Assembly: GCF_024734075.1 (NCBI RefSeq)
Contig: NZ_CP102850.1
Coordinates: 2,976,001 to 3,040,000, forward strand
From: Gordonia mangrovi
GTDB lineage: Bacteria; Actinomycetota; Actinomycetes; Mycobacteriales; Mycobacteriaceae
DNA length: 64,000 nucleotides
Direction: 5' to 3'
Both the position numbers and the translations under genes were made by a program. The notes beneath the pieces were generated by a model. It was not told the DNA's origin and searched no databases. It saw only the letters and a list, made by a program, of their open reading frames with translations. Of this stretch, positions 1-64,000 are shown in pieces. How positions within the stretch are numbered: position 1 is the first letter of the stretch; every line of letters starts with the position of its first letter.

Positions 1-1293
1 GCGGCCCAAACCTGACTGTTTGAATCCACCGAATGGTGTCGATACGCGCACGGACGAATATGAATTGACGGCGAGTGCGCCGGCATTCATCGCTCGCGCG
101 ACCCGCATGGAGCGAGCTGCGTTCGAGGTCCAGACGGAGCCTGCCAGACCGTAGATCGTGTTGTTGGCCCGCGTGATCGCCTCGTTCTCGTCGTCGAAGG
201 GAAGAATTGCGACGATCGGGCCGAAAATCTCTTCGCGCACCGCACGGTCGACGTCGCCGGCCGGGTGCAGCACGGTGGGCGGAAACCAATAGCCGGGACC
301 CGAAGGGGTTGTGCCCTGCACCAAGACATCGGCATCCGACACGTACTCCTCCACCCGCTTTGCATGGCCGGCGGAGATCAAGGGCCCCATCTGAGTGGAA
401 TCTTGTAGGGGGTCACCAACAGTGATCCCGGTGACGACATCGTGTAACTTCGCCAGAAAGTTATCCACCGCAGATCGTTCCACAAAGACCCGGGAACGAG
501 CGCAGCAATCCTGACCCGAATTGCCGAAGACCGCGCCCACCAGCCCCTCAGCCGCTGAGCCGAGATCAGCGTCTGCAAAGACCAGCGCTGCGGATTTTCC
601 GCCAAGCTCGAGTGTCACCCGCTTGATCGAGTCGGCAGCGCGCCGTGCAATGTCCTTGCCGGCGGCGGTGGAACCGGTAAATGCAATCTTCCCGATTCCG
701 GGATGTTCGACGAGCCGCCGTCCCACCGATGAGCCAGCTCCCACAACGACATTGAGCAAACCCTCCGGCAATCCGGCTTCGACTGCGAGCTCGGCCATCC
801 GGATCGTGGTCAACGGTGTCAATTCGGCAGGCTTGACCACTACGGCGTTCCCGGCGGCGAGCGCCGGCGCGACCTTCCACGCGGCGATCGTCATCGGGTA
901 GTTCCATGGAGTGATCAATCCGACCACACCGATCGGCTCACGGAATGTCATGTCGACACCGCCCTCGACCGGAATCGTCTGACCAAGCAGCCGCTCCGGT
1001 GCTGCGGAGTAGTAGCGGAACGTCGCAGCAACACCGGCGATCGCACCGCGCGCGTCGGAGATCGGCATGCCGACATTTCGGGACTCGAGCTCGGCGAGTT
1101 CTTCGGTGTGGAGATCTATCGCCGACGAGACGGCCAACAGGACACGCGCGCGTGTCGCGGGAGCTTCTGCTGCCCAATCCTTCTGGACGCGAGAAGCACA
1201 TTCGATGAGCTCGTCGAGCTGCATCTCGGTCGTTCGTTCCACCGTCGCTAGCACCTGCTCGGTGGCTGGTTCAATCACATCGATCACAGTCAT
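1..1293 (-). CDS. Aldehyde dehydrogenase (NAD(P)+-dependent), 3' end outside the window
   Basis: Oxidises an aldehyde to the carboxylate; probably acts on the aldehyde left by the aminotransferase encoded upstream. The 431 visible codons cover most of the family's usual 470-500: TPWNYP and the KPAELTP cofactor region, FTGSTAAG, the general-base glutamate in LELGGKSA, and the catalytic cysteine in GNSGQDCCARS. The frame is still open at base 1, at the C-terminal PFGGFKQSG motif, so only a short tail is missing. The ATG overlaps the TGA of the preceding amidotransferase gene by 4 bases, showing translational coupling as the last visible gene of a three-gene operon. The substrate is inferred from neighbours. 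Confidence 0.93.
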   Translation of the reverse strand, partial: MTVIDVIEPATEQVLATVERTTEMQLDELIECASRVQKDWAAEAPATRARVLLAVSSAIDLHTEELAELESRNVGMPISDARGAIAGVAATFRYYSAAPERLLGQTIPVEGGVDMTFREPIGVVGLITPWNYPMTIAAWKVAPALAAGNAVVVKPAELTPLTTIRMAELAVEAGLPEGLLNVVVGAGSSVGRRLVEHPGIGKIAFTGSTAAGKDIARRAADSIKRVTLELGGKSAALVFADADLGSAAEGLVGAVFGNSGQDCCARSRVFVERSAVDNFLAKLHDVVTGITVGDPLQDSTQMGPLISAGHAKRVEEYVSDADVLVQGTTPSGPGYWFPPTVLHPAGDVDRAVREEIFGPIVAILPFDDENEAITRANNTIYGLAGSVWTSNAARSMRVARAMNAGALAVNSYSSVRVSTPFGGFKQSGLGR

Positions 1294-2087
1294 GGCAGTG
1301 ATGCTCCTGCGTGCATAGGGGTGGTGTGGGCCACGAAATCGGTCAGGGCGTGGGTGAGTTCGACGGCTTCCGGATGCCATTGGACTCCGAGGACGTAGCG
1401 GTGGCGTGGCCACTCGACTGCTTCGGGCAGTCGATCGGGGAGGGCGTGCGCGGTGACCACGGCTCCTTCTCCCAACACAGCGACACCCTGGTGGTGGTGA
1501 GAGTTGACCACCTGGATTCCGCTGCCGGACAACGCTGCCGCGTGCGACTCCGGACGAACCGCGACCTGGTGAAAGGTTTCGCCGTCCAGCCGTCCCGGGC
1601 GGGGCCGATGCTCGGCGAACCCTTCGTCGCGCAGATGCTGATGCAGCGTCCCGCCGGTTGCGACATTGAGGATCTGCATGCCGCGGCAGATACCCAGGAT
1701 CGGCATGTCGCGATGCATCGCCGCACGAGTGAGGTTCAGCTCGAACGTGTCGCGGAGCGGCTCGGTGGCCTCGGTCTTGCGCGTCCGCACTGCGCCATAG
1801 GATCCAGGGGTCAGGTCGAGACCCCCGATCAGCATCAGTCCGTCGATTCGGTCGAGGATCAACTCCGGATTGCGGGCGGCTCGCTCATCGGGCGCCAGTC
1901 CGACGGCGATCGCCCCCGCCGCAGCGATCTTGTTGAGATAGGTACTCGGGACGATGGCAGCGTGCTGTTGCCAGAATCCCCAGGTTGCGGTTTCGAAAGC
2001 CGCGCAGACTCCGATGATCGGGGTGTGCGCTGTGACCTCTGACGTGTTTGACTCGTGGGTGGCGGTTGGATCGGGTGCGGTGGTCAC
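1290..2087 (-). CDS. Class I glutamine-amidotransferase-like hydrolase, PuuD type (peptidase C26)
   Basis: 265 residues. The catalytic triad of the C26 family is visible: the nucleophilic cysteine in GICRGMQ near the middle, and the His-Glu pair in QWHPE near the C-terminus, plus the NSHHHQ segment typical of gamma-glutamyl-GABA hydrolases. In the Puu pathway this enzyme removes the gamma-glutamyl group that a glutamine-synthetase-like ligase added to an amine. The start overlaps the aminotransferase stop and its own stop overlaps the dehydrogenase start, each by 4 bases. The PuuD-like role is supported by the ligase gene at 3702; the true acyl group is not known. Confidence 0.88.
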   Translation of the reverse strand: MTTAPDPTATHESNTSEVTAHTPIIGVCAAFETATWGFWQQHAAIVPSTYLNKIAAAGAIAVGLAPDERAARNPELILDRIDGLMLIGGLDLTPGSYGAVRTRKTEATEPLRDTFELNLTRAAMHRDMPILGICRGMQILNVATGGTLHQHLRDEGFAEHRPRPGRLDGETFHQVAVRPESHAAALSGSGIQVVNSHHHQGVAVLGEGAVVTAHALPDRLPEAVEWPRHRYVLGVQWHPEAVELTHALTDFVAHTTPMHAGASLP

Positions 2088-3457
2088 TGGATCTCATCCG
2101 CGAACTTCGCTTCGGCCTCGGTCAGGCAGCGGTCGACGATGTCGATGGCGCGTTCGGCTTCGTCGCGGGTCAGGACGAAGGGCGGTGCCAGGTGCAGGAC
2201 GTCCCAGACTCGGGTGACCAGCCCCTCCTCCTGTGTGCGCAGTGCCAGGAACTTGATGAACGGATGCGACGTGCCCCACGCCTCTCGGGTGTCCTTGTTC
2301 TTGACGAAGTCGATCGCGCAGAGCAGGCCCAGTCCACCGCGAACATCGCCGACTGTCGGATGACTGCGCAGCTTTTGAGCCAGATCGTAGAGGTAGGTGC
2401 CCATCTCGGCCGATCGTTGGACGAGGTTTTCGCGCTCCAGGATCTCGATGTTCTTCAGGGCGGCGGCCGCAGCCACAGCGTGCCCGCCGAACGTGATCAA
2501 GTGGTTGAGAGCTTGCCCGGTCGGGCGGAAGTCATCGAAGATAGACGACCGCACCGCGACGGCGGCAACCGGGGCGTATCCGCTCGACAGTCCCTTCGCC
2601 ATTGTCATGATGTCCGGAACGACGCCGTAATGCTCTGCGGCGAACCATTTCCCGGTGCGTCCCCAGCCGGTGATGACTTCGTCCATGATGAGTAGAACGC
2701 CGTACCGGTCGCAGATGTCACGCAACATCTGCCAGTAGATCGGGCTTGGCAGATGGGTACCGTTGGCCACGGAGATCGGTTCACCGATGACCGCCGCCAC
2801 GTTCTCGGGCCCCTGTGCGAGGATCTCTTGCTCGATGAAGCGAGCGCACATGATGTCTCCCGCCTCTCCGTCGAGTCCGAAGTCATTGCGGTACTGATTC
2901 GGGTTGGGGACCTTGCTGACGCCGGGCATGAAGGGGCCGAAGTACTTCTCACTCGCACTGCCGGTCAGACTTGCTGCCCCGAACGTCGTCCCATGGTAGG
3001 AGCCGCGACGCGCAATGATCTTGTAGCGCTTACCATGTCCGCGCATGACCTGAACTTGTTTGGCAATCTTCATCGCACTCTCGACCGCCTCGGAACCGCC
3101 TGAGCACAGGAACACCCGATTCAGGTCCCCCGGCGTGAGACTGCTGATCTTCTCCGCGAGTGCAATGTTCACCGGATTCGCCGCGTTCGAGGCTGCAGTA
3201 TAGGCAATCTCGCCGGCCTGACGCGCCATCGCCTCGCCTATCTCGGTGCGTCCGTGACCGGCGGCTACCACGAAGAGTCCGGCGAGGCCGTCGATGTATT
3301 CGGCGCCGTGTACATCAATGAGGGTGGAACCATGACCGCGGCTGAACACGCGTAGGCCACCCTCCTGCAGGTCGTCCCACTCCAGGTCGTTGCTGTGCAT
3401 CCACAAGTGATCGAGTGCGCGCGTCTCGAGTGCGTGGCGGGTCTGTACGGAAGTCAT
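2084..3457 (-). CDS. Class III (omega) aminotransferase, PLP-dependent
   Basis: 457 residues from the ATG at 3457, chosen because GAAAGGA lies 9 bases upstream; an in-frame start 10 codons earlier lacks this site. Family features are clear: LCSGGSEAVESAMK (PLP phosphate region), the pyridine-binding aspartate in LLIMDEVITGWGRTG, and the Schiff-base lysine in MTMAKGLSSGYAP. Omega-aminotransferases move a terminal amino group to pyruvate or 2-oxoglutarate, leaving an aldehyde; the coupled dehydrogenase would oxidise that aldehyde. First gene of a minus-strand operon, divergent from the glutamine-synthetase-like gene across a promoter region with two matched inverted repeats. Confidence 0.92.
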   Translation of the reverse strand: MTSVQTRHALETRALDHLWMHSNDLEWDDLQEGGLRVFSRGHGSTLIDVHGAEYIDGLAGLFVVAAGHGRTEIGEAMARQAGEIAYTAASNAANPVNIALAEKISSLTPGDLNRVFLCSGGSEAVESAMKIAKQVQVMRGHGKRYKIIARRGSYHGTTFGAASLTGSASEKYFGPFMPGVSKVPNPNQYRNDFGLDGEAGDIMCARFIEQEILAQGPENVAAVIGEPISVANGTHLPSPIYWQMLRDICDRYGVLLIMDEVITGWGRTGKWFAAEHYGVVPDIMTMAKGLSSGYAPVAAVAVRSSIFDDFRPTGQALNHLITFGGHAVAAAAALKNIEILERENLVQRSAEMGTYLYDLAQKLRSHPTVGDVRGGLGLLCAIDFVKNKDTREAWGTSHPFIKFLALRTQEEGLVTRVWDVLHLAPPFVLTRDEAERAIDIVDRCLTEAEAKFADEIQ

Positions 3458-3520
3458 GGTTCCGGTCCTTTCGGGGTTTGCGGTCAATGCACCGTCGGCT
3501 GCGGCGCAGGAGGAGAGTTA

Positions 3521-3541
3521 AAGGAGTGCAATGCGATCCTT
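3521..3541. promoter_or_regulatory. Operator-like inverted repeat, copy 1
   Basis: AAGGAG-N9-ATCCTT lies in the 244-base divergent region between the aminotransferase and glutamine-synthetase-like genes. A second copy with the same 9-base spacing is at 3628-3648. The pair is the obvious candidate site for the local GntR or TetR regulator; which protein binds is not shown by sequence. Confidence 0.55.
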
Positions 3542-3627
3542 TTTATCGGTATTGCAAGGACTCCGTCAAGCCGAACGCTGTTAGTGTTGGGGATTGCCGG
3601 TAGCTAATGCGACCGCAGTCTGATAAA

Positions 3628-3648
3628 AAGGATCGTACAGTAATCCTT
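3628..3648. promoter_or_regulatory. Operator-like inverted repeat, copy 2
   Basis: AAGGAT-N9-ATCCTT, a perfect 6+6 inverted repeat about 54 bases before the start of the glutamine-synthetase-like gene. The flanks of the two copies form a longer mirrored pair: CGATCCTTTTTATC at 3534-3547 and its exact reverse complement at 3622-3635, 74 bases apart. Confidence 0.58.
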
Positions 3649-3701
3649 ACGTGCCCGTGTTGCGGACGCGGCACCCATCGGCTCGTCGCCGGGAGGAACC
3701 A

Positions 3702-5057
3702 TTGCACACACAATCCCTTGATGCTCGTAGCCACGAGTGTGGTGTGACAGACCGGACGGGCGAATCCGCCGATAGCCACGTCTTGCCCGCCGGTGCGGGT
3801 AGTGCTGCCCTGCTCTTTCCCGACATCAATGGAAATCTGCGCGGCAAGCTGGTGGTGCCGTCCGAGCTCGAGTCCGAGAGCGCGCGCACCGTGGGTCTGC
3901 CGACTACCGATCTATTGCTGGCCGTTGACCCGGTTGACGAACCGATCACCACACTCACCGACATCGGCATTACGGCGGGGTCCAAAGACTTGCTGCTGAA
4001 ACCTGATACAGCATCTGTCCGCCGCATGCCGTGGCTGAACGACGATGCCTACCTTGTGCTCGGCGACCTCAACAACACCGACGGTTCGACATGCGAGGTC
4101 AGCCCGCGAGGAGTGCTTCGTCGCGCACTCACGGCGCTGTCGGAATGCGGACTGCAGATCATGGCGGCCTTCGAATTCGAGTTCCGATTGTTCCGCGCCG
4201 ACTCGTGGGAACCGGCGACGTCCGGACTCAGCTACAGCATGGCACCGTTGGCACAGGTCGCTGACTTCGTTGCGACGTTCCGGAGTTACGCGGAGGCCAT
4301 GCGGTTGGGTCTGTCGGTGGTGCACAGCGAGGGGGCGCCGGGACTGATCGAGGTGAATGTCGATCCGGCAGTCGGGCTCGATGCAGCCGACATCGCTGCA
4401 CTCCTGCGTACCGCCGCGACCGAGGCCGCCCGGCGCCACGACCTTCGTGCGTGTTTCATGTCGAAACCGATCGCGCGTGAAGAGGGTTCCAGCGCGCACG
4501 TGCACTTCTCGTTCTGGAATGAGGGGGGCGACAACGCCCTGCGGGGTGCCGTTGACGATGCACACGACGAGTTCTACCGGCGCTGCGCGTCGGGCATTGT
4601 CCAACACCTGCCTGCCATGAGCGTGATCTACAACCCGACGATCAACTCCTTCAAGCGGTTGGTACCCGGCTACTTCGCTCCGGTCACTGCGGGCTGCGGC
4701 CCCGACGACAGGTCGTTTGCACTGCGCGCGCTGCTGCGTGGACCGCGATCGAGTCGGTTCGAGCTGCGACGCCCGGGTGCCGACTGCAACCCCTACCTCA
4801 CGCTCGCGGCGATCGCGGCGTCGGCGTATCTGGGTCTCGTCGACACCGTGGTGCCGGCCCGCGACGAACTCGACCGGCACGACGCCCCGTTGCCGAACAG
4901 TCTGGAGTCCGCGGTCAGCGAATTTCGGCGGCGTGACTCGCGACTTGACGACGTTCTCGGCGCCCGATTCTGCCGCCATTACCTGCACACCCGCGAGTGG
5001 GAGCTGCATGCGTGGCAGGATGCGGTGAGCGAATGGGAGCGTCAGCGGTATGCCTGA
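3702..5057 (+). CDS. Glutamine-synthetase-family ligase (gamma-glutamyl-amine synthetase-like)
   Basis: 451 residues from a TTG at 3702, preceded five bases away by GGGAGG; no better start is visible. The fold of the glutamine synthetase family shows in the N-terminal NGNLRGK segment, the metal-binding ExE in AAFEFEFRLF, SSAHVHFSFW, NSFKRLVPGYFAP and the active-site arginines in RGPRSSRFELRRPG. Neighbours (aminotransferase, PuuD-like hydrolase, aldehyde dehydrogenase, amine permeases) indicate a PuuA-like role: ATP-dependent gamma-glutamylation of an amine rather than ammonia assimilation. Similar genes are known beside piperidine/morpholine P450 and RDX P450 clusters. The amine substrate is not determinable here. 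Confidence 0.9.
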   Translation: MHTQSLDARSHECGVTDRTGESADSHVLPAGAGSAALLFPDINGNLRGKLVVPSELESESARTVGLPTTDLLLAVDPVDEPITTLTDIGITAGSKDLLLKPDTASVRRMPWLNDDAYLVLGDLNNTDGSTCEVSPRGVLRRALTALSECGLQIMAAFEFEFRLFRADSWEPATSGLSYSMAPLAQVADFVATFRSYAEAMRLGLSVVHSEGAPGLIEVNVDPAVGLDAADIAALLRTAATEAARRHDLRACFMSKPIAREEGSSAHVHFSFWNEGGDNALRGAVDDAHDEFYRRCASGIVQHLPAMSVIYNPTINSFKRLVPGYFAPVTAGCGPDDRSFALRALLRGPRSSRFELRRPGADCNPYLTLAAIAASAYLGLVDTVVPARDELDRHDAPLPNSLESAVSEFRRRDSRLDDVLGARFCRHYLHTREWELHAWQDAVSEWERQRYA

Positions 5058-5178
5058 CAGCATCTCAGCGGTGGGGAACACCGAGGTCGGATTGTTAGAG
5101 TTTGCTGGTGCGTCAGCGAACACCGACACGCCGTGTCGCAGGCCCCACGTTGTTGATGCTGCTCGTGAAGGGAGGGTG

Positions 5179-5952
5179 GTGAACAGCCCCGATCCTCGTG
5201 ATTCGCGCGCCATGAACATGCCGCCCGTCCGCTCTGGCAATCGAGTCGACATCAACCGGTACGTGGCGGACCTGGTGCGTCGGGAGATACGACTCGGCCT
5301 GCTTCCGCCTGGCTCGGCGCTTCCATCCGAACGGGACTTCGCCGACAAGCTGGGTATCGGTCGGACCCCGGTGCAGATTGCGTTTAGGCAACTGCAATCC
5401 GAAGGGCTGATCGTGCAGCGTCGGGGCCGCAACGGCGGAGCATTCGTCCGGCTGACCGGACAGGACGAAGACGAGGAGCGATTCCGCGACGTGATCCGGG
5501 AGGCCCTGGCCACGCGGGACGAGATCCGGATGGCGATGGAGTATCGGTGCATCGTCGAACCGTCCGCGTCCCGACTCGCCAGCGAGCGGCGAACTGCCGC
5601 CGAACTGCGTGAACTCGAGTCGGCGCACGCACTACTCATGGAAGCGGCCGACGATGCGTCCTTCATGCGTAGTGATGCTGTCTTTCATCTCACCTTGGCC
5701 AATGTCACTGCGAACCCGTTCCTCGTTCGAGGTATCGAGGAATCACGGCAGTGCTGTCACCCGGCGTTGGTCCTCCTACCCGAAGGGGGAGCGTTTCACG
5801 AGGTGACCATCGCGGAGCACAGCGAGATCCTGGACGCAGTGCGAGCCGGCGAGGCGGAACTCGCCGAACAAACGATGAGTGAACACGTGCGGCGCAGTAT
5901 GTGGAGTGTCGAGAAGCTGTTGTCGTCGTTGCGCGAGTCGCAACGCGAGTAG
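5179..5952 (+). CDS. GntR-family regulator, FCD (FadR-like) type
   Basis: About 257 residues from the GTG at 5179, preceded by AAGGGAGG; an ATG at 5050 that overlaps the upstream stop and an ATG at 5212 are alternatives. The N-terminal winged helix is typical: LRRE-type first helix, LPPGSALPSERDFADKLGIG, then RTPVQIAFRQLQSEGL. The C-terminal half is the all-helical FCD effector domain, with the metal-site histidines suggested by AVFHLTLA and EHSEILDAV. It lies downstream of the ligase gene and probably controls the amine module, perhaps through the paired repeats at 3521-3648. Confidence 0.88.
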   Translation: MNSPDPRDSRAMNMPPVRSGNRVDINRYVADLVRREIRLGLLPPGSALPSERDFADKLGIGRTPVQIAFRQLQSEGLIVQRRGRNGGAFVRLTGQDEDEERFRDVIREALATRDEIRMAMEYRCIVEPSASRLASERRTAAELRELESAHALLMEAADDASFMRSDAVFHLTLANVTANPFLVRGIEESRQCCHPALVLLPEGGAFHEVTIAEHSEILDAVRAGEAELAEQTMSEHVRRSMWSVEKLLSSLRESQRE

Positions 5953-5964
5953 AAGTTGATGACG

Positions 5965-6624
5965 CTACGTGTCCGCGAAGTCAGCGAAATAGGTGGTGAG
6001 CATGTGCCGTGCCTCGCCGATGATGGCCGGGTTCCCGGTCGGGGCCTCGCCGAATGCGAACTGGCAGAGTCGCTCCAGGCTGTGGATGGCCACTGCGCAG
6101 TTCAGTTCTCGGAGCTTGGCGAACTGTGGCGAATAGAGCCGGAATTCCCGATGCATCAGCGATGCGAGGTCGGTGATGGCGAGCTGGTCGAGCTCTCGGA
6201 CGCGACGAGTGAGGTTCTGCCGCACCCACAGCTCGCGGATGAGCGGAATGCGGTGTTCCTCGACGTAGTAATCGACGAGGACGTCAACGATCTCGGTCCA
6301 CTTACGTCCTGCTCGTTGTCGCATCGCGTTCTCGAGATCGGTGACGGACAGCTTGATCTGCCGAAACGCCAGCTCATCGAGGACTCGCTCGGGTGTCTCG
6401 AAGAATGCATAGAATGACCCGCGGCTCACACCCGTTGCGTCCAGTAGCAGCGTCGGTGACGCCACCACCGCTTCGAACCCGACATCGTGGACGAGTTCGG
6501 CGGCAGTGTCGAGCACATGCTGGACCATGGTCCGGGAACGCTCCTGGAGTGGGATCTTGCGCAACCCGCCGGCCAACGGGTCGTCCCACACCGCGCTGAT
6601 CGTCGGGCTCGCTGCTTTCGTCAA
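5965..6624 (-). CDS. TetR-family transcriptional regulator
   Basis: 219 residues from a TTG at 6624 with GAGGAG 7 bases upstream. The N-terminal helix-turn-helix is visible in ELVHDVGFEAVVASPTLL followed by DATGVSRGSFYAFFET, and the rest is a helical ligand-binding domain of ordinary length. Transcribed toward the GntR gene (12 bases between stops) and divergently from the flavoprotein–P450 genes across a 415-base region rich in palindromes, so control of those genes is the likely role. The ligand is unknown. Confidence 0.87.
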   Translation of the reverse strand: MTKAASPTISAVWDDPLAGGLRKIPLQERSRTMVQHVLDTAAELVHDVGFEAVVASPTLLLDATGVSRGSFYAFFETPERVLDELAFRQIKLSVTDLENAMRQRAGRKWTEIVDVLVDYYVEEHRIPLIRELWVRQNLTRRVRELDQLAITDLASLMHREFRLYSPQFAKLRELNCAVAIHSLERLCQFAFGEAPTGNPAIIGEARHMLTTYFADFADT

Positions 6625-7039
6625 GACTGCTCCTCATCTGCATTGGAAATCCGACAGTAACACTAATGCGACAACAGTCGTGTTCTTGGTCGAGGTGCCT
6701 GACAGCTCGGGTCCGTGCTGGGCGTACTCCCGACCGTCTTGTGTGCACCATGTAGTGCACGATCAGTCCTGCACGCACATGGGCGAATTGCACTAGGGCG
6801 GTCGATGATTGGTCGATATGGAATCCGCGCTGCCCTGTCCCGCGCTTGGTTGTTCGCACGCCCTGTCGAGAGCTCTCGATGAAGCGCGAGAGCGACTGGT
6901 TACGTCCCTGTAAACGTCACACGTCTCGTATGGACGCGGATGCGACGGCGAACTAATCTTCCAAATATGCGACGCGAGTCGCGTCTCTAGTCTAAATTCA
7001 TCGGTGTCGGGTTCTCTGGCCGTTCACGAAGGTGTCACT
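6625..7039. promoter_or_regulatory. Divergent promoter region with several palindromes
   Basis: The only gap above 300 bases in the window; I see no convincing gene in it. It holds GTGCAC-N6-GTGCAC at 6743-6760 followed by two more TGCAC copies (6770-6774, 6789-6793), the 14-bp perfect palindrome TCGAGAGCTCTCGA at 6866-6879, and GACGCGA-G-TCGCGTC at 6971-6985, about 55 bases before the reductase start. They are candidate sites for the TetR regulator and its partner promoters. Confidence 0.5.
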
Positions 7040-8410
7040 ATGCACGAACAGAAACTCTCTTCCCAGGCGCTGCTGCCGAATCCCAATATCGCGGTTGTCG
7101 GCAGTGGACCGTCTGGGTGCTACGTCAGTCAGTTCCTCGCGAAGGCCTTGCCGGGTGCGCGTATTGCAGTTTTCGAGTCACTGCCGGTCCCGTATGGGCT
7201 GGTACGGTACGGAGTCGCGGCCGACCACCAGGGCGCAAAGGCGGTCAGCCGCCAATTCGACCGGTTGTTCACCCGTGGTGGGGTGCGATTCGTCGGCAAC
7301 GTCGCAGTGGGTCGCGACCTCCCTTTCGACGCCGTGGCCGAGGCCTTCGACATAGTTGTTCTCGCCACCGGGTTGCCCGACGATCGGGCGTTGCCGATAC
7401 CGACGCACGCCGGCGCGCGGATCATCGGGGCCGGAGCGCTCTTGCGGACTTTGAACGGTTTCCCCGAATCTCTGCTCCCGGTTGATGGGCAGGGTCGCCA
7501 CATGTCGCTGGGGGATGAAGTCGCCGTAATCGGCTTCGGCAACGTTGCGCTCGATGTCATCAGGCTCCTGTCGAAAAACGATGCTGCACTGCATGGCTCG
7601 GATGTCAGCGACGTGGCACTGAACCAGCTTCGGCCGAAACCTCCGCGGAAGATCCATGTCTTCAGTCGATCGGCACCGGACGGTGTGAAGTGTGAGTTGG
7701 CGATGCTGCGAGAACTATTGAGCCTCAGAACGATTCGCGTCAGTGCCGAGGGGATTGATCTATCAGATGCAACGCCGGTGACAAATCTTCTACGTCAGCA
7801 CATCGGTGTTGCTGACTCTGGGATGGAGTCGGCCGACGCGCGCACACACGTGCGCCTGCATTTCGGCCGAACCCCGGAGTCGGTCGAGAGTCGGGGTCCG
7901 ACGACGACCGTCACGGTATCCACCGTGAACGGCGGTCGTCACTCGTACATGGTGGATTGCGTGATCACCGCCATCGGGTTCGACAAGGCTGCAGAACACA
8001 TCCCGGGCAACCCGACAAGCGAATGGGCGGGACCACATGTCTACCGCGTCGGTTGGCTTCGACGGGGGCCAGTGGGGTCCATCCCCGAGAACCGCAAGGA
8101 TGCCAGAGACGTCGCAGGCGCCATCACACGGGATGTGGCGAGCGGTGCGGTGCCGGTGGGATCTCCTGGCTTTGCGGTCGTCGAGCCGCTGATTCGGAAC
8201 CGGATGGTCAGCTTCGCCGACTGGCAACGCATCGAGAAGACGGAGAACCAATCCGCCGAGCCGGGTCGCTGCCGTCGCAAACTGATCGACCTCGAACAGA
8301 TGCTGGAAATCGCAGCGTCGCGTGACGCCACCATGCTCGATCAATCTGCGGCGGATGACATCTACACCACAGACACAGTCGGAGAATCCGGCAGAAGGGT
8401 AAGCGTGTGA
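7040..8410 (+). CDS. FprA/adrenodoxin-reductase-like NAD(P)H:flavodoxin reductase
   Basis: 456 residues from the ATG at 7040, preceded by GAAGGTG; a GTG at 7004 is less likely. FAD-binding GSGPSG at residues 21-26, the PVPYGLVRYGVAADH segment diagnostic of the adrenodoxin-reductase/FprA family, and the second Rossmann motif GFGNVALD at 165-172. It would pass electrons from NAD(P)H to the flavodoxin, whose GTG start overlaps this gene's TGA. Where FprA enzymes usually carry an RR pair for the NADPH 2'-phosphate, this protein reads VFSRSAPDG, so cofactor preference may differ. Similar reductases are XplB and cindoxin reductase. Confidence 0.9.
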   Translation: MHEQKLSSQALLPNPNIAVVGSGPSGCYVSQFLAKALPGARIAVFESLPVPYGLVRYGVAADHQGAKAVSRQFDRLFTRGGVRFVGNVAVGRDLPFDAVAEAFDIVVLATGLPDDRALPIPTHAGARIIGAGALLRTLNGFPESLLPVDGQGRHMSLGDEVAVIGFGNVALDVIRLLSKNDAALHGSDVSDVALNQLRPKPPRKIHVFSRSAPDGVKCELAMLRELLSLRTIRVSAEGIDLSDATPVTNLLRQHIGVADSGMESADARTHVRLHFGRTPESVESRGPTTTVTVSTVNGGRHSYMVDCVITAIGFDKAAEHIPGNPTSEWAGPHVYRVGWLRRGPVGSIPENRKDARDVAGAITRDVASGAVPVGSPGFAVVEPLIRNRMVSFADWQRIEKTENQSAEPGRCRRKLIDLEQMLEIAASRDATMLDQSAADDIYTTDTVGESGRRVSV

Positions 8411-8859
8411 GTACAGCAGCAGTTCTGTTCGGAACCGAGTCCGGAAATTGCGAGATGGTCGCAGAAGACTTGGTCGAAGTGCTGGCAGAAATGGGCATCG
8501 CCGGCGAGGTCGTTGCGATGGACGAAGTCGACGTCGAGAACCTCAGCGACAACGCTCTGATCATCTTGGTCTCTTCGACGTACGGGGAGGGTGACCTGCC
8601 GAACACTGCGGTTCCCTTCTTCGAATCGTTGCAGGAGAAGCGCCCGGATCTGTCACACAACCGATTCGCCGCATTCGGTCTCGGCGACAGTACCTACGAC
8701 ACCTATAACCAGGGCATCGACATACTGATCAAGATGATCGTCGATCTGGGAGCCCGGCAAGTCGGACTGACCGGCCGACACGACGCGGACAGCGGCTTAG
8801 ACGCCCCGACAGTCGCAATCGAGTGGGCGCGGGAGAACCTCGCGGGTCTCACTTTCTGA
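8407..8859 (+). CDS. Flavodoxin (FMN electron carrier for the P450)
   Basis: 150 residues, the normal size of a short-chain flavodoxin. The FMN phosphate loop is GTESGN at residues 9-14; the two flavin-flanking loops appear as SSTYGEGDLPNTA and FGLGDSTYDTYNQG. It starts at a GTG that overlaps the reductase stop, so reductase and flavodoxin are probably made in equal amounts. With the P450 gene 3 kb downstream in the same direction it forms a flavoprotein–flavodoxin–P450 chain, an arrangement known for P450cin and, as a fused protein, XplA. No ferredoxin gene is visible in the module. Confidence 0.93.
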   Translation: MSTAAVLFGTESGNCEMVAEDLVEVLAEMGIAGEVVAMDEVDVENLSDNALIILVSSTYGEGDLPNTAVPFFESLQEKRPDLSHNRFAAFGLGDSTYDTYNQGIDILIKMIVDLGARQVGLTGRHDADSGLDAPTVAIEWARENLAGLTF

Positions 8860-8945
8860 AACCACCGATATTCACCTGATCGTATGTCAGTGCCGACAGG
8901 CGGTCTCACATCTACTCGCTCTGTGCGTACCCAAGGAGTACCAAC

Positions 8946-10421
8946 ATGACCGAGAATACCCTCGCACCTTCGTCTTCACCGCAATCGAATGCTGACGCTG
9001 CTACTACACCTGCGTTGACCGGCCGGATGAGCATGGGCGCGTTGCTGCTCACCGTCCTGGCATTCTCTGCGCCCATCGCTGTTGTTGCGGGATACATACC
9101 GTTCACCATCAGTTTCGGTGGCCCCGCGGCAACGCTGATCTTCATCATGGCCACCGTATTCCTGCTGCTGTTCGCGGTCGGCTACGTAACCATGGCCAAG
9201 AGTCTTCCCAAACCCGGCTCATTCTATGCGTTCATCAGTGCCGGACTCGGCAAGATCCCCGGCCTGGGAGGGGCCTTTCTGGCAGTGGTCTCCTACTTGC
9301 TCATGCTCGGCGGCTGCTATGTTTTCATCGGACTGACCGCCAACGAGTTCATCGCGAGTCTCGACGGTCCGGAGATTCCATGGTGGGTGTGGACCATCGC
9401 GTCCTGGCTCATCGTCAGCGTCATGTGCTACTTCCACATCGAGGTGTCCGCCAAAGTTCTCAGTGTGGCAATGCTTCTCGAGATCGCCATCGTCCTGGTT
9501 TTCAATGTAGCTGTACTTGTCCACGGCGGTGGTCCCGAAGGATTCTCCGCCACCCCGCTCAATCCCGCCGAACTTTCCAACGGCGACATCGGGGTCGCGA
9601 TGCTCTTCGCCATCATGGTCTTCCTTGGATTCGAGGCGACGGCCCTGTTTCGTGACGAGGTCCGCGACCCGGACAAGACCATTCCCCGTGCCACCTACGG
9701 TGCCGTACTGTTCGTCGGGACGCTCTACATCGTGTCGTGCTACCTCTTGACGACGGCCTACGGATCGAATGCAGTGGAAACCGCGACAAACGACCCGAAG
9801 TCCATGTTCCCAGATGCAATCGGGAATCTCGCAGCGCCGGTCTTTACACAGCTCACTTTCCTGTTCATCATCACATCTGAACTGGCGGCTGCCATCTCCG
9901 TGCACAACGTCACCGCACGTTATGCCTATAACCTCGGAGTCGACAATGCTCTGCCGGCGTGGCTCGCCCGGGTTCACCCTCGCCACCATTCGCCCTACCG
10001 TGCATCAGTAACGGTTGCCGCAGTGGTTGCCGTGATCCTGGTGATTCTAAGCTTGGCGAACACTGCGGGAGAAGGACTGGACGCACAGCTATTCGGTCTC
10101 GGCACCGTCGGCGTCCTGGTGTTGATGTGTTTGGTCAGTCTGTCGGTCATCGGTTGGTTCGCGCGTCGCGGGATTTCGAACGGCGGCAATGTCTTCAAGT
10201 GCTTCATCGCCCCGGCGCTGGCTGTGATCGCATTGGGGACTACGGTTGTGCTGGCCGTAATGCATCTGGACCTGGTTGTCGGTGGAGCGCCGGGGCAGAA
10301 CACGGGCCTCCTCTTCATTCTGGCTGCATCGCTTCTGTGCGGATCTGTACTGGCCGTTTACTTCCGGGCGCGCAAGCCCGAGGTGTTCAGGAGACTGGGA
10401 CGCGCCGACGTCGCGGGATGA
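8946..10421 (+). CDS. APC-family amino acid/amine permease 1
   Basis: 491 residues with about 12 hydrophobic membrane spans in the inner membrane, ATG at 8946 with AAGGAG 7 bases upstream. Family signs: the first-span region ending in GYIPFTISFGGPAA, AKSLPKPGSFYAFISAGLGK (amino-acid permease signature) and GFEATALFRDEVRDPDKTIPRATY, which is characteristic of the amino-acid/GABA/ethanolamine permease group. Probably imports the amine or amino acid used by the module. A paralogue follows directly, about 200 bases downstream. Confidence 0.88.
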   Translation: MTENTLAPSSSPQSNADAATTPALTGRMSMGALLLTVLAFSAPIAVVAGYIPFTISFGGPAATLIFIMATVFLLLFAVGYVTMAKSLPKPGSFYAFISAGLGKIPGLGGAFLAVVSYLLMLGGCYVFIGLTANEFIASLDGPEIPWWVWTIASWLIVSVMCYFHIEVSAKVLSVAMLLEIAIVLVFNVAVLVHGGGPEGFSATPLNPAELSNGDIGVAMLFAIMVFLGFEATALFRDEVRDPDKTIPRATYGAVLFVGTLYIVSCYLLTTAYGSNAVETATNDPKSMFPDAIGNLAAPVFTQLTFLFIITSELAAAISVHNVTARYAYNLGVDNALPAWLARVHPRHHSPYRASVTVAAVVAVILVILSLANTAGEGLDAQLFGLGTVGVLVLMCLVSLSVIGWFARRGISNGGNVFKCFIAPALAVIALGTTVVLAVMHLDLVVGGAPGQNTGLLFILAASLLCGSVLAVYFRARKPEVFRRLGRADVAG

Positions 10422-10625
10422 CACGCCTGCGCGTGTTGTCAACTTCTCGCCGACGACATTCTCGATCGAATAGGAAGCCGGACTTCATCTCGCTCACTGA
10501 GGCCTCGTAGAGGTTTGCCCTGCAACCGAGGTGCGCAACACCCCAAGGATCGTGACAGGTGGCTCATTCGGAGCGCGTCGCGATGTCACCGTCCTTCAGC
10601 CCAGCTCACTCAGAGAAAGCCAGCC

Positions 10626-12086
10626 ATGACCCAGGACGCTAGTGCCACAGCGGAAACCGACTCGACCGCGACCACATCTCCCGCCGGCTTAACCGGGAAT
10701 CTCGGAGTACCTCACCTCGTATTCACGGTGATGGCCTTTCAAGCGCCGGTCGTGGCGTTCATGGCCTATATCCCGGTGATGATCGCCACCGGCAACGGTG
10801 TCGGGTCACCTGCGGCGATTCTTGTCGCAGGAGTCGTTCTAGCGCTATTCGCGGTGGGACTGATCGCGATGTCGAGAAGCATGTCGAATCCCGGAGGGTT
10901 CTACGCCTACATCACCGCAGGCCTGGGTCGAGAGGCGGGACTCGGCGCGTCGTTCATCGCGCTCATCTGCTACTTCTTCACCCTCGTCGGGATATATGCG
11001 CTGCTGGGCGTTTCCCTGGAGTCGCTGTGCCGCGACCTTTTCCACGGTCCGGACATCACCTGGTGGGTCTGGACGGCGATCGTATTCGTGATCGTCACCG
11101 CACTCGGACATTTCAGGATGGATGTCTCCGCCAAGGTTCTGTCGGTGTTCCTTATCCTCGAGCTTGTCCTGATCAGCGCATATGACATCGCCGTGATCGC
11201 GCGCAATGGCACATCGGCGTTCTCGCTGGACTCTTTCGCGCCGGACAACGTGTTCTCCGGTTCGCTAGGACTCGCGTTGATGATGGGTGTCGGGCTCTTC
11301 GGTGGCTTCGAGGCAACATTGATCTTCCGTGAAGAGGTCAAACGACCAGAGCGCACCATCCCCCGTGCAACGTTTCTCGTCATCGCTATCGTCGCGATCT
11401 TCTTCGCCTTCACAACCATGCTCTTCATCAATGCCGGTGGAGCGGAAGCTGTTCTGGCGTCCGCTGGCGCCACAGATGCATCGATGGCGAGCATCCAGGA
11501 CAACCTCGGCTCGGTGGCGGTGGACATCGCGACAGTACTGCTCGTGACGAGTAGTTTCGCCGTACTGCTCGCCGCACACAACATCACCGCCCGATACCTT
11601 TTCAGCCTCGGCACCGACGCGATCATCCCGCGGACGGCGGGACTTGCTCATCCCAAACACGGTTCGCCACACGTAGCTTCGGCGATCACCAGTGTCGCGG
11701 TGTTGGTGGTCCTGGTGCCCTTCGTCCTCGCCGATGGTGATCCGAACATGTTCTACGCACGATTCGTGGGCGTGTACAGCTACTCCTTACTCGCTTTGCT
11801 CTTCCTGACCAGCCTCGCGGTGCCGGTGTACCTGATCCGGAGGCGCGACCACCCGGGTGTCAACCGTTGGAATTCCATTGTGTGCCCGGTCCTCGCCGTG
11901 ATCCCTCTGGCAATCGTCGTTGTGTTCGCCACCAAGAATTTCAGCTTGCTCGTCGGGGCCTCGGCAGTCATCTCGGACACGATGCTCGCGGCAATCTACC
12001 TGTTGTTCGTGTTCGGAGTGGTGCTGGCGCTCATCTATCGGCGACGCCGACCCGAGGTGTACGCCCAGATCGGGCGCCAGCAGTGA
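10626..12086 (+). CDS. APC-family amino acid/amine permease 2
   Basis: 486 residues from the ATG at 10626 (GAGAAAG upstream); an in-frame ATG 37 codons earlier gives a hydrophilic, non-family extension and is rejected. It is a clear paralogue of the preceding permease: MSRSMSNPGGFYAYITAGLG, GFEATLIFREEVKRPERTIP and the same pattern of about 12 membrane spans. The two may import different substrates or differ in affinity, or one may export a product. The 204-base spacer before it shows no obvious terminator. Confidence 0.88.
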   Translation: MTQDASATAETDSTATTSPAGLTGNLGVPHLVFTVMAFQAPVVAFMAYIPVMIATGNGVGSPAAILVAGVVLALFAVGLIAMSRSMSNPGGFYAYITAGLGREAGLGASFIALICYFFTLVGIYALLGVSLESLCRDLFHGPDITWWVWTAIVFVIVTALGHFRMDVSAKVLSVFLILELVLISAYDIAVIARNGTSAFSLDSFAPDNVFSGSLGLALMMGVGLFGGFEATLIFREEVKRPERTIPRATFLVIAIVAIFFAFTTMLFINAGGAEAVLASAGATDASMASIQDNLGSVAVDIATVLLVTSSFAVLLAAHNITARYLFSLGTDAIIPRTAGLAHPKHGSPHVASAITSVAVLVVLVPFVLADGDPNMFYARFVGVYSYSLLALLFLTSLAVPVYLIRRRDHPGVNRWNSIVCPVLAVIPLAIVVVFATKNFSLLVGASAVISDTMLAAIYLLFVFGVVLALIYRRRRPEVYAQIGRQQ

Positions 12087-12174
12087 CGCTGAGCCTGACG
12101 TTCATGACTCGGCGTGACCGTACTCGCGTGCAGTGCACCGATCATCAACAGACCCGCTACTGAGAGGAGCCGTC

Positions 12175-13413
12175 ATGCCAACAACTCACACAGAAGGTGA
12201 CCGAGCGAAGGCCGCCATCGATATCAGGCCGTTCGGGGAGATGCCGCGCACCAGGGACCATCTTCCGTGGACAGATCCCCAACTGCGCCGCGACCCCTAC
12301 CCGTTCTACGCCCATGCGCAGACACATGCCCCGGTCAGTCGCGACGAGGACGGTACCGTCGTGCTCACCAAGTACGCGGACCTCATGCACTACGGGAGGT
12401 TGCCGTCAGTTCTCATTGCGCCTGAGTGGGACAAGGCCGGTGCGTGGAGCGTCCTGAGCGACATGGCTCTGGGTCACGACGAACCTGACCACACTCGACT
12501 CAAACGACTCACCTCGAACTGGTTCACGCCGAAGCGCGTCCGTCAATGGGTGGCGATCACCGCGTCTGTCACCGACGAAATCCTCGATCGCATCGGCGCC
12601 GACGGCCTGATCGATGGTTCGTCGCTCGCCGTGGAGGCGACACATCGCACCATCTGTCGCGTGCTGCAGGTGACCGAGGACGGGTTCGACGATGTGCGCC
12701 ATTACATGCGGATGGCCATGCCGATCCTCAGTGCGGTGGCGGGGCCCGAAGACTTCGAAGCTTGCGAACAAGCCCACGTCTACCTCCAAGGCCGCGTGCG
12801 CGAACTCCTCGAACATGCACGCGAGAATCCGGGCGACGGACTTATCCACGAACTCGTGGAAACGGAGCAACGAGGTGACATCACAGCCGCTGAAACACTG
12901 GCGACCGCGTTGTTCTTCTACACCGTCGGCCATATGGACGCGAGTTACCTGATCTCGTCCGGACTCCAGCTGTTCGCTGAGCAGCCTGCGGTGTTCGACG
13001 CGTTCAGAACGAATCCGGACGTCCGCCAGAACATCGTCAGCGAGCTCGTGCGTTACGACGCCCCTGAGCCTGTTGTCACCAGAGCGACGAGCGAGGATCT
13101 CGACATCGGTGGCTTCGAGGTCCCCGCCGGAAGCACACTCCGCTTGATGCTCGGCGCCGCCAACCGCGACCCGGACGTGTATGACGATCCACAGAAGTTC
13201 GACTACACACGGCCGCCGGCGCAGTCGCGCAGTCTCACCTTCAGCCTGGGAAGTCACAGCTGTCAGGGGCGATTGCTGGCGGAAGCCGAGATCAAGACCG
13301 TGTGGGAACGAATTGCCCTGCGCTACTCGCAGATCAAGGTGGCAAGCGCGCCCGAGATGATGTTGACCGATGCGTCGCGTCACTTCATCACCCAGCCGTT
13401 GCGGTTCACCTGA
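12175..13413 (+). CDS. Cytochrome P450 lacking the I-helix threonine
   Basis: 412 residues from the ATG at 12175 (GAGAGGAG upstream). Haem ligand Cys363 in FSLGSHSCQG, the ExxR pair E290/R293 in SELVRYDAPE, and the C-helix segment HDEPDHTRLKR. In the I-helix the usual (A/G)G-x-(D/E)-T reads VGHMDAS (251-257): the acid Asp255 is kept but the threonine that stabilises the Fe-peroxo intermediate is Ala256. P450cin and XplA, which also use flavodoxin-type partners, also deviate at this acid–alcohol pair. Likely hydroxylates or dealkylates the substrate that feeds the amine enzymes; substrate unknown. Confidence 0.92.
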   Translation: MPTTHTEGDRAKAAIDIRPFGEMPRTRDHLPWTDPQLRRDPYPFYAHAQTHAPVSRDEDGTVVLTKYADLMHYGRLPSVLIAPEWDKAGAWSVLSDMALGHDEPDHTRLKRLTSNWFTPKRVRQWVAITASVTDEILDRIGADGLIDGSSLAVEATHRTICRVLQVTEDGFDDVRHYMRMAMPILSAVAGPEDFEACEQAHVYLQGRVRELLEHARENPGDGLIHELVETEQRGDITAAETLATALFFYTVGHMDASYLISSGLQLFAEQPAVFDAFRTNPDVRQNIVSELVRYDAPEPVVTRATSEDLDIGGFEVPAGSTLRLMLGAANRDPDVYDDPQKFDYTRPPAQSRSLTFSLGSHSCQGRLLAEAEIKTVWERIALRYSQIKVASAPEMMLTDASRHFITQPLRFT

Positions 13414-13468
13414 CGAACCGCGACCTCGCAAAACCGACCGATTTGATCACTGAAAGGTTCTATCAGCC

Positions 13469-13822
13469 ATGACATCTGTAACCACGTCGACTGTTCTGAT
13501 CAACGACGCCGAGAAGATCGAGTTGGAGGACTGGGGGCCCCTGCCGGAGGGGACCGGAGAGCCGATGAGCACGGCCGGGAAGGTTCTGTGGAAGGGTGAG
13601 GGCCCGCTCGAAGCCGGCCTCTGGAAATGTGCGCCCGGTCCATCGCGGTGGTTGTTCGAGACCAACGAATCGATCACGGTGCTGACGGGCCGGATGACCG
13701 TCACCGAGGACAGCGGCGGTTCGTACGTCATCGCGGCAGGGGACAGCGCTGTATTTCCCAAAGGCTGGTCGGGAACGTGGGATATCGAGGAAACCATTTT
13801 CAAGGTCTACACCGCGTTCTGA
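13469..13822 (+). CDS. Small cupin-domain protein (DUF861/ureidoglycine-aminohydrolase-like)
   Basis: 117 residues forming one double-stranded beta-barrel: two cupin blocks around TGRMTVTEDSGGSYVIAAGD and AVFPKGWSGTWDIEET. This type of single-domain cupin often sits in amine or ureide catabolic operons; it lacks the full HxHx(3,4)E...H metal set of catalytic dioxygenases, so a binding, isomerase or accessory role is as likely as catalysis. Follows the P450 gene in the same direction with a TGAAAGG site upstream. Confidence 0.78.
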   Translation: MTSVTTSTVLINDAEKIELEDWGPLPEGTGEPMSTAGKVLWKGEGPLEAGLWKCAPGPSRWLFETNESITVLTGRMTVTEDSGGSYVIAAGDSAVFPKGWSGTWDIEETIFKVYTAF

Positions 13823-13871
13823 CCCAGACACGGGGGTTCATTGTTCAGAATTCATGGACAACTGAATCAGG

Positions 13872-13926
13872 AGAACTGTCTTCGACCACGGACGCACCCC
13901 CGGTCGCGGCCGTGGTCGAAGGTTCT
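13872..13926 (+). terminator. Stem-loop between the cupin and phosphotriesterase-like genes
   Basis: CTTCGACCACGG at 13880-13891 pairs perfectly with 13910-13921 (12 bp, 18-base loop), and AGAAC 13872-13876 pairs with GTTCT 13922-13926 beyond a 3-base bulge. No U-tract follows, so it may be an intrinsic-like terminator, an attenuator or a processing/stability element that lowers expression of the last gene. Confidence 0.6.
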
Positions 13927-14011
13927 GCCTGACGATATGCGCAGTCGGGGGCGCCCGCCAGGCACCAATCCCACGGGCCGTGCCAGCTCGTGGTGAAAAA
14001 CTGCAGGAGAA

Positions 14012-15073
14012 ATGATGACACACAAACTGCGCACCGTTCTCGGTGACATCGACCCTAGCGAGATGGGTCAAACACTGCCTCACGAGCACATTCAGGGCGT
14101 CTGCGATGTGTACTGGTACCCGGGTGATGACCCGCTGGCTGACCCGGACCCAGCCGCCGCCCCGCGCGTCGACAATCTGTGGCACTGGAAGGAGAACCCG
14201 GTCGCCAACAAGGGCAACATGCACATGACAGACGAACAAGTGTCCATCGACGAGATGCGAATTCTGCCCGACCTCGGCGTGCGAACCGTGGTGAACCTGA
14301 CGCCGATCGGTATGTATCGAAATGCTGAGGGGCTGCGTCGAATCTCGCAGGCGGCCAACGTCAACATTGTTGCCGGCTCCACCTACTACACTGCCGAGTC
14401 ACACCCTTCAGAGCTCAAGGACATGTCCGAGGAGCAGATCTCGCAACGGATCGTCGATGACATCACGACCGGAATGGACGGCACCGACATACGAGCAGGA
14501 ATCGTCGGTGAGGTGGGACTGTCGTGGCCCCTCGACCCTGTCGAGGAGAAGGTTCTTGCCGCCAGCGTGGACGCCCACCGCAAAACGGGAGCGGGGCTGG
14601 CGATCCACAACCCGTACTACGCGCACGGGATCGGCGGGCTCGAACCTCTTCGGGTGATCGCTGAGCGAATCTCGGAGCTCGGGGCCGATATGAGCCGGGT
14701 GATCATGGGCCATACCGACGGTTTCGCACGTGACCCCGGATTCATCGAACTCGTTCGCGACCACGGCTTCGTCGCGGAACTGGATATGTTTGGGTACCAA
14801 TCGGGATACGAACCCGAAGCAGATTTCATGTACCCCGCAGACGGTGACCGGGTCGAGGTCATCTTGGCGATGGCGCAGGCAGGTCTGGCCGATCGTCTCG
14901 TGTTGTCCCATGACGTCATCTTCAAGACCACCTTGATGCGCTGGGGAGGTCACGGCTTCGGCTACATTCACCGCGTGATCGTTCCGTGGCTGAAGCGAAA
15001 AGGATTGGACGACAAAGTACTCGAGCAGATTCTCGAGACGAACTGTCAGAACATCCTGCCGATGGCGGTGTGA
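14012..15073 (+). CDS. Phosphotriesterase-family metal hydrolase (amidohydrolase superfamily)
   Basis: 353 residues. The binuclear metal site of the family is complete: H24 and H26 in LPHEHI, Glu167 in GEVGLSW as the bridging residue, H199 in LAIHNPYY, H234 in MGHTDGF and D301 in LSHDVIFK. Bacterial phosphotriesterase carries a carbamylated lysine at the bridge; the glutamate seen here marks the PHP/lactonase-like subgroup, so lactone, ester or amide hydrolysis is more likely than organophosphate cleavage. Two ATG codons in tandem begin the frame. Probably a late step of the P450/amine module. Confidence 0.85.
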   Translation: MMTHKLRTVLGDIDPSEMGQTLPHEHIQGVCDVYWYPGDDPLADPDPAAAPRVDNLWHWKENPVANKGNMHMTDEQVSIDEMRILPDLGVRTVVNLTPIGMYRNAEGLRRISQAANVNIVAGSTYYTAESHPSELKDMSEEQISQRIVDDITTGMDGTDIRAGIVGEVGLSWPLDPVEEKVLAASVDAHRKTGAGLAIHNPYYAHGIGGLEPLRVIAERISELGADMSRVIMGHTDGFARDPGFIELVRDHGFVAELDMFGYQSGYEPEADFMYPADGDRVEVILAMAQAGLADRLVLSHDVIFKTTLMRWGGHGFGYIHRVIVPWLKRKGLDDKVLEQILETNCQNILPMAV

Positions 15074-15252
15074 TCGACTCGGGCGATCGGGCTCGGCACG
15101 GCCGAGTGCCGCCACGCTCTCTTCGCGGAGCACACTGCGTTGGCGAGTGGGTACCGCCGGCTGCCACCTCGGATCTCGGGTCGCCGACCGAGTCCGGGGT
15201 GGCAGTACAGGGCGACTATGCGATTGTGATCACGCGCCGTGCCACCATTCGT

Positions 15253-16788
15253 TCACAACTCTCGCTTGAGGATCTTGCCCGTGCTGGTCATGGGAAGGCT
15301 GTCGACGAACCTGATGACACGGGGGTACTTGTAGGCGGCGAGTCGCTGTTTTGCCCAGTCGACGAGTTCGGCCTCGGTGAGCTCACCGTGCTGGAGGTCT
15401 CGAACGACGACCGCGTGAATCTCCTCGCCGTGCGAATCGTGTGGCACTCCGACGACCGCAACGAGTGACACAGCTGGGTGGGTCATCAGCAGTTCTTCGA
15501 TCTCGCGCGGGTACACGTTGTATCCGCCGCGGATGATCATGTCCTTGCTCCGGTCGACGATGTAATACCACCCGTCGTCATCGCGACGCGCTAGGTCCCC
15601 TGTTCGAAACCAGTTGTCGTGTATCGCTTCACGCGTGGCATCCGGCCGCTGGTAGTAGCCCTTCATGACATTCGGACCGCGGACGGCGATCTCGCCGATG
15701 GCGGTGTAGCCATCGTCGTTGATGGCGTCGGCAACCTCAGACCAATCATCGTTGATGAGCTTCATTTCCACGCCGGGGATCGGAACGCCGATCGATCCGA
15801 TGCGCGGTGGCTCGCCGAGCACGGAGAATGATGTGACCGGTGATGTCTCCGATAGCCCGTAACCCTCGAGAATGGTGACGCCGAACTGGTCGAAAAAGTC
15901 TTTGTGGACTTCGCCGGGCAATGCTGAGCCGCCGGCCACCGCGATCCGGAGGTTGTCGGCGACCCCAGACACATCGATGCCATCGTCAGCCGCGCGCAAG
16001 AGTGCCCAGTACATTGTCGGCACTCCCGCGAAGAACGTGATGCGATGTGTCCGCATCAACTGCAGTGCGGTCGAGGCATCGAAGCGGGGCAGCATGACAA
16101 TCTTGCTGCCGAGAGCGATTGCGCTGTTCTGGATGACCGTCTGGCCGAAGGAGTGGAACAACGGCAGCACGCACAGGTAGGTGTCGGGCGTTGCCTCGTC
16201 GCATCCGAACAGCTCAGCGCTGACGATTGCGTTGCTGCGCATGTTGCTGTGCCGCAACTGAGCGCCCTTCGGCCGACCGGTGGTCCCTGACGTATAGAGC
16301 AGGACTGCGGTTGCGTCGTCTTCGACCGCGACTGTGTCGAAACCCGTTGGTTCAGACGCCCACGGCGCATGGCTGAGGTCCGCGGGTACGACGATCAGTG
16401 ACCGGCAGGATTCGGATTCTTCCGATGCGCTCGCTGCGGCCTGCCCGATGGAGAGCTCCGGAGAGCCTTCGAAGGCCACATAGGCGATTGAGTCCGAGTC
16501 ATCGAGGTGGTAGGCGATCTCGCGACTCTTGAGTAGCACGTTCAACGGGACGACCGTAGCTCCGGTCTTGAGAATCCCGAAATAGACGATCGTGAACTGC
16601 GGAAGGTTCGGAAACGACATCGCGACCTTGTCGCCGGGTTCGACGTCGTGCGCCACCAACAGGTTCGCAACCTGGTTCGCCGCCCGGTCGAGCTGCTCGT
16701 AGGTCAATCGTGTGTCTCCACACGCCACGGCCACACGGTCGCCGTGGCGGGCGGCCGTACCAGTCAACAGATCCGCGAGATTGGTCAT
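15253..16788 (-). CDS. AMP-forming acyl-CoA synthetase/ligase
   Basis: 511 residues from the ATG at 16788. Adenylation motifs are intact: YTSGTTGRPKG at about 165-174, GYGLSETSP, DGWYYIVDRSKDMI and the C-terminal TGKILKREL with the catalytic lysine at 505. Activates a carboxylic acid with ATP and CoA. It is the last gene of the IclR-led operon (17 bases after the MmgE/PrpD stop), so it may activate an acid released by the lyase, such as propionate, or the imported substrate itself. An open frame extends further upstream but over the neighbouring gene. It converges on the phosphotriesterase-like gene. Confidence 0.9.
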   Translation of the reverse strand: MTNLADLLTGTAARHGDRVAVACGDTRLTYEQLDRAANQVANLLVAHDVEPGDKVAMSFPNLPQFTIVYFGILKTGATVVPLNVLLKSREIAYHLDDSDSIAYVAFEGSPELSIGQAAASASEESESCRSLIVVPADLSHAPWASEPTGFDTVAVEDDATAVLLYTSGTTGRPKGAQLRHSNMRSNAIVSAELFGCDEATPDTYLCVLPLFHSFGQTVIQNSAIALGSKIVMLPRFDASTALQLMRTHRITFFAGVPTMYWALLRAADDGIDVSGVADNLRIAVAGGSALPGEVHKDFFDQFGVTILEGYGLSETSPVTSFSVLGEPPRIGSIGVPIPGVEMKLINDDWSEVADAINDDGYTAIGEIAVRGPNVMKGYYQRPDATREAIHDNWFRTGDLARRDDDGWYYIVDRSKDMIIRGGYNVYPREIEELLMTHPAVSLVAVVGVPHDSHGEEIHAVVVRDLQHGELTEAELVDWAKQRLAAYKYPRVIRFVDSLPMTSTGKILKREL

Positions 16789-16805
16789 CGATGAGATCTT
16801 TCTGA

Positions 16806-18260
16806 TCAGAGGGATACAGGCAACGCAGCAACGTCGGCTGCGACGAGTCTGACGATCTCGGATGCGTCGGTCACCGATTCGAGATCGAGTACACGGCTCT
16901 CGATCTCGTGCCAACGTGCGGTGATCCCGATGGAATCGGCGAGTCGTCGGGCCTTGGTCACAATGTCGGAATTCGAGAGGGGTCGCGTCGCGCCACCGAG
17001 CGGTCCGTCGACCTCGAAGGTGACTGGCGCAGCACCGCGGAGTTGGAGGCGCATACGAGCGCGGAATCGGCTCTGCGGACCATCGAAGTCCGCACGGTGA
17101 TGTACACGTATGCGGTTCAGCAGTCGCCAGACGTCGTCGGAGTCGATACGCGCGCTGGTGAACTGTTCGGCCAAGACCTGCTCGTCGAGGAGGGCAACCG
17201 CGACGGTGTAGCCGATGTTCATCTGGGCGCCGATGGTCTCGAGTGGTCTGGTGGGCTCCCACCACCCGTGATGATAAGCGGCATGAGAAACTTCGATGTC
17301 CACGGACTCGATGTCGTCAACTGCGATTCCTCGAGAGCGCGCTTCGAGCGCACAGTCGATCGGGGCGTGCGTTGCCGCCATGGACGCGTAGGCCTTGACA
17401 GCAGTATCCATCAGTGTCCACTCACGACCGAGATCGGAAGCGATGAGATCGGCGTCTGGATTGTGTCCCTCGCCGAATGTGGCGAGGAATCCGCCGTAGG
17501 GCCGCTCATAGACACGTTTGATTCCGGTGTATCCCGCCTGCGCGAGTCCGGCCGCGTACCAACCGTTGCGGGACGCGAAGCCGTGGTGCATCCGCTTGGA
17601 CATCGCCTCATACTGAGCTGCCATGAGGCCCGCCGACTGGGTGGCAGCAAGCCCAAGGGCGTCTTCGACTTGTGCTGCGTCAAGCCCGCGGAGCCAGGCA
17701 GAGGTAGCAGCACTCGCATGTGTTCCGAACACTGCTCCGGAATGCCATCCACGAGAGAGCATTTCAGCTCCATGTAATGCGAGTCCGACGCGTGGCCCGA
17801 CCTCATAACCGGCAACCAGCGCAGTAAGCAACTCGTCACCGGAGACAGCGCGGTCGAGCATGGTGATCGTGCTGATGGCACTGGGGAGTACCAGTGAGTT
17901 GCTGTGCAGCGGGGCATGCACATGATAGTCGTCGAGCTCGAAACCCTGGATGAAGGTGCCGTTCAGCAGACAGGCGGCGGGCGCTGAGGTGGTGCGCGCC
18001 CAACCCAGGATGGGGACGTCTCCCTGTCCCTCCATGGCGAGGACAGCCTCGGCAGCGCGCACCGACCAGGGCAGGCGTGCGCCGACCAAAGCACATGCCA
18101 GCCCATCCAGCATCACATGAGCGGCTCGTAGACGGACCTCGGCCGGGATGTCGTCGTAGCTCAGTGATGCGACCCAGGTTGCGAGGCGTCCGGTGACGCC
18201 GTCGGGTTCTGTCGGCAACGCGGCGGGGTCGGCGATGCCGGTGGTCGGAGTCGTTGTCAT
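16806..18260 (-). CDS. MmgE/PrpD-family protein (2-methylcitrate-dehydratase-like) 1
   Basis: 484 residues from the ATG at 18260, which overlaps the permease stop by 4 bases. Family features: an N-terminal all-helical domain (LATWVASLSYDDIPAEV, HVMLDGLACALVG), GFELDDYHVHAPLHSN with the conserved acid/histidine cluster, and the LGLAATQSAGLMAAQYEAM helix. Members dehydrate 2-methylcitrate or isomerise citrate-like acids such as aconitate; many have no known reaction. A second family member is encoded at 26889 in the same apparent regulon, so two different hydro-lyase or isomerase steps are probable. Confidence 0.88.
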   Translation of the reverse strand: MTTTPTTGIADPAALPTEPDGVTGRLATWVASLSYDDIPAEVRLRAAHVMLDGLACALVGARLPWSVRAAEAVLAMEGQGDVPILGWARTTSAPAACLLNGTFIQGFELDDYHVHAPLHSNSLVLPSAISTITMLDRAVSGDELLTALVAGYEVGPRVGLALHGAEMLSRGWHSGAVFGTHASAATSAWLRGLDAAQVEDALGLAATQSAGLMAAQYEAMSKRMHHGFASRNGWYAAGLAQAGYTGIKRVYERPYGGFLATFGEGHNPDADLIASDLGREWTLMDTAVKAYASMAATHAPIDCALEARSRGIAVDDIESVDIEVSHAAYHHGWWEPTRPLETIGAQMNIGYTVAVALLDEQVLAEQFTSARIDSDDVWRLLNRIRVHHRADFDGPQSRFRARMRLQLRGAAPVTFEVDGPLGGATRPLSNSDIVTKARRLADSIGITARWHEIESRVLDLESVTDASEIVRLVAADVAALPVSL

Positions 18261-19054
18261 GGTGCCACCTCGTAACGATTGCGTATCCGAATCTCCAGGT
18301 ACTGGAGCGCGAAGGTCGGTATCAGCGCGAGTAATCCGATCAAGATCACCTGACCGAGGATGTCTTCCACCCGCGCCAGGGACAGATTGCGCAGCAGTTC
18401 GTAGCCGAGCCCAGTGGAGCTGGAGAACATCTCGGCCAAGATGAGTCCGATGAGGGTGAGTCCGAAGCACAAGCGCATGCCCGAGGCGAATGAAGGAAGG
18501 ACGCTCGGTACGACGATGCGCCGCATCAGGGAGATCCGTGACATACCCAGGCTGGCAGCGAGCTTGAGGTGGAGACGACTGACGTTGGACGTTGCCTCGA
18601 CCATGATCAAGAACATCGGCAAGACCCCGGAGACGAATGCAAAGGACCCTCGACTGAAGTCGCCGATACCGAGAAACAGCAGAAATATCGGATACAGAAC
18701 GATCTTCGGAATGCTGTTGAGTGCGTACACAACAGGCAGTGTCGCGGTGGACCAGAAAGCGCTCAATCCGAGGAGCATCCCGGCGATCGATCCGACCGCT
18801 ACGGCGGCCAGGTAGGAGAGGAGTAGAACTCGGGTGGTGTCGACAATGCTGTTCTGCAGACGGCTACTGCCGATGTCTGAGAGCAAACTCTGCAACGCCT
18901 CGATCGGACCGGGGTAGACGGCGCTGTCGGCGAGTGAAGCTGTGACGGCCCAAGCGAGGAGAACCACGCCGGCGAGCAGGATGGGTGGTACCCATGGTGG
19001 CGCTGCACGCAGCGTCCTGGAACGAACGGGTGTCGACTTGACGGTCGAAGTCAT
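18257..19054 (-). CDS. ABC transporter permease (NitT/TauT type) 2
   Basis: 265 residues starting at the ATG at 19054 inside an ATGA overlap with the upstream permease and preceded by GGAGAAGG. About six membrane spans; the BPD-type cytoplasmic coupling loop reads LAASLGMSRISLMRRIVVPSVLPSFASGMR. Pairs with the next permease, making a heterodimeric membrane domain, as both genes are similar in size and topology but clearly different in sequence. Confidence 0.9.
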   Translation of the reverse strand: MTSTVKSTPVRSRTLRAAPPWVPPILLAGVVLLAWAVTASLADSAVYPGPIEALQSLLSDIGSSRLQNSIVDTTRVLLLSYLAAVAVGSIAGMLLGLSAFWSTATLPVVYALNSIPKIVLYPIFLLFLGIGDFSRGSFAFVSGVLPMFLIMVEATSNVSRLHLKLAASLGMSRISLMRRIVVPSVLPSFASGMRLCFGLTLIGLILAEMFSSSTGLGYELLRNLSLARVEDILGQVILIGLLALIPTFALQYLEIRIRNRYEVAP

Positions 19055-19860
19055 CGCCTTCTCCAATCGAACGACTTCAGTGCGGCGCTGAGCGCGAGGT
19101 TGGCCACGAGGGCAAAGGCGCTGACGAAGAGGATGCCCGCGTACATGTCCACGGTGTCGAAATTGTTGTACGCCTCGTTTACCACATGGCCGAGACCCGA
19201 AGTAGCCAAGATGAACTCGGTGGCCAATACTGCGATGATCGTATAGGAAAGCCCTAGTTTGAGGCCGGCGAGGATATCGGGGAGTGCAGATGGGAGCAGG
19301 ATCTTCCGAAACTGTTGGGTGGTCGTCATCTCGAGAGACTTCGCCAGCTTCCGCGCGATCGTCGGGGTGGCCTCAAACCCGACCAGCGAGTTCGAGATCA
19401 CGATCACGACGCTGAACAACGTGGCCAGGAGAATGATCGGCAGTATGCCGGTACCGAACATCACGACCATCACCGGGTAGAGGGCGAAGATCGGCAACGC
19501 ATAGAAGACGTTGATGTACGGCTTGACCGCGCGGTGGACCCACCACGACCGAGACATCAGATAGGCGACGATGATACCGGTTGCTGCGGACGCCACGAAA
19601 CTGACGCAGATGAGCATCAGGCTGCGGATCAGTGCGTCGACGACGAACTCTCGGTTGCCGAGCAACTCTGCGGCCCGCGAAGCCATCTCGCTCACCGGGA
19701 TGAGGTCAAGACGTGAGATGGCACCCGAGCGCGCGTAGAGCTCCAGACCCAGGATCGCGACAACGACCATCACGGCCGTCCATGCCGGAGCCGGTAGGCC
19801 GGACACCCGGCGCGGTGTCGGGCGGACATACGATGGTACGACCGATGACCGTGCGCTCAC
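19051..19860 (-). CDS. ABC transporter permease (NitT/TauT type) 1
   Basis: 269 residues from a GTG at 19860, chosen because it forms a GTGA overlap with the stop of the ATPase gene. It has about six spans and the EAA-like loop LAKSLEMTTTQQFRKILLPS followed by ALPDILAGLKLGL. The open frame continues upstream over the ATPase gene, but that extension is arginine-rich and not permease-like. It belongs to the SsuC/TauC/NrtB group that imports small anions. Confidence 0.9.
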   Translation of the reverse strand: MSARSSVVPSYVRPTPRRVSGLPAPAWTAVMVVVAILGLELYARSGAISRLDLIPVSEMASRAAELLGNREFVVDALIRSLMLICVSFVASAATGIIVAYLMSRSWWVHRAVKPYINVFYALPIFALYPVMVVMFGTGILPIILLATLFSVVIVISNSLVGFEATPTIARKLAKSLEMTTTQQFRKILLPSALPDILAGLKLGLSYTIIAVLATEFILATSGLGHVVNEAYNNFDTVDMYAGILFVSAFALVANLALSAALKSFDWRRR

Positions 19861-20675
19861 CGTTGTTGTCCCATCGCAGCTTCGGCCTCTGCTCGAATCT
19901 GGCTCCAGATCCGATCTTGGGCGGCCGTGGCAGAGGCTTCCGACAGGGCAGCATGGGCCCGCGGTCGCGGCAGCGTGATCGGCACTTCGTCGATGAACGT
20001 TCCTGGGCGCCTTCCCATCACCAGCACTCGGTCGGAGAGGAGCACCGCTTCTTGGATGCTGTGCGTGATGAACAGAACGCCGCAACCGATGGTCGAGACC
20101 ACGCGCAGCAGCTCCTCTGCCATGAGCATCCGTGTCTGTTCGTCGAGTGCACCGAAGGGCTCGTCGGCGAGGATCAGGTCGGGTTCCATGGACATCGCGC
20201 GTGCCATGGCCACGCGCTGTCGCATACCCCCGGACAGCTGTGCAGGGTAGTGGTCTTCGAACCCGCTCAGCCCGACGGCTCCGACGAGTTCGCGAGCTCG
20301 ATCGCGGCGTGCTCGCTTGCCGACGCCTCTGACCTCCAGAGCGAATGCGACATTGTCGAGCACGGTGCGCCAGGGCAGCGTTGCCGACTCCTGGAAGACG
20401 ATCGCGGTGTGACGCCGAGGACCGTTGAGCCGTGATCCGCCGACCTCTACCGTTCCTCGGAACGGGTCCTGTAGTGCGCCGACGATCTCGAGCAGGGTCG
20501 ACTTGCCGCAACCACTCGGCCCGACGATGGATACGAACTCACCGCGCTCGATCGTGAGGTCGACGGGACCGAGTGCGTGTACCGAACCGAAGTGTTGTTC
20601 GACACCGCTGGCCTGCACGATCGGTGTTGGTGGGTCGATCACTGAGCCGGGCGCTGCTTGGGATTTGGTGTTCAT
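19857..20675 (-). CDS. ABC transporter ATP-binding protein (NitT/TauT type)
   Basis: 272 residues from the ATG at 20675. Walker A GPSGCGKST, Q-loop VFQESATLPW, signature LSGGMRQRVAMARA, Walker B LILADEPFGALD and the switch histidine in FITHSIQEA. It energises the two permeases. The start is 7 bases after the binding-protein stop, and its own stop overlaps the permease start, so importer subunits are co-translated. Confidence 0.93.
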   Translation of the reverse strand: MNTKSQAAPGSVIDPPTPIVQASGVEQHFGSVHALGPVDLTIERGEFVSIVGPSGCGKSTLLEIVGALQDPFRGTVEVGGSRLNGPRRHTAIVFQESATLPWRTVLDNVAFALEVRGVGKRARRDRARELVGAVGLSGFEDHYPAQLSGGMRQRVAMARAMSMEPDLILADEPFGALDEQTRMLMAEELLRVVSTIGCGVLFITHSIQEAVLLSDRVLVMGRRPGTFIDEVPITLPRPRAHAALSEASATAAQDRIWSQIRAEAEAAMGQQR

Positions 20676-20682
20676 GGTGTGC

Positions 20683-21678
20683 TCACTTGCATTCGTCGGG
20701 GAGGGTGTCGGAGACGTCGTCGGGTAGGAAGTCGTCGTGGAACAGATTGCAGAATTCGAGGTCGTCGGTATCCATGGCGACGCGTTGCGCCTGAACCGCT
20801 TGTTCGATCGCGTCCGCGTTGAAACCCGCTCCCCAGTTGTCGTACTGAACTGCCTTGCCCACAATCGTTTTGGCCGCTTCGAGATCGATACCGATGTAGT
20901 CGGCATAGAGCTGGGCGGCGTCATCAGGATGCGCTCGGATGTGGTCGACCGATTCGGCGTAGCCGGCGACCACCGCCCGCACGGTGTCCGGGTTGTCGGC
21001 GGCGAACTCGGGAGTGGTGGTGATGACGCTCTGCTGGAACTTTTCGAGATAGTCGGCACTCGACACTGCCACGCGGAATTTGTCGGTTTTGGCAACGACT
21101 GATGGCGGCACCACGGCGACGTCGACGTCGCCGGCTTCGAGGAGGGCGACTCCTTCTCCGACCCCACCCGACGACACCCGTTCGATCGGCTGTGTTGCGC
21201 CGGCCACCTGCGGAAGAATGAACGTCAGCGCCTGGGTGACCGACTGCGGGTTGGTGTAGGCCCACCGCGAGATGTCATTGATGCCTTCGATGTCGGCGTT
21301 GCTGGACAGCGAGTAGAAGTCCAGCCCGTAGACACTCTGCGTGGCGCCGCCCACGACGGTTAGATCGGCTCCAGATCCCTGGGTTTCGAGCACGGAGGTG
21401 AATCCGACGTCGGCGATCGGCAGGTCGCCGCTGAGCATGTTGCGGATAGTCGTGCCGCCGCCCTTGCTCGGGACGATGTCGCCGATCGTCACGCCTCGAT
21501 CTTCGAAGAATCCCTGGTCCTTACCGACAAGCCACGGGATCGAGTACGGCTCGGTGGCGTTGCTGACGGCGATGTCGAACGACGTGGCATAGCCGCCATC
21601 CCCGTCGGCCGAACAGGCACTCAGTGCGAGGCTTGCGACCAGCGCTCCCGCTGCCATTGTTGTCCCTACTCTGATCAT
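20683..21678 (-). CDS. ABC transporter substrate-binding lipoprotein (NMT1/TauA-like)
   Basis: 331 residues from the ATG at 21678 (CGGAG upstream). A lipoprotein signal peptide ends in the lipobox LSAC with Cys22, so the mature protein is membrane-anchored on the outside. The fold matches the NMT1/TauA family: GKDQGFFEDRGVTI, then a GGTTIRNMLSGDLPIADVG segment. Relatives bind sulfonates, nitrate, pyrimidine precursors or aromatic and aliphatic acids; a dicarboxylate is the best guess from the enzymes in the operon. An 81-base gap, the longest in the operon, precedes it. Confidence 0.9.
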   Translation of the reverse strand: MIRVGTTMAAGALVASLALSACSADGDGGYATSFDIAVSNATEPYSIPWLVGKDQGFFEDRGVTIGDIVPSKGGGTTIRNMLSGDLPIADVGFTSVLETQGSGADLTVVGGATQSVYGLDFYSLSSNADIEGINDISRWAYTNPQSVTQALTFILPQVAGATQPIERVSSGGVGEGVALLEAGDVDVAVVPPSVVAKTDKFRVAVSSADYLEKFQQSVITTTPEFAADNPDTVRAVVAGYAESVDHIRAHPDDAAQLYADYIGIDLEAAKTIVGKAVQYDNWGAGFNADAIEQAVQAQRVAMDTDDLEFCNLFHDDFLPDDVSDTLPDECK

Positions 21679-21759
21679 GATTGTGCTCCGATGTCGTGCT
21701 GGTTGTGGGTTTAAAAAGAGACGTTGTCCTCGCATGTGGGAGGTGGGGAAGTGGCGTCT

Positions 21760-22914
21760 TCAGAGGTAGATCTGGCAGTCGGCGATGCGCCGTGCTGTCC
21801 TGCCCATGCCGAGCAGGTGAAACCGTGGTGTGGTGTGCTCGCCGGGTTCACAGGCGACCGATACGCTCATGACGCCGGAGGGATGCCCCGCACGGAGTCG
21901 CTCTGAGTCGGTATTGGCCGTCGCGTCGGCGACAACAGTCCCCGGGGTTCGGGAAGCCGCTGCGAGGTTGACCGACGCGGTGCCGGCCAGGCTTTCGTGC
22001 ACCTTGCCCATGAAGAGCAATCGAACCGATAGGTCCATCCGATCTGCGGCGACCGGGGTGCCGTCGATCGTGGTGTACCCGGATGGCGGCGCAACCATAC
22101 CGACCACGGGTAGACCCGGTGTGATCTTGTCCGCGTCCTGCCAGTTCGGGGATATCTGGAGCCTCTCGGCAACCCGTGCCCGGATCTCCTGCAGTGTGCG
22201 CAGTAGTGGTCCGGACTCGTCGATCTCGGCCTTGGATTCGTTGCCACGAGCTTGGATCGATGAGGCGGACACCCAGACCGCCGGATTCGCGACGTCGCAG
22301 ATCGTGACCGGAACGCTACTGCCATCGGAAAGCGTCAGGAGATCCACGACATTGTCTGTTGGTAGTAGTTTCCCGGTACGAGAACCAATGGTTGCCGACC
22401 AGTCCATGACGATCTCGGCGCCGGTGCCCGGAACGCCTGGGATGGCGAAGGTGCCCGCCGGGTTGTGTCGACCGCCCGTGACCGGGACGTAAGCGGTCAT
22501 CACCTTGCCCGTGTTGGTGTTGAAGATGCGCACTCGGGTGATGCCGTCGGTCGCCGATACCAGGCCCTCGTCGACCGCGAAGGGTCCTACGCCGGCAGAT
22601 ATGTTTCCGCAGTTGCCGTTCCACTGCACAAGCGACTGATCGACAGCCACCTGAGCGAAGGTGTAGTCGACATCCGCGTCGGACCGGGTGGAGGGGCCGA
22701 CGATCGCAACCTTCGAGGTGATGGCTCGTGACCCGCCGAGGCCGTCGATCTGCAGAGGATCCGGTGAGCCCATCACGCGCAACAGGATCTCGTCGCGCTC
22801 CGAGCGGTCGGCAGGCAGGTCGCCGACGTGGAAGTACACACCCTTGCTGGTGCCGCCGCGCATGAGCACCGCTGGGATGGTCTGTGGACCGGATCGATCT
22901 GGACCGGGGTTCAT
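21760..22914 (-). CDS. PrpF-like isomerase (DUF453; methylitaconate/aconitate isomerase family)
   Basis: 384 residues from the ATG at 22914, overlapping the lyase stop by 4 bases. PrpF-family signatures: AVLMRGGTSKGVYFH at the N-terminus, DGLGGSRAITSKVAIV, and the active-site cysteine in NGNCGNISAGVGPFA. The family shifts C=C double bonds in unsaturated tri- and dicarboxylates: PrpF (aconitate/2-methylaconitate), methylitaconate delta-isomerase and 4-oxalomesaconate tautomerase. Placed directly after hydro-lyase and lyase genes, isomerisation of a branched unsaturated dicarboxylate is the likely job. Confidence 0.9.
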   Translation of the reverse strand: MNPGPDRSGPQTIPAVLMRGGTSKGVYFHVGDLPADRSERDEILLRVMGSPDPLQIDGLGGSRAITSKVAIVGPSTRSDADVDYTFAQVAVDQSLVQWNGNCGNISAGVGPFAVDEGLVSATDGITRVRIFNTNTGKVMTAYVPVTGGRHNPAGTFAIPGVPGTGAEIVMDWSATIGSRTGKLLPTDNVVDLLTLSDGSSVPVTICDVANPAVWVSASSIQARGNESKAEIDESGPLLRTLQEIRARVAERLQISPNWQDADKITPGLPVVGMVAPPSGYTTIDGTPVAADRMDLSVRLLFMGKVHESLAGTASVNLAAASRTPGTVVADATANTDSERLRAGHPSGVMSVSVACEPGEHTTPRFHLLGMGRTARRIADCQIYL

Positions 22915-23813
22915 CCTGCCGTCCTGCCCTCGGGGACCAGGCCGTTCTGGCTTGGCCACTCCAGCCAGCTGCTCAGACCCACGATCTCGAACAGATCGGC
23001 CGGACCTTCGCCGTCAACGGGCGGCAATCCGTTGGCTATCAGTTGATGTAGTGCCGACCGGACGGCACCGGCCGCCGCCGCGATCGTCACCGCCGGGTAG
23101 ATCCCCACGGTGAAGCCGAGATCGCGGTACTCGTCGGCGGACAGCAGCGGTGTGCGTGAATTGGCGATCACGTTGACCACCAGAGGGGTAGTCACTGACG
23201 ATCCGATGGCCTCGAGGTCGTCGATGCTTTCTGGTGCTTCGATGAAGATCATGTCGGCGCCGGCATCTTCGAATGCATGAGCGCGGGTGATGGCCACCTC
23301 CCGGCCCTCGACCGCCAAAGCGTCGGTTCGTGCAATCACCATCAGATCCGTGCCGGCGGCGGCGATCACGGCAGCGCGTACGCGCGAGACCGAATCGGCC
23401 AGCGATGAGATCGACTTCCCCGACAAGTGGCCGCATCGCTTGGGCAACTGCTGATCTTCGATGTGTACCGCGGCGGCTCCCGCTCGCCACATCCGTTCGA
23501 TGGTGTGGCGGACGTTGAGTTCATTTCCGTAGCCGGTGTCGATGTCGACGATCAGGGGCAGCGAGGACATTGCGCGGAGCCGACTGACATGTGCGGCCAT
23601 CTCCGACCCCGTCATCAGTCCGAGGTCGGGTACACCCGTCACCGCGACAGAAGCAGCACCACCGGACACATAGGCGGCGGGGAAACCCGTTGATTCCACA
23701 AGTGCGGCGGTGAGGCCGTCGTAGATACCGGGGGCGGCGATGAACTCACCGGTCTCCACGAGGGCGCGCAGACGAGCACCCGGAGACGCGATGGTAACGG
23801 TCGGCTCGATCAT
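22911..23813 (-). CDS. Isocitrate lyase/PEP mutase-family lyase (2-methylisocitrate or 2,3-dimethylmalate lyase-like)
   Basis: 300 residues. Metal-binding IVDIDTGYGNELN and the flexible catalytic loop KRCGHLSGK with the conserved cysteine are intact, followed by MVIARTDALAVEG. Enzymes of this size class cleave C-C bonds in substituted malates: 2-methylisocitrate to succinate plus pyruvate, or 2,3-dimethylmalate to propionate plus pyruvate. No methylcitrate synthase gene is nearby, which favours the second type. The start overlaps the LeuD-like stop and its stop overlaps the PrpF-like start, 4 bases each. Confidence 0.9.
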   Translation of the reverse strand: MIEPTVTIASPGARLRALVETGEFIAAPGIYDGLTAALVESTGFPAAYVSGGAASVAVTGVPDLGLMTGSEMAAHVSRLRAMSSLPLIVDIDTGYGNELNVRHTIERMWRAGAAAVHIEDQQLPKRCGHLSGKSISSLADSVSRVRAAVIAAAGTDLMVIARTDALAVEGREVAITRAHAFEDAGADMIFIEAPESIDDLEAIGSSVTTPLVVNVIANSRTPLLSADEYRDLGFTVGIYPAVTIAAAAGAVRSALHQLIANGLPPVDGEGPADLFEIVGLSSWLEWPSQNGLVPEGRTAG

Positions 23814-24418
23814 GCGACGGTGGCCTTTCTGGGTAGATACCGACTGTTGGCGTGCTCATAGGTCGTGATCTCCGAGTCGCGCTGCAGGGTGATGTCTATG
23901 TCGTCAAGACCCTCGATCAGACGCCGGCTGGTGAAGTCGTCGATATCGATGAGCGTTTGATGTCGGACGTGGCCGTCGCGCCACTCGAGGGTCTTCGTGG
24001 GGAGATCGATGCTGACTGTCGTGTCCGGCCGGTCGAGCACAGCACTCATCAGATCGTGCAGGGGCGCGTCGTCGATACGCGCGGCCACGACACCGTTGTT
24101 ACCGCAATTGGTGTAGAAGATGTCGCCGAATCGCGAAGACACGATTACCTGAAAACCCCACTCCTGCAGAGCCCAGACGGCCGCCTCCCGTGAGGACCCG
24201 GTGCCGAAGTCGCGTCCGGCCACCAGGACGGTTGCCTCGCGACGACGGTCGTCGTTCAGGGCGAAGTTGGGGTCGGAGCGCCAACCCTCGAACAGATGGT
24301 CGGCGAATCCGCTGCGTGTCACTCGTAGGCAATGCTTGGCCGGGATGATGATGTCGGTGTCGATGGACGTCCGGTTGACCGCGATCGCAGTCCCGCGGTG
24401 GAAGGGAATCGGCTTCAT
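23810..24418 (-). CDS. LeuD-like small subunit of an aconitase-family hydro-lyase
   Basis: 202 residues from the ATG at 24418 (4-base overlap with the large-subunit stop). The swivelling-domain motifs are visible: [17 protein letters not shown] at the N-terminus and [19 protein letters not shown], where the GSSRE loop contacts the substrate carboxylates. Length fits LeuD (about 200). It would pair with the LeuC-like protein to add or remove water from a substituted malate/maleate. Its position in an IclR-led catabolic operon argues against a role in leucine synthesis. Confidence 0.9.
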
Positions 24419-25821
24419 GCGAGTACCGCCAATCTGTCGGGAGAGGTGAGTTGCCCGGTGACGGCGGTCGCCGCGGCAACAGCAGGCGATACCAGGTGGG
24501 TGCGAGATCCCTTTCCCTGTCGCCCTTCGAAATTGCGGTTGGATGTGGACGCGGCTCGCTGACCACGCGCAAGGACGTCGTCGTTCATGCCGACACACAA
24601 CGAGCAGCCCGGATTGCGCCATTCCGCACCGGCGTCGGTGAAGACGCGGTTGAGTCCCTCCGCTTCGGCATCGGCTTTGACCGCCATCGATCCGGGAACC
24701 ACCACCATTCGGACCCCGCTCGCGACGGCTCGTCCGCGCAGGATGTCCGCCGCGGCCCGAAGATCCTCGATACGACCGTTTGTGCATGAGCCGAGGAAGA
24801 CTGTGTCGACGCGGATCGCAGACAGAGGTGTGCCGGGCGCGAGATCCATGTATTTCAGGGCATTGTCGGCGGCGAGTCGTTCTTCGGAATTCGCTATCGA
24901 ATCAGGCTCTGGCACGGTCGCGGATAGTGGTGCCGCCTGACTGGGATTCGTGCCCCAGGTGACGTACGGTGAGACTTCACCTGCGTCGATGTCGATCTGG
25001 GCGTCGTAGTCGCTGTCGTCGTCGCTGCTGAAGCTCAGCCATCGTTCGGTTGCGGCAGCCCACTGGTTCTCGCTGGGTGCGTACGAACGACCGCGCAGGT
25101 AGTCGAATGTGGTCTCGTCCGGACCGACCAGACCGGCGCGGGCTCCGAGCTCAATGCTCATGTTGCATAATGTCATACGCTGCTCCATGGAGAGCGAACG
25201 GATGGCGTCGCCACGGTACTCGACGATGTGCCCTTGTGCCCCGCCCGAGCCGATCTGGGAAATGATGTACAGCGCCAGGTCTTTGGCTGTCGCCCCGGTG
25301 GGCAGGGCACCGAGAACGTTGACCGCCATGGTCTTGGGCTTCTTCGCGGCGAGGGTTTGGGTGGCGAGCACATGTTCGACCTGGCTGGTTCCGATGCCGA
25401 ATGCAAGCGCACCGAACGCGCCGTGGGTGCTGGTATGGCTGTCTCCGCAGAGGACCGTCATCCCAGGCTGGGTGACGCCGAGTTCTGGTCCGATGACGTG
25501 AACGATTCCTTGGCCTTGGGAATTCATGGGGTGCAGGGTGATCCCGAATTCTTCGCAGTTTGCACGCAGTGTCCGCATGAGCAATGCGGCAGTGGTGTTG
25601 CGTGGGGGATAGGTCAGTGTTCCGGTGGGCACGATGTGGTCCTCGGTGGCCAGCGTCAGGTCTGGCCGGCGAACGCGTCGACCAGAGCGTCGCAGGCCAT
25701 CGAACGCCTGCGGGCTAGACCCTTCGTGAAGAAGGTGAAAGTCCACGTAGAGGAGGTCGGGGGAGTCGGGCGCGCGATGAACGACGTGCGACTCCCAGAG
25801 TTTTTCGATGATATTGGGCAC
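24415..25821 (-). CDS. LeuC-like large subunit of an aconitase-family hydro-lyase
   Basis: 468 residues from a GTG at 25821 with AAGGA 10 bases upstream; the open frame continues upstream only by overlapping the regulator gene. The [4Fe-4S] cysteines lie in [10 protein letters not shown] and [29 protein letters not shown] and the [13 protein letters not shown] region are as in isopropylmalate isomerase and dimethylmaleate hydratase. Acts with the LeuD-like subunit. Twenty bases separate it from the IclR gene. Which substituted malate it handles cannot be read directly, but the following lyase and isomerase genes narrow it to a branched C5–C7 acid. Confidence 0.91.
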
Positions 25822-25840
25822 GGTGTCGGGTTCCTTCGGA

Positions 25841-26671
25841 TCAAGCAGTCGGGCGGTTTCTCGCAGGCATGTCAGGTGTGTCGGCAGGTGATGCCTCGTC
25901 GCGCCAGCCGAGTCGCCGGGACAGCCGTTCTGCAGACAGTGCGATCTCCGGGCCGAGCCGCTCGGCGACTTCAGGGGAGAGGCGCAGCGAGGGCCCGCCG
26001 ACTGCAAGGGTCGCGATGATCAGGCCGGAGGTGTCTCGGACGGGTGCGGCGAGCGAATTTAGCCCGACCTCCCGTTCACCCTGCGTATACGCCCAGCCTT
26101 GCGCGCGGATGCTGTCACACTCGCTGCGAAGGGCGCCCAGGTCGGATAGCGCCCCGCCCGCGTCGGGTCCTTCCTGCGCCACCGCAGCGCGGTAGATGTC
26201 GTCGCTGAACGCCATGAACACCTTGCCGGCTGCGCCGGCGTGCATCGGCATCACCTGCCCGACGCGAGCCTGGTACACCACGGAACGTTGTGACAGTTCG
26301 ACGGCGATCGCGACTCGACTGTTGCCTCTGCGGACATAGGCCCCAGAGGTTTCTCCCGACAGGTCGCGCAATTCGATCAGCACCGGACCGAGGGCCTCGA
26401 GGAGGTCCGAACCGGCGGTGGCCGCTTCGGTCCAGCTCAGCGACCGAAGCCCGATCGAGTAGTGGTCCTCGGTTCTGCGGAGCAGGTCATGGTCGACCAG
26501 TGTCCGGACGAGGCGCGCTGTGGTGGTCGGCGGTAGGCCGGTGATTCGTCGGATCTCCGTGATGGTAAGGCGGGGCTGATCGGGGGTGAAGCTGTCGAGG
26601 ATCCGCATGATTTTCCCCAATACCTGCACCGATTCAGTGGACAACGCAACCTCCATGAGCTCGATAACCAT
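25841..26671 (-). CDS. IclR-family transcriptional regulator
   Basis: 276 residues from the ATG at 26671; Met6 (26656) is an alternative and neither has a strong ribosome site, so translation may be leaderless. The N-terminal winged helix reads [20 protein letters not shown] then [20 protein letters not shown]; the C-terminal IclR effector domain includes [13 protein letters not shown] and the [17 protein letters not shown] effector-site segment. First gene of the operon it probably controls; one copy of a 13-bp repeat overlaps its start and the other lies before the divergent MmgE/PrpD gene. Confidence 0.91.
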
Positions 26672-26679
26672 AATGTGGT
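26667..26679. promoter_or_regulatory. IclR operator candidate, copy 1 (overlaps iclR-like start)
   Basis: ACCATAATGTGGT, extended to AACCA-N5-TGGTT at 26666-26680. The exact reverse complement occurs at 26806-26818. Two identical sites flanking a divergent promoter fit an IclR-type regulator that controls itself and the opposite gene. Confidence 0.65.
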
Positions 26680-26805
26680 TTGCACAACCGTATCGTGGTG
26701 TGATGTGGGACGCAAGTAGTCGGCGAATGATAGCTGGAGCCCAGATCTCCCGGTTGACGTGACTGGCGACACATGTCTATTCTTCACCGCTATGTGGGTT
26801 CAGCC

Positions 26806-26818
26806 ACCACATTATGGT
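26806..26818. promoter_or_regulatory. IclR operator candidate, copy 2
   Basis: ACCACATTATGGT, the exact reverse complement of the copy at 26667-26679, placed about 70 bases before the second MmgE/PrpD gene. Centres are 139 bases apart. Confidence 0.65.
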
Positions 26819-26888
26819 GTTGACCGATCTGCTAGAGGATCGGTCTCCCTGTACACAGTCGACAGCCGCTTTGTATCCCAGCTGATGG

Positions 26889-28271
26889 ATGGCAGAAACG
26901 ATGACACAAGAATCGCCCGGTAATGGGGCGTCACCGGTCGCGACCTGGATTGCCGGCCTCACCTTCGACGACTTGTCCCCGGAGGTATGTGCCCGGGTAC
27001 CCGTACACCTTCTGGACTTTATCGCTGTGGCCGCGGCGGGCAAGGTATATGCAGACTCCAGCAAATCGCTGCGAGCGGCCACATATCCGTCACATGGTCC
27101 GACCGTCAATCCCGGCGCGGATTGCACTGTGGTCGGTGAAACCGGGGCGCTGCGAATGGATCTCGCGGCCTTCTTGAATGGCGCGTACGCCCACTCGCTG
27201 GACTTCGACGACACGACGATCTCGTCGTCGTTGCATCCGGGGGCTCCGGTCATCGCCGCTGCGTTGCCGATCGCGGAGGCTCTGCAGGTCGGTGGCAGCC
27301 GCTTGGTCATCGCACTCGCCGCGGGATATGAGATCGCATGCCGCGTCGGTGAAGCGCTCGGCCAATCGCCCTACGATCGCGGCTTTCATCCCACGGGGCT
27401 GGCGGGCATCTTCGGTGCGGTAGCGGCCGGAGCCGTGCTGCGGAGACTGGATGAGGAGCAGACAGCCAGCGCGCTGGGCATCGCTGGCTCCATGGCGTCG
27501 GGATCGCTGCAGTGTCTTGAGGACGGCACGTGGAACAAGCGTATTCACCCCGGGTTGGCGGCGCGTGATGCGCTGTTCGCACTTGACCTCGCGCACGCCG
27601 ATTTTCGTGGCACCGCAGATCCGCTGACCGGGCGATATGGTGCGCTGCAGGCGTTCTCGACCGATCCGGACCCAAGTGTGCTGACTGCGGCGTTGGGGCG
27701 CGACTGGCGTTTCCTCGGGACTGGCGTCAAGCCGTACCCCGCGTGCCGACTCACCCACGGCGCGATCGACGCAGCGCTCGAGATCCGACGCACACTATCG
27801 TCCGGGCATCTGGCCGGCGCCGGCGTCACGCTCGAGATCAGTCCGATCGCTCTCGATATCGTCGGCGGGGCGGTGTCGACCAAGTTGCGTCCGACGACCA
27901 CGGTGGATGGCCAGTTCAGTGCCTATTTTCAGGTCGCGACAGCATTGCAATACGGAAATCTCGGATGGGGGGTGTACGACCATCTGGGTGATGCGGCGGT
28001 CGAGGCCCTGATCGACCAGATCGAGATCACCGCCAATCCCGATGTCGCGACCGCTGGTGCTGTTCTAGCGGTCGGTGACGAGGAGGTCAGGATCGACGCC
28101 CCGTCTGGTGAGCCGGACGGTGACCTGGATTTCGATGTGGTGGAGCGCAAGTTCCGGTCGATCACCACCGCGGTATGGGCTCCGTCGCGCCGTGATGACA
28201 TCGTGTCGGCATTGCGAGACCTGCCGGCGGCGCCGGACGTCGCCGAGGTGATCCGACTATTGCGCGCGTGA
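26889..28271 (+). CDS. MmgE/PrpD-family protein (2-methylcitrate-dehydratase-like) 2
   Basis: 460 residues from the ATG at 26889; a second ATG four codons on is possible and neither has a strong ribosome site. Same family layout as the protein at 16806: LLDFIAVAAAGKVYAD, GAYAHSLDFDDTTISSSLHPG with the conserved aspartates, and a long C-terminal alpha/beta domain. It diverges from the IclR-led operon across the twin operators, so it should be co-regulated with it. Substrate is likely a citrate-like or substituted dicarboxylic acid; the reaction is not known. Confidence 0.88.
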   Translation: MAETMTQESPGNGASPVATWIAGLTFDDLSPEVCARVPVHLLDFIAVAAAGKVYADSSKSLRAATYPSHGPTVNPGADCTVVGETGALRMDLAAFLNGAYAHSLDFDDTTISSSLHPGAPVIAAALPIAEALQVGGSRLVIALAAGYEIACRVGEALGQSPYDRGFHPTGLAGIFGAVAAGAVLRRLDEEQTASALGIAGSMASGSLQCLEDGTWNKRIHPGLAARDALFALDLAHADFRGTADPLTGRYGALQAFSTDPDPSVLTAALGRDWRFLGTGVKPYPACRLTHGAIDAALEIRRTLSSGHLAGAGVTLEISPIALDIVGGAVSTKLRPTTTVDGQFSAYFQVATALQYGNLGWGVYDHLGDAAVEALIDQIEITANPDVATAGAVLAVGDEEVRIDAPSGEPDGDLDFDVVERKFRSITTAVWAPSRRDDIVSALRDLPAAPDVAEVIRLLRA

Positions 28272-28329
28272 GCCTACGACGGCGAAGTAGCTGCAGTCCA
28301 ATCAATTCTCGTGAAACGAAAGCAACAAC

Positions 28330-29643
28330 ATGCAAACCCATATGCACATCATCGGCGTCCTGGTGCTTGCGGGCATCCTCGTCTTGGGAACTGTACGACC
28401 GATCAATCTTGGCGCGCTGTCGCTGGTCGCCGCGTTCATCGTCGGAACGGTCGGGTTCGGGTCCACCGTGCCCGAGATACTCGAGCCCTTTCCTGCGAAC
28501 TTGTTTGTGATGCTCGTGGGCATCACCTACCTGTTCTCGGTCGCTCGCGCGAGTGGAACAGTCGATTGGATGGTCGAAGGTGCCGTGCGATTGACCGGTA
28601 ATCGCGCGCACGTGATCCCTTGGGTTCTGTTTGTGTTGGGACTCATCATCTGCTCGATCGGGGCGTTCTCGCCGGCCGTGGCGGCGATGCTCGCGCCAAT
28701 CGCCATGAGCTTCGCGGTCAAGTATCGGCTGGATCCGCTGCTGTCCAGCATCGTCATCGGATTGGGTTGCATCGCCGGATCATTCTCGCCTATTGCGCCG
28801 CTCGGACTGATCGTCAACAGCGTGGGCGAACGAAGCGGCATCGAGGTCAATCCGACCGTTCTCTACCTCGGTGTGCTCGCCATGACCACTCTCGTGGCTG
28901 TCGGAACCGCGGTGGTGCTGCGACTGGCTCACCGCTCGAACGCCTCCGACGACGGAGATCTCTCCGGCGAGGAGCGGTTTCCGGTGGTGGGCAACTCCCG
29001 GCCGAGTGGGCCCGGTGCGATGGCCGCACCGACCGAAGTTCACCGACCGGGTGTCGAGAACCACGTGACCTTGGCCGGATTCGTGGTGCTAGCCATAGGC
29101 GGCCTTGTCATCGGTTGGGACATAGGGTTTCTCGCTCTCACCATCGCCGTCGTGCTGACCCTGGTGTTCCCCGGGTCGAGTAAGAATGCGATGTCGGAGA
29201 TCAGCTGGGGCGTGATCCTGCTCATATGTGGTGTGCTGACCTATGTCGGGCTCCTCGAGGAAAACGGAACCGTGGAGTGGGCAGGCGCCAAGGTCGCGAC
29301 GGCCGGAGCGCCGATGATCACGGCATTGCTCATCCTGGTGGTGGCGGCCGTCGCGTCGGCGGCCGCCTCCACCACGGGGCTGCTCGGGATGATCGTCCCC
29401 CTCGCGGTGCCGTTCCTGGCCACGGGGCATGTCTCGGTGGTGGGATTCCTCATCGCGCTGGCGATCTCGTCCTCATTGGTGGATCTGTCGCCTTTCTCCA
29501 CCGGCGGAGCAATCTACCTCGCCAACGCGCCGGAACGGTGGCGTCCGAGCCTGTACCGAGGGTTGCTGAAGTTCACTGGCGCGATGGTGATTGTCGGGCC
29601 GCTCGTGTCATGGCTGCTCTTGGTGGTGCCGAACTGGATGTGA
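28330..29643 (+). CDS. MatC/SLC13-like dicarboxylate carrier
   Basis: 437 residues with about 12 membrane spans in two similar halves. The N-terminal half resembles the MatC (malonate/dicarboxylate carrier) domain: RPINLGALSLVAAFIVG and GITYLFSVARASGTVDWMV. A hydrophilic loop of about 50 residues (near 205-250) divides the halves. The second half repeats the pattern, ending in SSLVDLSPFSTGGAIYLANA, typical of these anion symporters. Follows the second MmgE/PrpD gene by 58 bases and probably provides a second entry route for the same acid as the ABC importer. Confidence 0.85.
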   Translation: MQTHMHIIGVLVLAGILVLGTVRPINLGALSLVAAFIVGTVGFGSTVPEILEPFPANLFVMLVGITYLFSVARASGTVDWMVEGAVRLTGNRAHVIPWVLFVLGLIICSIGAFSPAVAAMLAPIAMSFAVKYRLDPLLSSIVIGLGCIAGSFSPIAPLGLIVNSVGERSGIEVNPTVLYLGVLAMTTLVAVGTAVVLRLAHRSNASDDGDLSGEERFPVVGNSRPSGPGAMAAPTEVHRPGVENHVTLAGFVVLAIGGLVIGWDIGFLALTIAVVLTLVFPGSSKNAMSEISWGVILLICGVLTYVGLLEENGTVEWAGAKVATAGAPMITALLILVVAAVASAAASTTGLLGMIVPLAVPFLATGHVSVVGFLIALAISSSLVDLSPFSTGGAIYLANAPERWRPSLYRGLLKFTGAMVIVGPLVSWLLLVVPNWM

Positions 29644-29705
29644 CCACCTCGATGAATCATCCGCATCGGAAGTGGTTCATCACAGCGAAGACCAATCGCA
29701 GGATC

Positions 29706-31058
29706 TCACGCTTCGACTGCCCCCGCACCCGGCAGAAAACGACCGACTCGATCGTTCACCGGCTTGCCTTCCTCGGCGATCAGCTGACCGCGCAGGAACG
29801 TTTGTACGACTCTGCCCTGCACTTCGCGTCCGTCATAGGGTGTCCAGCCGGCCTTGGAAAGGACATCGTCATTCCGAAGAGTTCGCTTTGCGGTTGGGTC
29901 GACGAGCAGGATGTCTGCATCGGCGCCCACGGCAAGTCTGCCTTTTCGAGGCCAGAGGCCGTAGATCTGGGCTGGTTTCTCACAATAGACTCGCACAACA
30001 TCCTCGTAAGCCAGCTGATCGCGTGCGGCTGCATCCAGGAGTAGCGACATTGTGCTGTCGAGGCCTGGCAGGCCGAAGTGCACATTCCAGATGTCTCCGT
30101 CTCTCTTCTGCTCGAGAGTCGACGGGGCATGATCGGTGGACATGTGCGTCAGCGTTCCCTCCCTGAGTAGCCTCCACATCTGAGCCTCATCGTCAGATGT
30201 TCTCGCGCGGACCGGCGGGGTGAACTTGCGTAGTGGCCCCTGGTGGTGAACCTCGTCCTCGCGAAGCAGAAAGTACTGTGGACAACTCTCTGCGAAGAGC
30301 AGTGCGCCGCGCGCGCGCTCAGCGGCGATGTAGGCGGCAACCTCTGGATTGCTGACATGCGCAACCGACGCGCGTGCCGAGGTACGTCGAACCAGGATCG
30401 CGGCGACGGCGGCCGCGACGATTTCGGCATCGCGGTTACGCCAGTCGATGAGGATAGCGTTGTCATCGCGTCCCTCTTCTCGTAGCAGCGATTCTGCTTC
30501 TGCAGTGAGGGATTCGTCTTCGCAATGGATCAAGCTCACTGCGCCGCTGAGTGCAGTCGCCTCGAGATGTGCCTTGAGCGCAGCGGGATTGTGGCCAGGG
30601 ACACCGTGAGTGGGGCAGGTAAAGACCTTGAAAAACGCCGCTCCGGCAATCCACAAGTCGGCCACGTCGCTCGAACTTCCCGGCCAGGCATGCGCCGCCA
30701 GGCCGAAGTCCACTGACGAGCGACCGACCAAGTAGTGCCGCTTCTCGTTGAGGTCGGCCGTGGTGCGGACCGGGCGGCCGTGGGAATGCTCGATGATGGT
30801 GGTGACCCCGGACACCGCAGCCGCGCTCGTCCCGGTAGGGAAGTCCTCGCGCTCGGGACTCCCCGGATCCATCAGATGCACGTGCGTGTCGACCGCGCCG
30901 GGCATCACGAACAGCCCCGTTGCATCGATGACTTCGACATCTGGCGGTACAGCCTGGGTGATGGCAGACACCTGCCCGTCTCGGATGAGGACGTTGGCCC
31001 GTCGTTTGCCTTGCGGCGACACGAGTGTTCCGCCGGCGATGATGAGGTCGTTGTCCAT
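29706..31058 (-). CDS. Dihydropyrimidinase/allantoinase/dihydroorotase-family amidohydrolase
   Basis: 450 residues from the ATG at 31058 with AGGAG 6 bases upstream. Cyclic-amidase metal ligands: DTHVHLMD, the candidate carbamylated lysine in AAFFKVFTC, HCEDES, VAHVSN and the aspartate in STDHAPST. Such enzymes open cyclic amides or imides (hydantoins, dihydropyrimidines, allantoin, dihydroorotate). Divergent from an asparaginase-like gene with a GntR regulator behind it, which suggests ring opening followed by hydrolysis of an amide. The nearby ABC importer resembles pyrimidine-precursor importers but belongs to another operon. Confidence 0.87.
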   Translation of the reverse strand: MDNDLIIAGGTLVSPQGKRRANVLIRDGQVSAITQAVPPDVEVIDATGLFVMPGAVDTHVHLMDPGSPEREDFPTGTSAAAVSGVTTIIEHSHGRPVRTTADLNEKRHYLVGRSSVDFGLAAHAWPGSSSDVADLWIAGAAFFKVFTCPTHGVPGHNPAALKAHLEATALSGAVSLIHCEDESLTAEAESLLREEGRDDNAILIDWRNRDAEIVAAAVAAILVRRTSARASVAHVSNPEVAAYIAAERARGALLFAESCPQYFLLREDEVHHQGPLRKFTPPVRARTSDDEAQMWRLLREGTLTHMSTDHAPSTLEQKRDGDIWNVHFGLPGLDSTMSLLLDAAARDQLAYEDVVRVYCEKPAQIYGLWPRKGRLAVGADADILLVDPTAKRTLRNDDVLSKAGWTPYDGREVQGRVVQTFLRGQLIAEEGKPVNDRVGRFLPGAGAVEA

Positions 31059-31152
31059 GAGTATCTCCTGAATTGGTTTCCGAACGTACGGCAAGTCGCA
31101 GACAGGTGGCAATGACGATCACCAAGGACCGTCGGGACGCACCGCATGATGC

Positions 31153-31163
31153 ATGGTATACAT
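31153..31163. promoter_or_regulatory. Possible GntR (FCD) operator
   Basis: ATGGTATACAT with the palindromic core GTATAC lies in the 200-base divergent region between the amidohydrolase and asparaginase-like genes. FadR/FCD-type GntR proteins often bind TNGTATACNA-like sites, so it is a candidate site for the regulator encoded at 32310. The match is short and the claim is weak. Confidence 0.35.
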
Positions 31164-31258
31164 TGCAGCATCGGTTGTGCATGTTCTGACGGTCGTAGAA
31201 GTCATTCAGCAGTCGCCGTCGCCGACGGCTTCGTGAGACAAGGAAGGGGCGATGTGGA

Positions 31259-32287
31259 ATGTCGGGTCCACGGATAGCTGCGGCATCGTTCGGGGGGACG
31301 ATCACCATGACCTCGGCGGCCGCCGACGGAGTGGGCGTGAATCCTGCGTTGAGTGCCGAACAGCTCATGGGTGCGGTGCCCGGATTGGCAGATGTCGCCG
31401 AGCTACACACCGAAACGCTCGATACGGTTCCGGGTGCATCGCTGACCTTCGAGAGTGTCTTGCGTGGGTTGGCGTGGGCGCGCAGCCAGGTCGCACGCGG
31501 GGCCGACGGGGTCGTGCTGATTCAAGGAACGGACACGATCGAGGAGACCGCCTACCTTCTCGATATCTACTGGGATTCGGCTGCGCCGTTGGTCGTCACC
31601 GGAGCGATGCGCTCCCCGGAACTCCCCGGCGCGGACGGACCTGCCAATCTCATGGCGGCAGTACGGGTTGCAAGCGCAAACCGCTCACGTGACCGTGGCG
31701 TGCTGGTGGTGCTCAACGACGAGGTGCACGCGGCATGCAGGGTACGCAAGGCGCGGGCCAGCGGACTGGGAGCGTTCGCCACCGCCGATTTCGGGCCCAT
31801 CGGTTATGTGGACGAACGCCAGGTCTGTTTCGGCAATCGTGTGGACCGCCCTCTACCGCTCGGGCTTCCGGGACATCATGCTCCATCACGCGTAGCCCTA
31901 CTCGAAACGTACCTCGGCGACGACGGCGAAGTACTCGACGCGATCGTGGAGTGCGGATTCGACGGAGTAGTGCTGGCCGGATTCGGTGTCGGACATGTCT
32001 CAGCGTCCTGCGCACGGGCGGTCCAACGCGCCACCTCGACAATTCCCGTGGTCGTGACCTCGCGGACCGGGGCCGGCCGGACCCACGACAACAGTTATGC
32101 ATTCCCCGGCTCGGAATCAGACCTGGCGAACAAAGGTGCCATTCTGGGCGGCTGGCTCGACGCCCGCAAAGCGCGCATTCTGCTGTCGTGTCTGATCGCC
32201 GGCCAACACTCGGAACCCAGCATCCGCTCGGAATTCGCGGTCCGCGGTCATCAAGTCTGGAGCGGTAGGCTGTCAGCAACCGTGTGA
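31259..32287 (+). CDS. Asparaginase/glutaminase-family protein
   Basis: 342 residues from the ATG at 31259 (GGAAGGGG upstream). The two catalytic threonine regions are present: ASFGGTITM near the N-terminus and LIQGTDTIEETAYLLD, plus GAMRSPELPGADGPANL and the lysine in RVRKARASG. No signal peptide is visible, so it is probably cytoplasmic. It may hydrolyse asparagine or an N-substituted or carbamoyl amide produced by the divergent amidohydrolase. Its GntR neighbour begins 22 bases downstream, suggesting co-transcription. Confidence 0.87.
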   Translation: MSGPRIAAASFGGTITMTSAAADGVGVNPALSAEQLMGAVPGLADVAELHTETLDTVPGASLTFESVLRGLAWARSQVARGADGVVLIQGTDTIEETAYLLDIYWDSAAPLVVTGAMRSPELPGADGPANLMAAVRVASANRSRDRGVLVVLNDEVHAACRVRKARASGLGAFATADFGPIGYVDERQVCFGNRVDRPLPLGLPGHHAPSRVALLETYLGDDGEVLDAIVECGFDGVVLAGFGVGHVSASCARAVQRATSTIPVVVTSRTGAGRTHDNSYAFPGSESDLANKGAILGGWLDARKARILLSCLIAGQHSEPSIRSEFAVRGHQVWSGRLSATV

Positions 32288-32309
32288 CGTTGCACCTCAG
32301 GGGGAAGGC

Positions 32310-32981
32310 ATGACATCTGGCCTGAACGCTCGGAATGACCGTGCGCTCACGGCCCACGTCTGGGTGCGTGAGACCATCCGGGAGGCGATCCTCAACGGAA
32401 CGCTCGCCGGCGGTACGCGGCTGATCCAATCCGAGCTGGCCACCAAGCTCAATGTCAGCAACACACCAATTCGTGAGGCGCTGCGTGATCTGGCCGGCGA
32501 AGGCCTGGTCGTGTTCGATCCGCACCGGGGCTCACGCGTGCGCACTCTCGACCTCGACGAGGTTCGCGAACTCTACGAGATGCGGATCGCTCTGGAACCG
32601 CTGATGGTGCGACGGGTCATGGGACGAATCACTACAGAGCAGTTGGACCGGGCAGACGAGATCTGCGCCGAGCTCGCGAAGACCACAGAGCTTGCAGAAT
32701 GGTCGGAACTGAACAGGCAGTTTCACTCTCTGTTCGCCTTCGACGACGACTCCAGCCGTCTCGCATCGGTCATCTCGAACCTCCGCGACAGCGCTTCGAT
32801 GTACGTAGCCCTCTCACTCGGAGTGAACAGCAGTCGTCAGGCGGAGTCGAATGAAGAGCATCGACAGTTGATCCGCTGCTACCGGGACAACGACATCGAA
32901 GGAGCAACAGAGGTCACGGTGCAGCATCTTCGCGCTACTCTGGCGGATATCGAGCAAGCGCAGGAACAATACGGGGGTTGA
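32310..32981 (+). CDS. GntR-family regulator, FCD type
   Basis: 223 residues. Winged helix: VRETIREAILNGTLAGGTRL, then QSELATKLNVSNTPIREALRDL; the FCD domain begins at DEVRELYEMRIALEPLMVRR and holds the ligand/metal-site histidines around NRQFHSLFAF and EEHRQLI. Likely regulator of the asparaginase-like and amidohydrolase genes, perhaps through the GTATAC-centred site at 31153. Starts at an ATG preceded by GGGGGAAGG. Confidence 0.9.
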   Translation: MTSGLNARNDRALTAHVWVRETIREAILNGTLAGGTRLIQSELATKLNVSNTPIREALRDLAGEGLVVFDPHRGSRVRTLDLDEVRELYEMRIALEPLMVRRVMGRITTEQLDRADEICAELAKTTELAEWSELNRQFHSLFAFDDDSSRLASVISNLRDSASMYVALSLGVNSSRQAESNEEHRQLIRCYRDNDIEGATEVTVQHLRATLADIEQAQEQYGG

Positions 32982-33036
32982 CGGCCACGTCATCGCCCGC
33001 CGACTCCTCAATGTCTCTCCGGCGCAACGCCTCTAC

Positions 33037-34185
33037 TCAGGGCGCTGTCGTGGAGTCGGCGAGCGCGCAGGCCACAACCGAGTGAGTGAGACCGAGGAAT
33101 GTGCGCGGGTCCCAACCGGTCAGCTCATGCCAGCGGCTGAGACGATAGACGACGGTGTTGGCATGGAGATGACTCATCCGCGCGCATTGGCGGATGGACA
33201 TGTCCGATTCCGAGTAGGCGATAACTGTGTCGCGCAGTGACCGATGAGCTCTTGCGACCTCCGCGACCTGGAAGACCTCGTCCTCGAGAAGTTCTCGAAG
33301 GCTCACAACACAATTGATGATCCAGTCCGAGCTGAATCTGCTGACGATGTTCCCGGGTGTTGTCGCGTCCAAGGCAAGCTGTGCCTGACGCAGCGAACGT
33401 GACGCACCAGCAATCCCGGCACGGTTTGAACCTATGCCGACTCGATAGCCGGCGGTCGTCAACAACTCCGCGATCTGCTCGACGTCCGCGTCGCCGGCTT
33501 GAGAGAGCAGAACGCGAGTCGTGCCGATGCCTCCGTACGCAACGAGCCGGCGTTCCACAAGGTCCGCCTCGAGGGACTCGATGCTTTGCGGCACTTCGTG
33601 TGTGGCGGCGGCGTACGCAATTCCCGCGAATGGCTGTTCGACCTCGAAACCGAGATACTCGGCCAGCCGAGCTGCTTCGATCTCGAGTGAGCGCGAACTG
33701 AGCAAATCGATCAGCCTCTGCGACACCGCCATACGTGCACGGTCACGTGTTCGCACCTCGGAGCCGTGCGCTAGCGCGAGCGTGGACGTCACCGACTGCA
33801 GAGACTCGAGCATGAGTGATGCCAACTCGGGCAGAAGTGGTTGCGCCTCGTCTGATTCTGAACTCAGGTTCTTCCACAACTCTTGGTCACCCACGTAGTA
33901 GGCCCGGATGACCGCATCCAAAGCGATTGTCTGATGTGCCCGTCGCCGGGCGAGTTGTCGAACTCCGTCCAGCTCATTCTCATGCCACACTCGCCTCTCT
34001 CGGAAAGCCATGAGTCTGTGCTTCAGCTGTTCCCGCACGGCGACACGATGCTCGGCGTAGGGGACAAGAGCGAAGTCGACGAGTTCGGAGCGAATCCGTG
34101 CAACGGTGTGGTCGGTGACCACGTCGAGTCGGTCGAGCACCACGTCGACGCGATCTACAACGGGTCCCCAGTCGACTTGGACCAT
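33037..34185 (-). CDS. PucR-family transcriptional regulator
   Basis: 382 residues from the ATG at 34185 with AAAGGAGG 6 bases upstream, a near-ideal site; the open frame extends 58 codons further but without family similarity. The C-terminal PucR helix-turn-helix is clear: VIAYSESDMSIRQCARMSHL, then HANTVVYRLSRWHELTGWD. The middle resembles the GGDEF-like ligand-binding region of CdaR/PucR proteins. Divergent from the fused oxidoreductase gene, which it probably regulates in response to an amino-acid-derived metabolite. Confidence 0.87.
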   Translation of the reverse strand: MVQVDWGPVVDRVDVVLDRLDVVTDHTVARIRSELVDFALVPYAEHRVAVREQLKHRLMAFRERRVWHENELDGVRQLARRRAHQTIALDAVIRAYYVGDQELWKNLSSESDEAQPLLPELASLMLESLQSVTSTLALAHGSEVRTRDRARMAVSQRLIDLLSSRSLEIEAARLAEYLGFEVEQPFAGIAYAAATHEVPQSIESLEADLVERRLVAYGGIGTTRVLLSQAGDADVEQIAELLTTAGYRVGIGSNRAGIAGASRSLRQAQLALDATTPGNIVSRFSSDWIINCVVSLRELLEDEVFQVAEVARAHRSLRDTVIAYSESDMSIRQCARMSHLHANTVVYRLSRWHELTGWDPRTFLGLTHSVVACALADSTTAP

Positions 34186-34340
34186 GATCGCCTCCTTTGT
34201 GTGAATGCCACAAGAGTATCGGACGGCCACGCGCATCTTTGGTGGTTCTTCCGTAGTGCGACAGCCGGACTCGAAGGAGAATGTCATGAGAGGCACGGAC
34301 CGGAGATGGTCGCTGGGCCACATCAGAGCAGGAGGTAGTT

Positions 34341-37300
34341 GTGTCGCAGGTTCGAACACGAGATTTCACACTGAGCGACCGGTACGAGATGACCGATGGG
34401 GAGCTGTATCTCACGGGTCTTCAGGCGCTGGTGCGCGTTCCGTTGGAACAGCGCCGGCGAGATGTCGCCACCGGCGTGCGATCGGGCACCCTCATCAGTG
34501 GTTATGAAGGGTCACCGCTCGCCGGATACGACTTGGAGCTCAACCGGCAGCGCGAACTCTTGGACCAGGAGGCGATTGTGTTTCGGCCGGGGGTCAACGA
34601 GGAGTTGGCAGCGAATGCCGTACAGGGCTCTCAGTTGGCCTCCGCATCGTCGAACTGCGAGTACGACGGAGTCGTCGGATTCTGGTACGGCAAGGCGCCC
34701 GGTCTCGACCGGGCAAGTGATGCGTTGCGGCATGCGAATTTGGGCGGTGCTGCGCCAAACGGTGGAGCGGTGGTTCTGGTTGGGGATGATTCGATCGCAA
34801 AGTCTTCGACCGTGCCCAGTAGTTCCGAGTCGGCCATGGCCGAATTGGGACTGCCGACCCTCGTGCCGTCCGATCCGCAGGAGGTACTGGACTTCGGTTT
34901 GCACGCGGTCGCCATGTCGCGTTTCAGCGGTTTGTGGGTGGGTGTGAAGCTCGCGACGAACGTCGTTGACGGGGCGGCGACGGTGCGGGTGGATTCCACC
35001 CGAGTGTCCGCCACCTCGCCAAGCCGGGTGATCGACGGAAAAGAATACGTACACGACGTTTCCGCGGACTTCCTGCAACCCACCCTCGGCCGGCTGGAGC
35101 GAAGTCTGATGTATGAGCGGATGGAACTGGCCTCCAGGTATGTCGCGGCGAACGATATCAACCGGACGGTTGGCGATGAAGGTGCGAAACTCGGGGTGAT
35201 AGCTGCGGGCGCAACATACCGGGATACGGTGCAGGCGCTCGAACGTCTCGGGATCTCCGAGGATGTGCTCGGCGACTCGGGAGTGCGTCTGATGAAACTC
35301 GGAGCGATCAATCCGCTCGACGCCGACGCGGTTCGCGCGTTCAGCAACGGGCTCGACGAAGTACTCGTCGTCGAGGAGAAGCGGCCGTTTGTGGAGCTGG
35401 CCGTCAAGGACGCATTGTATGGCGTTCCCGGAGCTCCCCGTGTGGTCGGAAAGCGAGATGATCAGTCTCGGCCGCTTCTTCGTGCTGATTCGGACCTGCC
35501 GCCCGAAGTGCTGGCGGAAGCACTTGCTCGACGCCTGGGCGTGGTGCTGCCGGACAGGTGGGGTGAACTGAAGCCGGAAAAGGCCATTCGGCGTGAGCGA
35601 CTGACGCTGCCATTGCTCACTCGTACCCCGTACTTCTGCTCGGGCTGCCCGCACAACCGGTCGACGGTGGTCCCAGAAGGGTCGCTGGTCGGCGCCGGCA
35701 TCGGCTGCCACACATTGGTGAAGGTGATGCCCGAAGATCGGGTGGGTCAGATCGCGACTCTCGGTCAGATGGGTGGCGAAGGCGCTAGTTGGGTTGGTAT
35801 GGCGCCTTTCGTCACCGACGAGCACATGTTCCAGAATCTGGGTGACGGCACATTCCACCACTCGGGAAGTCTCGCGATACGGGCGGCGGTGGCCGCAGGA
35901 GTGAACATCACCTACAAGCTCCTCTACAACGACGCGGTGGCGATGACCGGTGGGCAGAGTGCGGTGGGCAAGATGTCAGTTCCCGATATCGTCCAGGAAC
36001 TGCTGGCTGAAGGCGTTTCTCGTGTCGCAATCACCACCGACGACGTCAAGAAGTATCGAAAGGTCAAGCTACCGCGATCGGTGAAAGTACTCGACAGAAG
36101 GGAGCTCATCCCCCTGCAAGAGCAACTGGCCGCGACCACGGGCGTGACGGTGCTCATTCACGACCAGGAATGCGCAACCGAGCTGCGACGCAAACGAAAG
36201 CGCGGACTTGTGGAATCGCCGACGACCCGAGCGTTCATCAACGAACGTTTGTGTGAGGGCTGTGGAGATTGCGGTCAGAAGTCGAACTGCATGTCCGTGC
36301 AGCCGACCGACACCGTGTTCGGACGGAAGACGAAGATCGATCAGGCATCGTGTAACAAGGACTATTCGTGCCTGGATGGCGACTGTCCGTCATTCATCGC
36401 GGTGGAACCGGAAACCGCTTCGCGTGCGGACTCGGCCCACCGGGATGTGGTAGATCTTCCACTCCCCGTAGCCAAGGTGGGCCCCGACGCATTCAACGTG
36501 CGGATCACCGGTGTCGGCGGTACCGGCGTCGTGACGGTCGCGCAGATCCTGTCCACCGCCGGCGCACTTGCGGGACTGCATGTTCGCGGTCTCGATCAGC
36601 TCGGTTTGGCACAAAAGGGTGGAGCGGTCGTATCCGACTTGAAGTTCTCCTCCAGTCCGATCCCAGGAACGAACAAGCTCGGTGAGGGCGAATGCGACCT
36701 GTACCTCGGCTGCGACCTCCTGGTCGCCGCCAACGACACGAACCTGAAGGTTGCGTCCAAATCACGGACGGTCTCTGTGATCTCCACGGCGCAGGTGCCC
36801 ACCGGAACCATGATTCTCCGGCCGAGCACAAGATTCCCCCAGCTTGCCTCGATCCGCCGCTTGCTCGATGGCGTCAGTCGGCCAGATGATTCGGTGTACG
36901 CCGATGCCCGGTCGATCGCCTACCGTGAGTTCGGTTCCGATCAACTGGCGAACATGGTGCTGGTGGGGATGGCGATCCAGGCCGGGGCCCTGCCAATCCC
37001 GTTGGCATCTATCGACCGAGCCATTGAACTCAATGGGGTAGCCGTCGCCGCCAATCGGCGTGCCATCAAAGTGGGCCGTATGCACGTCCTCGAGCCGAGC
37101 GTCACCAAGGGTGCGTCCTCGAGGTCACGTGAAGCCCGGACCGCCCGCGAGCGTGCAATGCTGCGGGATGCCATCAACGGTCTCGCCGGAATGAGCGAGC
37201 AGCTGAAGGACCGTGTCGGCTTTCTGGCGGCCGACCTCGTTGACTATCAGGACGTGAAGTATGCACTGTCCTACGTCCGATTCGTCAGCGACGTCGCTGC

Positions 37301-37829
37301 GCGAGAGTCGGAAACATTCGGAATTCCAGGGCTATTGAGCGAGACCGCGGCGGAATCGATGTTCAAGCTGATGGCCTACAAGGACGAGTACGAAACCGCA
37401 CGTCTTTACCTTGATCCCGAGTTCGAGCGCGCTGTGCGAGACGAGTTCGGTGACAATGCGAGGTACAAGTACAAGCTTCATCCGCCGGTACTTCGCGCAT
37501 TGGGTATGAAGAGCAAGATCTCGCTCGGGCCATGGTTCAAGCCCGCGTTCCACGTGCTGCGAAAAAGTCGTAGACTTCGCGGAACGGCGTTCGATCCCTT
37601 CGGATATGCCCATGTCCGGAAGGTGGAGCGGGAGTTGATCAGCGAGTTCGCTGCGCTCACCGCGGAGGTGGTTTCGGAGGTCACGCAGGATACCGCCGAC
37701 CATGTGAACTCGATTTTGGCGATGCCCCAAGAGATCCGAGGGTATGAAGAGATCAAGATGGACAGTGTTGCTGAGTTCCGGCGTAAGGTAGCAGAGGCCC
37801 GCGAGTTGGCTCCGGTCGCGTCCGCCTAG
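34341..37829 (+). CDS. Fused indolepyruvate-type 2-oxoacid:ferredoxin oxidoreductase (IorAB)
   Basis: 1162 residues from a GTG at 34341, preceded by AGGAGG. Oxidatively decarboxylates a 2-oxoacid to acyl-CoA, reducing ferredoxin. Order: pyrimidine domain (SGYEGSPLAGYD, NEELAANAVQGSQ), CSGCPHNRST near residue 433, TPP domain with NDAVAMTGGQSAVG, a cysteine-rich Fe-S segment from about 638 (CEGCGDCGQKSNC, then more cysteines to about 680), then the gamma (IorB) domain from about 715 (GVGGTGVVTV, LDQLGLAQKGGAV) and a long C-terminal extension. Substrates in this family include arylpyruvates and branched 2-oxoacids; no ferredoxin gene is adjacent. A strong hairpin follows the stop. Confidence 0.92.
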   Translation: MSQVRTRDFTLSDRYEMTDGELYLTGLQALVRVPLEQRRRDVATGVRSGTLISGYEGSPLAGYDLELNRQRELLDQEAIVFRPGVNEELAANAVQGSQLASASSNCEYDGVVGFWYGKAPGLDRASDALRHANLGGAAPNGGAVVLVGDDSIAKSSTVPSSSESAMAELGLPTLVPSDPQEVLDFGLHAVAMSRFSGLWVGVKLATNVVDGAATVRVDSTRVSATSPSRVIDGKEYVHDVSADFLQPTLGRLERSLMYERMELASRYVAANDINRTVGDEGAKLGVIAAGATYRDTVQALERLGISEDVLGDSGVRLMKLGAINPLDADAVRAFSNGLDEVLVVEEKRPFVELAVKDALYGVPGAPRVVGKRDDQSRPLLRADSDLPPEVLAEALARRLGVVLPDRWGELKPEKAIRRERLTLPLLTRTPYFCSGCPHNRSTVVPEGSLVGAGIGCHTLVKVMPEDRVGQIATLGQMGGEGASWVGMAPFVTDEHMFQNLGDGTFHHSGSLAIRAAVAAGVNITYKLLYNDAVAMTGGQSAVGKMSVPDIVQELLAEGVSRVAITTDDVKKYRKVKLPRSVKVLDRRELIPLQEQLAATTGVTVLIHDQECATELRRKRKRGLVESPTTRAFINERLCEGCGDCGQKSNCMSVQPTDTVFGRKTKIDQASCNKDYSCLDGDCPSFIAVEPETASRADSAHRDVVDLPLPVAKVGPDAFNVRITGVGGTGVVTVAQILSTAGALAGLHVRGLDQLGLAQKGGAVVSDLKFSSSPIPGTNKLGEGECDLYLGCDLLVAANDTNLKVASKSRTVSVISTAQVPTGTMILRPSTRFPQLASIRRLLDGVSRPDDSVYADARSIAYREFGSDQLANMVLVGMAIQAGALPIPLASIDRAIELNGVAVAANRRAIKVGRMHVLEPSVTKGASSRSREARTARERAMLRDAINGLAGMSEQLKDRVGFLAADLVDYQDVKYALSYVRFVSDVAARESETFGIPGLLSETAAESMFKLMAYKDEYETARLYLDPEFERAVRDEFGDNARYKYKLHPPVLRALGMKSKISLGPWFKPAFHVLRKSRRLRGTAFDPFGYAHVRKVERELISEFAALTAEVVSEVTQDTADHVNSILAMPQEIRGYEEIKMDSVAEFRRKVAEARELAPVASA

Positions 37830-37834
37830 TTTGT

Positions 37835-37865
37835 GGGAGGCCTGCGTTGGCGCCGCAGGCCTCCC
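37835..37865 (+). terminator. Rho-independent-like hairpin after the oxidoreductase gene
   Basis: GGGAGGCCTGCG (37835-37846) pairs perfectly with 37854-37865 over a 7-base loop, starting five bases after the stop codon. No U-tract follows, as is common in actinobacteria. The remaining 180 bases up to 38049 show no gene. Confidence 0.75.
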
Positions 37866-38049
37866 CATTCCGGGCTCCCATGAGCTACAGCTAGCGACCG
37901 CCGGCGCTGATACTCAGGTCTGCAGTGCCGGTACCGACCCCTTGCGACGTCCGGCTGCGATCTCTGCAGCGGGAGTAAGGTTTCGAGGGCCGGCGGAGAT
38001 CAGGGCGTGGACGAGATCGCTGATCGCGGTCGGTCGTGGTCAACTGAGC

Positions 38050-38928
38050 TCATTCGAGGTCGTCGCGCAGAAGTGCAGCGACAGCGGCGCTGTCGTAGCT
38101 GCCGAGGCCTGCATCCGCAGCCTGCCTGAAGTACTCCTGCGTCGTGGTGAAAAGCGGGAGTTGCGCGTCAACACTCTGGGCGAAGCTGGTGATGAGGGCG
38201 AGATCCTTCAGGAAGAGTTCTAACCGCATGCTTGGCTCTTGCCAACTGCGCCGCGCGATGACGGGTCCACGAACTTGTAGCATCCTCGAATCGGCAGCGC
38301 TGCCGGCGAGTGCGGAGATGATTTGTTCGAGTCGTAGTCCCGCCCGATCGGCGAGTGTCAGAGCTTCGGCAGCTGCGAAGGTATGCACAGCGACAAGCAG
38401 ATTCGCGATGAGCTTGGTGGTGGTCCCGGCACCGAATTCGCCCAGACGGACAGTCTCGCGACAGAATGTCTCGAGCACCGGCGCGACGTCGTCGGTAGCC
38501 TGCTCGTCCCCACTGACGAATGCCACAAGGTCACCGTCGCGTGCCTGCGCGCCTGTTCCGCTGAGCGGGCAGTCCAGCACCACGACACCGACGTCACTCA
38601 ACTCGTCACGCGCCACGATCTTGTCCGCCGCATCCAGTGTGCTGGTCTCGACGAGTACGAGCCCAGGCGCCTTCGCCTCTTTCAGCTCATCGGTGATCAC
38701 GCGCAGCGCCGCCGCAGATGGGAGCGAGGCGATGACGATGTCAGAATTCTCGGCGACATCAGCCGCACATGTCCGAGCATCACCACCGGCACTTGCGAAT
38801 TCGTCGAGACGTTGTTTATCCACGTCGAATCCGGATACCGGATACCCCCGGCGCAGCAGGTGTTTCGAGATTGCGGACCCCATTATGCCGAGTCCGACGA
38901 CGCCGATGCGCTTGTCTGCTGGATTCAC
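38050..38928 (-). CDS. 3-Hydroxyisobutyrate dehydrogenase-family NAD(P)-dependent reductase 1
   Basis: 292 residues from a GTG at 38928, chosen over a GTG two codons upstream because GGAGG lies 6 bases before it. N-terminal Rossmann GVVGLGIMGSAISKHL; substrate loop CPLSGTGAQARDGDL; catalytic lysine in GTTTKLIANLLVA. The family reduces or oxidises beta-hydroxyacids such as 3-hydroxyisobutyrate, tartronate semialdehyde and related sugar-acid fragments. A related enzyme is encoded at 49841 in the same module. One of the four operator-like repeats (38972-38994) lies directly upstream. Confidence 0.89.
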   Translation of the reverse strand: MNPADKRIGVVGLGIMGSAISKHLLRRGYPVSGFDVDKQRLDEFASAGGDARTCAADVAENSDIVIASLPSAAALRVITDELKEAKAPGLVLVETSTLDAADKIVARDELSDVGVVVLDCPLSGTGAQARDGDLVAFVSGDEQATDDVAPVLETFCRETVRLGEFGAGTTTKLIANLLVAVHTFAAAEALTLADRAGLRLEQIISALAGSAADSRMLQVRGPVIARRSWQEPSMRLELFLKDLALITSFAQSVDAQLPLFTTTQEYFRQAADAGLGSYDSAAVAALLRDDLE

Positions 38929-38971
38929 GAACACCCTCCGATAGTCGCGGTTTCACGCAGGCTACCACAGA

Positions 38972-38994
38972 TAACGCTACAAGCAGTTGCGTTA
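38972..38994. promoter_or_regulatory. Module-5 operator, site A
   Basis: TAACGC-N11-GCGTTA, a perfect 6+6 inverted repeat 44 bases upstream of the dehydrogenase start. It shares the right arm AGTTGCGTT and the left TAA with related 23-base sites at 40855, 40972 and 44811. Likely bound by the TetR protein encoded at 39011-39703. Confidence 0.62.
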
Positions 38995-39010
38995 ATCCCG
39001 AGCAGGTGTT

Positions 39011-39703
39011 TCAGGTCTCCTGAACGGAATGCCCCGGAAGCGTCGACGAAAATCCTGAAAGTACCAGCTGGACAACAGATTTGAGGTACGCGTCATCGAC
39101 TGGCAGTCCTACGACAAGGCCGCGGTAATAGACAGGCCCGCACATGGCCTCGAGTAAGAGTTCGGGGTTGGCGGACTGCGGCAGCTCCCCTCGCGCAATT
39201 GCTCGTTCAAAGATGCTCTTGGAGTGTCGGTATCTCGAGGAGAGCAGTTCGGTCAGTACGGTACGTACTTCGTCGGTGGCGCCGATGCTGCGTTGTGTGG
39301 TCGCCTCGGCGATCAATGGTGCGACCCAGGGGGCCCGCAGCGACTCCCAGATCTCTTTCAGCAGGGTCAGGGCATCGGCGTGCACGTCCCCGGTGTCGGG
39401 GATCGGATTCATCTCGGCGTGGCGTTCGACAAGCGCGGTGGCAATGAGACGCGACTTCGAGCCCCACCGGCGGTAGATCGTGGTCTTGTTGACGCCGGCC
39501 CGGGCCGCGACGTCATCGATGCGAATGTTGGCGTAGCCGCGCTCGCTGAGCTCGATCAGCGCTGCGTCGATTACCGCCTCGCCCACCCGTGCTGTTCGAC
39601 CACCACTGCGGGTGGTCGCCGCGTCCGCGTTGAATTGGCGCAGTGCCGCCTTGAGATCTCGCTCGCCGTCGGTGGCAAGCCCTCCGGATGGCTCGTCGGT
39701 CAC
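39011..39703 (-). CDS. TetR-family regulator of the 38-51 kb module
   Basis: About 230 residues from a GTG at 39703 (AAGAGGG upstream); a GTG at 39751 is an alternative. The helix-turn-helix is NIRIDDVAARAGVNKTTIYR followed by RWGSKSRLIA, the subgroup with the RRWGSK signature; the C-terminal domain is of the TetR_C_11-like type. Encoded between the two genes that carry copies of the operator-like repeat, so it is the best candidate for their repressor. The effector is unknown but probably the sugar or acid imported by the neighbouring ABC system. Confidence 0.88.
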   Translation of the reverse strand: MTDEPSGGLATDGERDLKAALRQFNADAATTRSGGRTARVGEAVIDAALIELSERGYANIRIDDVAARAGVNKTTIYRRWGSKSRLIATALVERHAEMNPIPDTGDVHADALTLLKEIWESLRAPWVAPLIAEATTQRSIGATDEVRTVLTELLSSRYRHSKSIFERAIARGELPQSANPELLLEAMCGPVYYRGLVVGLPVDDAYLKSVVQLVLSGFSSTLPGHSVQET

Positions 39704-39812
39704 AATCCCTCTTTTCGTCGTGGGTGGATGAGGTTTCGGCTCGCACGCCACACCACCGAACTCTATTCGCTTGTGCGATTTTTGGCGGTCCGATGAGCCG
39801 TGTCAGAGCCTG

Positions 39813-40844
39813 TCAGGCGCCTGTGGTCTGTGGTGAACTAGTGTGCGCGCTTTGGGCTACCCGACACACACTGTCCGTGGCGATGGACGTCATGATCGCC
39901 TCCGTCGTAGCCGCGGTCGCCAGGATCTGCTCGGTGGTGAACGGGTACGCCTCACCTGAGGTGACGTGGCGAGCAAACGCCTCCAAGTTCGTCCGCACGG
40001 CCGACATCGCAGGGTAGCTCAACTGCGTGGCTGAGCCATCGTGGCGGGTGAGTGTCACATTCCAGCCCTTCGGATCCTCAGGGTGGGCCCGGTCGAGAAC
40101 TTCGATCCGTCCCTCGGAGCCCAACAGACATAGCCGACCCATGAACGGTGTCGTGAGTATTGCGGTGAGTAGTGCAGTGGCGCCGGATGGGAAGCCGATT
40201 GTTATCGACAGCGTGTCGCCATTCGCGAACGGTGTCGCCATCGTGGCAAGCCTGGCCCAGACGCGGTCCGGCCAGCCAAAGAGGGCGACGGCGAGATCGA
40301 CCAAGTGGATGCCGGTTGCCGACAGTGGCCCAGCAGGTGCGTGCTCGACGGAGAGTCGCCAGTTGTCTGCCGGTAGCGCAAGAAATTTGTTCTGACTGAA
40401 GTTGGCCTCGAGTACGAGTCCGGTTCCGATGTCGCCGACCCGGTACCGGTCGTTCAAGTACTGCACTCCAGGCTCGAAGCGTTTCTCATGGCCGATACCG
40501 AGGTGGACTCCGGCGGCCTCGGCCGCCCGTACCATCGACTCGGCGCCGTTGAGATCCATGCTGAACGGCTTCTCGCAGAAAACGTGTTTACCGGCCTGCG
40601 CAGCAGCGATGACTTGCTCGTGATGCTGCTGATGCGGTGTGCACAGCACGACAGCATCGACATGCGGGCTGCTCAACGCGGTGGCAAAATCGGTCGTTGT
40701 CGCCAGACCTCGCTCTTGGGCGAAGTGTAGGGCAGCAGGCGCCGGGTCGACGGCCATGACCGTGCGCACCTCAGCGCTGTCGGACATGGCGTCGAGAACG
40801 GTACGTCCCCACCAGCCCATGCCCACGATGGCGGCGTGCAGCAT
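39813..40844 (-). CDS. Gfo/Idh/MocA-family NAD(P)-dependent dehydrogenase
   Basis: 343 residues from the ATG at 40844 with AGGAG 8 bases upstream. N-terminal Rossmann motif GMGWWGR, the CTPHQQHHEQV segment and the family lysine in FCEKPFSMDL; the catalytic-region motif is SATGIHLVDLAVALFG. The family oxidises sugars, inositols and amino-sugars at a ring hydroxyl. It is divergent from the sugar-type importer genes and carries its own operator copy (40855-40877) immediately before the ribosome site. Confidence 0.9.
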   Translation of the reverse strand: MLHAAIVGMGWWGRTVLDAMSDSAEVRTVMAVDPAPAALHFAQERGLATTTDFATALSSPHVDAVVLCTPHQQHHEQVIAAAQAGKHVFCEKPFSMDLNGAESMVRAAEAAGVHLGIGHEKRFEPGVQYLNDRYRVGDIGTGLVLEANFSQNKFLALPADNWRLSVEHAPAGPLSATGIHLVDLAVALFGWPDRVWARLATMATPFANGDTLSITIGFPSGATALLTAILTTPFMGRLCLLGSEGRIEVLDRAHPEDPKGWNVTLTRHDGSATQLSYPAMSAVRTNLEAFARHVTSGEAYPFTTEQILATAATTEAIMTSIATDSVCRVAQSAHTSSPQTTGA

Positions 40845-40854
40845 CTGGAACTCC

Positions 40855-40877
40855 TAAGTAGACGATTAGTTGCGTTT
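40855..40877. promoter_or_regulatory. Module-5 operator, site C
   Basis: A 23-base site with left arm TAAGTA and right arm TTAGTTGCGTTT, matching site A at 14 of 23 positions. It touches the ribosome site of the Gfo/Idh/MocA gene, a position that fits repression. Confidence 0.5.
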
Positions 40878-40971
40878 GCAGCATGATGGTACTCGCCTGC
40901 GCAGCCGCGAGCGGGTGGTGGTTCAAGAAAATTGTGGGCTTCCTGTTGACGCGCGTAGCCCCTCCGAATAT

Positions 40972-40994
40972 AAATGCAACTGGCAGATGCGTTA
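40972..40994. promoter_or_regulatory. Module-5 operator, site B
   Basis: AAATGCAAC at the left and GCAGATGCGTTA at the right; 17 of 23 positions equal site A. It lies about 50 bases before the start of the importer's binding-protein gene, so the plus-strand importer operon is probably under the same control. Confidence 0.58.
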
Positions 40995-41044
40995 ACAGCT
41001 CGCAGTCGTGTGGGTCTCCGCACGTAGCACGTAGGAGGATTCAG

Positions 41045-42208
41045 ATGCGTCCTTTCGGACGGGGCCGTCGCCTGGCCTCGACCGCCATCGCGGTCGGAAT
41101 TGCAGTCGGGATATCAGGTTGTTCGAGTATCGGGTCCAGCGGCGACGATGCGCAGGAAGCGGGGGATGGCCAGCAGGTCCAGGCCGCTGCGGCCGCGCAG
41201 TCTGCGGTCGACGTCGCCCGGGATGGGAGCAGCGAAGGACCCTCGACCGCTTCGCGGCCCGCTGTGCCCGACAAGAGGATCGCGATCATCACCCTGTCGT
41301 TGGACGAGTCGGGCTCGGTGCCAGTCGAGGCGACCAAGGCGGCTGCCGAAGCCATTGGCTGGGAGACGACGGTCTTCAACGCCAATCACGACATCTCTCA
41401 GGTTTCGGCGATGGTTCGGCGTGCCGTGACAGCAGGGTACGACGGCATCATGCCGGTCGTCATCGATTGCAGCTATGCCGCAAGTTCGTTTCAGGAAGCC
41501 AAAGCGCAAGGGGTGGCGATTGTTCCGATCGATGGCGTCGACTGCGACGATCCGGCGTCGCCGTCGCCGGGAGATTCGGCGTTCAGTGCGGACGTGAGCA
41601 CTGCCGACGGTGGCTGGGCCGATTTCTGGAGGCAGGCGGGTGTGCTGTCCGCGCAGAAGGTCATCGCTGAGAGCAATGATCAAGCCAAGGTGATCTCGGT
41701 GCTCGATCCCGAAGTCGGTGTGGTGAAGGCGATGAGTGAGGGATTCAACGACACCATCGAAGCGTCGCAGGGCAGTGAGGTGGTGGAGACCGTGCCGTTT
41801 ACCACACCCGATTTTGCTTCTGGCAAGCTGACCGTGATGATCCAGACCGCGTTATCGCGGCATCCGGAGGCCAACTACATCAAGAGCCCGTTCAGCTCGG
41901 CGACCGCGCAGTACGTCGTCCCGGCCCTGTCGTCGTCTCGAGCCGGAGTGCAAGCAGTCGGCGGTGAGGGGCTGCCTTCGGAAATCGGCTTGATCCGATC
42001 GGGCAAACTCTTGTCGACGACGACGATGCCGGGGCAGTGGGCCGGATGGGCGGCCATCGACACCTTCAACAGTGTTTTCGCCGATCAACAACCCCAGGAC
42101 TCAGGGTTGACGTGGACGCTCGTCGACAGTTCGAATGTGCCTTCCGGTGACATAGTCGCGGCAAATGTCGACTACGAGAGCGCTTATCGAACTGCCTGGG
42201 GCAAGTGA
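41045..42208 (+). CDS. Sugar ABC transporter substrate-binding lipoprotein (ribose/periplasmic-binding type)
   Basis: 387 residues from the ATG at 41045 with AGGAGG just upstream. Signal peptide with lipobox ISGC at about residue 25, then a low-complexity alanine/glutamine-rich linker before the type I periplasmic-binding fold: RIAIITLSLDESGSVPVEA, NANHDISQVSAMVRRAVTAG, and VVIDCSYAASSFQEAKAQGV. Mature protein sits outside the membrane and delivers its ligand to the permease encoded downstream. The ligand could be a sugar, polyol, lactone or autoinducer-like molecule; sequence alone does not decide. Confidence 0.88.
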   Translation: MRPFGRGRRLASTAIAVGIAVGISGCSSIGSSGDDAQEAGDGQQVQAAAAAQSAVDVARDGSSEGPSTASRPAVPDKRIAIITLSLDESGSVPVEATKAAAEAIGWETTVFNANHDISQVSAMVRRAVTAGYDGIMPVVIDCSYAASSFQEAKAQGVAIVPIDGVDCDDPASPSPGDSAFSADVSTADGGWADFWRQAGVLSAQKVIAESNDQAKVISVLDPEVGVVKAMSEGFNDTIEASQGSEVVETVPFTTPDFASGKLTVMIQTALSRHPEANYIKSPFSSATAQYVVPALSSSRAGVQAVGGEGLPSEIGLIRSGKLLSTTTMPGQWAGWAAIDTFNSVFADQQPQDSGLTWTLVDSSNVPSGDIVAANVDYESAYRTAWGK

Positions 42209-42225
42209 TCGAAGGGGCCATGGTG

Positions 42226-43767
42226 ATGACAGAACTTGCACTGTCTGCCCGGGGACTACGAAAGACGTTCGATTCGATTCCGGCACTCTGCGATGTGGAT
42301 ATCGATATCGCGGCAGGGTCAATTCACGCCCTGCTGGGTGGAAACGGGTCAGGCAAGTCCACACTCATCAAGATTCTGGCCGGGGTGCATACCGCGGATG
42401 CAGGGGCACTCACGGTGCAGGGTATGGAAATCGATGCGCGACGGGTGAATCCGAGCTGGGCTGCGCGCGTGGGATTGAGGTTCGTCCACCAGGATCTAGG
42501 TCTGTTTGACGAGCTCTCGGTCGCGGAGAACCTCACCGCAGCCCAGGAGTTCCCGATTCGGCACGGACGGATAGATTGGCGCGCCCTACGTAACAGAGCT
42601 GCCAAACTGATCGAACGATTCGATATCGGCGTCACTCCCGAACAACCGCTTGTGGAGCTGTCGCAGGTGGAGCGCACGCTGGTGGCGATCGCGCGGGCAC
42701 TCCAGGATGATGAACTCGACGGAGCCACCAAATCGGTTCTGGTGCTCGATGAACCAACGTCATGTCTGCCAAACGACGAAGCAAGCCGGTTACTGGGTAG
42801 GTTGTCACGCTATGCCGCCGCCGGACACACCATCTTGATGGTGAGTCACCGCCTGGGTGATGTCGTGGGTGTGGCACACTCGGCGACTGTTCTGCGAGAT
42901 GGCCGAAAGGCCGCGACACTTACCGCAGACGAGATCACTGAAGACCGGATCGTGGAGCTGATTGCGGGCGGAGCCGTCCCTCAACGCGAGCGGCGCAACT
43001 CCGCCACAATGTTGTCGACACGAACGCACGCACCACTTCTCGATGTCGAGAGCCTGCCGGTGGCGTCAACAGGCGCTGTGACCTTCTCCTGTTGGCCTGG
43101 TGAGACCGTCGGGATCGCGGGAATGGTTGGAAGTGGGCGATCTCGCCTGTTGCGCAGTATTTTCGGAGCGCAGGTACATGCCGGCAGCGTGAGAATCGAG
43201 GATCAGTATCTCGAGGCGGGGTCCATCGGATCCGCGATCGCAGCGGGCGTTGCGTACGTACCGGAGAACAGGGCCGCCGACGCCGCTTTCATGGACCAGT
43301 CGATTCAGACGAACATGTCGATCGTCGGCATACGCGATTACTGGCGTGGGTTCCGTCTGCGTCTCAGCCTCGAGAGCGCCGACGCGCGGCGTGACTCGGA
43401 GCGTTTCTTGGTTGCGTCGAATGGTTGCGCGCAACCGTTGAGTGCACTATCGGGAGGAAATCAGCAGAAGGTCATCTTGGCTCGTTGGTTGCGCAACGCT
43501 CCGCGCGTTGCTCTGTTGGATGAACCTTCTCAAGGCGTCGATGTCGGAGCGCGAGCCGAGATACATCAGTTGATCGCTTCTGCGGTCGCTGACGGCGCAA
43601 CCGCACTCGTCGTTTCATCGGATTTTGCTGAGCTGGCCGAACTCTGCGACCGCGTTCTTGTACTCCGGGCCGGGTCGATCGTCGCCGAAGTGCCGCGGGA
43701 CGAGCTGTCCGAACACCGCCTCACGAGCCTCGCGGCCAGCAGCGTTGCGGTCGCATCTCATGCCTGA
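42226..43767 (+). CDS. Sugar ABC transporter ATPase with two nucleotide-binding domains (RbsA/MglA type)
   Basis: 513 residues from the ATG at 42226; GAAGGGG lies 8 bases upstream, whereas GTG 42205 and ATG 42220 are worse placed. Domain 1: LLGGNGSGKST, LVELSQVERTLVAIARAL, VLVLDEPTS. Domain 2: GIAGMVGSGRSRLL (the usual degenerate second Walker A), LSGGNQQKVILARWL, VALLDEPSQGVD. The double domain is diagnostic of the carbohydrate-uptake type 2 family. Start lies 17 bases after the binding-protein stop. Confidence 0.92.
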   Translation: MTELALSARGLRKTFDSIPALCDVDIDIAAGSIHALLGGNGSGKSTLIKILAGVHTADAGALTVQGMEIDARRVNPSWAARVGLRFVHQDLGLFDELSVAENLTAAQEFPIRHGRIDWRALRNRAAKLIERFDIGVTPEQPLVELSQVERTLVAIARALQDDELDGATKSVLVLDEPTSCLPNDEASRLLGRLSRYAAAGHTILMVSHRLGDVVGVAHSATVLRDGRKAATLTADEITEDRIVELIAGGAVPQRERRNSATMLSTRTHAPLLDVESLPVASTGAVTFSCWPGETVGIAGMVGSGRSRLLRSIFGAQVHAGSVRIEDQYLEAGSIGSAIAAGVAYVPENRAADAAFMDQSIQTNMSIVGIRDYWRGFRLRLSLESADARRDSERFLVASNGCAQPLSALSGGNQQKVILARWLRNAPRVALLDEPSQGVDVGARAEIHQLIASAVADGATALVVSSDFAELAELCDRVLVLRAGSIVAEVPRDELSEHRLTSLAASSVAVASHA

Positions 43768-43782
43768 CCTAGGGAGACCACT

Positions 43783-44796
43783 GTGTCCATTGCAACCCAG
43801 ACCGACCCTGACCAAGACATCGGCCCTGCGAGAAGTCGTACCAAGACCGTTCAGTCGATATTGGAACGCTTCGCGCTGGTCATCTTGACCTTCGGTGTCT
43901 TCGTCTTCTTCGCTACATGGCCCCAGACATCTGCGACCTTCCTGTCGATCGACAACCTGCAGAACGTCGCAGCCAATCAGTCCGCACTCGTGTTAGCCGC
44001 TCTTGCCTCGTTGTTCCCGCTCGTGTGCGGGGAGTTCGATTTGTCGGTGGGCGCCGTGGCGACAACCACCCACATCGTCGTGGCATCCTTCGCGGCGAAC
44101 GGCTGGTCGCTGCCCGTCGCGATCGTGATGGGTCTACTGGTGGGATTGGTGGTGGGTGGCATCAACGCGGTACTGGTGACCCGAGTCGGAGTGAACGGAA
44201 TCATCACCACCCTCGGCATGGCAACGTTGCTGACCGGGCTGGTCACCTGGGGGACCGGTGGAGTGAACATTGTCGAAGGAATCCCACGTAGTTTGACCGA
44301 CGTTGGGACCATGGCCATCATCGGCATTCCCGCATTGACCATCGCCGCCTTGGTTGCCGGTGGTTTGGTTGCGTACTTCTTTGCGCTCACCCCTCCTGGC
44401 CGTCGACTGACCATGATCGGGTCCAACCGCCGAGCGGCCGATCTGGTCGGCATCGGTGTCCAACGGCACGTGGCTTCCGCATTCGTGTTGTCGGCGTTGT
44501 TTGCCTCGCTCGCGGGTATCGCATTGTTGGCCCGGAACGGAATTGCGAGCCCTCAGGCCGGCGGCACGGCATTCACCCTCCAGGCGCTATCTGCTGTCTT
44601 TCTGGGGGCCACGGCAATTTGGCCAGGGAGGTTCAACGTACTGGGGACTTTTGTTGCGGTGTTCTTCATCGCGATCAGCGTCGCGGGCCTGTCGCTGGCG
44701 GGCGCGGCAGGATGGGTAAGCGACGTCTTCACTGGTGCTGCACTGGTCATTGCGGTAGCGGCATCGACTCTGGTCGGACGACGACACCGTAGTTGA
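43783..44796 (+). CDS. Sugar ABC transporter permease (RbsC type)
   Basis: 337 residues from a GTG at 43783 (GGGAGA upstream). Eight to ten membrane spans; family motifs GEFDLSVGAVATTTHIVVA, NGIITTLGMATLLTG and the GGTAFTLQALSAVFLGATAI region. Only one permease gene is present, so the membrane part is a homodimer, as usual for this family. It ends the importer operon; the next gene has its own operator copy. Confidence 0.92.
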   Translation: MSIATQTDPDQDIGPARSRTKTVQSILERFALVILTFGVFVFFATWPQTSATFLSIDNLQNVAANQSALVLAALASLFPLVCGEFDLSVGAVATTTHIVVASFAANGWSLPVAIVMGLLVGLVVGGINAVLVTRVGVNGIITTLGMATLLTGLVTWGTGGVNIVEGIPRSLTDVGTMAIIGIPALTIAALVAGGLVAYFFALTPPGRRLTMIGSNRRAADLVGIGVQRHVASAFVLSALFASLAGIALLARNGIASPQAGGTAFTLQALSAVFLGATAIWPGRFNVLGTFVAVFFIAISVAGLSLAGAAGWVSDVFTGAALVIAVAASTLVGRRHRS

Positions 44797-44810
44797 CGAC
44801 CGCGAAGCCG

Positions 44811-44833
44811 TACTGCACCGAATAGTTGCATTA
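44811..44833. promoter_or_regulatory. Module-5 operator, site D
   Basis: TACTGCACC at the left and ATAGTTGCATTA at the right, about 14 of 23 positions equal to site A. It lies 63 bases before the quinone-oxidoreductase-like gene and suggests a second regulated promoter within the plus-strand gene run. Confidence 0.5.
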
Positions 44834-44895
44834 ACAAATTCAGCCGCGTAGATTCAAATCACAAGTGCTCAAACACAATACGAAGGAGGCGACGA

Positions 44896-45843
44896 ATGCG
44901 TGCTGCGCAGATCGTCCGGTACGGCGAACCCGTCGAGTTCGAGATCGTCGAGACCAAAGATCCGGAGTTGGCCGGGGACGAGGTGCTGGTCGACGTTGAG
45001 GCGGTCGGCGTGAACTTCCACGATCTGAATGTCGCTGCCAACGCGTATGGGCAGAATGTAGCCCTACCGCACGTTCTCGGATCAGAGGTCATCGGTCGCC
45101 TAGCGGACGGGACGAGGGTGGCCGCGCTCACGACAGAGGGCGGCGGGTTCGCCGAGCGCGTGGCGGTGTCCAGGGAAGTGGTCTTTCCTCTTCCTGAAGG
45201 CGTAGGTGACCTCGAAGCTCTGACGATGGTGATCCAAGGCAACACTGCGTGGCACGCGTTGCACACGCTGGGGCGCATCGGCAAAGGGGACTCGGTTCTC
45301 GTGCTCGGCGCAGCCGGCGGCGTCGGAATGCTGGCAATCCAACTGGCCAAACTGGCAGGTGCAGCAACGGTTGTGGCCGGGGTGTCTTCGGAATCGAAGA
45401 ATTCAAAGGTGTCCGAACTGGGTGCTGATCACGTGATCAATTCGCGCGGAGACGATCTCGCATCTGCCATCATGGATGCCACCAGGGATCACGGTGTGGA
45501 CGTTGTGGTCGACAACATCGGAGGATCGGCCTTCGATCAGGCGGTAGAGGCTGCGCGTCCACTGGCGCGACTCGTCTCGGTGGGGAAAGCAAGTGGCGAT
45601 GCGCCGACGCCGTACGATCCGCGTGCCCTCAGCCGACGCAACCTCGTTGTGTCGGGAATGTATCTAGGTACGTTTCCGCCGGGACTTCTCCGCGAATCGA
45701 TGGCGGAACTCGTTGCGCTCCTTGCAGCGGGCGAACTTCGCGTTGATGACGGCGGCCGCTACGCGTTCGACAAAGCAGATGAAGCCGTGAATGCGCTTCG
45801 GACGAGAAGCGGCGGCGGCAAGATCGTTGTCACCGTTCCTTAG
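44896..45843 (+). CDS. Medium-chain dehydrogenase (NADPH:quinone oxidoreductase-like)
   Basis: 315 residues from the ATG at 44896 (AAGGAGG upstream). N-terminal GroES-like domain without the usual zinc ligands, with GVNFHDLNVAANAYG and LGSEVIGRL, then the nucleotide-binding motif VLGAAGGVGMLAIQLAKLAGA. The zinc-free layout favours quinone reductase, enoyl reductase or crotonyl-type chemistry. It probably reduces or oxidises an intermediate of the module. Confidence 0.88.
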   Translation: MRAAQIVRYGEPVEFEIVETKDPELAGDEVLVDVEAVGVNFHDLNVAANAYGQNVALPHVLGSEVIGRLADGTRVAALTTEGGGFAERVAVSREVVFPLPEGVGDLEALTMVIQGNTAWHALHTLGRIGKGDSVLVLGAAGGVGMLAIQLAKLAGAATVVAGVSSESKNSKVSELGADHVINSRGDDLASAIMDATRDHGVDVVVDNIGGSAFDQAVEAARPLARLVSVGKASGDAPTPYDPRALSRRNLVVSGMYLGTFPPGLLRESMAELVALLAAGELRVDDGGRYAFDKADEAVNALRTRSGGGKIVVTVP

Positions 45844-45861
45844 TGGCCCTGTCCGGAGATT

Positions 45862-45982
45862 CGTCCGGGGTCTTCGGCGTTCGATCGACGAGTGGCGGCG
45901 CTGTCGTCGCTCGCGATGACGCTGTCGTCGCTCCGTCCTCGGACCTGCCAGTCGCCCATCGCTGTACCGAAGACCCCGGACG
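45862..45982 (+). repeat. Long-range inverted repeat in the leader before the hydrolase
   Basis: CGTCCGGGGTCTTCGG at 45862-45877 and its exact reverse complement at 45967-45982, 89 bases apart. Between them CGCTGTCGTCGCTC occurs twice (45899-45912, 45920-45933). The 212-base leader has no convincing gene. A structured 5' leader or processing site between the reductase and hydrolase genes is possible. Confidence 0.5.
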
Positions 45983-46055
45983 GATTTGCGAACAGCACCG
46001 CCTAGCGCCGACGAGCGCTACAGCCAAAACAACTAATACACAACAGGAGTCAACT

Positions 46056-47228
46056 GTGACTGTGAACTCTGACATTGACATCCCCGCCGACGCGGAGCCG
46101 GGTGCCTTCATGTATTGGCCGGAAAGTCCTTATTGGTCATTCCAGGTATTGCGCTTGTTCGTGCAGGCCAGTGACGGCGGCGCGGACATCTCTGAAGTGC
46201 ACTTCGCGGTGCGAGACCTGCGGCCGGGAGATGTCGAAGGCTGGTACGCGTCGCTGTACGCGCTGGCTTCGCGGGTCGAGAAGTCGGGCGACGAGGCGCG
46301 GGCGACCGGCGATACCATCACCGCTCGGGACGCCTGGCGGCGGGCCAGTAATTACTACCGAGCTTCGATCTTCTTCCTTTTGCCCGAGGACCAGCGCTAT
46401 CGCAGTGGGGTGGCAGATCGGCGGAGGGCCTTCCAGAAGTCGTTGGCGTATGACGATCTCGCCATTCGAAGTGTCGAGATTCCCTTCGAAAGCGGCACTT
46501 TGCCAGGCTATCTGTTCCACAAGCCGGCGCCGAGCCGACCGCTACCCACCGTCATGATCTGTGGTGGCGCCGATTCGGTCTGTGAGGAGCTGTACTTCGC
46601 GCTCGGGCGTCGGCTGGCCGAGCGAGGATTCCAAGTCCTGACTCTCGATGGCCCTGGTCAGGGTGAGGCGCGCGTGCGAGGGCACCTGCTTCGACATGAC
46701 TGGGAGACAGTCGTGGGCGCCGCTATCGACTTCCTCGAGCAGGACGAAGTCACTGACGTCAACCGCATCGCGATGGTCGGGCAGAGCCTGGGCGGGCTGT
46801 TCGCGATCCGCGCGGCGGCGTACGAGCCGCGTCTCGCGGGCGCAATCGCCTGGGGAGCGCAGTGGGATATCCAGGCGCAGATCAAGGCCAAGCTCCAGCA
46901 CGGTGGCCACACGATTGACCATCTTGCTGCACTGCTTCCGCAGATGCTCGGGGTCGCCGACACCGAGGCTGCCCTCGAAGCTCTTGCGCCCTTCCGTGTT
47001 CCGGTTGTGGACGAACTTCAGTGTCCGGTGCTGGTGGTTCATGGTGCGGCCGACACCATCGTCCCGGTGGGTCTTGCCCACCGGCTCTTCGAAGCCTTGC
47101 CCGAGGGTGACAACGAACTCAAAGTGTTTGAGTACGGTGAGCCCGGATGTGAACACTGTCAGTGTGACTCGACAGCTGCGTCGGTGAGCGTCATCGGATC
47201 GTGGCTACAGCGGCAACTCGGTCGATGA
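46056..47228 (+). CDS. Alpha/beta hydrolase, 2,6-dihydropseudooxynicotine-hydrolase/FrsA-like
   Basis: 390 residues from a GTG at 46056 with AGGAG 6 bases upstream; upstream codons are not family-like. N-terminal helical cap (to about 150) precedes the core with GGADSVCEELYFALG, nucleophile Ser in MVGQSLGGLFA, acid Asp in VHGAADTIVP and a candidate His in EPGCEHCQCDS. Relatives include C-C-bond hydrolases of 2-oxo or diketone substrates in aromatic and nicotine breakdown, so C-C cleavage is as likely as ester cleavage. Confidence 0.83.
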   Translation: MTVNSDIDIPADAEPGAFMYWPESPYWSFQVLRLFVQASDGGADISEVHFAVRDLRPGDVEGWYASLYALASRVEKSGDEARATGDTITARDAWRRASNYYRASIFFLLPEDQRYRSGVADRRRAFQKSLAYDDLAIRSVEIPFESGTLPGYLFHKPAPSRPLPTVMICGGADSVCEELYFALGRRLAERGFQVLTLDGPGQGEARVRGHLLRHDWETVVGAAIDFLEQDEVTDVNRIAMVGQSLGGLFAIRAAAYEPRLAGAIAWGAQWDIQAQIKAKLQHGGHTIDHLAALLPQMLGVADTEAALEALAPFRVPVVDELQCPVLVVHGAADTIVPVGLAHRLFEALPEGDNELKVFEYGEPGCEHCQCDSTAASVSVIGSWLQRQLGR

Positions 47229-47372
47229 TCGACGACGACGCTGTGCGTTCGGGTGTCGTGTGCGGGGTGGACGCCCCGCGTGGATTCGCGCGGCGCGTGC
47301 GCACGTGGCTGTATCGATGGTGGCTTGATGCCGCGCGAATCCTGCGGTGACCGCATCAGGAGGTCAGTAGAG

Positions 47373-48185
47373 GTGGTCGAGGTGGCAGGTCGCACAGCAG
47401 TTGCGCACCTGGGATTACTGTATCCGGCCGTGTCGCTCTCGGAGCGAGTCATTGCCGCCGCAGAGGACGGTTTCTCGCATGTTGATTTCTGGGAAGTGCC
47501 GCCCGGAGAACTGGACCGCGTTGCCGATTCGGTGGCATCGGCTGGAGTCCAGGTGAATTCGATCAACGTGCCGCGTGGTTCGCATGCCGAATGTGGACGG
47601 ATGGCCGACCCGGAACAGGTCGCGCAGTGGCGGCGCTCATTTGAAGAGACGTTGTCGGCTGCAGTCTGTTTGGGCGTGCAGTTCATCAACATGGTCGCCG
47701 GCAACCGCCAGCCCGGTGTCGATCAGGACGCTGTGCTGACTGAGAATCTGAACTGGGCACTGAGCAGAACTCCCGTTGACGGCGCGCAGCTACTAATCGA
47801 ACCGCTGAGTGAGACGACGTATCCAGGGTATTTGATCACCAGCTGTGAACAAGTCATTCGACTACGTGCCGGCCTGGATGAGCCCGGGCGACTCGGGCTG
47901 CTGTTCGACACTTTTCACGTCGCCGCCGAGGGGCACAACGTGTCCACCGTGTTCGCAGAGTATGCGCCATGGGTTCGCCACGTCCAGGTAGCGGACTCAC
48001 CCGGACGTGGCGACCCAGGGACCGGCGACATCGACTGGAGTCGGTTCTTCCGAATCCTTGCGGACCGTGACTATCGGGGCAAGGTCAGTCTTGAGTATGT
48101 TCCCAGCGATGCACGCGCCGGTCTGGGATGGACCTACGGAGGTGAGTACGGTGCCGCAGGAATCGGTATCGCAGACAACCGGTGA
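47373..48185 (+). CDS. Hydroxypyruvate-isomerase-like TIM-barrel protein
   Basis: 270 residues from a GTG at 47373 with AGGAGG 9 bases upstream; an ATG at 47328 in the same frame is less well placed. The Hyi family is recognised by HVQVADSPGRGDPGTGDIDW, the metal-binding glutamate in LLIEPLSETTYPGYL and the aspartate/histidine in LLFDTFHVAAEG. Members interconvert hydroxypyruvate and tartronate semialdehyde or epimerise ketoses. The 3-hydroxyisobutyrate-dehydrogenase-type enzymes on both sides could then reduce tartronate semialdehyde to glycerate. Confidence 0.86.
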   Translation: MVEVAGRTAVAHLGLLYPAVSLSERVIAAAEDGFSHVDFWEVPPGELDRVADSVASAGVQVNSINVPRGSHAECGRMADPEQVAQWRRSFEETLSAAVCLGVQFINMVAGNRQPGVDQDAVLTENLNWALSRTPVDGAQLLIEPLSETTYPGYLITSCEQVIRLRAGLDEPGRLGLLFDTFHVAAEGHNVSTVFAEYAPWVRHVQVADSPGRGDPGTGDIDWSRFFRILADRDYRGKVSLEYVPSDARAGLGWTYGGEYGAAGIGIADNR

Positions 48186-49848
48186 GCTGTTCTCGGCAAA
48201 GGGATTCGACGGTTTCCTCGCGAGGGCGTTCATGACCGCTGAGGGCTTCTCACCAGAAGCGGTGGGGCAGCGCCCAGTGATCGGTATTGCGAACAGCTGG
48301 AGCGAGCTGACTCCATGTAACGCCGGCTTGCGCGAGCTTGCGGCGGCCGTCAAACGAGGGGTGATCGCCGCGGGCGGGTTTCCGCTGGAGTTTCCGACAA
48401 TCTCACTGTCGGAGCCATACATCAGGCCCAGTTCGCTGTACCTACGCAATCTGATGGCGATGGACGTCGAAGAGATGATCACCTCGTCGCCGATCGATGG
48501 GGTCGTCATGTTGGGCGGATGTGACAAGACCGTTCCGGCACAGTTGATGGGAGCCTACAGCGCAGACCGCCCATCGCTCACCATCGCCGCCGGCCCACGG
48601 GCGTTGGGACGCTGGGGGGACAGGGAACTCACCACCGACGACATCTGGTCGTTGTCGGATGACCACCGTGCGGGGCTGTTAAGCGATGAGGACTGGTCAT
48701 GTGTCGAGACATGTCTCAACGACAGCGTCGGTACATGCAATGTCATGGGTACGGCCACGACGATGGCGATCGTCGCGGAGGCCCTCGGCATGGCGCTACC
48801 CGGTAGCGCTCTGTTGCCGGCAACCAGCGCTCGGCGCCGTGCCGCGGCAGAGAAGACCGGACGACAGATCGTCGAGCGCGCTCGAGCGGGGTTGACGCCC
48901 TCGCAGGTGGTGACCCGTGAGGCGATCTGGAACGCCATCAGGGTTACCGCGGCATGCGGCGGTTCCACCAATGCGCTGCTCCATCTGGCAGCACTTGCCG
49001 GACGCGTCGGCGAGCCGCTCGACACCGGTGAACTTCGCGAATGCCTGCGAGGCGTCCCATTGATCACCGACGTGCGACCTGCCGGTGACTACCACCTGTC
49101 TGATCTCGACGCGGTGGGTGGGGCGCCGGCCGTGATCGCTGAACTCGGCGACCTCTTCGACACCACCCAGCTGGCCGGAACCGACCGCCCGTGGTCGGAG
49201 ATCATCGTTCGCCGTGCACCGGTGCGTACCTCCGGGGCAATTCGTAGTTCGGTTTCTTCGGCACGCACGGCGGGGCTTGCAGTGGTGGCCGGGACTCTCG
49301 CGCCCGATGGCGCAGTCGTGAAATGCGCAGGAGCAGATGAACGCTTGCTCAGTCACTGCGGTCCGGCAGTGGTGTTCGACGGTGTCGAGGACCTCCACGA
49401 TCGGATTGACGACCCGAACCTGGAGGTGACTGCTGACAGCGTCCTGGTACTCCGCGGGGTCGGCCCGGTAGGGGGGCCCGGCATGCCTGAGGTTGGTGCC
49501 ATCCCGATCCCGAAGACGTTGGTGCAGTCCGGGGTTCGCGACATGGTGCGGATCTCCGATGCTCGCATGAGCGGAACATCGAGCGGAACGATGATATTGC
49601 ACGCCTGTCCGGAGGCGGCTGTGGGTGGTCCATTGGCGCTGGTGCGCGACGGTGACGCCGTCGAGCTGGATGTGCACGCGGGCCGGTTGGACTTACTCGT
49701 CGACGAACATGAACTCGAAGCGCGTCGAGCGAGGTTGTCGCAAGCCAAGGCACCGTCACGTGGCTTCGAGCGCCTGCACCACGAGCATGTGCTGCAGGCC
49801 TCGGAAGGTTGCGATTTTGACTTTCTCAGGAGCGGTGCACGTGTGTAG
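48151..49848 (+). CDS. IlvD/Edd-family dehydratase (sugar-acid dehydratase clade)
   Basis: 565 residues from a GTG at 48151 with GGAGG 8 bases upstream; it overlaps the preceding gene by 35 bases. Three Fe-S cysteines are in place: NSWSELTPCNAGL, GGCDKTVPAQLMG and GTCNVMGTATTMAIVAEALGM; later motifs AACGGSTNALLHLAA, GPVGGPGMPE and DARMSGTSSGT. The CNxMGTAxTM form is seen in pentonate and other sugar-acid dehydratases rather than in dihydroxyacid dehydratase of valine synthesis, and the catabolic context agrees. It removes water from a 2,3-dihydroxy acid to give a 2-oxo-3-deoxy acid. Confidence 0.89.
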   Translation: MPQESVSQTTGELFSAKGFDGFLARAFMTAEGFSPEAVGQRPVIGIANSWSELTPCNAGLRELAAAVKRGVIAAGGFPLEFPTISLSEPYIRPSSLYLRNLMAMDVEEMITSSPIDGVVMLGGCDKTVPAQLMGAYSADRPSLTIAAGPRALGRWGDRELTTDDIWSLSDDHRAGLLSDEDWSCVETCLNDSVGTCNVMGTATTMAIVAEALGMALPGSALLPATSARRRAAAEKTGRQIVERARAGLTPSQVVTREAIWNAIRVTAACGGSTNALLHLAALAGRVGEPLDTGELRECLRGVPLITDVRPAGDYHLSDLDAVGGAPAVIAELGDLFDTTQLAGTDRPWSEIIVRRAPVRTSGAIRSSVSSARTAGLAVVAGTLAPDGAVVKCAGADERLLSHCGPAVVFDGVEDLHDRIDDPNLEVTADSVLVLRGVGPVGGPGMPEVGAIPIPKTLVQSGVRDMVRISDARMSGTSSGTMILHACPEAAVGGPLALVRDGDAVELDVHAGRLDLLVDEHELEARRARLSQAKAPSRGFERLHHEHVLQASEGCDFDFLRSGARV

Positions 49849-50728
49849 CGACGTCGGATTTGTAGGCCTCGGAACCATGGGCGGGCGAATGGCCGAGAGA
49901 CTCCAACAAGCAGGCCATCGTCTTGTCGTCTACAACCGGTCCGTGGACAAATCGGCGCCGTTCGCGGCACGCGGAGCGCGTATTGCGAAGCAGCCGGCGG
50001 AGGTTACGAAGAACTGCCATGTGGTCGTCAGTTGCCTCCTGGATGATGCTGCCGTCAAGGAGGTATATCTGGGCGCGAACGGTTTGCTCACGCACGCTAC
50101 GGAACGGCACGTCTTCGTTGAACACGGCACATTCTCGCCGGAAGTACGGTCGCAGATAGCGGATCGTGCTTCATTGGTGGGCGCCACGTTCCTCGATGCG
50201 CCGGTGACCGGCGGCCCCGAGGGGGCGCGTGCCGGCACTTTGATCACCATGGTGGGTGGAGTCGAGTCGGCCACCGATCAGGTTCGTTCTCTCATGCTCG
50301 AGTATTCCAGCGACGTGGTGCACCTCGGTGACGGCGGTGCAGGACTGCGTCTGAAGTTGATCAACCAGTTCCTCGTGACCACCCATGTCGTGTCAGCGGC
50401 GATCGGCGTCAACTTGTTGCGCTCCACCGGTCTACCGGTGGAGGAGTCGGCCCGGGTGTTGGACGGAGGGTGGGCTGCCAGCACGATGTTGCGCAGAGCG
50501 TTCGACGCGGAGCGGAACCAGGATAACTCGTCGTGCGGAGCGCCTATCAGCGCGTTGATATCGGTGTCAGGTCCCATTGCATCGGAATTAGCGTCCGCCG
50601 GTATCGATGGGAACTTCTTCGCCGCCGCCAAGGAGATATTGACGCAAGCGGCTGAGGGCAGTGATGTCGGCGTCGATGTCAGCCGGCTGTCGGCGCATCT
50701 GGAAATGGCTGGGAATCAGCACGATTGA
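49841..50728 (+). CDS. 3-Hydroxyisobutyrate dehydrogenase-family reductase 2
   Basis: 295 residues from a GTG at 49841 with CAGGAG 8 bases upstream, overlapping the dehydratase stop by 8 bases. Rossmann GFVGLGTMGGRMAERLQQAG, substrate loop DAPVTGGPEGARAGTL and catalytic lysine in GLRLKLINQFLV. Probably a tartronate-semialdehyde or 2-oxo-3-deoxyacid-fragment reductase working after the isomerase-like or dehydratase enzymes. Clearly different from the paralogue at 38050, so the two likely use different substrates. Confidence 0.89.
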   Translation: MCSDVGFVGLGTMGGRMAERLQQAGHRLVVYNRSVDKSAPFAARGARIAKQPAEVTKNCHVVVSCLLDDAAVKEVYLGANGLLTHATERHVFVEHGTFSPEVRSQIADRASLVGATFLDAPVTGGPEGARAGTLITMVGGVESATDQVRSLMLEYSSDVVHLGDGGAGLRLKLINQFLVTTHVVSAAIGVNLLRSTGLPVEESARVLDGGWAASTMLRRAFDAERNQDNSSCGAPISALISVSGPIASELASAGIDGNFFAAAKEILTQAAEGSDVGVDVSRLSAHLEMAGNQHD

Positions 50729-50767
50729 GCGCTCCAGTCAGTGAATCACCCTAAGAAAGGAATAGAA

Positions 50768-51190
50768 ATGATCTACCACGGAATTCGGTTTACATTCCGA
50801 GACAGTGCAACCCAGGAGCAGATAGATACCTGTATGGACAGTCTGCGCAATCAGGGCGAATCCATTCCCGCGGTCTCGTCGTATGTGGTAGGACGCGACT
50901 TCGGCGGCGAGTATGAGTATGGTGCCATCTACGCTCTACCTGACCTCGATGGCTATTGGGAGTACCTCATTCACCCGTCGCATCTCAACAGCGACAAGGT
51001 TGGATTGCCGCACATCTCCAAGTTCGTTTCATTCGACGTCACCGACGAATCCGACCCCGATGTGGGCACCAAGATCGCGGCGCTGCATCAGCGGCGCTAC
51101 GACGAGATGCCATGGGTCTCCGATCTCGTTGCGGGACTCGATGATTACGCAGGTAGTGCGGCGCCGGGAGACCACGGGTCAGCGACGTAG
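50768..51190 (+). CDS. Dabb-family (stress-responsive A/B barrel) protein
   Basis: 140 residues from the ATG at 50768 (AGAAAGGAAT upstream). The single ferredoxin-like barrel of the family shows in IRFTFRDSATQEQIDTCMD, VVGRDFGGEYEYGAIYAL and SHLNSDKVGLPHISKFVSFD. Such proteins are found in many catabolic operons, sometimes as small cyclases, isomerases or decarboxylases; no reaction can be assigned. Its stop codon abuts the stop of the convergent AAA ATPase with no spacer. Confidence 0.8.
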   Translation: MIYHGIRFTFRDSATQEQIDTCMDSLRNQGESIPAVSSYVVGRDFGGEYEYGAIYALPDLDGYWEYLIHPSHLNSDKVGLPHISKFVSFDVTDESDPDVGTKIAALHQRRYDEMPWVSDLVAGLDDYAGSAAPGDHGSAT

Positions 51191-53482
51191 TCACTCCACC
51201 CGCCGCTGCGCGAACGCCTGCAGGTTCGCCACCTGCGCGGCATCCAGCGACGGCCGCACCCGACCGCGGGCGTCGGCGATGTCGTCGGGGCCGACGGTCG
51301 CGGCGTCGATGTCGCGCCGCATCGCCGACAACGCGGCCTCGCGCAGCAGCGCCGAACAGTCGGCGGCCGAGTAACCATCCAGATCGTCGGCGAGCGCCGT
51401 GAGGTCGACGCCGTCGGCCAACGGCACGTTGCGACCTGACGCCCGCAGGATGTCGGCGCGCGCCGCGGCGTCGGGTGGTGGGACGAACACCAGTCGTTCA
51501 AGCCGCCCGGGCCGTAACAGCGCCGGGTCGATGAGGTCGGGCCGGTTGGTGGCGCCGAGCACCACCACGTCCTGCAGCGGTTCGACGCCGTCGAGTTCGG
51601 TGAGCAGAGCCGCGACGACCCGATCGCCGACTCCGGAGTCATTGGATTGCCCGCGCCGCGGGGCCAGGGCGTCGATCTCGTCGAGAAAGATCAGCGACGG
51701 CGCCGACTCGCGGGCGCGGGCGAACAGATCCCGCACCGCCTTCTCCGACGACCCGACCCACTTGTCCATCAGTTCCGCACCCTTGACGGTGTGCACCGAC
51801 AGCCGGCCCGACGCAGCCAGGGCCCGCACCACGAAGGTCTTGCCGCAGCCAGGGGGACCGAACAGCAACACTCCGCGGGGCGGCGCGACACCGAGGCGGG
51901 TGAAGGTGTCGGGATGCTGCAGCGGCCACAGCACCGCCTCGGTGAGTGCCTGTTTGGTCTCGACCATGTCGCCGACCTCGTCGAGCGTGATCGACCCGAC
52001 CGCGACCTCCGGGGAGTCCAGCCGCGACACCGGGCGGATGACCGCCAGCGCACCGAGCAGGTCGTCGGTCCGCAGCGCCGGTTCCGGCCGGTCCTCGTCG
52101 TCCGCCGAGGTCACCCGGGCCGCAGCACGCAACGCGGCCTCGCGGGCCAGCGCCGCCAGATCACCGGCGACGAAACCGGGGGTGCGGGAGCCGATCAGGT
52201 CGAGGTCGAGATGACCGTCGGTCGGCACGTCGGAGAGGATGACGCCGAGAAGCCGGGCGCGCGTCGACGAGTCGGGGAGCCCGACGATGAGTTCGCGGTC
52301 GCACAGCGACGGGTCGCGCAGCCGGCTGTCGAGGCGGACGGCTTCCGCGGTGGTCGCGATCAACGCGATGGTGCCGGCGCCGATCGCGGCGCGCAGTTCG
52401 TCGAGGATCAGCGTGGACACCGGGTCGGCCGCGGTGGTTTCGCGGGGTGCGGGCAGCAGGGCATCGACATCGGTGATCATCAGCACCCCGCCGGTGTCGT
52501 CGAGGTCGGCGATCGCCGAGCGCACCGCGGCGAGCCGCGCGCCGCTCTCCAGTGCCCCGACTGTCGGACCGTCCACCACCGTCAGCGGTCGATCGGCGCA
52601 CACCGACCGCACCATGGTGGCCTTACCGCCGCCGGGCGGCCCGGTGATCAGCACCCCGAGGCGGGGCGCGGCGCCGAGGGTCTGCAGCACCTCGGGCTCG
52701 TCGAGGGTGATCGACAGCCACTCGGTCAGCCGCGCGACCTGGGTGTCCACCCCCACCAGCGTCGACACCGGGCGCACCAGCGGTCCCGGCGGTGCGCGGT
52801 GCGACACCACACCCGAGGCGGTGGTTGCCCGCGGCGGCGTCGACTCCGTGGGAGAAGTCGCGGCAAACCCCAGGGCCGTGGACGGTGGTGGTGACGGTCT
52901 CGACGTGCGGCCGCGGTCGTGCCCGCCGGCCCACAGCACGGCGGTGTTGGTCTGGACGCTGACCGGTCCGTCCGGATCGGTGCCGGTGACCGTCAACAGT
53001 TCGTTGGTCCAGGTGATACCGACCGAGATCGCCAGCGCCCGGGTCGCGGGCGTCGCGGTGAGTTCGGGCCCGAGGTCGCGGGGGAGCAGGGACACCGAGT
53101 CGCCCACCGAGACGACCTTGCCCAGTAGCGCGCGTCGCAGGGTGGGTTCGTCGACCGACCCGGCGGCCAGTGCCGAACCGGACACAGTGACCTGCCCGGC
53201 TCCGTGCACCGTTACCGGCGCTACCACGACCGCTGCGTTCTCCCGGATACCGGCGTTGGCGAAGGTGACGTCATCGAGCAGTGCGGTGCCGGGTGGGGTA
53301 TCGGGGCCGGCGGCGGCGAGTACCGCGGCGGTGACCCGGGCGCCGGTGATCGACGCGGCATCCCACTCCCGCAGTCCGAGCGCGGCGAGCACTTCGGGGT
53401 GCACGCGCACGATCCCGCGGCGAGCCTCGCCCGCCGCCGGGTTGACGCGCGCGGTGAGGGTCAGCTGGACGTGGCCGGCCAT
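51191..53482 (-). CDS. CDC48-like double AAA ATPase with a degenerate first ATPase domain
   Basis: 763 residues from the ATG at 53482, which overlaps the pssA stop by one base (TGATG). Residues 1-190 resemble the CDC48 N-domain; two AAA modules follow. D2 is canonical: FGPPGCGKT (541-549), LIFLDEIDA and GATNRPDLIDPALLRPGRLE. D1 has GPPGGGKAT (281-289) with alanine after the lysine and MITDVDA where D2 has FLDEIDA, so D1 probably does not hydrolyse ATP. The order with pssA, psd and moeA matches mycobacterial Rv0435c–Rv0438c. Function is unknown; a membrane or protein remodelling role is only suggested by context. Confidence 0.88.
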   Translation of the reverse strand: MAGHVQLTLTARVNPAAGEARRGIVRVHPEVLAALGLREWDAASITGARVTAAVLAAAGPDTPPGTALLDDVTFANAGIRENAAVVVAPVTVHGAGQVTVSGSALAAGSVDEPTLRRALLGKVVSVGDSVSLLPRDLGPELTATPATRALAISVGITWTNELLTVTGTDPDGPVSVQTNTAVLWAGGHDRGRTSRPSPPPSTALGFAATSPTESTPPRATTASGVVSHRAPPGPLVRPVSTLVGVDTQVARLTEWLSITLDEPEVLQTLGAAPRLGVLITGPPGGGKATMVRSVCADRPLTVVDGPTVGALESGARLAAVRSAIADLDDTGGVLMITDVDALLPAPRETTAADPVSTLILDELRAAIGAGTIALIATTAEAVRLDSRLRDPSLCDRELIVGLPDSSTRARLLGVILSDVPTDGHLDLDLIGSRTPGFVAGDLAALAREAALRAAARVTSADDEDRPEPALRTDDLLGALAVIRPVSRLDSPEVAVGSITLDEVGDMVETKQALTEAVLWPLQHPDTFTRLGVAPPRGVLLFGPPGCGKTFVVRALAASGRLSVHTVKGAELMDKWVGSSEKAVRDLFARARESAPSLIFLDEIDALAPRRGQSNDSGVGDRVVAALLTELDGVEPLQDVVVLGATNRPDLIDPALLRPGRLERLVFVPPPDAAARADILRASGRNVPLADGVDLTALADDLDGYSAADCSALLREAALSAMRRDIDAATVGPDDIADARGRVRPSLDAAQVANLQAFAQRRVE

Positions 53483-54531
53483 CAGCGCTCCTCGACGTCG
53501 TGGCGTTGGTCGACACCGGCGGACGTGGGCTCGACCGTCCCGGTCGGGCGGCGCAAGCCCAGGCGCGCCTGCGACCGGTTCGTCGACGTCAACCGTGGGC
53601 GTCGCGGCTGCGAGCGGGCCATCGCGCGCCGTTCGGCCCGACGCTCGGCGGGGTGTGCCTCCCAGTGTTCGGGGCGCGAGGCCACCCATCGCTGATTGCG
53701 CCAGGCGAAGGGGATGTGCAGCAGATAGCCGCCGATGGCGATCAGCATCAACGTGTAGGGGAACGTCAGCAGCAGGGCCGCGCCGATCGCGACCACGATC
53801 AGCAGTCCGGCCAGCGCCCGCGGCGGAATCGACGTGGTCTTCAGCGACGCGGTCGGGATGCGGCTGACCGCGAGGAACGCGACGAAGACCAGCCATCCGC
53901 CGACCACGGGCAGCGAGGTCCACCAGCCGGAGCCGAACTGTTGGGACAGTCCGATCGGCAGCAGGGCGATGATCGCCGCGGCCGGCGCCGGGACGCCGAC
54001 GAAGAAGTCGCGGGTGTAGCCGGGTGCCTCGTCGTCGTCGATGAGGGTGTTGAAGCGTGCCAGGCGCAGGACGATCGCGCAACAGTAGATCAACGCGAAT
54101 GCCCAGCCGATGTCCTTGTCGGGGGTCAGGTAGAAGTAGACGATCAGGGCGGGCACGACACCGAAGTTGATCGCGTCGGCCAGCGAATCGATCTCCGCGC
54201 CGATGCGGGTCGTGGCCCCCATGATCCGCGCGACCCGGCCGTCGATGCCGTCGAGCAGCGCCGCGGCGACCACGAGGCCCATCGCGATGTCGATCTCGCC
54301 GTCGGCGGTGACCCGCACGGCGGTCAGGCCGGCGCAGATCGCCAGGATCGTCAGCGCCGACGGCACGAACAGACGTCCGGCGGCCGCTTGGCTACGCAGT
54401 CGGGTGCGCTCGGGAGCCGATGCGGTGGCCACCGTGGTCCGTGTGCTCCGGGTCGGGTGGGTGCTCGGTGTGCGGTGGGAACCGGGCGTTCGGTGCGAGC
54501 TCGGACGCTCGGGCCGGCGGGTGGAGGACAT
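53482..54531 (-). CDS. pssA: CDP-diacylglycerol–serine O-phosphatidyltransferase (phosphatidylserine synthase)
   Basis: 349 residues. Makes phosphatidylserine from CDP-diacylglycerol and serine in the inner membrane. The CDP-alcohol phosphotransferase motif DGx2ARx8Gx3Dx3D is present within DGIDGRVARIMGATTRIGAE and the following IDSLAD. About eight membrane spans lie between residues 50 and 280; the N-terminal 45 residues (rich in Ser, Thr, Pro, Arg) and the C-terminal 60 are basic cytoplasmic tails. It starts 4 bases after the psd stop, so the two consecutive enzymes of phosphatidylethanolamine synthesis are co-expressed. Confidence 0.94.
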   Translation of the reverse strand: MSSTRRPERPSSHRTPGSHRTPSTHPTRSTRTTVATASAPERTRLRSQAAAGRLFVPSALTILAICAGLTAVRVTADGEIDIAMGLVVAAALLDGIDGRVARIMGATTRIGAEIDSLADAINFGVVPALIVYFYLTPDKDIGWAFALIYCCAIVLRLARFNTLIDDDEAPGYTRDFFVGVPAPAAAIIALLPIGLSQQFGSGWWTSLPVVGGWLVFVAFLAVSRIPTASLKTTSIPPRALAGLLIVVAIGAALLLTFPYTLMLIAIGGYLLHIPFAWRNQRWVASRPEHWEAHPAERRAERRAMARSQPRRPRLTSTNRSQARLGLRRPTGTVEPTSAGVDQRHDVEER

Positions 54532-54535
54532 GCGA

Positions 54536-55258
54536 TCAGCCGAGAGTCGCGAACAGGGTTTCGCCGCCCACCGCGCGCTGGCCCACCCGCACCTGCGGAA
54601 CCGTGCCCGCGGGCAGATAGACGTCGACGCGGGAGCCGAACCGGATCAGGCCGTAGGTGTCGGCGATCGCCAGGTCGTCGCCGACGACGGGGTCGCACAC
54701 GATGCGCCGCGCGACGAGACCGGCGATCTGCACGACGGCGACGTCGTACTCGGACTGACCGACGTGGCACCGAAGCGTCATCGTGGTCCGCTCGTTGACC
54801 GAACTCGCCTCGGGCAGATCGGCGGAGACGAAGGCGCCCGGGGTGTGGGTCACCGAGGTCACCCGGCCCGCGACCGGGACACGTTGCACGTGCACGTCGA
54901 AGATGGACAGGAACGTCGACACCCGGGGCAGCGGCTCGTCGCCGAGTCCGGACTCCGGCGGCGGTACCGCCTCGTCGACCAGTGAGATGGTGCCGTCGGC
55001 CGGGGCGACCACCGCTCCCGGATGAGTGGGCGGAACGCGGCGCGGGTGCCGGAAGAACAACGCGCAGGCCGCGGCGGTGAGTGCGGCGGGGCGTGCGATC
55101 CACGGATGCCGGCGACCCAGGAAGGCGACGGTGGCGGGTCCCACCACGAACGGGATACCTGCCGGATGCACCGGGGGAATGGTCTCCCGCGCGAGGTCGA
55201 CGAGATGTCCTGCTCCGCTGCGCGTTCCGTTCGGCCGCGGGCGCCTGGCCACCATCAA
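54536..55258 (-). CDS. psd: Phosphatidylserine decarboxylase proenzyme
   Basis: 240 residues, the short PSD-A form typical of actinobacteria. Converts phosphatidylserine to phosphatidylethanolamine. Self-cleavage at the Gly-Ser of FGSRVDVYLP yields the pyruvoyl cofactor on the new alpha chain; upstream motifs VVAPADG and FLSIFDVHVQRVPVAG with the catalytic histidine are intact. Two tandem ATG codons begin the frame. First gene of the psd–pssA–AAA unit; a 103-base gap separates it from moeA, which may be in the same transcript. Confidence 0.95.
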   Translation of the reverse strand: MMVARRPRPNGTRSGAGHLVDLARETIPPVHPAGIPFVVGPATVAFLGRRHPWIARPAALTAAACALFFRHPRRVPPTHPGAVVAPADGTISLVDEAVPPPESGLGDEPLPRVSTFLSIFDVHVQRVPVAGRVTSVTHTPGAFVSADLPEASSVNERTTMTLRCHVGQSEYDVAVVQIAGLVARRIVCDPVVGDDLAIADTYGLIRFGSRVDVYLPAGTVPQVRVGQRAVGGETLFATLG

Positions 55259-55361
55259 CCTCCTGCTAGTCGACTGGGCACGTGCGATCTCACGGCCCGC
55301 TCGCCCCAGCTTAGAGTGTCCGGCGTGGCCGGCAGTGTGACGGAGGTCAGCTCCGCACCAT

Positions 55362-56576
55362 TCACAGTTCGATCACCTCGACCTGTGCGCCGGCTGTCAC
55401 CGCGTCGACATCCTCGGGGATGTCGATCAGCGCGTTGGCCTGCGCCAGGTAGCGCAGGTGGTGGGAGGCGGGCGGGCCGATCGGGTCGACCACCTGGCCG
55501 TCGTCGGTGTGGCGGAGGACCCCGCGCAGGAATTGCCGCTTCCCGGCCGGTGACCGGACGTCGGAGCTGAGCTGGGCGGTCAAGGTGTGGCGGTCGTCGG
55601 GCAAACCCATCGCGGCGCGCAGTGGCGGCCGGATGAACACCTCGAAGGACACCAGTGAACTCACCGGATTGCCGGGCAGCGTGATGATCGGCACCCGTCG
55701 CCCGTCGGGTCCCGGGTAGCGGCCGCAGCCCTGCGGCATGCCGGGCTGCATCGCGACCTTCACGAACTCGACGTCGTCGCTGTCGGTGAGCGCGTCCTTG
55801 ACGACCTCGAAGGCCCCGGCACTCACCCCACCCGAGGTGATGATGACGTCGGCCCAGCCGCTGATCTCGTCGAGGCGGGCGCGAAACGCCGCGACGTCGT
55901 CGGTCACATAGTGCAGATGGGTGGCCTCGGCGCCGGCCTCGGTGGCCGCGGCGGTCAGCATCGGCCCGTTGGACTCGTAGATCTGTCCGTGACTGAGCGG
56001 CTGCCCCGGGGTGACGAGCTCGGAGCCGGTCGAGAGCACCACCACACGGAGCCGCCGGGCGACGGCGACCTCGGTGAGCCCCAGCGCTGCCAACAGGCCC
56101 AGTTGCGGGGCGCCGAGGCGGGTACCCGCCGATATGGCGGGCTGACCGGCCTCGATGTCGGAGCCGGCGCGGCGAATGTGTTTTCCGCTCAGCACGGATG
56201 TTCGGATCGTGACCTCGTCGGTCCCGCCGTCGGTCAGCTCCACCGGCACCACCGCGTCGGCGCCGTCGGGCATCGGCGCTCCGGTCATGATGCGGTGTGC
56301 GGTCCCGGGGGTCAGGGTCAGGTGGTCGGTGCGGCCCGCCGGGATGTCCTCGGCGACCGGCAATCTCACCGGAGATTGCGCTGTGGCAGAGGAGATCTCG
56401 TCGGCTCGAACGGCGTAACCGTCCATCGCCGAGTTGTCGAAACCGGGCAGTCCCGTCGGCGCGAGGATCTCGGTGGCCGTGACACCGCCGAGCGCGGTGC
56501 TCACCGGCACGGTGGCGGTGACGGGATCGCCGAAGAGGGCGGCGACAACGGACTGGTGGTCGGACACCGATCGCAT
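55362..56576 (-). CDS. moeA: Molybdopterin molybdenumtransferase
   Basis: 404 residues from the ATG at 56576; GTG at 56597 or 56567 are possible and ribosome sites are weak. Inserts molybdate into adenylylated molybdopterin. Family motifs: FDNSAMDGYAVRADE, AHRIMTGAPMPDGADAVVPVE, STGSELVTPGQPL, TSGGVSAGAFEVVK and LPGNPVSSLVSFEVFIRP. The N-terminal, gephyrin-like and C-terminal domains are all present. Divergent from the HAD gene with about 70 bases between starts. Confidence 0.94.
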   Translation of the reverse strand: MRSVSDHQSVVAALFGDPVTATVPVSTALGGVTATEILAPTGLPGFDNSAMDGYAVRADEISSATAQSPVRLPVAEDIPAGRTDHLTLTPGTAHRIMTGAPMPDGADAVVPVELTDGGTDEVTIRTSVLSGKHIRRAGSDIEAGQPAISAGTRLGAPQLGLLAALGLTEVAVARRLRVVVLSTGSELVTPGQPLSHGQIYESNGPMLTAAATEAGAEATHLHYVTDDVAAFRARLDEISGWADVIITSGGVSAGAFEVVKDALTDSDDVEFVKVAMQPGMPQGCGRYPGPDGRRVPIITLPGNPVSSLVSFEVFIRPPLRAAMGLPDDRHTLTAQLSSDVRSPAGKRQFLRGVLRHTDDGQVVDPIGPPASHHLRYLAQANALIDIPEDVDAVTAGAQVEVIEL

Positions 56577-56645
56577 GCGCTCAGCATGCCATCTCACATC
56601 CGTCGGCCGTGCAGGGTGCCGCCGACGGGACTAGATTCAGACAAC

Positions 56646-57446
56646 ATGGCGCTCGGGTTGCTGCTGGATATCGACGGGGTGATGGTCACCTCGTGGAAGG
56701 CGCTGCCGGGAGCGGTAGACGCAGTCGCCGAACTGTACGACCAGGGCTATCCGCGCATGTTCCTGACCAACACCACCTCGCGCTCGCGCGCCGAGATCGC
56801 CGAGTCACTCAACGAGTGTGGCTTCGATGTGGCGCCCGCGGAGATCCTGACCGCCGCCAAGCTCACCGCCGAATTCCTGACCGCGAATCATCCAGGCAAG
56901 CGGGTGTGGGTGCTCAACGAGGGGCCCATCGCCGAGGACATGGCCGGGGTGCAACTCACCGACGATCCGTCGTCGGCGGATGTGGTGGTGCTCGGCGGTG
57001 CAGGCCCGGTCTTCGATCACCGGTCGCTGTCGCAGGTCCTGGAGCGGATGATTTCCGGCGTTCCGGTGGTGGCGATGCATCGGTCGATGACGTGGTCGAC
57101 CGAAGCCGGCCTCAGCATCGACACCGGTGTCTACCTCGAAGGTCTGGAGAAGGCCGCCGGCCGCAAGATCAAGGCGATCGGAAAACCGTCGCCGCTCGGC
57201 TTCCGCACCGCGGTCGATCTGATGCAACTCGAGCCGACTCAGGTGATCATGGTCGGCGACGACATGCACAGCGACGTCCTCGGCGCGCAGGCGGCCGCCC
57301 TCATCGGTGTGCTGGTGCGCACCGGCAAATTCCGCGAAGAGGCGCTGCGCGCGCTGCAACGCGACGAGTTCGGCCCCATCCCCGACCACGTGATCGATTC
57401 GGTGGCCGATCTCCCCGCCCTGGTGCACAAGCTGGCCGAGCAGTAG
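56646..57446 (+). CDS. HAD-superfamily hydrolase, class IIA (NagD/phosphatase-like)
   Basis: 266 residues. Class IIA HAD motifs: DIDGVM with the nucleophile Asp, FLTNTTSRSRAEIAE as motif II, GKPSPLGFRTAVDLM as motif III and VGDDMHSDVLGAQAA as motif IV; the large C2b cap lies in between. Hydrolyses a phosphate ester, but this group includes nucleotidases, sugar phosphatases and protein-histidine phosphatases, so no substrate is assigned. It ends in a strong bidirectional hairpin. Confidence 0.89.
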   Translation: MALGLLLDIDGVMVTSWKALPGAVDAVAELYDQGYPRMFLTNTTSRSRAEIAESLNECGFDVAPAEILTAAKLTAEFLTANHPGKRVWVLNEGPIAEDMAGVQLTDDPSSADVVVLGGAGPVFDHRSLSQVLERMISGVPVVAMHRSMTWSTEAGLSIDTGVYLEGLEKAAGRKIKAIGKPSPLGFRTAVDLMQLEPTQVIMVGDDMHSDVLGAQAAALIGVLVRTGKFREEALRALQRDEFGPIPDHVIDSVADLPALVHKLAEQ

Positions 57447-57448
57447 CC

Positions 57449-57483
57449 GTGGTCGAGTAGCCGTCGAGCGGCTACTCGACCAC
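57449..57483. terminator. Bidirectional hairpin between convergent genes
   Basis: GTGGTCGAGTAGCCG pairs perfectly with its mirror at 57469-57483 over the loop TCGAG, a 15-bp stem. It lies 3 bases after the HAD stop and 35 bases from the SRPBCC stop and can end transcripts from both sides. Confidence 0.78.
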
Positions 57484-57517
57484 CGGGCAGGGCGCCAGGT
57501 GGCGACCAATGAGGGCG

Positions 57518-57991
57518 TCAGGCAGCGCGCGCGGCGGACGCCTCGGCGGCCCGCTTGATCTTGCCCAGCGTCTCGGCCATACCGAGTTTGAGCTCTTCCT
57601 CGAAGCTGCTTGCGCCGCCCAACAGTTTGTCCACGAAGAACGACGAGACCTTGGTGGTGCCGTCGCCGACCTCACGCTTCTCGATCACCTTCACACCGGT
57701 GTCCGACGGTTCGATGGTGTAACTCCACACCGTCCGGTTCTCGGCGACGCGGAAGGCGATCTCCTTGTTCGGCGCGAACCGGACGACCTTGGACGTCGTC
57801 GGCCACACGAGCGGACCGCGGCGATTGATGTTGATGGTCTTGGTGCCCAGGGCGACCTCGCCACCGCGGATGATCATCTTCTTGCACTGCGGGCTCCACT
57901 CGCCCATGCGCTCGAGGTCGGAGATCACCGCCCACACGTCCTCTGCGGAGGCGTTGATGACGATGGATTCCTCGATCAGGGGCGCGGCCAT
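57518..57991 (-). CDS. SRPBCC-family (START-like/polyketide cyclase) protein
   Basis: 157 residues. The family's N-terminal strand and helix read IEESIVINASAEDVWAVISD, followed by LERMGEWSPQCKKM, typical of SRPBCC lipid/ligand-binding proteins of mycolic actinomycetes. The cavity protein could carry or modify a hydrophobic ligand; no catalytic residues can be named. Monocistronic, with a 230-base upstream region that contains GTCAATAGT twice (about 58052 and 58074), which may be a regulator site. Confidence 0.82.
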   Translation of the reverse strand: MAAPLIEESIVINASAEDVWAVISDLERMGEWSPQCKKMIIRGGEVALGTKTININRRGPLVWPTTSKVVRFAPNKEIAFRVAENRTVWSYTIEPSDTGVKVIEKREVGDGTTKVSSFFVDKLLGGASSFEEELKLGMAETLGKIKRAAEASAARAA

Positions 57992-58221
57992 GCTGTTTCT
58001 CCTCGGTGAGTGGCTATGCGATTGCCACGAGACTAAGAGCTTGTTGTCTGGTGGTCAATAGTCAATTGTCTGCGAGTCAATAGTGGGTGGATCGCTTCTG
58101 CGGGGCTGCGGATGTCCGCGAGCATCACGGCTGCGTGCCGTCGGCTGGATAGTCCATCCGAGCGCGCTCAGCGGTGATGCCGGCGGATACCCTAGACCGG
58201 ATTCGGCGCGGACGAGCGGTA

Positions 58222-58650
58222 CTACAAGCCGATGGCGGCGCCGATGACCGCGCCGATCCCGATGAACACGGCACCACAGATCCACCCGGCGGGATGTCCG
58301 TCGTCCTCGAGGAGCAGCGTGCCCAGCTTGCCGGGTGTCAGCCAGTCGATGAGCACGAACGACCACATCATCACCGCGATCGCGAGGATCACGTAGATGG
58401 TGGTGTAAAGGACGCCGCGCCACAGTTCCACTGCGATCGAGTCGCGGGCCCCGGCCACCAGAACGATGGACAGCCCGACGACCTGAGCGGTCGCCAGCAT
58501 CACCGCGTTGCGGTTGTGGTCGAGCCAGATCAGATTGCGCAACCGGCCCGGGGTCACGAGGTCCAGCGCCACGAAACCCACGACCAGCAACACGATTCCC
58601 GCCATGCTGTAGGCCGCGGCGTCGCCCAGATTGTCGCGCAGTTGGTCCAT
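58222..58650 (-). CDS. DUF350-family membrane protein
   Basis: 142 residues with four hydrophobic spans: MAGIVLLVVGFVALDLVTPG, VMLATAQVVGLSIVLVAG, LYTTIYVILAIAVMMWSFVL and GAVFIGIGAVIGAAIGL. The two DLVTPG/DWLTPG repeats, 60-70 residues apart, are the DUF350 signature and show an internal duplication. Function unknown; it is a small inner-membrane protein, monocistronic here. Confidence 0.85.
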   Translation of the reverse strand: MDQLRDNLGDAAAYSMAGIVLLVVGFVALDLVTPGRLRNLIWLDHNRNAVMLATAQVVGLSIVLVAGARDSIAVELWRGVLYTTIYVILAIAVMMWSFVLIDWLTPGKLGTLLLEDDGHPAGWICGAVFIGIGAVIGAAIGL

Positions 58651-58698
58651 GGGAGAAACAGTAGCGATCCGGGATCGGACGCGGCGGCCTAGAACGCA

Positions 58699-58751
58699 CA
58701 GGCCCCCGCCGTTCGTTCCGGATTACAACCGGAAACGCCGGCAGGGGCCTG
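58699..58751 (-). terminator. Hairpin after the acyl-CoA dehydrogenase pair
   Basis: CAGGCCCC (58699-58706) pairs with GGGGCCTG at the far end, and TTCCGG-N7-CCGGAA forms the tip; the GCCG/CGGC segments between also pair partly. It lies about 20 bases past the minus-strand stop at 58772 and probably terminates that operon. Confidence 0.6.
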
Positions 58752-58771
58752 CGCGGTGAGTCCGAAACGAC

Positions 58772-59884
58772 TCAGCCGACCATCACCATCTCGTGGTCGC
58801 CGACCGAGCGCGCCAGCACCGACACATGATCGGCGGCGTCACCAAGGGTGTGCGAGATCGCGGTGAGCCGGCTCAGGTAGTGGCCGACGGGGTACTCGGC
58901 GGTCATGCCGATACCGCCGTGCATCTGCACCGCCTCCTGGCCGATGGCCCGGCCCGAGCGGCAGATCTGCAGCTTCGCCCGCGATGCGATGGTCGGATCG
59001 CAGACACCGTCGGCCAGCGCGGTGGTGGCGTAAAGGCTCATGCTGCGTGCCAGCTCGAGTTGGGTGTACATGTCCGCGGCGCGCTGGGTGAGCGTCTGGA
59101 AGTGCGACAGCGTGACACCGAACTGCTTGCGGGTCTTCAGGTAGTCGACGGTCATGTCCAGGGCCTTCTCCATCGCGCCGACGGCCTCGGCGCACAGGGC
59201 GGTCTGGATACCGACCTCGGCGTCGGAGATGACCTGGGTGGCGTCGCCGCTACCCAGACGGACTGCGGCGGCATCGGAGAACTCGATCTGCGCGCCCCGA
59301 CGACGGTCGTGCGTGCGGTACGAGGTGCGGGTGACGCCCTCGGCGTCCGCGTCGACCAGGAACAGGCCGACACCGTCGTCGGTGCGCGCCGAGACGACCA
59401 GCTTGTCGGCGCAATCGCCGTGTCCGACGAGGACTTTGGTGCCATTGAGCTTGCCGTCGGTGGCGGTGGTGGCCACCTTCGCGCCCGGCCAGCGGTCGCC
59501 TGCCTCGAGGTGGGCGAATGCCATCAGGAGTTCACCGGAGGCCAGCCCGCCGAGCAGCTCGGCGCGGGTCTCGTCGTCGGCGGTTGCGGCGACCAGCGAC
59601 CCCGGAACGAGGACGGCGTCGAGGTAGGGCTCAGGTGCCAGGGCGCGACCGATCTCGGTCATGACGCTGGTGAACTCCACTGGGCCGGCGCCCATGCCGC
59701 CGTCGTCCTCGGGAAAGGTCAGGCCGAGGATGCCGATGTCGGCCAACGACTTCCACACCCCCTTGTCCCAGCCGAGTTCGGTGTCGGTGACCTTGCGCAG
59801 CGTCTCGACGTCGTATTTGCGGGTCAGTACTTCGCGCACGGTGTCGCGCAGCATCGTTTGTTCGTCGGAAAGTTCGAAATCCAT
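58772..59884 (-). CDS. Acyl-CoA dehydrogenase subunit 2
   Basis: 370 residues from the ATG at 59884; the open frame continues upstream into the first dehydrogenase gene and is not real there. Family features: MDFELSDEQTMLRDTVREVL, a FAD-binding middle, the LKTRKQFGVTLSHFQTLTQR helix and QMHGGIGMTAEYPVGHY. Together with the gene 53 bases upstream it is likely to form a two-subunit dehydrogenase of the kind used for steroid side chains or dicarboxylate-type CoA esters in actinobacteria. The substrate is unknown. Confidence 0.9.
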   Translation of the reverse strand: MDFELSDEQTMLRDTVREVLTRKYDVETLRKVTDTELGWDKGVWKSLADIGILGLTFPEDDGGMGAGPVEFTSVMTEIGRALAPEPYLDAVLVPGSLVAATADDETRAELLGGLASGELLMAFAHLEAGDRWPGAKVATTATDGKLNGTKVLVGHGDCADKLVVSARTDDGVGLFLVDADAEGVTRTSYRTHDRRRGAQIEFSDAAAVRLGSGDATQVISDAEVGIQTALCAEAVGAMEKALDMTVDYLKTRKQFGVTLSHFQTLTQRAADMYTQLELARSMSLYATTALADGVCDPTIASRAKLQICRSGRAIGQEAVQMHGGIGMTAEYPVGHYLSRLTAISHTLGDAADHVSVLARSVGDHEMVMVG

Positions 59885-59937
59885 GACAGGTTCCCAGGTT
59901 CTCGTGAGTCGTGAAAGGTATTGAGGCGGCGCTTGGC

Positions 59938-61134
<1,197 letters not shown>

Positions 61135-61211
61135 GAGTTCTGTCTTACTCCTGGTCAGGGGATGTGGGGTGCAGACGCGGAACTCGGCACGACCGGTTGT
61201 CTCGTCCGCTG

Positions 61212-61229
61212 ACTAAGCGCTTGCTTAGT
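61212..61229. promoter_or_regulatory. TetR operator: ACTAAGC-N4-GCTTAGT
   Basis: A perfect 7+7 inverted repeat in the 171-base space between the acyl-CoA dehydrogenase start and the TetR start. It resembles sites of TetR regulators of lipid catabolism and is suited to control both divergent promoters. Confidence 0.7.
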
Positions 61230-61305
61230 GATACTCTCAACTATGCCGCGCCGAGCGGCCGCTGTCAATGTCCACGGAAGTCCCACGGAAACGGAGGTCG
61301 GTCAC

Positions 61306-61905
61306 GTGTCAGTCGTGGAACCGCCGTCCCGTGCCGTCGCGGCGCGCTCCCGGTTGCTGCGCGCCGCGGTCGAGGCGTTCGCGGCCAAGGGCTTCGCGGC
61401 CACCACCACCCGCGACATCGCGACCGGTGCACAGATGAGTCCGGCGGCGGTGTATGTGCACTTCCGGTCCAAGGAGGAGGTGCTCTACTCGCTCTCCGAT
61501 ACCGGGCACCGGGCGTTCCTGGAGTTGATCGACGACGCCGACGACTCTGCGCAGCCGCCCATCGCAAGGCTGCGTGCGGTGATCGGTGCGCTGGCGGCCC
61601 ACCACGCCCGTGATCACGTGTGGTCGAGGGTCGTCAACTACGAGCTGGACTCGTTGTCGGCGGAGCATCGCGACGCCATCGTCGTCATGCGCAAAGAGGT
61701 CGCCCGGCGTGTCGGCGTGATCGTCGACGCGGGCATCGCGGGTGGAGTGTTCCACGTCGACGACCCGCCGGCGACGACCAATCTGCTGCTGTCGATGGGG
61801 GTCGACGTCGCGCGCTGGTACCGGGAGTCCGGCGCGATGACGCCCGAGCAGATCGGGAACTTCCAGGCGGACATGGCAGAACGGATCGTCGGTGCGGCGG
61901 GCTGA
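61306..61905 (+). CDS. TetR-family regulator of the acyl-CoA dehydrogenase pair
   Basis: 199 residues from a GTG at 61306, chosen because GGAGGT lies about 7 bases upstream. Earlier in-frame starts (GTG 61228, ATG 61243) lack such a site, and the first falls within the operator. Helix-turn-helix: AFAAKGFAATTTRDIATGAQ then MSPAAVYVHFRSKEEVLYSL. The C-terminal domain probably senses an acyl-CoA. Placement and operator suggest autoregulation plus repression of the divergent operon. Confidence 0.87.
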   Translation: MSVVEPPSRAVAARSRLLRAAVEAFAAKGFAATTTRDIATGAQMSPAAVYVHFRSKEEVLYSLSDTGHRAFLELIDDADDSAQPPIARLRAVIGALAAHHARDHVWSRVVNYELDSLSAEHRDAIVVMRKEVARRVGVIVDAGIAGGVFHVDDPPATTNLLLSMGVDVARWYRESGAMTPEQIGNFQADMAERIVGAAG

Positions 61906-61944
61906 CGAGTCATCGACGTGATGTCGCTGCCGGGTGTCGGCGTG

Positions 61945-63201
61945 TCAGCCGCGCGCTGAGACCGCGCCGTCGGACTCCATCGCGGACGTCGCCGACGAGT
62001 GGTCGCTCGTCGGCACACGGCGGCGGGCGCGGGCGGTCACGAGCGCACCGACCACCGCCAACGCCAGGACATAGGCCACATAACCGATCACCGTCTCCTG
62101 CAGGCCGATGTGTGACACCACGAGTCCGGCCACCACGGCGGGCAGACTGAAGGCCAGGTAGCTGGCGACGAACACCGACGAGAAGACCTGTCCGCGTTGC
62201 TGCGCGGGGGTTGCCGCGATGATGCTGTCGAGGGCGCCGAGGAAGGTGGCGGCGAAACCGGAGCCGGCCACCACCGAGCCGACGATGTAGAGCGGAAGCG
62301 TTTCCGTCAGCACTCCGGCCAGCGAGATGACGGCTCCGCCGACCAGCGCCGGGTAGCCGAAGGCGAGTTTGGTCGAGGCCGGCCGTCCGGTGATCAGCAG
62401 GGACGTCACCGCTGCGGAGGCGAAGAAGACGAACAGCAGCGCCCCGGCCTCGGCGTGGTTGTCGACCCCGAAGACGCGGGCGACCACCGACGACCCGAGC
62501 GACAGATACAGCCCGCCCAGCGACCACGTGGCCACCAGGGCGGGCACTGCCGCGAGGAACGCGCCGCGCACGGCAGGAGGCAGATGTACCTGCGGGGCAA
62601 GCGTGGTGATGAGATGACGGCGCGAGGTGAAACCGACTCGTTCGGAGGTCTCGGGCACCACGAGCAGCGCCACGAGCAGCGCCGCGAACAGTCCCAGGAT
62701 CACCTCGTAGATGAGGAAGCGGGGCGCGGGAGCGTACTCGACGAGTAGTCCGGCGACCGCGACGCCACCCGCGAGTCCGATGGCCGGTGCGGCGCCGGTG
62801 ATGGCCGACCCCAGCCGCGGTGTCGGCTGCATGTCGACAACCGTCGCGGTGAGCGTCCCCATCGCGGCGCCGGTCGCGAGGCCCTGCAGGGCGCGCGCCG
62901 CCATGAGCACGCCGACGTCCTCGGCCGACACGAACAGCACCATGCTCGCGATCAGGAGTACGAGGGCCACCGCGAGCACCGGTCGCCGGCCGATGTGGTC
63001 GGAGAGCGACCCGACGGTCAGCAGGCTGACCAGCATCGTCACCACGTAGATGGCGAACACGGCGGTCAGGGTGAACGCCGAGAACCCCCACAGTTCCTGA
63101 TAGACGGGGTAGAGCGGCGAGGGTGCCGCGGAGGAGAAGAGGACCATGACGAAGGTCGCCGTCACCACCCAGAATGCGCGGTGCGGGTGCAGTCGAGTCA
63201 T
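61945..63201 (-). CDS. MFS transporter (drug-efflux type)
   Basis: 418 residues from the ATG at 63201; the open frame runs on upstream over the divergent TetR gene and is not real there. About 12 membrane spans. The major-facilitator loop 2-3 motif reads GSLSDHIGRRPVLAVALVLL, and the fourth/fifth span has ARALQGLATGAAMGTL, as in exporters. Divergent from a TetR gene with two operators between them, the usual layout of an inducible efflux system. Its cargo is unknown. Confidence 0.9.
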   Translation of the reverse strand: MTRLHPHRAFWVVTATFVMVLFSSAAPSPLYPVYQELWGFSAFTLTAVFAIYVVTMLVSLLTVGSLSDHIGRRPVLAVALVLLIASMVLFVSAEDVGVLMAARALQGLATGAAMGTLTATVVDMQPTPRLGSAITGAAPAIGLAGGVAVAGLLVEYAPAPRFLIYEVILGLFAALLVALLVVPETSERVGFTSRRHLITTLAPQVHLPPAVRGAFLAAVPALVATWSLGGLYLSLGSSVVARVFGVDNHAEAGALLFVFFASAAVTSLLITGRPASTKLAFGYPALVGGAVISLAGVLTETLPLYIVGSVVAGSGFAATFLGALDSIIAATPAQQRGQVFSSVFVASYLAFSLPAVVAGLVVSHIGLQETVIGYVAYVLALAVVGALVTARARRRVPTSDHSSATSAMESDGAVSARG

Positions 63202-63209
63202 CGCATCTC

Positions 63210-63233
63210 CTAAAGCAACGCCATTTGCGTTAG
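63210..63233. promoter_or_regulatory. TetR operator 1 of the MFS–TetR pair
   Basis: TAAAGCAA-N6-TTGCGTTA with C and G at the ends, a near-perfect inverted repeat 8 bases before the MFS start. A second copy follows at 63258. Confidence 0.72.
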
Positions 63234-63257
63234 ATTCAACGTAGCCAGCGTCCTGCG

Positions 63258-63281
63258 CTAAAGCAACTCGGTTTGCAATAA
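63258..63281. promoter_or_regulatory. TetR operator 2 of the MFS–TetR pair
   Basis: CTAAAGCAA-N6-TTGCAATAA; the left arm is identical to operator 1. It ends 7 bases before the TetR ATG, suggesting autorepression. Distance between centres is 48 bases. Confidence 0.7.
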
Positions 63282-63288
63282 TGGCTTC

Positions 63289-63903
63289 ATGACTGGTTCC
63301 AACACCGCCCGGCGCTCGACGTCGACCGCTGCTGAGCGGGCCCGTCGACCAGGTGGACGCAGTGCCCGCGTGCAGTCGGCGGTCTACGCTGCCGTCGGAC
63401 AGCTCGTCGGGGCCGGCAAACGCGAGACCATGACCATCCCCGAGGTGGCCGAGACCGCCGGTGTGAACCCGACCAGCATCTATCGACGATGGGGGTCCAT
63501 CGAGACATTGCTCGGTGAGGTCGCCGTCGCCGCGCTGACCCAGGGCGAGCCGTTGCCCGACGCCGGCGTGCTCGACGACGACCTCGCGGAATGGTCGCGG
63601 ATCATCTCCGCCGACATCGGTCGACCGAAACGGCGTGCCTACCTGCGGGCCATGGTGTTCGCGCGCAACGACGTCGTCGAAGAGTGCCCGTGCTGGGAGA
63701 TCCGGCGCGATCAGGCCGAGCAGATGGTGGGCCGGGCGGCCCAGCGCGGCGAACCCGCGCCGTCGGTGCAGCAGATCCTCGATCATGTGATCGCGCCGCT
63801 GTATCACCACGCGGTGTTCGGTCTGGGGCTCGACGACACCTACGCCGAGACGCTGGCCGCCGATGTCATGCGCATGGCCGAATCGGGCGACACTTCGCGC
63901 TAG
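63289..63903 (+). CDS. TetR-family regulator of the MFS exporter
   Basis: 204 residues. DNA-binding domain: MTIPEVAETAGVNPTSIYRR then WGSIETLLGEVAVAAL, in the same RRWGS subgroup as the regulator at 39011. The C-terminal domain is of the TetR_C_11-like type. It diverges from the exporter gene across the two operators described and is the likely repressor of both. Its ligand is probably a compound exported by the MFS protein. Confidence 0.89.
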   Translation: MTGSNTARRSTSTAAERARRPGGRSARVQSAVYAAVGQLVGAGKRETMTIPEVAETAGVNPTSIYRRWGSIETLLGEVAVAALTQGEPLPDAGVLDDDLAEWSRIISADIGRPKRRAYLRAMVFARNDVVEECPCWEIRRDQAEQMVGRAAQRGEPAPSVQQILDHVIAPLYHHAVFGLGLDDTYAETLAADVMRMAESGDTSR

Positions 63904-63913
63904 GGTCGGCGGC

Positions 63914-64000
63914 ATGCGATGCGTGCATGCGTTCGGTGACGATGCTCTCGGCGATCGGGACGGGATGGGGGTGGCTGCCGCCATCGCCTGCGGGGAGATC
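63914..64000 (+). CDS. Amidase-family enzyme, N-terminus only (runs off the window)
   Basis: The ATG at 63914 opens a frame that stays open to the last base (29 codons). The translation has the HAFGDDALGDRD then AAAIACGEI pattern typical of the first residues of amidase-signature enzymes in actinobacteria. The catalytic Ser-Ser-Lys region would lie beyond the window. It begins 10 bases after the TetR stop. Confidence 0.62.
   Translation, partial: MRCVHAFGDDALGDRDGMGVAAAIACGEI

Follow-up and report, generated by a model that had tools for sequence, protein, structure and literature searches.

The stretch of the Gordonia mangrovi chromosome analyzed here (64,000 nucleotides, referred to as the window) harbors a cytochrome P450 that, judged by its sequence and modeled structure, is an unfused relative of XplA, surrounded by a conserved set of genes for amine catabolism. 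In the reading that we prefer, with a probability of about two in three, the cluster encodes a chromosomal gamma-glutamylation pathway for amines, similar to the Ipu and Puu pathways, where the oxidase would be a flavodoxin-driven P450 of the XplA type, and XplA would be a branch of the same family without the Asp (or Asn) and Glu residues (D/E; Asp255 and Glu298 in the window protein) that characterize the other members.

The first gene, truncated by the left edge of the window, encodes an aldehyde dehydrogenase (ALDH; 1-1293, minus strand), recognized from a 37% tblastn match to an ALDH in frame and with its start located; its position is equivalent to that in the orthologous clusters. On the same strand are found the genes of a PuuD-type gamma-glutamyl amide hydrolase (Peptidase_C26; 1290-2087, minus strand; PF07722, 193 bits; 66-71% identity in nine orthologous clusters) and a class III aminotransferase (2084-3487, minus strand; PF00202, 312 bits; 84-89% identity in orthologous clusters). 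A GS-like gamma-glutamyl amide ligase with a GS catalytic domain is encoded at 3651-5057 (plus strand; PF00120, 251 bits); in NCBIfam it scores 181 of 429 bits as GlnA and 152 of 650 bits as gamma-glutamylputrescine synthetase, and no equivalog cut-off is reached. Next are a GntR/FCD regulator (5050-5952, plus strand; PF00392 and PF07729; 71-76% identity in orthologous clusters) and, divergent from the reductase gene, a regulator (5965-6624, minus strand) that was assigned by eye as TetR-like; almost every orthologous cluster has its homologue (56-63% identity) beside the reductase gene.

The remaining genes are all on the plus strand. An FAD reductase similar to FprA and adrenodoxin reductase (7040-8410) is followed by a free-standing flavodoxin (8407-8859), an APC permease (8946-10421; PF00324/PF13520; 67-74% identity in orthologous clusters) and a second APC permease (10626-12086; PF13520), which is outside the core cluster and is kept in Amycolatopsis orientalis (64%). 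The P450 gene (12175-13413, 412 residues; Pfam p450), for which ATG at 12175 is a preferable start to GTG at 12133, is adjoined in ten of ten clusters by the gene of an EutQ-like cupin (13469-13822; PF05899; 65-79% identity). A phosphotriesterase-family hydrolase (14012-15073; PF02126; 63-66% identity) is found 3' of the cupin here and in three Amycolatopsis genomes; in a fourth, the corresponding gene is part of a separate operon with the homologue of the second permease and an AMP-ligase. None of the PDB matches of the ligase, the aminotransferase or the phosphotriesterase-family protein names a substrate. The flanking region of the window (15253-29643) encodes an AMP-ligase, two MmgE/PrpD proteins, PrpF, a protein of the PEP-mutase/ICL family, a protein with an aconitase C-terminal domain, a MatC carrier and an NMT1-type ABC transporter, and is another catabolic island, perhaps for a branched tricarboxylate.

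The arrangement ALDH-PuuD-aminotransferase / GS-GntR / TetR / reductase-flavodoxin-APC permease-P450-cupin is common to ten genomes from at least four genera, i.e., Gordonia, Amycolatopsis and two more of the window's family, and the GS-like ligase is 65-70% identical across these ten clusters. There are thus good grounds for the link to amine catabolism drawn in the earlier note, as the GS-like ligase, the PuuD-type amidase, the class III aminotransferase and the APC permease are kept around the P450 in all ten genomes. The hallmark of Ipu- and Puu-type pathways, a GS-like ligase together with a PuuD-type amidase in one cluster, is present. No PuuB-type FAD amine oxidase was found among the Pfam-scanned genes of 1.3-15 kb, where the P450 set occupies its position. 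Organic amines are the substrates of a known group of GS-like ligases (PMC11335346). The P450 system of the Ipu pathway hydroxylates gamma-glutamyl-isopropylamide, and an amidotransferase-type enzyme then frees the product (PMC6776027). A GS-like ligase, a P450 system, an amidase and a permease are common to the Ipu pathway and the window cluster; the Ipu electron-transfer chain, in contrast, is of the ferredoxin type (PMC6776027), without a flavodoxin. Because a GS match is absent from 22 of the 33 non-Streptomyces loci of the P450 family, some of these clusters having neither GS nor PuuD, gamma-glutamylation is not universal in the family.

From this gene content we infer a pathway in which an amine would be imported by the APC permease and coupled to glutamate by the GS-like ligase. 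The P450 would hydroxylate the product of this coupling, or else the amine immediately before it is coupled, and ALDH, the PuuD-type amidase and the aminotransferase would complete the breakdown and recycle glutamate. In the strongest alternative, the first step is the action of the P450 on a free amine, either cyclic or N-alkylated, the ammonium group of which is anchored by Glu298, and the GS-like ligase and PuuD then process the released primary amine. An example of a P450 that acts on such compounds is CYP151, which oxidizes piperidine and pyrrolidine and clusters with a GS-like gene. This order of events agrees with the invariance of the second carboxylate across the family and with the presence of APC permeases beside members without GS or PuuD. 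However, GS and PuuD are well kept in the ten clusters, which is expected if gamma-glutamylation protects the intermediate throughout, and the Ipu precedent places the P450 after the ligase (PMC6776027). We therefore consider initial oxidation of the free amine unlikely, but as an order of steps that deserves to be taken seriously.

The gamma-glutamylation pathway would obtain its electrons along a path from NAD(P)H via the FAD of the reductase and the FMN of the flavodoxin to the heme of the P450. The reductase and flavodoxin genes overlap by four bases (GTGA), as had been noticed earlier, and the best relatives of the reductase in the PDB are adrenodoxin reductase and FprA (phmmer matches to 1cjc and 1lqt); it is also related to XplB (39%). 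The flavodoxin (PF00258 Flavodoxin_1, 100 bits), one of three flavodoxin domains above the Pfam cut-off in the genome, is 54% identical to the flavodoxin domain of XplA, and its best PDB match is cindoxin (E 6e-30). Ferredoxin-dependent (class I) bacterial P450s have a ferredoxin gene beside the P450 gene, unlike the window, where none is found near the cluster; the nearest Fer2, Fer4_13 or Fer4_15 matches are about 279 kb or more away. The gene context thus supports the view of the earlier note that a flavodoxin, not a ferredoxin, is the partner. A dedicated ferredoxin encoded elsewhere was rejected as donor, since none is near the cluster; ferredoxins exist genome-wide, and these may still donate electrons promiscuously.

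The same association is found across the family. Of the 33 non-Streptomyces family loci, 27 have a flavodoxin gene beside the P450 gene, compared to 0 of 13 loci of ordinary P450s from the window genome; the corresponding numbers are 26 of 33 and 1 of 13 for an FprA-like reductase and 40 of 51 and 1 of 13 for an APC permease. Distances between the P450s correlate with those between the flavodoxins (rho 0.63) and the reductases (0.48), values that none of 1000 permutations reaches and that partly reflect shared ancestry. On genomic grounds, the reductase-flavodoxin-P450 electron-transfer trio is convincing. Because the Streptomyces branch keeps D and E with adjoining ferredoxin genes instead of a flavodoxin, flavodoxin dependence is not strictly tied to the D/E active site. 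In the reductases of the clade, including XplB, the Arg-Arg of FprA and adrenodoxin reductase in the segment of the NADP 2'-phosphate site is replaced by Arg-Ser or Arg-Gly, which might loosen the preference for NADPH.

The I-helix of the P450 contains the sequence VGHMDAS (encoded at 12925-12945), as reported earlier, where Ala256 was taken to replace the conserved threonine and an alignment with another residue in the threonine role was named as evidence to the contrary. Ungapped alignments with XplA and with ordinary P450s of the same genome, which mostly read G-H/N-E-T, place Met254 in the acid slot and Asp255 in the threonine slot, with Ala256 one residue beyond (G252-H253-M254-D255-A256-S257, 12928-12945); XplA reads G-H-M394-A395. 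The assignment of Ala256 must therefore be corrected, and the claim that the normal acid-alcohol pair is lost holds, through Met254-Asp255. Ser257 was rejected as a substitute for the threonine because some orthologues have Thr or Gly at this position. The Met-Asp pair is kept in ten of ten members of the window clade, which consists of the window protein and its nine orthologues. Outside XplA, each of the 57 family rows has Asp or Asn as its threonine-slot residue and a Glu aligned with Glu298 (codon at 13066-13068). Only XplA is without both, having A395 and Q438 at the positions of D255 and E298 (numbers recomputed from the DN22 protein); together with M394 these are the reported active-site residues of XplA.

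By alignment, Q438 and Glu298 belong to the loop that follows the K helix; in the P450 fold, this loop lines the heme pocket and lies above the heme. The heme ligand is Cys363 (codon at 13261-13263). The AlphaFold2 model (mean pLDDT 86) shows a break of the I-helix at 252-253, as expected for a dioxygen groove. Both D255 and E298 would be positioned in the pocket, where Asp255 (Asn in sister branches) and Glu298 may replace the acid-Thr pair in proton delivery, substrate anchoring or both. Another P450 of the genome (L008 1414-2673) has the I-helix sequence GAMQEP and is encoded just 5' of an 843-residue frame with a Fer2 domain; the two look like a GcoA/GcoB-type pair.

XplA is the closest PDB relative of the window P450 in both sequence (45-46% identity over 383 residues, E 3e-110) and structure, where 385 residues of the model align to XplA 164-552 at 1.4 A (VIA-align Z 53.5). 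SscaCYP (8q5j) is the next structural match, at Z 50.3, ahead of ordinary P450s (Z of at most 43). The identity to XplA exceeds the 40% over the P450 domain that by convention defines a family, here CYP177, although the naming rests with the nomenclature committee; of the features of CYP177, an XplB-like partner of the adrenodoxin-reductase type (39%) is encoded in the cluster, while the fused N-terminal flavodoxin and the Met-Ala pair are absent (Met-Asp here; Ala is confined to XplA).

Family members, collected by scanning genome contigs once and by searching plasmids and whole genomes, form a single clade of 59 rows relative to ordinary P450s (support 100/99) in a tree from which the trait columns were excluded. 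Two of its branches read Met-Asp: one is the window with its nine orthologues, the other a further Gordonia. The remaining branches are XplA (Met-Ala), fused forms from actinobacteria with Pseudomonas and Klebsiella plasmids (Pro-Asn), rhizobia with Sphingobium (His-Asn or Pro-Asn) and Streptomyces (Leu-Asp). A tree with XplA as the primitive sister, outside the rest of the family, was rejected (p-AU 0.0012). As XplA is nested inside the clade, the loss of both residues is most parsimoniously read as derived, and XplA would have descended from an amine oxidase of the present kind by losing both (A395, Q438). At E 1e-60, relatives are found in 4 of 59 genomes of the genus (the window genome included) and in 4 of 399 in a sample of the order. 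A phylum-wide search of 396 genomes at the same threshold gave none besides the window genome, so the family is sparse. Its patchy occurrence resembles that of a mobile catabolic cluster.

Several of these branches show other gene combinations. The flavodoxin-P450 fusions found in Rhodococcus, Arthrobacter and Mycolicibacterium, for instance on pLRE138, belong to the clade and have a flavodoxin, an FprA-like reductase and mostly an APC permease, but differ from the window in the fusion itself, in Pro-Asn instead of Met-Asp and in an identity of 34-37%. SscaCYP from Streptomyces scabiei, on which the literature search found no paper, shares the threonine-slot Asp and the Glu of position 298 with the window protein (35% identity), and GS and PuuD genes are found near its Streptomyces relatives; unlike the window protein, it has Leu in the acid slot, and these relatives have a ferredoxin gene and no flavodoxin. 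In Streptomyces clusters (L014 2604-18499), a Leu-Asp member is combined with GS, PuuD, ferredoxins and a 3,4-dihydroxyphenylacetate-type dioxygenase; these clusters may encode an aromatic amine pathway. The family's reductase, flavodoxin and P450 genes also occur, with an APC permease, on conjugative plasmids of Klebsiella and Enterobacter (L013 10207-16980), which come from panda, human and freshwater samples. One Gordonia genome (L065 8051-19994) has two family members, Met-Asp and His-Asn, within about 8 kb, and a single flavodoxin/reductase pair, which they may share, in the stretch read.

The XplA/XplB system (CYP177A1), which denitrates RDX, resembles the window in its heme domain (45% identity), the Met of the acid slot, the flavodoxin and the reductase, and also in a GS-like domain linked to the reductase. 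It differs in the fused flavodoxin, in Ala395 for Asp and Gln438 for Glu298, and in its location in a plasmid RDX cluster instead of a chromosomal amine cluster. On pGKT2 of Gordonia sp. KTR9, the GS-like domain and XplB form one open frame of 814 residues (L009 11999-14441), and XplA's partner thus bears the mark of a gamma-glutamylation pathway. A GS-XplB fusion has reportedly also been seen in Microbacterium. XplA, the nearest characterized relative, likewise has Met in the acid slot, and the absence of an acid-Thr pair is considered to favor reductive chemistry (PMC8081977), so the window P450 could be a reductive enzyme that denitrates nitramines or similar compounds; this is improbable, because both positions at which XplA deviates are still acidic here (D255, E298) and the amine-catabolic neighbors are kept in ten genomes. 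The earlier note's proposal of an independent third flavodoxin-P450 system, free-standing beside P450cin and XplA and with Ala256 replacing Thr, is right about the flavodoxin partner and the abnormal I-helix, but is hardly tenable given Asp255 in the slot and the homology of P450, flavodoxin and reductase to the XplA system. P450cin (CYP176A1, with cindoxin) also uses a flavodoxin carrier and a non-Thr residue in the slot, but this residue is Asn242, compared to Asp255 beside Met254 in the window, and P450cin keeps Asp241. P450cin is absent from the best 60 PDB sequence matches of the window P450 and from the rows of the structure search; the latter absence by itself carries no weight.

The preferred gamma-glutamylation reading thus retains, in a stronger form, an earlier point, namely the role in amine catabolism of a flavodoxin-driven P450 whose oxygen-activation residues are abnormal, and ties it to the origin of XplA. 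A broader proposal is that the whole clade, as amine oxidases, moved oxygen activation away from the acid-Thr pair of the I-helix to the Asp/Asn of the Thr slot and a Glu near the heme, and that XplA arose by losing exactly these two residues; we regard this as tentative, with the odds slightly against it. RDX is a synthetic explosive, and the cluster points to a source for XplA and to the two active-site residues that it would have lost. With an unfused relative, intact neighbors and two candidate residues, the origin of XplA becomes testable, and the family offers a natural series of P450s without the acid-alcohol pair that is useful for the study of oxygen activation.
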